From positions 1 to 33,718 of the forward strand of contig CANRFJ010000025.1 of assembly GCA_947629865.1 (NCBI GenBank): 33,718 nucleotides of DNA, given 5' to 3'. The DNA comes from an uncultured Lachnospiraceae bacterium. Lineage in GTDB: Bacteria; Bacillota; Clostridia; Lachnospirales; Lachnospiraceae. A program made the translations under genes and the position numbers. The notes below the pieces were generated by a model. It searched no databases and was not told where the DNA came from. It saw only the letters and a program-made list of their open reading frames with translations. Numbering within the stretch: the stretch's first letter is position 1; each line of letters opens with the position of its first letter. Positions 1 to 33,718 of the stretch are shown here, piece after piece.

Positions 1-111
1 AACCGTGAGGAGATTTTTGATTTTAGCAACAAAAAAATGCCGTATTCATGCGGCTTGTGGCGTTTCGCAAACGCCTAGTGGAAAAAGACAGGCTGTAAGG
101 AGAGAGGAAAA
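1..111 (+). other. Upstream leader or gene tail before ribE, unassigned
   Basis: The left edge holds an open frame from base 1 to a TAG at 76-78, about 25 codons, whose product I do not recognise; it may be the end of an upstream gene or chance. Two hairpins are visible: GCCG at 39-42 with CGGC at 51-54, and a stronger one, GGCGTTT at 59-65 with AAACGCC at 69-75, loop CGC. Neither is followed by a T tract, so they do not look like terminators. An FMN riboswitch would be expected ahead of a riboflavin operon, but its conserved core is not present in these bases. An AGGAGAGAGG run at 98-107 is the ribE ribosome binding site. Confidence 0.3.
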
Positions 112-759
112 ATGTTTACAGGAATTGTTGAGGAAATAGGAGAGATTGTCTCAGTGGAGAGGGGAAGCCGTTCGGCGGTGCTGCGTATCCGGTGTCAGAG
201 GGTTCTTCAGGGAACCTGCACGGGGGACAGTATCGCAGTGAACGGCGTCTGCCTGACGGTCACATCTATAGGGGATTCCGAATATACGGCGGACGTGATG
301 GCGGAGACGCTGGCGAGGAGTTCGCTTGGGACTCTGAGGCCGGGCAGCCGTGTAAATCTGGAGCGGGCCATGCCGGCGGATGGTCGGTTTGGCGGACATA
401 TTGTGGCGGGACACATTGACGGCACAGGTACTATTCGGGAGATACGGCAGGACGAAACAGCCGTGTGGTACACGATTTCGGCGGGGCCGGAACTGCTGCG
501 CTATATTGTGGAGAAGGGCTCCATAACCGTCGATGGCATCAGTCTCACGGTGGCCGAAGTGGGCGCAGAGGATTTCCAGGTATCCACTATTCCCCATACC
601 CGATCAAGCACCGTGCTTGTGGACAGAAAAAGGGGGGACATCGTGAATCTGGAGACGGATATCATAGGAAAATATGTGGAGAAACTGTGCGCACCGGAGA
701 AACTGCCAGAGGCGGGAAGTCCGATTACGATGGAATTTCTGACAGAAAACGGATTTTGA
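112..759 (+). CDS. ribE: Riboflavin synthase, alpha subunit
   Basis: Cytoplasmic enzyme that dismutates two 6,7-dimethyl-8-ribityllumazine molecules into riboflavin and the pyrimidinedione precursor, the last step of riboflavin synthesis. The 215-residue protein opens with the hallmark MFTGIVEEIG and has the two tandem lumazine-binding (Lum_binding) repeats, roughly residues 1-97 and 98-190. The second repeat begins near GHIDGTG and carries SLTV and IPHT motifs typical of the family. Length is normal. A strong purine-rich ribosome binding site (AGGAGAGAGG) precedes the ATG. It is followed 27 bases later by ribBA and then ribH, so the three form an operon. ribD is not in the window and may lie upstream. 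Assignment is secure from sequence signature and neighbours. Confidence 0.97.
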   Translation: MFTGIVEEIGEIVSVERGSRSAVLRIRCQRVLQGTCTGDSIAVNGVCLTVTSIGDSEYTADVMAETLARSSLGTLRPGSRVNLERAMPADGRFGGHIVAGHIDGTGTIREIRQDETAVWYTISAGPELLRYIVEKGSITVDGISLTVAEVGAEDFQVSTIPHTRSSTVLVDRKRGDIVNLETDIIGKYVEKLCAPEKLPEAGSPITMEFLTENGF

Positions 760-786
760 AAATACAGAGAGGGGAAGTGCTTCAAA

Positions 787-2010
787 ATGGAGGAAAACAG
801 GACAGAGTTTGCGACGATTGAACAGGCGTTGGAGGATCTGCGGCAGGGTAAGATTATTTTGTGTATCGACGATCCGGACAGGGAAAACGAGGGCGACTTA
901 ATCTGTGCCGCCGAATTTGCCACCACGGAAAACGTCAATATGATGGCTACCCACGCCAGGGGCCTGATCTGTATGCCGATGAGTAAGAAACTGACGGTAA
1001 AGCTCGGGCTGGATCAGATGGTGTCGGTAAATACGGATAATCACTCAACCGCCTTTACTGTTTCCATAGACTATGTGGATACTACGACGGGGATTTCCGC
1101 TGTAGAGAGATCCCTGACGGCGCGCAAATGCGTGGAGGACGGTATAAAACCGGAGGATTTCCGCCGGCCGGGGCATATGTTTCCCCTGGAGGCCAGGGAG
1201 GGCGGCGTCCTGAGACGGGCCGGGCACACGGAGGCCACGGTGGATCTGGTGAAGATGGCGGGGCTGAGGGAGTGCGGTCTGTGCTGTGAGATCATGCGGG
1301 AAGACGGCACGATGATGCGCACCACGGAGTTGTTGGAATTTGCCAGGAAACACGGACTGCATGTGATTACCATCAGCCAGATCATCGAAAAACGTCTGGA
1401 AAAGGAGAGCCTGGTAAAAAAGGTGGCGGAGGCCAAACTTCCTACCAAATACGGGAATTTTACAATTCATGGATATGAGAATATTACAAACGGCGAGCAT
1501 CATGTGGCGCTGACGATGGGAGACGTGGGGGACGGCAATCCCGTTCTCTGTCGGGTTCACTCGGAGTGTCTGACCGGCGATGTGTTTGGCTCGAAACGCT
1601 GTGACTGCGGCGAGCAGTTGGAAAATGCGATGAAGCAGATTGCAGCAGAGGGGCGGGGCATCCTTCTCTATATGCGCCAGGAGGGGCGGGGGATCGGCCT
1701 GCTGAACAAACTGAAAGCCTATGAACTGCAGGAACAGGGCTATGACACGGTGGAGGCCAATGTAAGGCTTGGCTTTGCGCCGGATCTGAGGGAGTATGGA
1801 ATCGGAGCCCAGATACTGTACGATCTGGGGGCCAAAAAACTCCGGCTTCTGACGAACAATCCGACCAAGATAGCCGGATTGTCCGGATATGGAATTACCA
1901 TTGAAGAACGGGTTCCGATTGAGATAGCGCCCAAGCCGGAGGACTATAAATATCTGGTGACAAAACAGGAAAAAATGAATCACATGACTCACTACCGGGT
2001 GGAAAAATAA
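787..2010 (+). CDS. ribBA: Bifunctional 3,4-dihydroxy-2-butanone 4-phosphate synthase / GTP cyclohydrolase II
   Basis: Fusion enzyme supplying both precursors of riboflavin: the four-carbon unit from ribulose 5-phosphate and the pyrimidine from GTP. Residues 1 to about 205 are the RibB domain, with the acidic metal/substrate motif DRENEGDL at 31-38. Residues about 208-400 are the RibA domain. Its zinc cysteines are C261, C272 and C274 in [19 protein letters not shown], and the GTP-binding [10 protein letters not shown] lies at about 296-305. Both active sites look intact and the 407-residue length is normal for RibBA. A GGGGAAG ribosome binding site lies 11 bases before the ATG. The gene sits between ribE and ribH in the same transcription unit. 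Confidence 0.97.
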
Positions 2011-2074
2011 AATTGAGGCAACTGTAAGTTTACAAAATATATCAAAGAGGTAAAAAGAAAGGAGACTCATTATT

Positions 2075-2542
2075 ATGAAGACACTGGAAGGAAATGTAAT
2101 CGGGGAAGGATTGAAAATTGGTATTGTGGCGGCCAGATTCAATGAATTTATTGTCAGCAAGCTGATCAGCGGCGCATTAGACGCCCTGGAAAGGCATGGC
2201 GTTGATGAAGAAAATGTGGAGCTGGCATGGGTGCCGGGCGCTTTTGAGATTCCGGTTATTGCCAAAAAGATGGCTATGACTGGAAGATACGACGCTGTTC
2301 TCTGTCTGGGCGCCGTGATCAGGGGATCCACTTCCCACTATGACTATGTGTGTGCGGAGGTCAGCAAGGGGATTGCCGCTGTAGGGCTGGAGAGCGGACG
2401 GCCGGTACTCTTTGGCGTGCTTACCACCGACAACATTGAGCAGGCTATTGAGAGAGCAGGAACCAAGGCAGGCAACAAGGGATACGACGTGGCATGTTCC
2501 GCTATCGAGATGGCAAATCTGATGAAGCAGATTGAGGACTGA
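2075..2542 (+). CDS. ribH: 6,7-dimethyl-8-ribityllumazine synthase
   Basis: Condenses 3,4-dihydroxy-2-butanone 4-phosphate with the RibA/RibD-derived ribitylaminopyrimidine to make the lumazine substrate of RibE; the family forms large cytoplasmic capsid-like assemblies. The 155-residue protein shows the family motifs ARFNEFI near residue 20, WVPGAFEIP near 54, [14 protein letters not shown] near 82 with the catalytic histidine in STSHYD, and FGVLTTDN near 113. An AAAGGAGAC ribosome binding site precedes the ATG. A 64-base gap separates it from ribBA, with no terminator visible. The next gene (MoxR) starts 16 bases after its stop, so read-through into the MoxR cluster is likely. Confidence 0.97.
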
Positions 2543-2558
2543 CGCGCGGGAGGCTGCC

Positions 2559-3524
2559 ATGAGAGATGGAGATAAGCAGAGTGCTGTAAAAACAGTGGCG
2601 GACACGATCCGTGCCAATATAGAAAAGGTCATCGTTGGTAAAAGCGAGGTCATTGACCTGGTTCTTACCTCCATGCTGGCCGGCGGGCATGTGCTGTTAG
2701 AGGACGTGCCGGGGACGGGCAAGACGATGCTTGCCAGAACGCTGGCTGCTTCGCTGGATATGCAGTTTAAGAGGATTCAGTTTACTCCGGATCTGCTGCC
2801 GGGAGATGTGACGGGAATCCACTATTTTAACCAGAAGCAGAGTGAATTTGAATTCCGTCCCGGTGGCATTTTCACCAATATCCTTCTGGCAGATGAGATC
2901 AATCGGGCGACGCCCAGAACCCAGTCCAGCCTCCTAGAGTGTATGGAGGAGCGTCAGGCGACGATAGACGGGATTACGATGCAGATGCCGTCTCCCTTTT
3001 TTGTCATCGCCACGCAGAATCCCGTGGAGACAGCGGGAACCTTTTCGCTGCCGGAGGCGGAACTTGACCGTTTTATTATGCAGATTCCCATGGGATATCC
3101 GGACAGGGAGGGGGAGCGGGAGATTCTCCATCGGTTTGCGGGGGACAGTCCGCTTGGAAAAATTACACCGGTCTGCGACGGGGAGACCTTTCGGGATATG
3201 CAGAGAGCCTGCGACGAGGTATTTGTCCACGGGTGCGTGGAGGACTATCTGCTGGAAATAGCAGAGCGGACAAGAAAGCACAAAAATATTGCGCTGGGAG
3301 TCAGTCCGAGAGGAACCATTGCCTTTTTCAAGACCGTAAAATGCTACAGCGCCCTTATGGGGCAGGACTATGTGACGCCGGACACAGTGAAAAAACTGGC
3401 GCCCTTTGTGCTCGGACACCGCATTTTGACGGAGGATGTATATAACAGTAAAAAGAAGGCGGCGGACTATATTCAGGAAATTGTCAATATGGTTCCCGCG
3501 CCCACGGAGGATTTTTCCAGGTGA
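2559..3524 (+). CDS. MoxR-family AAA+ ATPase
   Basis: AAA+ ATPase of the MoxR/RavA type, a group thought to act as chaperones for maturation of metal or membrane protein complexes. With the ATG at 2559 (GGGAGG five bases upstream) the protein has 321 residues; an in-frame ATG at 2532 would overlap ribH and lacks a better site. Walker A is GTGKT at 52-56, Walker B is LLADEIN with D112 and E113, and a sensor-1-like VIATQNP and the LPEAELDRF segment follow. The DUF58 gene overlaps its stop. MoxR-DUF58-membrane-protein triplets are a recurrent bacterial arrangement; the client here is unknown. Confidence 0.93.
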   Translation: MRDGDKQSAVKTVADTIRANIEKVIVGKSEVIDLVLTSMLAGGHVLLEDVPGTGKTMLARTLAASLDMQFKRIQFTPDLLPGDVTGIHYFNQKQSEFEFRPGGIFTNILLADEINRATPRTQSSLLECMEERQATIDGITMQMPSPFFVIATQNPVETAGTFSLPEAELDRFIMQIPMGYPDREGEREILHRFAGDSPLGKITPVCDGETFRDMQRACDEVFVHGCVEDYLLEIAERTRKHKNIALGVSPRGTIAFFKTVKCYSALMGQDYVTPDTVKKLAPFVLGHRILTEDVYNSKKKAADYIQEIVNMVPAPTEDFSR

Positions 3525-4654
3525 TACGGATAATATTGGGCGGTCTGGTATTTTTCGCACTGTATTATGCGATGTACTATATACACGCCTGCTTTTACCG
3601 GAGACGGTGGAAAGAAAATTTTGAACTGGATATAAGCTTCTCGGAAAACCAGGCCGGAGAGGGAGATCAGCTGTTTCTGTACGAAACGGCGGTAAACAAC
3701 AAAAAAATGAAACTGCCGGTGCTCTGCATCAAATTTCAGGCCTCCCGCTATCTCCGGTTTGAAGATGCCGACAGCGGAGCGGTATCGGATTACTATTACC
3801 GCAACGATGTCATGAGCGTGGACGGCTTTCAGAAGGTGCGCAGAAAACTCCGCTTTACCTGTAAAAAGAGGGGCCTGTATCAGATTCCGGAAGCGGAGCT
3901 GGTCAGCTATGACATCTTCTACACTCACATGTTTGTGGAAAAGAAGCCGGTGCAGGCGGAATTGTGCGTATACCCCTCACGGATTGATATTCGCAGGTTG
4001 ATGCCCGTGTTCCGTCAGATGACAGGCGGGCCGGTGACGCCGGTTCCCCTGTATGAGGAGCCCTATGCCTATGCCGGAGTGCGGGAGTATACGCCACAGG
4101 ACTCCATGAGAAACATTCACTGGAAGGCGTCGGCCAGAACCGGCCAGTGGCAGGTAAAGATGCGGGAATACCAGGCTGGCGCTCCGGTGGTCGTTCTCCT
4201 GAATCTGGAGTCTCCGGGGGTGTTTATCAATACGGAGTTGATGGAGGAGAGTATCCGGCTCGCCTATTCCTTTGTCTACTATCTGAGCGAAAACGGCGTG
4301 CCGACGCGACTGGCAGCGGGCGGTAGTGAAATGGTGCGCCTGGAGGGGAACGGCCGCGCGTATCTGACGGCTGTCCGCCGCGCCCTGGCGGTGATTTCCT
4401 ATAAAGACGTGTGCTGCAACGGAGTGGAATTGCTGGCGGGAGAGGAATACAGACTTCGGCCGGACACACATCTGCTCCTCATTTCTCCCGCCGGAAAGAT
4501 GCCGTTGCAGCAGGCGGTAGAGAATGTTATGAAAAGGGGCGTGTCTGTGACATGGGTGGCGCCAATCGTCGCAGAGAGCAGCGGGGACAGTGAATTTCGC
4601 GAGGTGTCTTCCGGACTGGAAAAGTGTCTGTTTAAGTGGGGAGGTGCTGTGTGA
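3521..4654 (+). CDS. DUF58 domain protein, membrane-anchored MoxR partner
   Basis: 377-residue protein starting at GTG 3521, which overlaps the MoxR stop (GTGA); a GGAGG lies about ten bases upstream. An N-terminal hydrophobic stretch (residues about 4-20) is a probable membrane anchor. The middle is a beta-rich region. The DUF58 signature REYTPQDSMRNIHWKASART with the conserved HWKASA lies around residues 190-210, followed by a vWA-like C-terminal half. DUF58 proteins are encoded next to MoxR ATPases and are assumed to be their partners; the biochemical role is not established. Translational coupling with MoxR and with the next gene (one base apart) supports a complex. Confidence 0.88.
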   Translation: MIRIILGGLVFFALYYAMYYIHACFYRRRWKENFELDISFSENQAGEGDQLFLYETAVNNKKMKLPVLCIKFQASRYLRFEDADSGAVSDYYYRNDVMSVDGFQKVRRKLRFTCKKRGLYQIPEAELVSYDIFYTHMFVEKKPVQAELCVYPSRIDIRRLMPVFRQMTGGPVTPVPLYEEPYAYAGVREYTPQDSMRNIHWKASARTGQWQVKMREYQAGAPVVVLLNLESPGVFINTELMEESIRLAYSFVYYLSENGVPTRLAAGGSEMVRLEGNGRAYLTAVRRALAVISYKDVCCNGVELLAGEEYRLRPDTHLLLISPAGKMPLQQAVENVMKRGVSVTWVAPIVAESSGDSEFREVSSGLEKCLFKWGGAV

Positions 4655-4655
4655 T

Positions 4656-5726
4656 ATGAGGGAATACCGTGTGCTTCGCATGATTTCTTTTTATTATAAC
4701 TACCTCTTACTCCTCACCCTGATCACCTCTTTTTTCTGGTGGTTTGACTGGGACGCGCCTTCGCTTGTCAGAGCAGTTCTCCTGCTTGCGGTACCGGGAC
4801 TTATACTGAATGTCCATTTCAGAAGACACAGGGAAGAAAAGGAGAGACAGGAGGGAAAAATCCCGACGGGGCGGGTGGAACTCATTCCTCTCACAGGCCT
4901 TCTGGCGATTGGCAGTATGTCCGACGGACAAGCCAACGGGGCGGCTGGACTTTTTTATGCGGCGGCCGTGGTGCTCTATTTTGTCTGGCGGTATTACAGC
5001 GGCAAATATATTCTGCTGTACCGAAACCCAAGCGTCTCACGCGACACCAGGGAGCGCGCCGGCAGGAAGCTGGCGCCGCTCATGCTCCGTCTGGCGATTG
5101 TGGCGGCCGCGGCGACTGTCCTCCTCGCTGCCCTGACAGGTATGCTTCCGTCGGCAGAGCCCCGTCAGCCGGATATTCGGCAGGAGGAGAACGAGGAGAG
5201 TGTGGAGAGCAGGGCGACGCCGCCTGCCAGCGGAGAGGAAGAATTGAAGGAACAACTCCGCCGGAGACAGCCGGAACCCTCTCTGTTTCTGATCGTACTG
5301 CGCTACGTTGTCTATGGACTACTGGTGGTGCTGGGACTCGTTGCAGTGGGGGCGGTTTTGTACTGGATTGCCACCCGTTTTTTCAGGAGGCGGACGGACG
5401 GCGGAGAATATTATGAGGAGATCACGGAAAAGCGCGGAAACGAGGAGTACACCAGTCTGGCTCCCACAGGGCGGAGAAAGCGGGCGGACTTTCCAGAGGG
5501 AAACGACGGGAAAGTGCGTCGGGCTTTTTATCGGAGGATAAAGAAGAAAGCGGCGGGGCAGAGAGTGGACGCCAGCCATACGGCTAGGGAGCTGCGCCGT
5601 GAATATCTACAGGCAGAAGCGGACGCCGCGCCACTGACCGCGCTGTATGAGAAGGCCAGATACAGCGCCGTTTCCGTCACGGACGAGGAGATAGACCGAT
5701 GGGAAAAAGGGGAGATGGACGCATGA
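4656..5726 (+). CDS. Multi-pass membrane protein with C-terminal DUF4129-like domain
   Basis: 356 residues from ATG 4656, with GGGGAGG 11 bases upstream. The open frame extends 22 codons further into the DUF58 gene, but those codons have no matching ribosome site. Five or six hydrophobic segments are visible: about residues 9-30, 36-54, 75-88, 94-112, 138-160 and 215-245. An acidic/charged loop between the last two is probably extracytoplasmic. The charged C-terminal region (about 280-350) resembles the DUF4129 domain found fused to transglutaminase-like proteins in MoxR-DUF58 clusters. No transglutaminase Cys-His-Asp core is visible, so this is a short version of that partner. Its stop overlaps the following ATG. 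Confidence 0.72.
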   Translation: MREYRVLRMISFYYNYLLLLTLITSFFWWFDWDAPSLVRAVLLLAVPGLILNVHFRRHREEKERQEGKIPTGRVELIPLTGLLAIGSMSDGQANGAAGLFYAAAVVLYFVWRYYSGKYILLYRNPSVSRDTRERAGRKLAPLMLRLAIVAAAATVLLAALTGMLPSAEPRQPDIRQEENEESVESRATPPASGEEELKEQLRRRQPEPSLFLIVLRYVVYGLLVVLGLVAVGAVLYWIATRFFRRRTDGGEYYEEITEKRGNEEYTSLAPTGRRKRADFPEGNDGKVRRAFYRRIKKKAAGQRVDASHTARELRREYLQAEADAAPLTALYEKARYSAVSVTDEEIDRWEKGEMDA

Positions 5727-6595
5727 TAAAGATGATAGCGTTTGACTTAGATGGGACAGTTCTGGACGAGGATAAACGTATTTCCGCCGGAACCAAAGCG
5801 ATATTGGAAAGAGCGGCCGGACGGGGAATCGAGATCGTACCCGCCACCGGACGCCCTCTCTGCGGCATATTCGAGGAGGTAAACCGGTTGCAGGGCATAC
5901 ACTATATCCTCACCACAAACGGCGCCGCTATCTATGAAAAGGCCACCGGGCGCTGCGTCTATGAGAACAGTATGCCCCTGCAGCAGTTTCTCCCCCTGAT
6001 GGAGAGGCTGGAGACGCTGGAAGTGATGGCGGACGCCTTTGTTAAGGGAGAGTGTTATATGGATATGGACAAGCGGCGGCTAGTGGAGAAAATGAATGTC
6101 ACAGAGGCGGTCAGGGAGTACATCAGGGAATCCAGAACCTGCGTGGAGGGGCTGGCCGGATACCTGAGAGAGCGGGGCGATGATGTGCAGAAAGTCACCG
6201 TCAACTTTGTGGAAAATCCGGACGGTACCAGGCGCGACTATGAGAAGGTGGCTGCCATAGTACAGGAATTTCCCGAATTTGCCGTGGTTTCCGGCGGCAT
6301 GGGAAATGTGGAGATTACGGCCCGCTCGGCCTCAAAGGGCGAGGGGCTTGCGAGGCTGGGGGAAATGCTTGGCATCGGAAGCGAGGAGATACTTGCCTTT
6401 GGCGACAGCGGCAACGACGTGTCCATGCTGCGAATGGCCGGAGTCGGCGTCGCCATGGAAAACGGGGAGCCGGAGGCAAAGGAGGCCGCCGATTTTGTGA
6501 CGAAGAAAAACACAGAAGACGGCGTCGTGTATGCCATTGAAAAATTTGTGCCGGAACTGGCACAGTGCGCATCGGAAAAGGAGGAGAGAGCATGA
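5723..6595 (+). CDS. Cof-type HAD-superfamily phosphatase
   Basis: 290-residue haloacid dehalogenase-type hydrolase, expected to dephosphorylate sugar phosphates or other small phosphorylated metabolites in the cytoplasm. Motif I is FDLDGTV with nucleophile D8 and acid D10. Motif II is around VPATGRP, and motifs III/IV are SKGEGL and FGDSGNDVSML near the C terminus. The C2-type cap sits between, as in the Cof/YidA group. The start ATG at 5723 overlaps the preceding TGA (ATGA), and eight upstream in-frame codons were excluded because GGGGAGATGG supports this ATG. The stop overlaps the GH43 start, so it is translationally coupled on both sides. Substrate cannot be told from sequence. Confidence 0.9.
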   Translation: MIKMIAFDLDGTVLDEDKRISAGTKAILERAAGRGIEIVPATGRPLCGIFEEVNRLQGIHYILTTNGAAIYEKATGRCVYENSMPLQQFLPLMERLETLEVMADAFVKGECYMDMDKRRLVEKMNVTEAVREYIRESRTCVEGLAGYLRERGDDVQKVTVNFVENPDGTRRDYEKVAAIVQEFPEFAVVSGGMGNVEITARSASKGEGLARLGEMLGIGSEEILAFGDSGNDVSMLRMAGVGVAMENGEPEAKEAADFVTKKNTEDGVVYAIEKFVPELAQCASEKEERA

Positions 6596-8154
6596 ATCCA
6601 AATCCATTGATAAAAGCGGATTTTCCGGATCCGGACGTGATACGGGTTGGGGATACCTATTATATGGCAAGCACGACCATGCACTTTATGCCGGGCTGTG
6701 TTATTCTCCGCTCTTACAACCTGACGGACTGGGAAATCCTTACCCACGTCTACGAGGCGCTGGAGGAGACGGACGAGGAGAGCCTGCGAAACGGCAGATG
6801 CGCCTATGGGCAGGGCATGTGGGCCCCTTCGCTCCGCTATCACGACGGCATATTTTACATCTGCTTTGCCTCAAACGATACGGGAAAGACCTACCTGTAT
6901 CGATCCAGAGAGATTACCGGCCCGTGGGAAAAAAATGAGATCGAGGGCTTTTACCACGACGGCTCGCTTCTGTTTGATGATGACGGCAAAGTGTACATGG
7001 CCTATGGAAACCGCCAGATACATATAATAGAATTAAAGAAGGATTTGTCCGGGCCGGAGCCAGGGGGGTTCCATCAGATTGTGGTGGAGGACACGGACGA
7101 GGTGCGCCTCGGCTATGAGGGCACTCACTTCTACAAGATAAATGGAAAATATTATCTGTTTTTTATCCACTGGGGCAAGGCGCCGGACGCCAGACGCACC
7201 CAGGCCTGTTATGTGGCCGGACAGATCGGAGGCCCCTACCGGGGCGGCGATGTGCTGGACGACGACAGAGGATATCACAACCAGGGCGTGGCTCAGGGAG
7301 GTATCGTGGATACGCCGTCAGGGGACTGGTATGGCATTTTGTTTCAGGACAGCGGAGCCGTGGGGCGGATTCCCGTCCTGGTGCCGGTGATGTGGCAGGA
7401 CGATTTTCCGGTATTTGGCAGGGAGGGAAGGGTGCCGGAGAACATTGTCTGTGAGGACAACCGGCCGGGCTATTCCTATGAGCCGGTTTATGGGGGAGAT
7501 GATTTTTCCTATATTCCGGACAGGGATGGTAAAATTTCCCTCCACCCGCGGTGGGAGTGGAATCATATTCCCGACAGCTCACTCTGGAGAATCCGACCGG
7601 AAAAGGGCGTCCTGGAACTGACGGCCGGAGCGCCCTGCCGCAATGTGAATCAGGCAGTCAATACACTGACGCAGAGACTCATGTATCCGGGCAGCGAGGT
7701 GACGGTGACAATAGAGGGGAGCGGACTGAAAAGGGGCGATATGGCGGGCTTGTGCCTGCTTCAGGGCGATTATGCCGGAGTCGCTCTCCGGCGTGGAGAG
7801 AACGGCTATGAGGCAGTGCTCTTTGTCAGGCCTTGTGAGCGGGAGAATCAGATGGCCCAGTCCGCCGACGACACGGCGCCGGAGGAGCGTGAAAAAATTT
7901 CCCTTTCGGGGCCGGAGCTGCGCGTCCGTCTTAGGGCGGATTTTGAGGAGATGCGGGATACGGCCCGCTTTTACGTCGGGACGGCGCAGGGGTGGCGTCC
8001 TCTGGGCGGGGAACTGCGCATGTATTTCAAACTGGATCATTTCTGCGGCTGCCGGGCGGGGCTGTTCTGTTACGCCACCGGTGAACCGGGGGGACGGGCG
8101 GCTTTCAGCCAGTTTACCCACACCGTCTGGGAGAATGACGGGAGAGAGGATTAG
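6592..8154 (+). CDS. Glycoside hydrolase family 43 protein (beta-xylosidase / arabinofuranosidase type)
   Basis: 520-residue five-bladed propeller glycosidase with a C-terminal beta-sandwich, predicted to trim xylo- or arabino-oligosaccharides. The GH43 triad is recognisable: the base D13 in FPDPDVIRVGDTYY, the pKa-modulating D123 in YHDGSLLFDDDG, and the acid E176 in GYEGTHFYKINGKYYLFF. Residues about 330-515 look like the concanavalin-type C-terminal domain often seen in GH43 xylosidases. No signal peptide is present, so it should act inside the cell on imported oligosaccharides. GGAGGAG precedes ATG 6592, which overlaps the HAD stop. No sugar transporter is adjacent, which is unusual for a GH43 gene. 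Confidence 0.9.
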   Translation: MNPNPLIKADFPDPDVIRVGDTYYMASTTMHFMPGCVILRSYNLTDWEILTHVYEALEETDEESLRNGRCAYGQGMWAPSLRYHDGIFYICFASNDTGKTYLYRSREITGPWEKNEIEGFYHDGSLLFDDDGKVYMAYGNRQIHIIELKKDLSGPEPGGFHQIVVEDTDEVRLGYEGTHFYKINGKYYLFFIHWGKAPDARRTQACYVAGQIGGPYRGGDVLDDDRGYHNQGVAQGGIVDTPSGDWYGILFQDSGAVGRIPVLVPVMWQDDFPVFGREGRVPENIVCEDNRPGYSYEPVYGGDDFSYIPDRDGKISLHPRWEWNHIPDSSLWRIRPEKGVLELTAGAPCRNVNQAVNTLTQRLMYPGSEVTVTIEGSGLKRGDMAGLCLLQGDYAGVALRRGENGYEAVLFVRPCERENQMAQSADDTAPEEREKISLSGPELRVRLRADFEEMRDTARFYVGTAQGWRPLGGELRMYFKLDHFCGCRAGLFCYATGEPGGRAAFSQFTHTVWENDGRED

Positions 8155-8163
8155 CGGGTGGTC

Positions 8164-8192
8164 TTGACTTTTCAAAACGAATTTGCTAGTTT
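8164..8192 (+). promoter_or_regulatory. Candidate promoter for the BlaI-exchanger pair
   Basis: TTGACT at 8164-8169 is a five-of-six match to the -35 consensus; 17 bases later is TAGTTT at 8187-8192, a poor -10. It lies in the 93-base gap after the GH43 gene and 56 bases before the BlaI-type gene. A clear BlaI-type operator dyad was not found by eye. Confidence 0.35.
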
Positions 8193-8247
8193 TTAAGGAA
8201 AGAGATATGAGATCCCTTTACATAAGCCGCAAACAAAGGAGGCAGCT

Positions 8248-8616
8248 ATGAGTAAAAGAGGAATGAAATTATTTGATTCTGAGCGCAAAGTAATGGAAGT
8301 TCTGTGGGAGAATGGAGATATGCGCGCCAGTGAGATTGTAAAAATACTGCAGGAGCGCATTGGCTGGAACAGAAACACCACATATACGGTAGTGAAAAAA
8401 TGCGTGGAAAAGGGAGCAATCAAGAGAATCGAGCCTCATTTTGTGTGTCGGGCCATGATGTCGCGGGAGGAAATACAGAAGTATGAGACGAGGGAACTGA
8501 TTAACCGTATGTTTGACGGCTCAAAGGAAAAATTTTTTGCCGCCTTTCTGAACAGCGAGGAGCTTTCTGCCAGTGAGACTGCCTGTCTGAAAGAACTGGT
8601 ACAGAAGTTAAAATAG
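8248..8616 (+). CDS. BlaI/MecI-family transcriptional repressor
   Basis: 122-residue winged-helix regulator of the BlaI/MecI/CopY family (Penicillinase_R). The N-terminal half contains the recognisable segment FDSERKVMEVLWENGDMRASEIVKIL followed by WNRNTTYTVVKKCVEKGAI, the DNA-recognition helix region. The C-terminal third is the helical dimerisation segment in which family members are cleaved during induction. In many species the partner is a BlaR1/MecR1 sensor protease encoded next to it; none is present here. Instead a calcium/sodium exchanger follows 30 bases downstream, so the likely target is its own two-gene operon. AAAGGAGG lies just before the ATG. Confidence 0.9.
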   Translation: MSKRGMKLFDSERKVMEVLWENGDMRASEIVKILQERIGWNRNTTYTVVKKCVEKGAIKRIEPHFVCRAMMSREEIQKYETRELINRMFDGSKEKFFAAFLNSEELSASETACLKELVQKLK

Positions 8617-8646
8617 GATTGCAACCGGAACCAAAGGAGGAGCGAC

Positions 8647-9627
8647 ATGCAGTTTTTGGCAAATTGTTTGATATTAGTAGTGGGCTTTATAGCCCTGATC
8701 AAAGGGGCGGATTTCTTTGTGGAGGGAAGCGCCGCCATTGCCCGGTATTTCAAGGTGCCGGGTGTGATCATCGGTCTCACCGTGGTGGCTATGGGCACCA
8801 GTGCGCCGGAGCTGGCAGTGAGTGTTTCGGCGGGACTGTCCGGCTCCAATGCCATTGCGGTCAGCAACGTGGTCGGCTCCAATATTTTTAATCTTCTGGC
8901 CGTGCTGGGCGTATGTGCCATTATGAGGCCGCTGCCGGTGGACGCCGGAATAAAAAAGCGGGATTATCCGATTTGTCTGGCTGCGACGCTGCTCGTCCTT
9001 GTGCTGGCCGGCAATCTTGTGTTGGCGGGAAAGGGCGGTAATATTCATGACAGCGGGGCGGCGGCAGGAGAACTTTTCCGCTGGAACGGCCTGATACTGA
9101 TAGCGGCCTTTGCACTGTATATGGTCTATACTATCCGCACCGCCCTGAAAAACCGGACAGAGGAAAGCGCGGAGGAGACGGTTTCTCCGGGAAAGAGCGT
9201 CCTGTTTATACTGGGGGGACTGGCGGCAATCGTCATCGGCGGCCAGCTGGTGGTAAACGGCGCCAGGAATATGGCTCTTATCCTCGGCATGAGCGAGACG
9301 TTAGTGGGACTTACCATTGTGGCTATCGGAACGAGTCTGCCGGAGCTAGTCACCTCGGTGGTGGCCTCCTCCAAGGGGGAAAACGGCATGGCCATCGGAA
9401 ACGTAGTGGGCTCCAATATTTTTAACCTTCTGCTTATCCTAGGCGTATCCAGCACTCTCCATCCCATTCAGATCCGCATGGACTCCTTTGTGGATCTCGG
9501 AATGTTGCTGGGCGTGAGTCTCATTACTTACGGCTTTGTCTGCTCCGGTCGTCGGATTAACCGACCGGAGGGCGCGATGCTGCTGCTGATGTACGTCAGT
9601 TATATGGCCTATGCAGTCATGCGCTAG
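8647..9627 (+). CDS. CaxA-type Na+/Ca2+ (calcium/sodium) antiporter
   Basis: 326-residue integral membrane exchanger built from two inverted halves. Each half carries the alpha-repeat signature: GTSAPELAVS followed by AVSNVVGSNIFNLLAVLG near residues 55-95, and GTSLPELVTS followed by AIGNVVGSNIFNLLLILG near residues 225-265. About ten hydrophobic segments are evident and a charged loop near residues 165-180 separates the halves. The family uses the sodium or proton gradient to expel Ca2+. CAAAGGAGGAGCGAC precedes the ATG. The gene follows the BlaI-type repressor closely, suggesting repressor-controlled ion export. The next gene is 99 bases away. Confidence 0.93.
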   Translation: MQFLANCLILVVGFIALIKGADFFVEGSAAIARYFKVPGVIIGLTVVAMGTSAPELAVSVSAGLSGSNAIAVSNVVGSNIFNLLAVLGVCAIMRPLPVDAGIKKRDYPICLAATLLVLVLAGNLVLAGKGGNIHDSGAAAGELFRWNGLILIAAFALYMVYTIRTALKNRTEESAEETVSPGKSVLFILGGLAAIVIGGQLVVNGARNMALILGMSETLVGLTIVAIGTSLPELVTSVVASSKGENGMAIGNVVGSNIFNLLLILGVSSTLHPIQIRMDSFVDLGMLLGVSLITYGFVCSGRRINRPEGAMLLLMYVSYMAYAVMR

Positions 9628-9726
9628 GATGCTTGCACAGGTAGAAAAAAAGGTGTCCGAAAACATAAAGAAAGAACGGGAACGGAAAATGTGATTATAG
9701 TATGACGGAAACGGAAGGTGAGAGAT

Positions 9727-11088
9727 ATGAAGAAACAGAGAGAAAAATCACTGGAGGAATATGTAAAGGAATATGCGGCTGTCTGCCGCGGGACAGATCA
9801 GATTGGCAGCGATTTGTTTGAAAAATACGGGGTAAAGAGAGGCCTTCGGGACAAGAATGGAAACGGCGTTCTGTCCGGCCTGACACACATCTCCAAGATT
9901 GAATCGTTCCGGGAGGAGGACGGGAAAAAGATCCCCTGCGACGGACAACTCTGGTACCGCGGTTATCCCGTGACTGACCTGATAGACGGTCTGCGGGACA
10001 GTCACTTTGGGTTTGAAGAAGTAACCTATCTTCTGCTGATGGGAGAACTGCCAACGGTGGATCAGCTGCGGGACTTCCGGCATATGCTGGCAGAGAGCCG
10101 CACGCTTCCGACAAATTTTACCAGAGACGTCATTATGAAGGCTCCGAGCAGCGATTTGATGAACTCCCTGACGCGGAGCGTACTTACCCTGGCCTCCTAT
10201 GATGATAAAGTGAGCGATCCGTCGCTGGAAAATATCCTGAAGCAGTGTCTCCGCCTGATAAGCGTCATGCCGATGCTGGGAGTATATGGATATCACGCCT
10301 ATAATCACTATGAGAGGGACGACAGTTTGTATATTCACCGCCCGGACGAATCGCTGTCCACGGCCGAGAACATTCTGCTGATGCTGCGTCCGGACAAATC
10401 CTATACGCCGTTGGAGGCCAAGGTATTAGATGCGGCGCTGGTTCTGCACATGGAGCACGGCGGCGGCAACAACTCCACCTTTACTACACGAGTAGTAACA
10501 TCGGCGGGATCCGACACCTATTCGGTCATGGCGGCGGCGCTGTCCTCGTTGAAGGGGCCGAAGCATGGAGGGGCCAATATCAAGGTTATGGAGATGATGG
10601 AGGATTTGCGCACCAAGGTGAAGGACTGGAAAGACGAGGAGGAGATCAGCCGCTATCTTGAGCGGATCGTAGATAAAAAGGAATTTGACCGTAAGGGACT
10701 GGTCTATGGAATCGGACATGCGGTATATTCGCTCTCAGATCCCAGGGCCCGCGTGTTCAAAAAATTCGTGGAGCGCCTTGCCATTGAGAAGGGACGCACG
10801 GATGATTATGACCTGTATGCGGCGGTAGAGCGGCTGGCGCCGGAGATTATTTCCCGAAAGCGGAAGATGTATAAGGGCGTCAGCGCCAATGTGGATTTTT
10901 ACAGCGGATTTGTCTACAGTATGTTGGGAATCCCCACGCCGCTCTATACGCCCATTTTTGCCATGGCCCGCATTGTGGGGTGGAGCGCCCACCGCATCGA
11001 GGAGTTGGTAAATGTGGACAAGATCATACGTCCGGCCTATAAGAGCGTTATGGAGGAGAGGGAGTATGTGGAGATAGAAAAGAGATAG
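9727..11088 (+). CDS. gltA: Citrate synthase
   Basis: 453-residue citrate synthase that condenses oxaloacetate with acetyl-CoA. In a fermentative anaerobe it probably feeds glutamate synthesis through a partial TCA route. The catalytic residues are visible: H241 (or H244) in VLHMEHGGGNNSTF, H331 in GIGHAVYSLSDPRA and D390 in SANVDFYSGFVY. The ATG at 9727 has GGAAGGTG six bases upstream; a GTG at 9718 is in frame but lies inside that ribosome site. An N-terminal extension of about 60 residues before the core (SFREEDGKKIPCDGQLWYRGYPV) is typical of the clostridial form. The gene stands alone, converging with a minus-strand gene. No aconitase or isocitrate dehydrogenase is adjacent. Confidence 0.95.
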   Translation: MKKQREKSLEEYVKEYAAVCRGTDQIGSDLFEKYGVKRGLRDKNGNGVLSGLTHISKIESFREEDGKKIPCDGQLWYRGYPVTDLIDGLRDSHFGFEEVTYLLLMGELPTVDQLRDFRHMLAESRTLPTNFTRDVIMKAPSSDLMNSLTRSVLTLASYDDKVSDPSLENILKQCLRLISVMPMLGVYGYHAYNHYERDDSLYIHRPDESLSTAENILLMLRPDKSYTPLEAKVLDAALVLHMEHGGGNNSTFTTRVVTSAGSDTYSVMAAALSSLKGPKHGGANIKVMEMMEDLRTKVKDWKDEEEISRYLERIVDKKEFDRKGLVYGIGHAVYSLSDPRARVFKKFVERLAIEKGRTDDYDLYAAVERLAPEIISRKRKMYKGVSANVDFYSGFVYSMLGIPTPLYTPIFAMARIVGWSAHRIEELVNVDKIIRPAYKSVMEEREYVEIEKR

Positions 11089-11097
11089 AAAAGCTTT

Positions 11098-11132
11098 GGC
11101 AGACTATATTATAAATCAAGAGCCGTTCTGCC
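11098..11132. terminator. Weak hairpin between convergent genes
   Basis: GGCAGA at 11098-11103 pairs with TCTGCC at 11127-11132, just after the citrate synthase stop and before the convergent phosphoesterase stop. The loop is long and A/T rich, and no clean T tract follows on either strand, so termination activity is uncertain. Confidence 0.25.
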
Positions 11133-11141
11133 GGGATTATT

Positions 11142-12902
11142 TCATTTTCGATGTTTTAATTTCTTGAAGGCGCGCCGGATCTTTTTGTCCAGCGCCATGA
11201 GTTTGCTTCTGGAAATACGGACATGCTGCCGCCTTGTCTTGTCTAACAGGGTGGAAAAGCCGTTCGGCAGGGCGGAGGTGGTTCCGGCGGCGTAGCCGTA
11301 GTAACTCAGGGGATCATTTTTCTTTTGGAAAAGTCTGGCCGCCCTGGCCGCTCCCCTGTCGGCCGCCGTGGGCTGAAAGCGCCTGCGGAAGGTCTTTAGC
11401 GAGCGGGCGAGCCTCTTGTAGCTTGCCTTAGTGTAGGAGGACTTTTTCAGCGCCTTCATTTTTTTGGCGCGGGCTGCGGGATTTGTCTTTTTCGCAGTCT
11501 TTCGGATTGAAAAATCGTCTGCGTACCGGTTCCCCTCATAATCATAGGTCTTGACTGTCAGGGTGTCTCCGCTCACAGTCAGTGTGGAAAAGGTCGGAAC
11601 CGGATCGTTGGAGCGCTCAGCGACATAGAATTGTCTGGGAGAAGCCAGACCGTACATCTTGCTGCCGCTGGAGGTGCCCAGTGAGAGATAAGTAGTGCCG
11701 ATTGGATTTTTTAAAACAGTGCGGTCTCTCTCCACTGTTCCGGAGCCCGTGACGGCGGTGCCGTCCAGCATAGGATAGGAGCGGGCATAGGAGTGGTCGT
11801 GGCCGGACAGGACGAGGTCGATGGAGAACTCGTCCATCAGGGGAGCAAAAAGGATCCGCATATTGGCCGCAGTGTGGTTGGAGTGCATGATGCCGGAGCC
11901 GTAGATGTCATGGTGAAACATGACGATGCGCCACTTGGCTGCCGGCGCTTTTTTTATTGCTCTCCGTATCAGCTTCCGGTGTGCGGAGACTTTCCGGTTG
12001 TTGCTGTTCAGAACAATAAACAGGGCGTTGCCCCGACAGAAATAATAATCGCAGCCGGAGGAGGTAGCGCCATAATTTTTCTCTGTATTGGGATTGTTAA
12101 AATGATATTTATAATCTTTTCCCTTGGTCTCGTGGTTTCCGATGGCGGCGGCCACCGGCAGCTGTCGGAGCAGGGGAGAATAGAGAAAACCGGCGTACTG
12201 GCTCTCGCGCAGTCCGTCGTCTCCGCTGTTTCCCTTGTAGTCGATCTGATCTCCTGCAGAGAGGAGGAAGGCGGCGTCCGGCGCCGTCTTCGCCGCCTGA
12301 GCCAGTGTGCGGGAGAAATTGTAGGCGTCTGCCGCAATATTGCCGGAGGCTCCGATCTGCGCGTCGCCGATCAGAATGGCGGAGAAGGAGGACGCGCTCC
12401 CTGTGCGGTAGGAGAAGGTATCTGACCATCCAATGGAAGACGACCGGCAGTCGTCGGTATATCGGTAGTAGTAGGTAGTATTTTCCTCAAAAAAGTTTTT
12501 GACGCTCACATGGTTTGCGGCCCGATAAGTGACAATGCCGTTGGTGCGATTTATTTTTATGGCGTTGCCGGTAAAAACGCGGGCGCCGGCAAAGTCCGCA
12601 GTTTTGCTGAGGGCCACGGCGGGAGCGGCGACATTCTCCGAGTACCAGGAAAACTGCAGATCGGCAGGAGTGCTGCCGGGAGTCAACAGGATTTTTCCGG
12701 AATCATCGGCGCCGTCCTTTCTCCACTGGTTCAGCCAGTTGTTGTAATCTATTCTCAGGCTGACGCTGTCCGTCGGGGAGGACGGGGCGGCGTCGGGGAC
12801 TTCTCTATAAGTACCGGCCTTGCGGGCGGGGCAGATCAGGACAACACCCAGAACCAGAAGTAATATACCCGTCTGTATAAATCTTTTAATTTCCTTTTTC
12901 AT
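11142..12902 (-). CDS. Membrane-anchored or secreted purple-acid-phosphatase-like metallophosphoesterase
   Basis: 586-residue minus-strand protein. Residues 9-24 are a hydrophobic signal peptide or anchor, so it acts outside the membrane. Residues about 75-168 resemble the fibronectin-like domain of purple acid phosphatases. The calcineurin-type metallophosphoesterase core follows, with metal ligands D180 (LIGDAQ), D218 (SAGDQID), N256-H257 (GNHE), H330/H331 (MFHHDIYG) and H368/H370 (SGHDHSY). The last ~115 residues (from about 470) are very rich in Lys and Arg, with AKKMKALKK and ARSLKTFRRRF segments, and could bind anionic wall polymers or nucleic acid. It is monocistronic. The start has GGGGGATAGAT directly before the ATG. 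Substrate is unknown; phosphomonoesters or phosphodiesters are possible. Confidence 0.87.
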   Translation of the reverse strand: MKKEIKRFIQTGILLLVLGVVLICPARKAGTYREVPDAAPSSPTDSVSLRIDYNNWLNQWRKDGADDSGKILLTPGSTPADLQFSWYSENVAAPAVALSKTADFAGARVFTGNAIKINRTNGIVTYRAANHVSVKNFFEENTTYYYRYTDDCRSSSIGWSDTFSYRTGSASSFSAILIGDAQIGASGNIAADAYNFSRTLAQAAKTAPDAAFLLSAGDQIDYKGNSGDDGLRESQYAGFLYSPLLRQLPVAAAIGNHETKGKDYKYHFNNPNTEKNYGATSSGCDYYFCRGNALFIVLNSNNRKVSAHRKLIRRAIKKAPAAKWRIVMFHHDIYGSGIMHSNHTAANMRILFAPLMDEFSIDLVLSGHDHSYARSYPMLDGTAVTGSGTVERDRTVLKNPIGTTYLSLGTSSGSKMYGLASPRQFYVAERSNDPVPTFSTLTVSGDTLTVKTYDYEGNRYADDFSIRKTAKKTNPAARAKKMKALKKSSYTKASYKRLARSLKTFRRRFQPTAADRGAARAARLFQKKNDPLSYYGYAAGTTSALPNGFSTLLDKTRRQHVRISRSKLMALDKKIRRAFKKLKHRK

Positions 12903-13060
12903 ATCTATCCCCCGTTTCAGAGCGTTTACACATTATTATTTATAGTACTACAAATCGAAAATAAATACAACGGCCGCCCCGCGCAAAACATCTGCCTGAA
13001 TATTTCGGTTTTATTTTACCCATACTAATTAGAAAATATTGATACGGAGGTATGTAAATT

Positions 13061-13678
13061 ATGGCAGTAGCATTTGAACAGAGTGAAACCAGAAAAAATC
13101 TAATGAAGGCTTTTGCTGGGGAGAGTCAGGCGAGGAACCGATACACCTTCGCGGCCGGGCAGGCGGGGAAGGCGGGAATTTACGTCGTGGAAAGGATATT
13201 CCGCTATACGGCAGACCAGGAAAAGGAACATGCGGAAATCTTTTATAAACATCTGAAGGAGACTGCCGGAGAGAATATCGAGATTACGGGCAGCTATCCG
13301 GTAGATATCGCCGGAGATCTGGTGTCGCTTCTGCGCAGCGCCCAGCACAATGAATACGAGGAGCATGATCCGGTCTACAAGACGTTCGGTGATGTGGCTA
13401 TGGAGGAAGGGTTCTCGCAGATTGCCTCCTCTTTTCACCAGATTGCACAGATCGAAAGGGTACACGGCGACCGGTTCGGAAGGTTTGCGGATGCTCTGGA
13501 GGACGGGAGCCTTTTTGTCTCGGACGTACAGGTTCGGTGGATCTGCTTAAACTGCGGTGCGGTGATTGAGGGGAAAGAGGCGCCGTCTGTGTGTCCGGTC
13601 TGTCAGCATGACAGAGGGTATTTTATCCGGTTTGAACTCTCGCCCTTTGAATCCGAAAAAACTATGAATAACAGTTGA
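13061..13678 (+). CDS. rbr: Rubrerythrin
   Basis: 205-residue cytoplasmic non-heme iron protein that reduces hydrogen peroxide in anaerobes. The ferritin-like four-helix domain spans about residues 1-150, with iron ligands E21 (AGESQAR), E56-H57 (EKEHAEI), the E100-E101 region and the E132 segment (IERVHGDRF). The C-terminal rubredoxin domain has C162-x2-C165 and C178-x2-C181, giving an FeS4 site. The final ~15 residues (LSPFESEKTMNNS) form a short tail beyond the usual rubredoxin end. The 158-base gap upstream, shared with the divergent phosphoesterase gene, should hold its promoter. CGGAGGTATGTAAATT precedes the ATG. The ZTP riboswitch starts 35 bases after its stop. Confidence 0.96.
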   Translation: MAVAFEQSETRKNLMKAFAGESQARNRYTFAAGQAGKAGIYVVERIFRYTADQEKEHAEIFYKHLKETAGENIEITGSYPVDIAGDLVSLLRSAQHNEYEEHDPVYKTFGDVAMEEGFSQIASSFHQIAQIERVHGDRFGRFADALEDGSLFVSDVQVRWICLNCGAVIEGKEAPSVCPVCQHDRGYFIRFELSPFESEKTMNNS

Positions 13679-13712
13679 AATTTTTCCGCAAATGCGGTAT
13701 GCTAATAGCAAA

Positions 13713-13803
13713 TCCATACGACTGGCGGATTGTGGGGGATACCCACAGTGGGATTTACCCACGGGGAGTATGGAGTTGCGTGAGGAGCCGACCGCCTGGG
13801 CAG
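13713..13803 (+). ncRNA. ZTP (pfl) riboswitch aptamer
   Basis: The region has the conserved parts of the ZTP/pfl riboswitch, which senses the folate-starvation alarmone ZTP/ZMP. P1 is TCCATAC at 13713-13719 with GTATGGA at 13768-13774, followed by the conserved GACTGGCG. Two short hairpins follow, GTGGG/CCCAC at 13732-13746 and again at 13748-13762, then CGGGGAG at 13762-13768. The downstream element CCGCCTGGGC lies at 13792-13801. It precedes genes using and making the ZMP-linked purine intermediates, the standard context for the class. The pairings were found by eye. Confidence 0.9.
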
Positions 13804-13851
13804 CCGTGCGTGTACCGTGGGTACACCGATTTCGGAGGCCCGGGCTTTTTT
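13794..13851 (+). terminator. Riboswitch-controlled intrinsic terminator
   Basis: GCCTGGGC at 13794-13801 can pair with GCCCGGGC at 13838-13845 (one G-U), enclosing an inner hairpin GTGTACC/GGTACAC and followed by T6 at 13846-13851. The 5' arm is the conserved CCTGGGC of the aptamer, so ligand-bound aptamer and terminator are mutually exclusive. This gives an ON switch: ZTP present means read-through into the purine genes. Confidence 0.85.
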
Positions 13852-13920
13852 GTCATCTGCGGTTCTCTCACCCGCGGTTTTTGCGCAAGGACACACAAAC
13901 ATATCAGAACGGAGGTACAT

Positions 13921-14634
13921 ATGGAGAAGATTTCACTGGAACAGGAACTGAGAAGCAATGCCTATCCCGGACGGGGGATCATACTCGGCAAAACGCCAGA
14001 CGGAAAGAGCGCTGTGGCGGCCTATTTTATTATGGGACGAAGTGAGAACAGCCGCAACCGGATTTTTGTGGAGGAGGGAGAGGGAATCCGTACGGAGGCC
14101 TTTGATCCGTCCAAACTGAGCGATCCCAGTCTGATTATCTATGCGCCGGTTCGCGTGCTCGGCAACAAGACGATTGTGACGAACGGCGACCAGACAGATA
14201 CTATTTATGAAAAGATGGATAAGCAGCAGACCTTTGAGCAGGCGCTGCGCACCCGTGAGTTTGAGCCGGACGCTCCGAATTATACTCCGCGCATCTCCGG
14301 CATTATGCATGTGGCAGACGGGGAGTACAACTACGCCATGTCTATTCTCAAGAGCAATAATGGCAATCCGGATTCATGTAACCGCTATACTTTTGCCTAC
14401 AGCAATCCGGTGGCGGGCGAGGGACATTTTATCCATACTTATCAGGGGGACGGCAATCCCCTTCCGAGTTTTGAGGGAGAGCCGAAACTGGTGGAGATTC
14501 CAAATGATATGAAAGGATTTACCGATATGCTGTGGGACAGCCTGAATGAGGCCAATAAAGTATCTCTGTTTGTCCGCTATATTGATATAGCGACAGGCCG
14601 TTATACGTCGGCCATCGTGAATAAAAATAAATAA
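13921..14634 (+). CDS. purO: IMP cyclohydrolase, PurO family
   Basis: 237-residue protein of the PurO-like IMP cyclohydrolase family, closing FAICAR to IMP in the final step of purine synthesis. Family-type segments include NAYPGRGIILGKTPDGKSAVAAYFIMGRSENSRNR near the N terminus, YAPVRVLGNKTIVTNGDQTDTI near residue 80, and TPRISGIMHVADGEYNYAMSILK near 125. The frame is open upstream through the riboswitch, but ATG 13921 is chosen because GGAGGTACAT precedes it and the upstream codons encode riboswitch RNA. The adjacent transformylase lacks a cyclohydrolase domain, so this gene supplies the missing activity. Family identity is by pattern recognition; the neighbour makes it convincing. Confidence 0.9.
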   Translation: MEKISLEQELRSNAYPGRGIILGKTPDGKSAVAAYFIMGRSENSRNRIFVEEGEGIRTEAFDPSKLSDPSLIIYAPVRVLGNKTIVTNGDQTDTIYEKMDKQQTFEQALRTREFEPDAPNYTPRISGIMHVADGEYNYAMSILKSNNGNPDSCNRYTFAYSNPVAGEGHFIHTYQGDGNPLPSFEGEPKLVEIPNDMKGFTDMLWDSLNEANKVSLFVRYIDIATGRYTSAIVNKNK

Positions 14635-14679
14635 AGTCTGCGGGCGCACCACGACAGGCGCCCTGAATGGAGGAAGACA

Positions 14680-15858
14680 ATGAAGGAACTGGAATTGAAA
14701 TATGGGTGTAATCCGAATCAGAAACCATCGCGTATATATATGAAGGAGGGCGAACTGCCGATCCAGGTATTAAATGGAAAACCGGGCTATATCAATTTTC
14801 TGGACGCCCTGAACGGCTGGCAGTTAGTGAAGGAATTGAAGGCCGCCACAGGCCTTCCCGCCGCCACATCTTTTAAGCATGTATCTCCGGCGGGGGCGGC
14901 CGTAGGGCAGCCTCTCAGCGAGGTGGAGGCGAAGATCTACTGGGTGGACGACCTGGGAGAACTGTCGCCGCTGGCAGCGGCATATGCCAGAGCAAGGGGA
15001 GCAGACCGCATGTCCTCCTACGGTGACTTTATCTCTCTGTCGGACGTCTGCGACGTCTCTACGGCGAAGGTCATCAAGAGGGAGTTCTCCGATGGGATTA
15101 TTGCGCCGGGCTATGAGCCGGAGGCGCTGGAACTTCTCAAGGGCAAGAAGAAGGGGAATTACGCCATTATCCAGATAGACGCCGGCTATGAGCCGGAGCC
15201 GGTCGAGCACAAAGAGGTTTATGGAATTACCTTTGAGCAGGGCCGGAATGAGTTAAATATCGACAGGGATTTCTTTAGCAACGTAGTTACAGAAAATAAG
15301 GATATTCCGGAGCAGGCAAAGATCGATATGGCGATTGCCATGATTACGCTGAAGTATACGCAGTCCAATTCGGTCTGCTATGTCAAGGGCGGACAGGCCA
15401 TCGGAATCGGCGCCGGACAGCAGTCCCGAATCCACTGCACCCGTTTAGCGGGAAGCAAGGCAGACAACTGGCTGCTGCGTCAGTCCCCGCAGGTTTTGAA
15501 CCTGCCATTCAGGGAAGATATGAAGCGCGCCGACCGCGACAACGCCATCGACCTTTATATCGGAGAGGACTACATGGACGTATTGGCCGAGGGCGAGTGG
15601 CAGAAGGCATTTACAGAGAAGCCGCCGGTATTTACCAGTGAGGAAAAGAGGGCGTGGCTGAAGGAATACGCCAAAGATGTGACTCTTGGATCGGACGCCT
15701 TTTTCCCATTCAGCGATAATGTAGAGAGGGCTTTCCGGAGCGGCGTCCGCTATATTGCCCAGCCGGGCGGTTCTATCCGCGACGGCGAGGTCATTGAGGC
15801 CTGCAACAGACACGGAATAGCGATGTGCTTTACCGGAATCCGTCTGTTCCACCACTGA
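14680..15858 (+). CDS. purH: AICAR transformylase (stand-alone, no IMP cyclohydrolase domain)
   Basis: 392-residue phosphoribosylaminoimidazolecarboxamide formyltransferase, transferring a formyl group from 10-formyl-tetrahydrofolate to AICAR (ZMP). It begins directly at the transformylase fold (LKYGCNPNQKPSRIY). The catalytic K66-H67 pair is in SFKHVSPAGAA, and the C-terminal FFPFSDNVERAFRSGVRYIAQPGGSIRD motif is intact. Classical PurH is about 510-530 residues because of an N-terminal cyclohydrolase (MGS-like) domain, which is absent here and replaced by the separate PurO gene 45 bases upstream. Because ZMP is its substrate, control by a ZTP riboswitch is logical feedback. An intrinsic terminator follows the gene. 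Confidence 0.94.
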   Translation: MKELELKYGCNPNQKPSRIYMKEGELPIQVLNGKPGYINFLDALNGWQLVKELKAATGLPAATSFKHVSPAGAAVGQPLSEVEAKIYWVDDLGELSPLAAAYARARGADRMSSYGDFISLSDVCDVSTAKVIKREFSDGIIAPGYEPEALELLKGKKKGNYAIIQIDAGYEPEPVEHKEVYGITFEQGRNELNIDRDFFSNVVTENKDIPEQAKIDMAIAMITLKYTQSNSVCYVKGGQAIGIGAGQQSRIHCTRLAGSKADNWLLRQSPQVLNLPFREDMKRADRDNAIDLYIGEDYMDVLAEGEWQKAFTEKPPVFTSEEKRAWLKEYAKDVTLGSDAFFPFSDNVERAFRSGVRYIAQPGGSIRDGEVIEACNRHGIAMCFTGIRLFHH

Positions 15859-15891
15859 GAAAGGGCGCCGGAAAACAGAAAGGTAGAAGAC

Positions 15892-15926
15892 AAAACTGCT
15901 GTAGCGGAAACGTTACAGCAGTTTTT
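15892..15926 (+). terminator. Intrinsic terminator after the purine operon
   Basis: AAACTGCTGTA pairs with TTACAGCAGTTT across a short GCGGAAACG loop and runs into TTTTT. The stem is about 10 bp. It closes the PurO-PurH unit and separates it from the two-component genes. Confidence 0.85.
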
Positions 15927-15956
15927 AATAACTTCCTAACAACTCTGTGATACAAT
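15926..15956 (+). promoter_or_regulatory. Tandem 11-bp direct repeats and -10 for the response regulator gene
   Basis: TAATAACTTCC at 15926-15936 is followed directly by TAACAACTCTG at 15937-15947, so AACT recurs with an exact 11-base period. Four bases later lies TACAAT at 15951-15956 with an upstream TG (extended -10). No good -35 is present and the repeats sit where it should be. This is typical of promoters activated by OmpR/PhoB-type regulators. The same repeat pair occurs before the NlpC-like gene at 18053. Confidence 0.6.
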
Positions 15957-15990
15957 GAACAGACATAGCATGGCAGTAAAGGAGGATTCC

Positions 15991-16644
15991 ATGGCGGATA
16001 TACTGATTATAGAGGACGAGGAATTGATAAGCAACCTCCTGAAGGAAAACCTTACCCTGACCGGACATCACTGCACCCAGGCCGGCGACGGACAGGAGGC
16101 GATAGAGCGGGTGCGGGAGAGAGACTGGGATTTGATTTTACTGGATCTTATGCTGCCGGGCTGTTCCGGTTATGAGGTGCTGAAGCAGTGCGGGGAAAAT
16201 CCGGTGATAATCCTCACCGCCCGCGACGGCGTATACGACAAGGTAAAGGGCCTGAACCTGGGGGCGGAGGATTATCTGGTAAAACCATTTGATATGCTGG
16301 AATTGCTGGCGCGTATCAATGTGGTACTGCGGAGGAGGGGAGCCGGTGCGGATATTTTTTCGCTGCCGCCACTGCGGGTGGATATGAAGTCCCATGTGGC
16401 GACCGTCGAGGGGACGGAGGTATATCTGACATTGAAAGAGTACGAGCTCCTGGAATATTTTATACGGAATAAAAATATTGCCCTCTCCAGAGAGCGGCTG
16501 ATCGAGCAGGTGTGGGGATATGATTATGGCGGCGATACGCGGACGGTAGATGTGCATGTGGCATCACTTCGCAAAAAGCTGAAACTGGAGGGGCATCTGA
16601 AGACAGTATACAAACTGGGATACCGTCTGGAGGATTCAAGATGA
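15991..16644 (+). CDS. OmpR/PhoB-family response regulator
   Basis: 217-residue transcription factor with an N-terminal receiver domain and a C-terminal winged helix. The phosphoacceptor is D52 in LILLDLMLPG, with the acidic pocket IEDEE near residue 8 and the conserved lysine in AEDYLVKPF. The DNA-binding domain ends with the signature WGYDYGGDTRTVDVHVASLRKKL. ATG 15991 has AAAGGAGG six bases upstream, favoured over an in-frame ATG 12 codons earlier. The kinase gene overlaps its stop (ATGA), so the pair is translationally coupled. Tandem repeats just upstream suggest autoregulation, and a matching pair before the NlpC-like gene suggests a local target. Confidence 0.94.
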   Translation: MADILIIEDEELISNLLKENLTLTGHHCTQAGDGQEAIERVRERDWDLILLDLMLPGCSGYEVLKQCGENPVIILTARDGVYDKVKGLNLGAEDYLVKPFDMLELLARINVVLRRRGAGADIFSLPPLRVDMKSHVATVEGTEVYLTLKEYELLEYFIRNKNIALSRERLIEQVWGYDYGGDTRTVDVHVASLRKKLKLEGHLKTVYKLGYRLEDSR

Positions 16645-18056
16645 GAATATGGGAGAAGGTTTATCTGGTTGTACTGGTACTGTTTGTTCTGGTGCTGAAT
16701 CTGTGCGGAGGCTTTATTTTCCGAACCATATATGCCGGAAGTGTGGCGGCGTCTGAAAATGCGTCGGCCACTGTGTGGCGCACCATTGCGGTATCCATGG
16801 CCGAAGATTTGTCGGGACTTAAAGATGACAAGGCGCTGTTCCAGACCTATGTGTCCTATTATAATAACAGGAACCGGGCCTTTGAACTCTGGAGAGACGA
16901 TGTGCTCTGTTACAAATCCGTATCCGGTACGCAGGTGATCTATTCCTCCGGAGAGGGGAAATTGCAGTCGGATTACCCGTTCCCCGTGGAGGACAGAAAA
17001 GCCGCAGAGGCGGAAAATCCGGACGTCCAGTGCATGTCCCGCATCGTGGAGAAGCAGGGTGAAAAGTATGTGTGCACATTTGGAAAACTTTCGGGAACAC
17101 CGTATACACTGGTTCTCTATGAACAGGATACAGGGGAGTTATCGGCCTGGCACCGGTACATGATTGTCTTTCTGACTGCCGAGTTGTTCGCCTCCGTGCT
17201 GATGGCGCTTCTGCTCTACGGCGTCATGAGAAAATTTCTCTCTCCCATCTCCCGAATCTCCAAGGCGGCGGCCAGGGTGGCAGCCGGTGACTACAGTCCG
17301 CTCCCCGCCATTTCCGGTCGGGACGAGCTGGCCGAACTGGCAGGCGATATTGACCGAATGACCGGACAAGTGCGCCGCCATATGGAGGACAAGGAAAAGG
17401 AGAGCCTTCGCAAGCAGGAATTTATAGACGCTCTGTCCCACGAGCTGCGGACGCCGCTGACATCTATCCGCGGCTATGCCCAGTTGGTGGAGACGGCCCG
17501 ACTTCCGGAGGAAAAGAAAATAGAGTACATGGATTATATCGTCAGGGAGTCCGGCCGACTGGAGGAAATGATGAAACTCCTGCGCCAGATTACCCTGCTC
17601 AATCAGGAACAGGTGAAATGGAAGGAGGTTCCGCCCGCCCGCATCCTTCATGAGATAGAGGACACCCTGTCCGGACAGCCGGAGTTTTCGGGGATACAGA
17701 TTCAAACGGAGGCGGGAGAAGGAATTATCCGGTGCAATCCGGTGCTGGCGGAGATGTTTTTTATGAATATTATTCGCAATGCCTGTCAGGCCTGCGCGGG
17801 GAGAGAGAACGGGACAGTTGAGGTGGGATTGTGGGAGAGCCATGGAATCGTTTCCGATAATGGAGCCGGAATGTCAGAGGAATGTAAGCAGAGGATTTTC
17901 GAGCCCTATTACAGGGAGGACGCCTCCAGGAGCCGCAAACGGGGCGGCACCGGACTTGGCATGTATCTGTGCAGCCGCATTGCACAGGTCCATGGCTGGC
18001 GGATCGAGATTGAATCGGAGCCGGACAGGGGAACCACGGTATTTGTGAGATTTTAA
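16641..18056 (+). CDS. Sensor histidine kinase
   Basis: 471-residue membrane sensor kinase partnered with the preceding regulator. A first transmembrane helix covers about residues 8-29, an extracytoplasmic sensor region about 30-172, and a second helix about 173-195. A HAMP linker (RKFLSPISRISKAAARVAAGDYSPL) follows. The HisKA domain has the phosphorylatable H267 in DALSHELRTPLTS. The ATPase domain has the N box NIIRNACQAC, the G1 box DNGAGMS and the G2 box GGTGLGMYL. All catalytic motifs are present and length is normal. The sensor domain is not recognised, so the stimulus is unknown; the linked NlpC-like gene hints at cell-envelope sensing. Confidence 0.93.
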   Translation: MRIWEKVYLVVLVLFVLVLNLCGGFIFRTIYAGSVAASENASATVWRTIAVSMAEDLSGLKDDKALFQTYVSYYNNRNRAFELWRDDVLCYKSVSGTQVIYSSGEGKLQSDYPFPVEDRKAAEAENPDVQCMSRIVEKQGEKYVCTFGKLSGTPYTLVLYEQDTGELSAWHRYMIVFLTAELFASVLMALLLYGVMRKFLSPISRISKAAARVAAGDYSPLPAISGRDELAELAGDIDRMTGQVRRHMEDKEKESLRKQEFIDALSHELRTPLTSIRGYAQLVETARLPEEKKIEYMDYIVRESGRLEEMMKLLRQITLLNQEQVKWKEVPPARILHEIEDTLSGQPEFSGIQIQTEAGEGIIRCNPVLAEMFFMNIIRNACQACAGRENGTVEVGLWESHGIVSDNGAGMSEECKQRIFEPYYREDASRSRKRGGTGLGMYLCSRIAQVHGWRIEIESEPDRGTTVFVRF

Positions 18057-18074
18057 AACTATTTTACAACTCTC
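18053..18074 (+). promoter_or_regulatory. Tandem 11-bp direct repeats upstream of the NlpC-like gene
   Basis: TTAAAACTATT at 18053-18063 abuts TTACAACTCTC at 18064-18074, repeating AACT at an 11-base period and overlapping the kinase stop codon. The second repeat and its flank match the regulator promoter (TAACAACTCTGTGAT versus TTACAACTCTCTGAT) at 13 of 15 positions. A likely binding site for the response regulator encoded just upstream. A TATAAC at 18106-18111 could be the -10, though it lies further from the repeats than in the regulator promoter. Confidence 0.5.
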
Positions 18075-18131
18075 TGATTGCTCCGGAATATTTTCGGGTT
18101 ATTCTTATAACAAAAAGGAGGTTGAAGCAGC

Positions 18132-19055
18132 ATGAAACATTCAAAAAGAATAGCCATAGTGTTCACCCATGTCATTGCGCTGAGCGCTCTGGGAACGATG
18201 TTTTTCCTGTCCAATGTTATCGCCAGGGTAGATAGGGAAGTGCGAGTCGTAAAAGAAAGCGGAAGCGCCAGCGGGACAGCGGCGGGGGAGGAGACGGAGA
18301 AACCGGAGATGACAGAGGAGCCGGAGGGAAATGCAGGCTCGGAGGAGCCGGGGATCAATGCAGAGCCGGATATGACAGAGGAGCCGGAGGCCGGACGACT
18401 CACAGAAAAGGATTCCTCCTCTGCCAACGAGAGTGTGAAGACATATAAATACAAGGTAGAGAAAGCGGAGAAAAAGGACGGGAAGACAGAGGAAGTGCAG
18501 GAAAACAGCGCTATTATGTATTACGACGACGAGGTGTCGGAGGCATCAATAGCAGTGAGCGGCGTCGGGGAAGATGATGAGGAAGACGTTTCGCGTAAAA
18601 TTGGTCACAAATTGGCAAGTCTGGCCAGAGTGTTTGAGGGCTCCCCATACCTGTACGGAGGCGAGAGCCTGCCGCTGGACAGCGGAACGATGTCAATATG
18701 TGTGGACACCAGCGGAAAGGTTCTCTATAAAAAAATGCAGAAGGACAAGAGTATAAAGTATGGCGTGGACGCTCCCGGCTTTGTCCGGCTGCTATTCGCC
18801 GCTCTCTCAACGGAGCCGATTGTCCGCCTTCCCCATTCCTGCCGCGAACAGGCGAAAATGGGGAAAGAGGTGGAACTGAAGGATTGCCAGCCGGGCGACG
18901 TTGTCTTTTACGGAGTGAAGGACGACAGCATTACCCACTGCGGAATCTATCTGGGAAATAACCAGGTGATTCACGCATCAGGGCAAAAGGGTGAGGTAGT
19001 GGTTTCAGATATAAATTACCGCCGGATCGTAAAGGTGAAACGGATGCAGGGATAG
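18132..19055 (+). CDS. Membrane-anchored NlpC/P60-like protein lacking the catalytic cysteine
   Basis: 307 residues. Residues about 8-30 form an uncleaved-looking signal anchor. Residues 45-100 are an acidic Pro/Glu linker with a repeated MTEEPE. The C-terminal ~150 residues match NlpC/P60 peptidoglycan endopeptidases: SPYLYGGESL, LPHSCREQAKMG, LKDCQPGDVVFY, and ITHCGIYLGNNQVIHAS with H269 and H281. The nucleophile motif, normally DCSGF, reads D213-A-P-G-F, so the catalytic Cys is Ala214. About 33 residues are inserted just before it, including a VDTSG sequence. It may therefore be a wall-binding pseudoenzyme. AAAAAGGAGG precedes the ATG, and repeats shared with the adjacent regulator suggest control by that system. 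A terminator follows. Confidence 0.82.
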   Translation: MKHSKRIAIVFTHVIALSALGTMFFLSNVIARVDREVRVVKESGSASGTAAGEETEKPEMTEEPEGNAGSEEPGINAEPDMTEEPEAGRLTEKDSSSANESVKTYKYKVEKAEKKDGKTEEVQENSAIMYYDDEVSEASIAVSGVGEDDEEDVSRKIGHKLASLARVFEGSPYLYGGESLPLDSGTMSICVDTSGKVLYKKMQKDKSIKYGVDAPGFVRLLFAALSTEPIVRLPHSCREQAKMGKEVELKDCQPGDVVFYGVKDDSITHCGIYLGNNQVIHASGQKGEVVVSDINYRRIVKVKRMQG

Positions 19056-19085
19056 GAAAAAGCATCTGTAATGCAGTGACAGTGT

Positions 19086-19124
19086 CAGGGGGCGTAGATG
19101 AATGTCTATGCACCCTGGTTTTTT
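19086..19124 (+). terminator. Intrinsic terminator after the NlpC-like gene
   Basis: CAGGGGGCGTAGA pairs imperfectly with TCTATGCACCCTG around a TGAATG loop and is followed by a G and T6. It isolates the two-component/NlpC region from the recombinase. Confidence 0.8.
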
Positions 19125-19205
19125 GTGCTGTGTAGTCTGTAAAAAGGAGAGGTGGAGACGGCTGGTGCAGAGGGCACCGGAAAGGGATGGACTGAAACGG
19201 AACTA

Positions 19206-19214
19206 TGATATAAA
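19206..19214 (+). promoter_or_regulatory. Candidate extended -10 promoter of the recombinase gene
   Basis: TGATATAAA contains TG, one base, then TATAAA at 19209-19214, an extended -10 element without a recognisable -35. A start site about 7 bases downstream would place the following hairpin at the very 5' end of the recombinase mRNA. A separate small hairpin, GGTGC/GCACC near 19165-19178, lies upstream and is unassigned. Confidence 0.4.
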
Positions 19215-19223
19215 ATCAAACTG

Positions 19224-19288
19224 AAAAGGCAGACAGTGAGGAGTAGATGCAGGATGCTGCATCACGGCATTGTCTGCCTGTATTTTTT
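19224..19288 (+). terminator. Attenuator-like hairpin in the recombinase leader
   Basis: AGGCAGACA at 19227-19235 pairs perfectly with TGTCTGCCT at 19271-19279, extended by three more pairs including a G-U. An inner GATGCAG/CTGCATC hairpin lies within, and T6 follows at 19283-19288. It ends two bases before the GGAGG of the recombinase, so it can stop transcription before the gene is read. Confidence 0.7.
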
Positions 19289-19303
19289 ATGGAGGCAGAG
19301 AAA

Positions 19304-20164
19304 ATGAAACGAAGAATAACAGACGAATTACTGGAGAATTACCGAATCTATCTCTACGAACAGGAAAAAGGAAAGGCCACGATAGAAAAATATATGCGTG
19401 ACCTGGACAAACTGCTGCAGTATGCAGCGGGGCGAAAAGTGGACAAGCCGCTGGTAATCGGATACAAAGAATATCTGAAAAACGAGCGAAACTACAAAAC
19501 GAGCAGCATAAACTCATTCCTTGTGGCGGCGAACCGCTTTTTTGATTTTATGAACTGGAATGAACTGAAAGTAAAGACATATCGGGTACAGAAGGAGACA
19601 TTTATGCCAGAAAACAGGGAACTGTCCAGGGGAGAGTACAGAAAACTGGTGAATACGGCCATGCGAACCGGACGGGAGCGGATTGGCATGATCGTCCAGA
19701 CTATCTGCGCCACGGGCATACGGGTGGGCGAACTGTCGTTTATCACTGTAGCGGCTGTAAAATGCGGAATGGTCGCCATCTATAATAAGGGGAAAGAGCG
19801 TCAGATACTGATACCGAGGGATCTGCAGGTGCGCCTGCTCCATTATATCCGGAAAAGGGGGATAAAGTCGGGAGCCGTCTTCCAGACATCCGGAGGGAAA
19901 GCCGTGGACAGGAGCTGGGTGTGGCGCGAGATGAAGAAACTGTGCGGGGAAGCGGGAGTCGATAAGGAGAAAGTGTTCCCCCACAATCTGCGGCACTTAT
20001 TCGCCCGAACATTTTACGGACTCTATCGTGATATTGTAAAACTGGCGGATATGCTGGGACACAGCAGTATCGAAACGACAAGAATCTATCTGAAAGAATC
20101 TTATGCGGAGCACCGGAAGCAGATCGAAAGGCTGAATCTGTTGGTGGAAATGAAGTCCACATAA
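19304..20164 (+). CDS. Tyrosine recombinase, probable promoter invertase
   Basis: 286-residue site-specific tyrosine recombinase. An N-terminal SAM-like core-binding domain spans about residues 5-90 and the catalytic domain about 105-280. The active-site residues are visible: R140 in CATGIRVGEL, a lysine in the beta-hairpin NKGKERQI (163 or 165), H227-x2-R230 in FPHNLRHLF, H253 in LGHSSIETT and nucleophile Y262. Length fits a single-purpose XerC-like invertase rather than a phage integrase with arm-binding domains. ATG 19304 has GGAGG eight bases upstream; earlier in-frame ATGs sit in the terminator hairpin. Its last codons and stop lie inside the left arm of a perfect inverted repeat, so its substrate is very likely the adjacent 204-bp segment. 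Confidence 0.93.
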   Translation: MKRRITDELLENYRIYLYEQEKGKATIEKYMRDLDKLLQYAAGRKVDKPLVIGYKEYLKNERNYKTSSINSFLVAANRFFDFMNWNELKVKTYRVQKETFMPENRELSRGEYRKLVNTAMRTGRERIGMIVQTICATGIRVGELSFITVAAVKCGMVAIYNKGKERQILIPRDLQVRLLHYIRKRGIKSGAVFQTSGGKAVDRSWVWREMKKLCGEAGVDKEKVFPHNLRHLFARTFYGLYRDIVKLADMLGHSSIETTRIYLKESYAEHRKQIERLNLLVEMKST

Positions 20165-20175
20165 TGAATATTATG
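20155..20175 (+). repeat. Left inverted repeat (IRL) of the invertible element
   Basis: 21 bases starting GTCCACATAAT and ending ATATTATG, an exact reverse complement of 20380-20400. Within it CATAAT and ATTATG form a dyad around an asymmetric GAAT core, as expected for a tyrosine recombinase site. It includes the recombinase stop codon TAA at 20162-20164. Confidence 0.95.
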
Positions 20176-20201
20176 CTGAAAAATCCACAGAAGCAAAGTC
20201 A

Positions 20202-20230
20202 AGTATACCATGTTTTTACTATATATGCAA
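20202..20230 (-). promoter_or_regulatory. Minus-strand promoter in the invertible segment
   Basis: Read on the minus strand: TTGCAT (complement of 20225-20230), a 17-base spacer, then TATACT (complement of 20202-20207) preceded by TGG, an extended -10. The -35 matches only TTG, but the extended -10 compensates. It now points into the 3' end of the recombinase gene. Confidence 0.6.
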
Positions 20231-20303
20231 GTGGCAAATCCTGTGTCAGCGCTTTTGTGGTTATTTGGTGTACATCTTTTTCGATTATTCCCGACTTAAT
20301 ACG

Positions 20304-20333
20304 CAGAAAGGCATAAGAATACCTCTGTTTTTT
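20304..20333 (+). terminator. Weak terminator-like hairpin inside the invertible segment
   Basis: CAGA at 20304-20307 pairs with TCTG at 20324-20327, with inner GG/CC and AT/AT pairs and small bulges, followed by T6 at 20328-20333. In this orientation it could stop read-through from the recombinase into loaP. The stem is weak. Confidence 0.3.
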
Positions 20334-20360
20334 ATTATATGCTCCTCTCTGCATTGGCAA
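20334..20360 (-). promoter_or_regulatory. Second minus-strand promoter candidate in the invertible segment
   Basis: On the minus strand TTGCCA (complement of 20355-20360) is followed after 15 bases by a perfect TATAAT (complement of 20334-20339). The spacer is shorter than the ideal 17, so strength is uncertain. It has the same direction as the other candidate, away from loaP in this orientation. Confidence 0.45.
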
Positions 20361-20379
20361 GAGCTGATGTGCAAAATAA

Positions 20380-20400
20380 CATAATATTCATTATGTGGAC
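20380..20400 (-). repeat. Right inverted repeat (IRR) of the invertible element
   Basis: Exact 21-base reverse complement of 20155-20175, ending ATTATGTGGAC. The symmetry stops abruptly on both sides, with the outer flanking bases mismatched, as expected for a defined recombination site. It lies 32 bases before the loaP start codon. Confidence 0.95.
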
Positions 20401-20432
20401 AAGCCTGAATCGGGCGGAAAGGAAGACGGTTC

Positions 20433-20990
20433 ATGTGGTATGTGGTGCAGGCTCTCGGCAATGAAGATATGGAAAAAGTATGCAGCAAATGCAGAACAGC
20501 CATGCCGGAGGAAATTGTAAATGAACTTTTTATACCAAAGTATGTCTGCCTGAAACATTTCAAAAAGGCATGGCATGAGAAACTTCTTCCGCTGTTTCCG
20601 GATTACTTCTTTATTGATACGGAGCAACCGGCAGAGGTGGAAGAACGTCTGAAACCGCTTTCCCGCATTATGAAGCCGGTGTGCGTCGGGAAAGACTTTA
20701 TCCCCATATATCCGGAGGAACAGAAATTTCTGGAGGAAATGATGGACAGGCAGCATGTGATACAGAAATCAACGGGGGATCTGATAGATGGAAAGTTTGA
20801 AATCTATGCGGGACCGCTGCAGGACAGCGGGAAGCACGGTCTGATCCGGAAGATAGACAGACACAGAAGGCTGGCCAGTCTGGAGGTGCAGCTTTTGGGG
20901 GAGCCAAGGCAGGTACAGGTCACGTTGGAAGTTGTGCGAAAAATCAATACGGCGGCTATCGGCGTACCGGCAGATAAAGCAGGAATGTAG
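20433..20990 (+). CDS. loaP: LoaP-type NusG paralogue, transcription antiterminator
   Basis: 185-residue specialised NusG protein. The N-terminal NGN domain starts MWYVVQALGNED and runs to about residue 110, ending with the YPEEQKFLEEMM segment. The C-terminal KOW domain has GPLQDSGKHGLIRKIDRHRRLASLEVQLLG, matching the LoaP-type signature G-x-I-x-KIDRH(K/R)R. LoaP proteins travel with RNA polymerase and allow read-through of terminators in long polysaccharide or antibiotic operons. Here it is the first gene after the invertible promoter and is followed after 51 bases by the exopolysaccharide genes. AAAGGAAG precedes the ATG. I could not identify its RNA recognition hairpin in the short gap to the next gene. 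Confidence 0.88.
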   Translation: MWYVVQALGNEDMEKVCSKCRTAMPEEIVNELFIPKYVCLKHFKKAWHEKLLPLFPDYFFIDTEQPAEVEERLKPLSRIMKPVCVGKDFIPIYPEEQKFLEEMMDRQHVIQKSTGDLIDGKFEIYAGPLQDSGKHGLIRKIDRHRRLASLEVQLLGEPRQVQVTLEVVRKINTAAIGVPADKAGM

Positions 20991-21041
20991 TATTCTGGCG
21001 GGGGCATAGCACAAATATATACTTAAATAGTAAGGAGCGCA

Positions 21042-22010
21042 ATGGAGAAATCATTGAAGATTGCGATGATCGGCCACAAGCGGATACCTTCCAGAGAGGG
21101 AGGAATAGAAGTCGTCGTAGAGCAGCTGGCAGTTCGCATGGTGCAGGCCGGACATCGGGTAGATGTTTACAACCGGAGTGGTCATCATGTATCGGGAAAA
21201 GAGAATGATGGGAAAGGCCAAAAGAAATTAAGGGAATACTGTGGGGTGCGCATTATCACCATCCCGACATTCCGGAATAAAAAGCTGAATGCCCTTGTTT
21301 ATTCTTTTCTTGCGACTATCCGGGCGTTATTTGGACATTATGATGTGATCCATTACCATGCAGAGGGGCCATGCTCCATGATCTGGATTCCGCACCTGTT
21401 TCATATAAAGACAGTGGCGACCATTCACGGACTGGACTGGCAGAGATCCAAATGGGGCGGCTTTGCCACAAGATTCCTTTTGTTCGGGGAGAAGATGGCG
21501 GCCAAATATGCAGATGAACTGATTGTTTTGTCAGCAAATATGCAGAAGTACTTCAAAGATACCTACCAAAGGGATACCGTACTGATTCCAAACGGCGTAA
21601 TGCGTCCCCAAAAGAAACCGGATAATCATATCAGGGAAAAATGGGGATTGACAAAAGGAGAATATATTCTTTTTCTTGCCAGGCTGGTGCCGGAAAAGGG
21701 AGTGCATTATCTGCTGGATGCCTATAAGGAAATACAGACAGATAAGAAACTGGTCATAGCGGGAGGTAGCAGCCATACCGATGATTATGTGAATGAAGTC
21801 AGAGAAAAGGCATCGCAGGATCCCAGGGTAATTCTAACCGGTTTTGTCCAGGGGGAATTGCTGGAGGAACTGTACAGCAATGCGTATGTATATGTATTGC
21901 CAAGCGATGTAGAGGGGATGCCGATCAGTTTGCTGGAGGCCATGAGCTATGGAAACTGTTGTCTGGTCAGCGACATCGCTGAAAATCTGGAGGTTGTGAC
22001 AGATGTCTGA
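21042..22010 (+). CDS. GT4-family glycosyltransferase, main part (frame broken near the C terminus)
   Basis: 322-residue GT-B glycosyltransferase transferring a sugar from a nucleotide donor to the growing repeat unit on the cytoplasmic face. The N terminus (KIAMIGHKRIPSREGGIEVVVEQLA) resembles the DUF1972/rhamnosyltransferase-like GT4 group. The donor-binding E-x7-E is E291 to E299 in VEGMPISLLEAM. The frame ends at TGA 22008-22010 soon after SDIAENLEVVTDV, where GT4 proteins normally continue about 60 more residues. That missing tail is encoded in the +1 frame at 22003-22203. The gene is therefore split by a frameshift, either real or a sequence error. GGAG precedes the ATG, and it is the first structural gene after loaP. 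Confidence 0.85.
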   Translation: MEKSLKIAMIGHKRIPSREGGIEVVVEQLAVRMVQAGHRVDVYNRSGHHVSGKENDGKGQKKLREYCGVRIITIPTFRNKKLNALVYSFLATIRALFGHYDVIHYHAEGPCSMIWIPHLFHIKTVATIHGLDWQRSKWGGFATRFLLFGEKMAAKYADELIVLSANMQKYFKDTYQRDTVLIPNGVMRPQKKPDNHIREKWGLTKGEYILFLARLVPEKGVHYLLDAYKEIQTDKKLVIAGGSSHTDDYVNEVREKASQDPRVILTGFVQGELLEELYSNAYVYVLPSDVEGMPISLLEAMSYGNCCLVSDIAENLEVVTDV

Positions 22011-22203
22011 AAATGCGGTTAGCTTTGAAAAAGGGAATATACAGGATTTAAGAGAAAAATTACAGACGCTCTGTGAGGATAAAGAAAAAGTCTTCTCTTA
22101 TAAAACGACAGCGTCTGATTATATTTGTAATAAATATAATTGGGATGATGTGGTGAAACAGACTTTGGAATTGTATCGGGGGATAGAGCAATTTTGTGGA
22201 TAG
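22003..22203 (+). pseudogene. C-terminal fragment of the preceding GT4 glycosyltransferase
   Basis: 66 codons in the +1 frame relative to the upstream gene, reading MSENAVSFEKGNIQDLREKLQTL and then a helix ending YNWDDVVKQTLELYRGI. This is exactly the C-terminal helix-turn of GT4 enzymes, where N-x-Y/F-x-W-x-x-V-x-x-x-x-x-x-Y is usual. It overlaps the upstream frame by eight bases. A GGAGG at 21989-21993 sits nine bases before its ATG, so separate translation as a small subunit is possible. No slippery sequence of the usual kind is present at the junction, so mutation or an assembly error is more likely than programmed shifting. Confidence 0.7.
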
Positions 22204-22255
22204 CTGCAGTCAGAGATTTCAGCAAAAAGATTATTTGTTTGATAGGAGAATAGTA

Positions 22256-23440
22256 ATGTCTGAAAATACTCAGGGAAAGAAACTGAATGGAACAGTTATC
22301 GTGACCTACCGCTGCAATGCGAGATGTTCTATGTGCAACCGCTATAAAGCTCCTTCTAAACCGGAGGAAGAAATCAGTGTTGAGACGATAAAAAAGCTGC
22401 CTAAGATGTACTTTACCAACATTACGGGCGGAGAGCCTTTTATCCGCATGGATTTAAAAGATATTGTGCGGGAACTGTATAAGAAGTCAGACCGTATCGT
22501 TATATCTACGAATGGTTTTTTTACGGATCGTATCGTGGAGCTGTGTAAGGAATTTCCGCAGGTTGGCATACGGATATCCATTGAAGGACTGGAACAGACA
22601 AACAATGAGATAAGAGGGCTTGATAATGGATATCAGCGCGGCTATCAGACCTTGAGAACACTGGTGGATATGGGAATGAAAGACGTCGGATTCGGCATGA
22701 CGGTACAGGATAAAAATGCGCCGGACCTCGTTCCCCTATATCAGATTTCAGATGAAATGAATATGGAGTTTGCCACGGCGAGCCTGCACAACAGCTTTTA
22801 TTTTGTGGAGGCGAAAAATATAATCCATGACCGTCCAATGGTAGCGCAGAATTTTGAAAACCTTATCAATAAACTCCTGGCAAGCAATAGTCCAAAGAAA
22901 TGGTTCAGGGCCTACTTCAATCACGGACTGATTAACTATATTTACGGGCAGCCGCGTCTGCTTCCGTGCGATATGAGTTTTGATACCTTCTTTATCGATC
23001 CTTATGGCGATGTGATGCCCTGCAATGGGACGAAGGATAAGGAAGTGATGGGAAATCTGAACACGCAGACATGGGATGAGCTGTGGAACAGTCCGAAGGC
23101 AGAACAGGTAAGGAAAAAGGTCCGCTGCTGCGACAGGCAGTGCTGGATGATCGGATCGGTCAGCCCGGCGATGCACAAGTATATATGGAAACCGGCATGG
23201 TGGGTGATACGGCATAAAATCAAGTTTTGGACTAAGAAGAAATATTCCATGTACGAGAATCGTATCGTCAGGGATTACAGGGATGGAAAAGTGACAAAGG
23301 AAGAACTTGATCGGTGCAGTACATGCGATCTGAATGCAGAGATCAACAACGGACTGTCCGAAGCGTCGAGAGAACAGCTAAGGACAAGAAACGGGGAAGA
23401 GATTGTGGATGAGGATATTGCCGGGCAGATGAGAGAATGA
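22256..23440 (+). CDS. Radical SAM protein with SPASM-like C-terminal region
   Basis: 394-residue radical S-adenosylmethionine enzyme. The [4Fe-4S] motif is C20-x3-C24-x2-C27 in TYRCNARCSMCNRYK, followed by a GGEP-type motif (NITGGEPFIRMDL) and STNG. The second half has DPYGDVMPCNG, a GNL...W.ELWNS segment and further cysteines (VRCCDRQC, CSTC), like the auxiliary-cluster SPASM/twitch region. It sits within the exopolysaccharide operon between glycosyltransferase and nucleotide-sugar genes. A role in modifying a sugar or lipid carrier, or a peptide attached to the glycan, is possible but cannot be told from sequence. TAGGAGAA precedes ATG 22256; an upstream in-frame ATG overlaps the previous gene. 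Confidence 0.85.
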   Translation: MSENTQGKKLNGTVIVTYRCNARCSMCNRYKAPSKPEEEISVETIKKLPKMYFTNITGGEPFIRMDLKDIVRELYKKSDRIVISTNGFFTDRIVELCKEFPQVGIRISIEGLEQTNNEIRGLDNGYQRGYQTLRTLVDMGMKDVGFGMTVQDKNAPDLVPLYQISDEMNMEFATASLHNSFYFVEAKNIIHDRPMVAQNFENLINKLLASNSPKKWFRAYFNHGLINYIYGQPRLLPCDMSFDTFFIDPYGDVMPCNGTKDKEVMGNLNTQTWDELWNSPKAEQVRKKVRCCDRQCWMIGSVSPAMHKYIWKPAWWVIRHKIKFWTKKKYSMYENRIVRDYRDGKVTKEELDRCSTCDLNAEINNGLSEASREQLRTRNGEEIVDEDIAGQMRE

Positions 23441-23464
23441 AATCCGAAAGGAGCAGTTTGAAAG

Positions 23465-24532
23465 TTGAGTTGTGTAGAACTATCCGGAAAAAACATATTA
23501 GTTACGGGCGCTGCCGGGTTTATTGGGGCAAATCTGGTCAAACAGATTCTTGCCAGGGCAGAAAATGCAGTAGTCATCGGCATTGACAACATGAATGATT
23601 ATTATGATGTGAATTTAAAAAAAGCCAGACTCAAAGAAATCGCAGATAATTCATCCTTTGTTTTCATAAAAGGAAATATTGCGGATAAAGAATTGATTAC
23701 AGATGTTTTTGAGCGATACAGGCCGCAGATTGTGGTAAATCTGGCTGCACAGGCAGGCGTCCGGTATTCCATTATCAATCCGGATGCTTACATAGAAAGC
23801 AATCTGATAGGCTTTTATAACATCTTGGAAGCGTGCAGACATTCATACGATGGAGGGAAAGAGGGCGTTGAGCATTTGGTATATGCAAGTTCATCCAGTG
23901 TGTACGGCTCCAATAAGAAGGTGCCATATAGCACAGATGACAGGGTGGACAACCCGGTAAGCCTGTATGCGGCAACGAAAAAGAGCAATGAGCTTCTGGC
24001 TCATGCGTATTCCAAGTTATATGATATTCCGTCCACGGGACTGCGCTTTTTTACTGTATATGGACCGATGGGGCGTCCCGACATGGCCTATTTTGGTTTT
24101 ACAGATAAACTGCGAGCGGGACAGACGATCCAAATTTTTAACTATGGTAATTGCAAACGCGATTTTACCTATGTAGATGACATTGTGGAAGGCGTTGTGC
24201 GGGTCATGAGAAAGGCGCCGGACAGAAGGCAGGGCGACGATGGTCTGCCACAGCCGCCGCACAAGGTTTATAACATTGGCAACAGTCAGCCGGAGAGCCT
24301 TCTCTCTTTTATAGATATTCTTCAGCAGGAACTGGTTCGGGCTGGCGTGCTGGGACAGGATTATGATTTTGAAGAACACAAGGAGCTTGTGCCTATGCAG
24401 CCGGGGGATGTTCCGGTAACTTATGCGGACGTAAGCGAGCTGGAGAGGGACTTTGGCTTTAAGCCGTGTACCAGCCTGCGTGACGGACTGCGAAAGTTTG
24501 CGGAATGGTACAAGGATTATTACAGGATTTAG
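23465..24532 (+). CDS. NAD-dependent epimerase, UDP-glucuronate 4-epimerase type
   Basis: 355-residue extended short-chain dehydrogenase interconverting nucleotide sugars, most like UDP-glucuronate 4-epimerases (CapI/LpsL). The NAD motif is TGAAGFIG at about residues 14-21. NLAAQAGVRYSI near 98 and YASSSSVYGSNKKVPYS are typical of the uronate epimerases, the catalytic pair is Y168-x3-K172, and LRFFTVYGPMGRPDMA near 195 is the subfamily hallmark. It starts with TTG at 23465; an in-frame TGA immediately upstream rules out a longer protein, and AAAGGAG lies 11 bases before. With the next gene it would convert UDP-glucose to UDP-galacturonate. Confidence 0.88.
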   Translation: MSCVELSGKNILVTGAAGFIGANLVKQILARAENAVVIGIDNMNDYYDVNLKKARLKEIADNSSFVFIKGNIADKELITDVFERYRPQIVVNLAAQAGVRYSIINPDAYIESNLIGFYNILEACRHSYDGGKEGVEHLVYASSSSVYGSNKKVPYSTDDRVDNPVSLYAATKKSNELLAHAYSKLYDIPSTGLRFFTVYGPMGRPDMAYFGFTDKLRAGQTIQIFNYGNCKRDFTYVDDIVEGVVRVMRKAPDRRQGDDGLPQPPHKVYNIGNSQPESLLSFIDILQQELVRAGVLGQDYDFEEHKELVPMQPGDVPVTYADVSELERDFGFKPCTSLRDGLRKFAEWYKDYYRI

Positions 24533-24562
24533 AATGCATGATGCGGAGGCAGGAAGACAGGT

Positions 24563-25813
24563 ATGAGAAGCTTAGAGGACATAAAGATTGCCGTTGCCGG
24601 CATGGGCTATGTAGGACTTTCTATTGCTACGCTGCTCAGCCAGCACCATGAGGTAATGGCGGTAGATATCATCCGGGAGAAAATTGATCTGATTAATCAG
24701 AGAAAATCTCCCATAGAGGATGAGTATATTGAAAAATATTTCTCAGAAAAGGAACTGCGTCTTACGGCTACGCAGGATGCAGAGACAGCATACCGGGATG
24801 CGGATTTTGTGGTGATTGCCGCACCCACCAATTATGACAGTAAAAAAAATTTTTTTGATACGTCAGCGGTTGAAGCAGTGATTAAGACGGTTCAGGAGTG
24901 TAATCCGAAAGCTGTCATGGTAATCAAGTCTACGGTTCCGGTTGGATACACGGCACATATTCGCGAACAGTTTCACTGCGAAAATATTGTGTTCAGTCCG
25001 GAATTTTTAAGGGAATCAAAAGCGTTGTATGATAACCTGTACCCGAGCCGCATCATTATAGGTACAGACATGAAAAGTGACATGTTGGCGGAGGCTGCCC
25101 ATGTGTTTGCCAAGCTTCTTCAGGAGGGGGCTGTTAAGGATAATATTGATACGCTTTTTATGGGGTCTACTGAAGCCGAAGCGGTCAAATTGTTTGCCAA
25201 TACATATCTGGCTCTGCGGGTGTCTTACTTCAATGAACTGGATACATACTGTGATGTGAAGGGTTTGTCCACAAAGGAAGTCATTGAGGGAGTATGCCTT
25301 GACCCGAGAATTGGCAATCACTATAATAATCCTTCTTTTGGATACGGCGGTTATTGTCTCCCGAAAGATACAAAGCAGCTGTTGGCTAATTATCAGGATG
25401 TTCCTGAAAATCTGATTGAGGCAATTGTTGAGAGTAATAGGACAAGGAAGGATTTTATTGCAAATAGGGTATTAGAGGAAGCAGGGTATTATACGGCCAG
25501 TTCTATGTGGAATGCTGAGAAAGAACGTCCAATCACAATAGGCGTGTACCGATTGACTATGAAAGCTAACAGCGATAATTTTCGGCAGAGCAGTATTCAA
25601 GGTGTAATGAAGAGGCTGAAAGCTAAGGGTGCGACGGTTATTATTTATGAACCCTCTCTGTCGGATGGCATGACATTTTTTGGCAGTCTTGTCGTAAATG
25701 ATGTTGAGAAGTTTAAGCGGGGGGCGGACTTGATAATTGCTAATCGCTACGAATCGGCGCTTGATGATATGGGAAAGAAGGTCTATACAAGAGATTTGTT
25801 CAGGAGAGACTGA
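24563..25813 (+). CDS. ugd: UDP-glucose 6-dehydrogenase
   Basis: 416-residue cytoplasmic enzyme oxidising UDP-glucose to UDP-glucuronate with two NAD+. The N-terminal Rossmann motif is [10 protein letters not shown] (GxGxxG), followed by APTNYD and KSTVPVGYT. The catalytic cysteine is C265 in [15 protein letters not shown], and [23 protein letters not shown] is the family's substrate-binding signature. Length and all motifs are normal. A GGAGGCAGGAAGACAG stretch precedes the ATG. Paired with the upstream 4-epimerase it provides UDP-GlcA and UDP-GalA, predicting an acidic polysaccharide. The sequence becomes visibly richer in A/T towards its 3' end. Confidence 0.95.
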
Positions 25814-25828
25814 GGTGAGAATATAAGG

Positions 25829-26866
25829 ATGGCTGCATATAAAGAAAACATAATCCTTGCAGACTGCAAAGCGGAAGAGATTAAGCTGTTTATTGAAGGA
25901 TTGAGTAAGAATGGGGAAATCTACTCTGTCAAGTCACATCCGGCCAACTGGGCACGCGCAGGTGCGATAAGTGAGATTAGGCGGTATATGAAATATTTTA
26001 CAATTGCGTTTAAATATTTTTTTCATAGGAAAAGGTATGGAGACATCTTGTGCTGGCAACAGTTTTATGGGTTAATCATCGGATTTTACTGTAATATTTT
26101 CAAGATAAAAAAGACGAACCGGATTACTGTAGTCAACTATACATATAAAGAGAAAAAGAGATTCAAGAGATTGTACCAATGGTTCATGAAGATGTGTTTA
26201 AGCGGTGGATATGTTGATTTTCTGCATGTTCCATCATATGAATATGCGGATACCATCAGTAAGGAGTTTGGTTTTTCGCGGGATAGAATTATAGTTGCTC
26301 CCTTTGGAATCGACGACATATATGAAAAATTTCGAAATCTGGAACCACCGGAAGATTATAAAAAGGATGGGTATATGGTTGCAATTGGCCGTTCTAACAG
26401 AGATTTTAATTTCCTCATCAATGCTTGGGAGGGGCTTACTTATCCGCTTGTCATCATCTCGGATTCGTTTAAGGGAAAACCAGACAATCCAAAAGTTTCT
26501 ATTCGGAGAGATATATCCGGCGATGCGCAGTATCAATGGCTCATAAACTGTAAGACAATTATTATTCCGATAGACGACGGAAGCATTTGCTCTGGGGATA
26601 CTGTTTTGTTGACTGGGATGTCATTCAAGAAAATCGTTTTAGTAACGATGCCAAGCACATTGGCAGAAATGTACATTCAGGGGGATAATGGTCTGACTGT
26701 AAGTAAGGATGTAGAGAGTTTGCAAAGAATAGTCAAAGATATTATTAATGGAAAGTTTGATCATATCCAGGAAACGGCTAGAAAATGTTTTCTGGAAAAA
26801 TATTCCCGCTTTAATTTGGGGACGGCTGTAATAGATGCGATAGATAGAGGGGGAACTAAGAAGTGA
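25829..26866 (+). CDS. GT-B glycosyltransferase-like protein (GT4-like)
   Basis: 345-residue protein without a signal peptide. The N-terminal half has weak Rossmann character, and residues about 155-330 look like the donor-binding half of GT-B enzymes: RIIVAPFGIDDIY, MVAIGRSNRDFNFLINAW, and IPIDDGSICSGDTVLLTGMSFKKIVLVTMPSTLAEMYIQGDNGLTV, which aligns with the E-x7-E region although the first acid differs. The C terminus (CFLEKYSRFNLGTAVIDAI) is like other GT4 tails. Specificity is unknown. Its stop overlaps the GTG start of the next gene. Confidence 0.72.
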   Translation: MAAYKENIILADCKAEEIKLFIEGLSKNGEIYSVKSHPANWARAGAISEIRRYMKYFTIAFKYFFHRKRYGDILCWQQFYGLIIGFYCNIFKIKKTNRITVVNYTYKEKKRFKRLYQWFMKMCLSGGYVDFLHVPSYEYADTISKEFGFSRDRIIVAPFGIDDIYEKFRNLEPPEDYKKDGYMVAIGRSNRDFNFLINAWEGLTYPLVIISDSFKGKPDNPKVSIRRDISGDAQYQWLINCKTIIIPIDDGSICSGDTVLLTGMSFKKIVLVTMPSTLAEMYIQGDNGLTVSKDVESLQRIVKDIINGKFDHIQETARKCFLEKYSRFNLGTAVIDAIDRGGTKK

Positions 26867-28104
26867 AGATATTGCTTGTAAATTACCGATATTTTATTTC
26901 CGGAGGACCGGAAAAATATATGTTCAATATAAAAAGGGTTCTGGAGGAAAAGGGGCATGAGGTTATCCCGTTTTCTGTTCATTCAAACAGGAATGTCGAG
27001 ACAGAATATTCAAAATATTTTGTGGAGCCGATAGGAGGAAGGAATGCCACTTATTTTGACGAGGTAAAGAAGACACCTAAGTCCATATGGAAGATGATAA
27101 CAAGGAGCTGTTACTCACTGGAGGTAAAGAGGGCCATACAGCGAGAAATACAGGATGTAAAGCCGGATTTGGTCTATATTCTTCATTATGTGAACAAACT
27201 ATCGCCCAGTGTTATAAGAGGGGCAAAAGAACTTGGCGTGCCGGTGGTGCTGAGGTTGTCCGATTATTTTTTGCTCTGCCCGAGATTTGATTTTCTGAGG
27301 AATAAGAGGATATGTGAGGATTGCCTTACAAATGGCTATACAAGCTGTATAAAGAACCGATGTGTAAAGGAATCGCTGTCCGCGTCAATGATACGGGTTT
27401 TATCTATGAAGATACACCGGATGATAAAGATTTATGATGATGTGGATGCCTTTATAACGCCGTCGCACTTTTTGAAAAATAAACTTGCAGATAATGGCTT
27501 TCCCAAGGAGAAGATTCACTGTATACCGACATTTACGGTAGATCAGGATTTTGACTGCGAGGCAGGAAACGATGATGGGTATGGACTGTATTTTGGCCGT
27601 ATAACAGAAGAAAAGGGCGTGGACGTCGTAGTAAGAGCCTATGAGAAACTGCCGGATCATACAGTAAAGATCATGGGAGACGATACAACAGACGAGGCGC
27701 TGCGCCTGAAAGAATATGTAAAGGAACACTATTTGAAAAATATCGAATTTGTCGGTTTTAAGAGCGGCGAGGAGCTGGAGCAGATAATCCGGAAAGCTCG
27801 GTTTACAATTATACCATCTATCTGGTATGACAATCTGCCCAATACGGCTCTTGAATCCTTTAAGTATGCAAAGCCGGTTCTTGCAAGCAATATTGGAAGT
27901 TTGCCGGAGTTAATTGTTGATGGGTATAACGGATATTTGTTTGAGCCGGGGAATGCATTGGAGTTAAAAGAAAAAGTATTGTTGCTTGACAAGGATGAAA
28001 TAGTGGGCAGATTTGGAGAAAACAGTAAAAAACAATTAAGAGATCAATTTTCTCAGAAACAGCATTATAGCAAATTGATAAGTGTGTTTGAAAGTATTGT
28101 GTGA
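26863..28104 (+). CDS. GT4-family glycosyltransferase
   Basis: 413-residue GT-B glycosyltransferase. The N terminus KILLVNYRYFISGGPEKYMFNI is the usual acceptor-side start. A cysteine-rich insertion (CPRFDFLRNKRICEDCLTNGYTSCIKNRC) near residues 143-170 recurs in some GT4 capsule enzymes and could bind a metal. The donor half contains GLYFGRITEEKGVDVVVRAYEKL and PSIWYDNLPNTALESFKYAKPVLASNIGSLPELI, with the E of the E-x7-E pair. The GTG start at 26863 overlaps the previous stop, and a GAGGGGG lies nine bases upstream. Sugar specificity is not apparent. Confidence 0.88.
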   Translation: MKILLVNYRYFISGGPEKYMFNIKRVLEEKGHEVIPFSVHSNRNVETEYSKYFVEPIGGRNATYFDEVKKTPKSIWKMITRSCYSLEVKRAIQREIQDVKPDLVYILHYVNKLSPSVIRGAKELGVPVVLRLSDYFLLCPRFDFLRNKRICEDCLTNGYTSCIKNRCVKESLSASMIRVLSMKIHRMIKIYDDVDAFITPSHFLKNKLADNGFPKEKIHCIPTFTVDQDFDCEAGNDDGYGLYFGRITEEKGVDVVVRAYEKLPDHTVKIMGDDTTDEALRLKEYVKEHYLKNIEFVGFKSGEELEQIIRKARFTIIPSIWYDNLPNTALESFKYAKPVLASNIGSLPELIVDGYNGYLFEPGNALELKEKVLLLDKDEIVGRFGENSKKQLRDQFSQKQHYSKLISVFESIV

Positions 28105-28138
28105 ATTGTTGAGGACTTTTTTATAGGAGAGAGGGACA

Positions 28139-29317
28139 ATGAAAAGGTTTAAAGATTTTATTATAGATATAGTTGATTACATAGTAGTTTTTAGAAAAAG
28201 AAGAATTGAAATAAGAAAATACAAAAACCCAATGCGAAAAAAAATCATTAATTCAATACAATTGACAAAAGAACAAAAACGGAAAATTGATACTTTTTAT
28301 AAAAAGAATTATGGAAAGAAAATACCATATGTATGGCATCAAAACTATATGGCACATTCGGGTGAATTTAATGAGAAACAATTTCCTGAGTTATTATATA
28401 CTCCGGAGTTTGAGCATTTTATGAATATGTGGCCAGAGTATTGTTACGTTTATGAGGATAAAAATGTTTTACCACTATTAGCAGACAAAGCTAAAGTAAA
28501 AATGCCAAAAATTATTCTGTCAGTAACAAAGGGGGTGCTTCGAGACAGCAATTATAATGTATTAGAAGAAAATGAAGCTGTTGAGTTATTATCTCATGCC
28601 TCTAAAGTGTTTATAAAACCTACTGTTGAATCATGTAGTGGAGAGGGGTGCTTAGTAGCTGAATTCATAAATGGTAAAGATATTATGGGAGGAAAAAAGG
28701 CGCATGATATGATATGTTGGCTTAAAGAGAAAAAGGATATGGTAGTACAGGAACGTGTCGTTTGCCATGAATCTATATCAAGACTCTATTCTGGAAGTGT
28801 AAATACATTCAGAATATTATCGTACCGCTGGAAGAATGAAATTATCTGTCCTTCGGCTATTATGCGAGTTGGAAGAGGAAATGCATATGTAGATAATGCA
28901 CATGCGGGCGGAATGTTTGTTGCTATTAATGGGGATGGAGTCCTTAAAGGAAATGCAGTTACAGAATTTAATGAGCAATTTGTTGAACATCCAGATTCTA
29001 AGATACTATTTGATGGATATAAAATAGATTTATTTCCTCGGTGTATAGATGCAGCTGTCAAGGTGCATGAAATGATGCCACAAGTAGGTGTGGTTAATTG
29101 GGATTTTACTATTGATGAAAGTGGTAATCCTGTGTTGATAGAAGTGAATTTGTTCGGTTGTGGTATATGGATATATGAAATGGTCCATGGGGAAGGAGCA
29201 TTTGGAAACAATACGGAAGAAATTTTGAAATGGCTTAGGTTGATGAGAAAAACAAGGAAAAGTCGTAGATATGGATATGCGTTTGGTAATATGAAATCTG
29301 AAGAACATAAAAATTAG
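28139..29317 (+). CDS. Sugar-transfer-associated ATP-grasp family protein
   Basis: 392-residue ATP-grasp protein of the type found in capsule loci (ATPgrasp_ST). ATP-grasp enzymes join a carboxylate to an amine or similar group via an acyl phosphate. Recognisable pieces are SKVFIKPTVESCSGEGCLV (nucleotide-binding lysine and glycine-rich loop) near residue 160, VNTFRILSYRWKNEIICPSAIMRVGRGNAYVDNAHAGGMFVAI near 220-265, and the metal-binding VNWDFTIDESGNPVLIEVNLFGCG near 318-340. The gene is strikingly A/T rich compared with the first 20 kb. AGGAGAGAGGGAC precedes the ATG. The acceptor and donor are unknown; amide modification of a uronic acid or peptide is conceivable given the UDP-GlcA genes upstream. 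Confidence 0.82.
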   Translation: MKRFKDFIIDIVDYIVVFRKRRIEIRKYKNPMRKKIINSIQLTKEQKRKIDTFYKKNYGKKIPYVWHQNYMAHSGEFNEKQFPELLYTPEFEHFMNMWPEYCYVYEDKNVLPLLADKAKVKMPKIILSVTKGVLRDSNYNVLEENEAVELLSHASKVFIKPTVESCSGEGCLVAEFINGKDIMGGKKAHDMICWLKEKKDMVVQERVVCHESISRLYSGSVNTFRILSYRWKNEIICPSAIMRVGRGNAYVDNAHAGGMFVAINGDGVLKGNAVTEFNEQFVEHPDSKILFDGYKIDLFPRCIDAAVKVHEMMPQVGVVNWDFTIDESGNPVLIEVNLFGCGIWIYEMVHGEGAFGNNTEEILKWLRLMRKTRKSRRYGYAFGNMKSEEHKN

Positions 29318-29355
29318 ATGAAAACTTAATAAATGAAATGAAAGGTGGTATGCAT

Positions 29356-30264
29356 ATGAAATTGTCCAATATAATAAATAATCCTTTAGAGTTGATTTTT
29401 TTGATTGGAATACATGGCGGATTTCGGTTTCTAAGCGATGAGCAGTATTTAAAACTTATGTATCGCTGTCAATTTAGAGAAAAATTAAATCTTAAAAACC
29501 CGCAAACCGCAAACGAAAAATTACAATGGCTTAAACTTTATGATCACAATCCTGAATATATAACAATGGTGGATAAATATGAGGTCAAGCAGTTCGTTTC
29601 AAATAAAATAGGAAAAGAATATGTCATTCCTACACTTGGAGTTTGGAATAAATTCGATGATATAAATTTTGATGACTTACCGAAACAGTTTGTCTTAAAG
29701 TGCACTCACGATAGCGGTAGCATTGTGATTTGTCGTGACAAAACCAATTTTAATATTGGTAAGGCTAGAAAACAGATAACCCATTCTTTGAAAAGAAATT
29801 ATTATTGGGTAGGTCGTGAATGGCCGTATAAAGGAGTTAAACCGAGGATAATTGCGGAAACGTATCTTGAAGATTTTGAAAATAAAGGGAATTTAACAGA
29901 TTATAAAATTTACTGCTTTAATGGTATAGCAAAATTGTTAATGGTTGCTACAGATCGCTATTCCGCAAGTAAGAAAAGGTTTGATTACTTTGATGAAAAT
30001 GGAAATTGGATAGATATGTCATGGGGTGTTCCTAATTCTGGCAAGAAGCAAGTGCCTCCTCCTTCTTTTGAGCAATTAAAAAAGACAGCGGAGGTACTTG
30101 CAAAAGGAATAGCACATGTACGGGTAGACTTATATATAGTAAATGAAAATATTTATTTTGGAGAAATGACATTTTATGATGGCAGTGGATTTGATTTAAT
30201 TACGCCACATGAATGGAATGTAAAAATAGGGAGTTGGATACAGTTGCCGGAAAATCACATGTAG
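29356..30264 (+). CDS. TupA-like ATP-grasp protein
   Basis: 302-residue member of the TupA-like ATP-grasp family, with the segments NPQTANEKLQWLKLYD, VDKYEVKQFVSNKIGKEYVIPTLGVW, LPKQFVLKCTHDSGSIVICRDK, PRIIAETYLED and DYKIYCFNGIAKLLMVATDR. The metal-binding end is HVRVDLYIVNENIYFGEMTFYDGSGF. The family takes its name from a teichuronopeptide gene of an alkaliphilic Bacillus, where the wall polymer combines polyglucuronate and polyglutamate. That parallels the UDP-glucuronate pathway in this operon. ATG 29356 is preferred because AAAGGTGG lies seven bases upstream; two earlier in-frame ATGs overlap that site. The actual substrate here is unknown. Confidence 0.85.
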   Translation: MKLSNIINNPLELIFLIGIHGGFRFLSDEQYLKLMYRCQFREKLNLKNPQTANEKLQWLKLYDHNPEYITMVDKYEVKQFVSNKIGKEYVIPTLGVWNKFDDINFDDLPKQFVLKCTHDSGSIVICRDKTNFNIGKARKQITHSLKRNYYWVGREWPYKGVKPRIIAETYLEDFENKGNLTDYKIYCFNGIAKLLMVATDRYSASKKRFDYFDENGNWIDMSWGVPNSGKKQVPPPSFEQLKKTAEVLAKGIAHVRVDLYIVNENIYFGEMTFYDGSGFDLITPHEWNVKIGSWIQLPENHM

Positions 30265-30325
30265 AAGATTTTAGTGAGTATTCTCTTGGGGAATATTGGA
30301 AAATTGATAATAGGAGTATTTGATT

Positions 30326-31546
30326 ATGAAACATAGAGTAAATTCGGTTTTCCTTGTTTGGGGAATCAGTTTGATGTTTTTAGCATTTTTATTTAATACG
30401 GTGTTGCCAGCTTGGATAAATTATGTAGACGATGCATTTTGCGCAGTTGTTGTTGTGCTCTTTGTGATTTCTCTTTTTCTAAAAAAGAAAGTCTTCAAAT
30501 TTTATTTTTGGATATTTTTGCTTATTCTGATTGGTTTAATGGGGAATTATATGTATGATGTTCAAAAGAATTTTACATTTGCATTAACAGATGCTTTTAT
30601 GTTTATCAAGCCATATATTTTGTTGATGTACATAATAATATCTGTAAATAGTATACAGGCTCAAAAAATATATCGGATTTTGACGGAGATATCAAAGATT
30701 GCAATTATTATTTTAGCAGTAGCAGCCATACTTTCTTTGTTAAAATTAGAAAGCTTTATTGGAATAATTGAAGGAATGGTAAATTCTGTAGGTGAGTTTG
30801 AATTCTATACAGGATTTACAGGAAGCGCTGCTGATATAATCATAGTATGTCTTACAATTATTGTAAGCAATCCTAGAAACAATCGTTTAGTTTATTATGT
30901 TCTAAGTTTGATTGTGATACTTAGGACCGGATCTGGGTTGGGGATACTCGCAATTGTTGGATATGCGGCAGTTTATTTTTTTATGGAGAGGAAAAAGAAA
31001 TTTCATTGGTATTATCTGTTGATTATCGTACCATTATGTTTCTGGGTTGGCAGGAATGAAATTACAAGTTATCTGCTGAACGCTGAAGCCCCTAGATATT
31101 TGTTGTTCTATTATTCAATTATCACAGCATGGGAGTATTTGCCGATAGGTGCAGGGTTTGCAACATATGGTTCTTCGGTAGCGGCTAATCAGTATTCGAA
31201 CTTGTATTATCTTTATGGGTTCTCAAACCGGTGGGGAATGGGGAAAAATGACACAGGTTTTTTGGTGGATAGTTATTATCCACAGATTATTGCACAGACA
31301 GGTTTCTTGGGCAGCGCTTTATATGGAATATTTATGTATAAACTATTTTTTAAGATTATAATGCGAATGCAAAATAATAGTGCAAAGACAGCTACAATAT
31401 ATCTGTTTGCCATTTGGGCTGTATCTGGATTGGGATTTGGGTCAAGTAGTTTGTGGGGATGTTTAGTGTATGCAGTCATCCCGATCCTATATCTGGTAGA
31501 TAAATATGATTTATATGAATGTAGAAATGTAGTTTTGCGATGGTGA
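30326..31546 (+). CDS. Wzy-like polysaccharide polymerase / O-antigen ligase-type membrane protein
   Basis: 406-residue integral membrane protein with about ten to eleven hydrophobic segments spread over the full length. It has one longer loop at about residues 245-325 containing polar and aromatic residues (LPIGAGFATYGSSVAANQYSNLYYLYGFSNRWGMGKNDTGFLVDSYYPQIIAQTG). The G-x-G-F-x-T-Y-G...D...Y loop pattern is typical of Wzy polymerases and WaaL-type ligases, which join lipid-linked repeat units outside the membrane. Sequence conservation in the family is low, so the call rests on topology and context. GGAG precedes ATG 30326 at nine bases. No flippase is found in the window. Confidence 0.8.
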   Translation: MKHRVNSVFLVWGISLMFLAFLFNTVLPAWINYVDDAFCAVVVVLFVISLFLKKKVFKFYFWIFLLILIGLMGNYMYDVQKNFTFALTDAFMFIKPYILLMYIIISVNSIQAQKIYRILTEISKIAIIILAVAAILSLLKLESFIGIIEGMVNSVGEFEFYTGFTGSAADIIIVCLTIIVSNPRNNRLVYYVLSLIVILRTGSGLGILAIVGYAAVYFFMERKKKFHWYYLLIIVPLCFWVGRNEITSYLLNAEAPRYLLFYYSIITAWEYLPIGAGFATYGSSVAANQYSNLYYLYGFSNRWGMGKNDTGFLVDSYYPQIIAQTGFLGSALYGIFMYKLFFKIIMRMQNNSAKTATIYLFAIWAVSGLGFGSSSLWGCLVYAVIPILYLVDKYDLYECRNVVLRW

Positions 31547-31610
31547 TGAAAAGTGAGATTTTTTGTTTATAGATACCCAAGAATAAAAAGGGATGAGGTG
31601 ATTAAATAAT

Positions 31611-32597
31611 ATGGTTTCAATTATAATACCTGCATATAATGTGGAAAAATATATCTTTCGTGCAATAGAATCATGTATCGAGCAAACATATAAGGATATA
31701 GAGATTATTATTGTTGATGATGGATCGATAGATAACACGTTTGGTATTATATCTGAATACGCAGAACGCGATTATCGTATACGGATATATAGGCAGCAAA
31801 ATAAAGGAGTGTCGGTTGCCAGAAACAGGGGGATTAAGGAGTCAAGAGGAGATTTTCTTATTTTTCTTGATGCGGATGATTGGATGGAAACTGACACTGT
31901 AGAAACACTGATGCAGAATTGTCAAAAAGGATATCTTTTGTGTGTTTGTATGAAATTGGTGAGGCTACAAGAAGATGACAGGTTAGATATAATATTTCCA
32001 CCTAAAAAAATAAAAGATACAATTGTCAAAAAGGATAGATTAATCAAATGCTTTTGCTGTTGTGAATATCTTTTAGGTAGTGCCTGCTATAAATTGTTTG
32101 ACAGAAAGATATTATTTGATAATAAAATTGAATTTAATTCCAAAATTCATAACGGAGAAGATGGGCTGTTTGTTTTTCGCTATCTATTATGTGTTGAGGG
32201 CTTGATATACAAAGATAAACCGTTATGGAACATATTAGAAAGAAAAGACAGTGCCACTTCGAGTGAATATAATTTTAAAATGTCAACTGCAATTGATGCA
32301 GCTGACATTTTAGTGAACTATACTGAATATAGCCTTGATAATGAACAATATGTAAAATATTACTATACACAGAGGGCAATTGTTATGAGGCGAATTGCTG
32401 CTCGAACGAGAAAAAGGCTTTCAAAGAATGAGCAAAAAAAATTAGATAAAGCCGTTAAGCGATATGTAAAGAATTATTTAATAACGGAACATTCATATAG
32501 CAAAAAAATAAAAGCACTTATAGTTATTTATTCACCTTTATTTATTTTGCGCTGGATATTAATTACATATAGTATATTCCGAAGGGATAAAAATTGA
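31611..32597 (+). CDS. GT2-family glycosyltransferase
   Basis: 328-residue GT-A-fold inverting glycosyltransferase. It opens MVSIIIPAYNVEKYIFRAIESCIEQTYKDIEIIIVDDGSIDNT, the canonical nucleotide-sugar-binding start. It continues with NKGVSVARNRGIKESRGDFLIFLDADDW, where D87-A-D89 is the metal-binding DxD motif. The acceptor side includes a KIHNGEDGLFVFRYL ED motif, probably the catalytic base. A C-terminal hydrophobic stretch around residues 302-322 may attach it to the membrane. Strongly A/T rich like its neighbours. GAGGTG lies ten bases before the ATG. The sugar cannot be predicted. Confidence 0.9.
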   Translation: MVSIIIPAYNVEKYIFRAIESCIEQTYKDIEIIIVDDGSIDNTFGIISEYAERDYRIRIYRQQNKGVSVARNRGIKESRGDFLIFLDADDWMETDTVETLMQNCQKGYLLCVCMKLVRLQEDDRLDIIFPPKKIKDTIVKKDRLIKCFCCCEYLLGSACYKLFDRKILFDNKIEFNSKIHNGEDGLFVFRYLLCVEGLIYKDKPLWNILERKDSATSSEYNFKMSTAIDAADILVNYTEYSLDNEQYVKYYYTQRAIVMRRIAARTRKRLSKNEQKKLDKAVKRYVKNYLITEHSYSKKIKALIVIYSPLFILRWILITYSIFRRDKN

Positions 32598-32668
32598 GGC
32601 GGAGGGGTGAGCGCAACGAAAATGTTAAGTAAATTAATGGTGATTCTGAAAAGTGGAGGGTGATAGTA

Positions 32669-33667
32669 ATGATGGATAATTTCTTAAAGAAGATTGCTTT
32701 GATTACTATTTATGATGATTATAATATCGGAAATAAACTTCAGAATTATGCTTTGAAAAAATCAATAGAAGATATGGGATTTGTCGTAGAAACTATTAAC
32801 ACACATTCTTTTGGACGATGGGTATTAAGTTGGAGAGGCTGGATTGTTACAATATTAGGTATTCCGCGTAAGGCCAGTCATTATCGACGAATGATGATTA
32901 AACGAAAAAAGATATTTCGGACTTTTTCCAAACGATATTTGAATGTAAGCAGACCTTACTCTTTTGATGAAATAAAAAATGGAGCATTAAGAGAATATAG
33001 TGCGTTTGTGTGTGGCAGTGATCAAGTTTGGCATCTTTGGACAAAAAAGAAAGAAGAATTAGACTATTTTTTTCTGAATTTTACCGAGGTGGATAAAAGG
33101 ATTTGTTATGCACCAAGTTTTGGCTTTGAAGAAGTACCAGAAGAATTTGGAGAGACATATCGGCGCGGGCTTATGGGATTTAATAGATTGAGCTGTCGCG
33201 AACAGTCTGGATGTGAATTAATTCAGAGATTGACAGGGAGGGAGGCGGAAAGACTTTGTGATCCAACGATGCTTTTAACGACAGAGCAATGGGATCAAAT
33301 TGCGCGAAAGCCAGAATTTTCAGTCCCTGAGAAATATCTTCTGACTTATTTTCTTGGGGCTATAAGCGAGCATATAAAGCAGAAGATAGATGAAATTGCA
33401 AGAAAATATAGTTTGAAGGTTGTTAATGTATATTGCATGGATTTCAGCAAAGAAAATGATTCCTATTTTTGTACGGGGCCGGACGAGTTTATTTTCCTTG
33501 TTAAGCATGCAACTTATGTGTGTACGGATTCTTTTCATGGGACCGTATTTTCTATCCTCTACCACAAAAGATTTGAGGTATTTCAACGAAGTGGGGAGGA
33601 TGGATTTATGATGAAGGGTCGATTGAAGACACTGTTGGAACTTTTGAGGCATCATCAGTTTGTGTGA
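32669..33667 (+). CDS. Polysaccharide pyruvyl transferase family protein
   Basis: 332-residue protein of the PS_pyruv_trans family, which adds pyruvate ketals to sugars or acts as related glycan-modifying transferases. Family segments seen are ITIYDDYNIGNKLQNYALKKSIEDMGF at the N terminus, AFVCGSDQVWHLW near 114, RICYAPSFGF near 147, LSCREQSGCELI near 175, CDPTMLL near 198, and YVCTDSFHGTVFSILYHKRFEVF near 285. ATG 32669 is chosen because GGAGGG lies eight bases upstream. It ends soon after RLKTLLELLRHH, where many relatives have a further C-terminal segment, so the end may be slightly truncated. Together with the uronate genes it predicts an acidic polymer. Confidence 0.85.
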   Translation: MMDNFLKKIALITIYDDYNIGNKLQNYALKKSIEDMGFVVETINTHSFGRWVLSWRGWIVTILGIPRKASHYRRMMIKRKKIFRTFSKRYLNVSRPYSFDEIKNGALREYSAFVCGSDQVWHLWTKKKEELDYFFLNFTEVDKRICYAPSFGFEEVPEEFGETYRRGLMGFNRLSCREQSGCELIQRLTGREAERLCDPTMLLTTEQWDQIARKPEFSVPEKYLLTYFLGAISEHIKQKIDEIARKYSLKVVNVYCMDFSKENDSYFCTGPDEFIFLVKHATYVCTDSFHGTVFSILYHKRFEVFQRSGEDGFMMKGRLKTLLELLRHHQFV

Positions 33668-33672
33668 AACAT

Positions 33673-33694
33673 ATATGCCTGCCTCATGGCATAT
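33673..33694. repeat. Short inverted repeat after the pyruvyl transferase gene
   Basis: ATATGCC at 33673-33679 pairs with GGCATAT at 33688-33694 across eight bases, just after the stop codon. No T tract follows, so it is not a standard terminator. The window ends 24 bases later. Confidence 0.35.
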
Positions 33695-33718
33695 AGTTCA
33701 TCTTATTCTGCCTTGATT

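Follow-up and report, generated by a model that had tools for sequence, protein, structure and literature searches.

A Putative Invertible-Promoter Switch in Front of a LoaP-like Gene and a Polysaccharide Operon in an Uncultured Lachnospiraceae Bacterium

The DNA stretch analysed here (the window), 33,718 nt long and identical with the whole contig C25 of an uncultured Lachnospiraceae bacterium, probably carries a self-contained phase-variation switch, in which the inversion of a promoter would turn on a loaP-like gene and the polysaccharide operon behind it. A tyrosine recombinase is proposed to act at two 21-bp repeats and to invert the segment between them, which would hold a single sigma-A-type promoter. 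In the assembled state, this promoter would point leftward and read the recombinase gene antisense from its 3′ end, leaving the loaP-like gene and the operon off. After inversion, it would face right, so that loaP and then the operon could be transcribed, with transcription predicted to begin some 73 nt upstream of the start codon of loaP (the transcript start being set 7 nt after the −10 element). The LoaP-like protein would then probably help RNA polymerase to traverse the long operon, in the manner of UpxY in Bacteroides.

Anatomy of the Locus

The recombinase gene (19304..20164, + strand; Pfam PF00589) lies in an open reading frame whose longest form spans 19247-20164 and matches the Phage_integrase family (5.4e-19). 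The ATG at 19304 is the likelier start, as it follows a good ribosome-binding site and several relatives begin at the matching residue. The protein is XerC-like, its closest solved structures by sequence being XerA and XerD. Residues R159, K181, H246, R249, H272, and Y281 are invariant in all 12 aligned recombinases, the window's included (the alignment did not contain L035 and L046); we take them to be the catalytic R, K, HxxR, H/W, and tyrosine nucleophile of this enzyme class. Just 5′ of the start codon, a terminator-like hairpin (19227..19288, + strand) is formed by a 12-nt inverted repeat (19227-19238/19268-19279) with a T-run behind it. It was absent from the output of the terminator scan, and comparable hairpins precede the recombinase genes of L035 and L038; it is possibly an attenuator or the terminator of the preceding gene.

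The left inverted repeat (20155..20175, + strand) overlaps the recombinase stop codon, and the right one lies at 20380..20400 (− strand); both are putative recombination sites and together delimit the candidate invertible segment (20155..20400, no strand assigned), an arrangement that recurs in relatives. The arms are 21 nt long, 100% complementary, and 204 nt apart. In 100 shuffled versions of the window, the arm sequence did not turn up once, even with up to three mismatches allowed, and a chance origin of the perfect repeat is excluded. No further copy of the 16-nt repeat core was found in the genome with at most one mismatch. A NusG paralogue (20433..20990, + strand) begins 32 nt beyond the right arm, and polysaccharide genes follow from 21042 to 33667, near the contig end. 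This layout is the one described in the original prediction.

The first operon gene after loaP encodes a glycosyltransferase (21042..22010, + strand; PF00534/PF13439). By tblastn it is split over two reading frames near 22003 and is thus broken in the assembly. The remaining genes (22196..33667, + strand) were assigned by Pfam/NCBIfam family matches and encode radical SAM, epimerase, UDP-glucose dehydrogenase, glycosyltransferase, ATP-grasp, and pyruvyl transferase proteins, while the frames at 25829-26866 and 30320-31546 gave no Pfam match. The terminator scans returned no + strand terminator in the interval 20400-25086. Within the operon, the number of terminators did not clearly exceed the chance expectation (11 for the two strands together versus 7.1, sd 2.5).

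Inversion in the Recombinase Family

The window recombinase is one of a large family from Clostridia in which a repeat pair lies just behind the gene. Such a pair was found at 122 of 139 loci; shuffled stretches gave one in 12 of 695 cases, and stretches 5′ of the gene in 5 of 85. An arm of at least 16 nt occurred in none of the 695 shuffled downstream stretches. By this genetic linkage, the recombinase may act on the 21-nt repeats. Contig ends cluster within 500 nt just after the recombinase (12 versus 1, p 0.003; 80 loci), which favours inversion; the fading of this excess with distance (over 4.9 kb, 23 upstream versus 36 downstream, p 0.12) speaks against it.

Family segments also carry promoter matches at a characteristic position. 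For best matches with a score of at least 12, a location 35-80 nt inside a segment end is seen in 85% of the 109 segments versus 17% of 517 shuffles. We call a segment OFF when its promoter is directed away from the downstream side and ON when it is directed towards it. Among 127 segments, a position-restricted scan gave 76 OFF, 18 ON, and 33 undecided, and orientation by score alone gave 80, 19, and 28, respectively; a stricter count yielded 17 ON and 66 OFF, where shuffles led us to expect 1.6 and 1.4. Opposite orientations were observed directly in two pairs of relatives: between L187 and L210 the segment is reversed within collinear flanks, and between L184 and L193 it is reversed behind a matching left flank. 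Segment inversion in the recombinase family is therefore well supported by sequence comparison. These pairs are more distant family members, located elsewhere than the window locus, where inversion of the segment 20155-20400 is likely.

It is very improbable that the recombinase is instead the integrase of a mobile element, with the repeats as attachment sites and not as parts of a promoter switch. Its phage-integrase fold would fit such a role, and distant relatives, the only ones of phage or plasmid origin, occur on three viral contigs (three loci, 45-50% identity) and in five plasmid records (37-47%). Against this, the family repeatedly shows two oppositely oriented sites that flank a promoter at a spacing of a few hundred nucleotides, and the segment is reversed between related loci.

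The Promoter and Its Orientation

Within the window segment, a promoter-like element (20202..20230, − strand; TTGCAT-17-TATACT, the −10 being preceded by TGG) points to the recombinase. All 11 aligned close loci, the window included, carry it at the same position and with the same orientation, the ten relatives representing only four genomes and seven of the ten coming from genome G029. The element matches the consensus at only three of six −35 positions and at five of six −10 positions, and a standard promoter scan did not list it. Its orientation in the window is ambiguous by score alone and was assigned through homology and the position-restricted scan. The promoter weights were our own, based on consensus frequencies. 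On this basis, the assembled window appears to be in the OFF state, with the candidate promoter directed away from loaP. Both this state and the promoter position are predicted by the proposed switch. A rightward element (TTGGCA-17-TAACAT, 20354-20382) was considered as an ON promoter and set aside, since on visual inspection the segments of the close relatives do not preserve it.

All 11 close loci share the OFF orientation, and across the genus 11 of 14 loci were called OFF, 1 ON, and 2 undecided, the sole ON call being L051, which is more distant than the close loci. The uniform orientation of the close loci, like the glycosyltransferase in two frames, would be expected if the switch were real by descent yet locked OFF in the window strain, with its operon decaying. 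We regard this as unlikely. The recombinase is intact with its catalytic residues complete, the repeat arms are still identical, and pN/pS in comparisons with the window is low both for the recombinase (0.20-0.36) and for the loaP-like gene (0.18-0.19, indicating purifying selection); moreover, the frame change may have arisen in assembly. A switch still able to invert remains our preferred reading.

The LoaP-like Protein

The best family of the NusG paralogue is NCBIfam LoaP (NF033641), which it matches over its full length (E 5.5e-33) at 114.4 bits, below the family cut-off of 125. With the UpxY model it reaches 19.7 bits, the cut-off being 100; by analogy, it may work like UpxY without being a UpxY member. 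It is also related to the solved structure 8f5g, deposited as NusG. The order recombinase, repeat pair, loaP-like gene, which the original prediction proposed to seek in related genomes, recurs in four loci of G029 (L037-L040), where this gene, loaP1, retains its place immediately behind the switch as in the window.

LoaP targets carry a UNCG-type RNA hairpin in their leader, according to the available part of PMC12691694. No hairpin with a UNCG loop and at least five pairs, at least three of them G-C, was found on either strand of 20150-33718, and an Rfam scan at gathering thresholds returned no LoaP RNA element, only a ZTP riboswitch far upstream. Together with the sub-threshold LoaP score, this is consistent with a segment that flips in front of a LoaP-like protein acting elsewhere or competing with a true LoaP. 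A second NusG paralogue (loaP2) in L039 and L152 scores 171 bits, and another LoaP-like gene lies on contig C3 of the window's genome. Such a role is possible, at roughly one chance in four in our estimate; the position of loaP1 directly behind the switch in five loci, its purifying selection, and its full-length LoaP match speak against it. That the LoaP-like protein controls the operon by way of processivity is an inference. The analysis supports the original prediction in that recombinase, invertible promoter, and loaP-like gene form one unit: a promoter was located, and family comparison gives evidence for inversion. Its further claim, gating of the operon by processivity control, did not gain such backing: a flipped promoter would transcribe loaP and operon jointly, the scans returned no + strand terminator early in the operon (20400-25086), and the LoaP-type RNA element was not found.

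Exchange of Parts and a Dead Recombinase Paralogue

The suggestion of a mobile module was partly right, in that the unit of recombinase and inverton precedes many different genes. Genome G029 alone has nine recombinases with 54-66% identity, and its modules share homologous stretches with differing ends. The window recombinase is closest to those of G031 and G034 (79%), where LoaP was not found in the stretches examined, while the window loaP is 76-82% like the loaPs of G029, a genome with recombinases that resemble the window's at no more than 64-67%. Recombinase and loaP therefore seem to have been exchanged independently.

The most novel by-product of the analysis is a conserved recombinase paralogue without catalytic residues, encoded behind the switch in some relatives. 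An order-level search at E 1e-65 found it in 0 of 392 genomes among the matches listed, where known holders were also missing, so that this zero carries no weight; no title or opening of an abstract in the literature searched described a dead recombinase as the partner of an inverton. Tentatively, the unit could be a feedback switch. The OFF-state promoter would make antisense RNA into the recombinase gene, and in several relatives the ON state would also express the dedicated dead paralogue. This protein could bind the same sites, holding the switch ON or keeping other switches OFF, and would fill the cross-regulatory role of the Bacteroides UpxZ; the window would be a reduced version without the dead partner. 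No UpxZ was recognised in the window, and in some relatives the dead paralogue lies near the place of UpxZ. If functional, it would give a DNA switch a simple means of controlling its own flipping.

Comparison with Known Systems

In the fimE-fimS system of Escherichia coli, an invertase gene also lies directly upstream of an invertible promoter, so that the transcript of the invertase may be subject to feedback from the orientation. Unlike the window, that system has two recombinases, a fimbrial target, and no NusG paralogue. Eggerthella lenta belongs to another phylum, Actinomycetota. There, DNA inversion shifts capsule genes relative to loaP, and the available text describes megabase inversions at 16-bp repeats with no adjacent recombinase, in contrast to the window (PMC13174815, preprint).

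A further comparable system is inverton group 139, which with tyrosine invertase group 35 falls in Clostridia in 32 of 33 cases, and whose orientation changes were measured in Clostridium sp. D5 and Intestinimonas butyriciproducens (available parts of PMC11892184). Its tyrosine recombinases adjoin short invertons, and LoaP does not occur in the main text of that paper. In a literature search that left most subscription journals outside, no report joining LoaP with a small invertible promoter was found.

The gene order, first thought unusual, is the usual layout in gut Bacteroidales, where the available parts of PMC12632263 and PMC13114119 describe a recombinase, often upstream, an invertible sigma-70-type promoter, the UpxY antiterminator, and a capsule operon. 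The window shares with those loci a recombinase 5′ of the invertible promoter, a NusG-family paralogue as the first gene, a long polysaccharide operon, and, in its relative G029, several switches per genome. What stands of the claim is a variant from Bacillota, with a LoaP-like protein instead of UpxY. The design is thus already known from Bacteroides, and the window is its Bacillota version. This suggests that gut Clostridia reached the same capsule-switch design with different parts, combining a family of tyrosine recombinases with a promoter of the sigma-A type and a NusG paralogue that resembles LoaP.

Anatomy of the Switch

The window is a complete contig (C25) of a 2.64 Mb genome assembled in 51 contigs, and the recombinase, inverted repeat, NusG/LoaP paralogue and polysaccharide genes of the original prediction were all located in it in the order claimed. 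The recombinase ORF lies at 19247-20164, with a likelier start at 19304, and is followed by a perfect 21-bp inverted repeat (20155-20175 and 20380-20400) enclosing 204 nt. The arm sequence was absent from 100 shuffles with up to 3 mismatches allowed, and its 16-nt core has a single location in the genome, at this switch. The NusG paralogue starts 32 nt past the right arm, with NCBIfam LoaP as its best-matching family (114 bits, under the cut-off of 125). Polysaccharide genes come next, reaching nearly to the contig end.

The first glycosyltransferase of the operon (21042-22203) occupies two reading frames, changing near 22003, which represents either a true lesion or an assembly error. A terminator-like hairpin with a T-run (19227-19288) stands immediately 5' of the recombinase start codon, similar hairpins being present in the related loci L035 and L038; attenuation of the recombinase is possible. 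An ordinary ZTP riboswitch (13708-13808) precedes purine genes (IMP cyclohydrolase, AICAR transformylase).

The Recombinase Family and Its Repeats

Among 39 genomes of the window's genus, recombinase relatives of at least 50% identity were found in G034, G031, G029, G003, G022, G032 and G016, with nine in G029 alone. At E 1e-70, 66 of 397 Lachnospiraceae genomes, the window's own counted, contain a match. The genome collection yielded 433 relatives out of 489 candidate stretches; the best 80 of these 433, which were retained, are mostly titled Lachnospiraceae, Oscillospiraceae or other Clostridia; the closest three comprise two 'Lapin' assemblies and a roe deer rumen assembly.

In total, 166 distinct recombinase loci were compared, and repeats were counted in the 139 that extend 400 nt or more past the gene and contain no N. 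An inverted-repeat pair follows the recombinase in 122 of them, versus 12 of 695 shuffled versions, and occurs in 5 of 85 upstream stretches; arms of at least 16 nt number 116, 0 and 3, respectively. The site form met most often is ACATAAT-nnnn-ATTATGT with extensions, and other forms occur too.

A Promoter-like Element and Its Direction

The segments of close loci have a common block, which reads TTGCAT-17-TATACT on the minus strand, with TGG immediately 5' of the -10 in 9 of 11 loci. In the window, this promoter-like element occupies 20202-20230 (minus strand), and its assignment rests on conservation, because the -35 is weak (3/6) and a standard promoter scan did not pick it up. It points toward the recombinase (OFF for the downstream gene) in all 11 aligned loci, which are the window's own plus 10 related ones in G029, G031, G032 and G034; three of these loci carry one-base variants.

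Across the recombinase family, hand-set weights gave strong promoter matches (score of at least 14) in 50% of 127 segments versus 3% of shuffles, and the best match, among the 109 segments where it scored at least 12, lies 35-80 nt from a segment end in 85%, versus 17% of 517 shuffles. Calls restricted to this position were OFF in 76 of the 127 segments, ON (toward the downstream gene) in 18 and undecided in 33. The corresponding figures are 65, 17 and 31 for the 113 segments outside the window's genus and 11, 1 (L051) and 2 for the 14 inside it; by 75%-identity recombinase cluster (92), 55 are OFF, 15 ON, 1 mixed and the remainder undecided. Both states therefore exist in the family. OFF is about four times as common as ON, an excess that could be biological or a product of what assemblers keep. 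Three invertons (L181, L200, L222) have strong outward-pointing promoter matches at both ends, so a flip could exchange the promoter facing the downstream gene.

Signs of Inversion between Related Loci

Twelve segment pairs match in reverse, compared with 63 that match in the same orientation; several of the 12 reverse matches are short, and the L181/L200 pair matches in the forward sense as well (95%). Four of the 12 were aligned. For L187/L210, identity is 357/400 and 358/400 in the two flanks, and the segment matches better in reverse (153/205) than in the forward sense (97/195). L184/L193 has a left-flank match of 340/400 and a segment match of 180/221 in reverse versus 95/163 forward, with dissimilar right flanks (179/345). 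Weaker cases are L069/L098 (reverse 96/159, forward 67/158; flanks 319/399 and 279/391) and L133/L140 (reverse 118/185 versus forward 100/183; only the left flank compared, 324/391).

Among 80 loci, contig ends within 500 nt of the recombinase lie downstream in 12 cases and upstream in 1 (p 0.003; over the six distances tried, p ranged from 0.002 at 300 nt up to 0.12 at 4.9 kb). This excess is what assemblies of mixed orientations would produce, and repeated copies could contribute to it.

Proposed Mechanism

We propose that the recombinase inverts the segment and that the assembled window represents the OFF state, in which the promoter would fire antisense into the recombinase gene and could slow flipping. 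After inversion, a transcript would start about 73 nt 5' of the loaP start codon and then traverse loaP into the polysaccharide operon. The further claim that the operon is gated through processivity control is plausible from the family of the LoaP-like protein, but this protein is divergent, no hairpin of the known LoaP type turned up in 20150-33718, and terminators are not clearly enriched in the operon.

A Recombinase Paralogue and a Second LoaP Type in Relatives

A second recombinase-like gene was found in G029 (L038:1018-1773, L039:5631-6512, L040:4084-4836, L043:4420-5256, L044:20-799), G032 (L054/L264; L264:616-1395) and G034 (L035:3499-4257), and in a second genus (G067, L257-L260). 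It retains the core-binding domain and the first half of the catalytic domain, and in 11 of 11 loci a conserved KMP...YYP tail replaces the HxxR box and the later histidine and tyrosine; from these residues, the paralogue is predicted to be catalytically dead. Its AlphaFold model (pLDDT 78, pTM 0.58) keeps both parts and resembles the XerA and XerD fold, with poor overall superposition (best TM 0.43). The paralogue is under purifying selection: five copies compared among themselves give a pN/pS of 0.03-0.28, comparisons with the distant L035, in which synonymous sites approach saturation, give 0.44-0.57, and the active recombinase gives 0.16-0.40. Matches stronger than those of active recombinases were found only in G067 among the 397 family genomes and, within the genus, in G029, G032 and G034.

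In 9 of 11 loci, an active-type recombinase gene precedes the paralogue, three times with loaP1 (the loaP-like gene directly behind the switch) between them. The active-type gene of L264 is cut by the contig start, and none was found within the stretches fetched for L257 and L258. A LoaP gene adjoins the paralogue in six loci (L038, L039, L040, L043, L264, L258). The window lacks the paralogue: 51 nt past its loaP-like gene, a stretch matches the L038 DNA behind the paralogue (90.5% over 981 nt), and a search of the genome at E 1e-50 matched only the active recombinase.

A second LoaP type occurs at L039:6606-7340, L043:5320-6138, L264:1405-2124, L258:7571-8332 and L267:11078-11806, the last on contig C3 of the window genome, where no recombinase of the switch type was found in the surrounding 19 kb. 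By eye, its extra C-terminal stretch resembles another KOW domain.

A Modular Switch and Its Known Counterparts

Gut Bacteroidales have the layout recombinase, invertible promoter, upxY, upxZ and capsule operon (PMC12632263, PMC13114119); an inverton catalogue of a defined gut community contains a Clostridia group linked to tyrosine recombinases, with flipping measured (PMC11892184); and in Eggerthella lenta megabase inversions shift capsule clusters relative to loaP (PMC13174815). The recombinases of this Clostridia group may be of the family described here. Such precedents make the window a Bacillota version of a known design.

The order recombinase-repeat-loaP recurs in a related genome, as the original prediction proposed should be checked: a loaP-like gene comes first behind the switch in the window and in four G029 loci (L037-L040), whose copies are 76-82% identical to the window's. 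The G031 switch, with a recombinase 79% identical to the window's, instead stands before BspA-type leucine-rich proteins. No family dominates the 93 first downstream proteins; among the 25 of 92 families listed are signal peptidases, DUF4352 and TetR regulators (5 each), helicase-associated and integrase-like proteins (4 each), CpsB/CapC and GGDEF (3 each) and others. A LoaP-type protein lies downstream in at least 8 of 166 loci, a minimum because many downstream stretches are short. In L182 (the same locus as L063), loaP also follows the recombinase; a single site-like sequence (L182:6095-6119) lies directly 5' of loaP, no second site was seen in the gap, and the lone site could pair with a distant one. 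Since the downstream genes differ, the switch is a modular unit, one of whose recurrent uses is coupling to LoaP.
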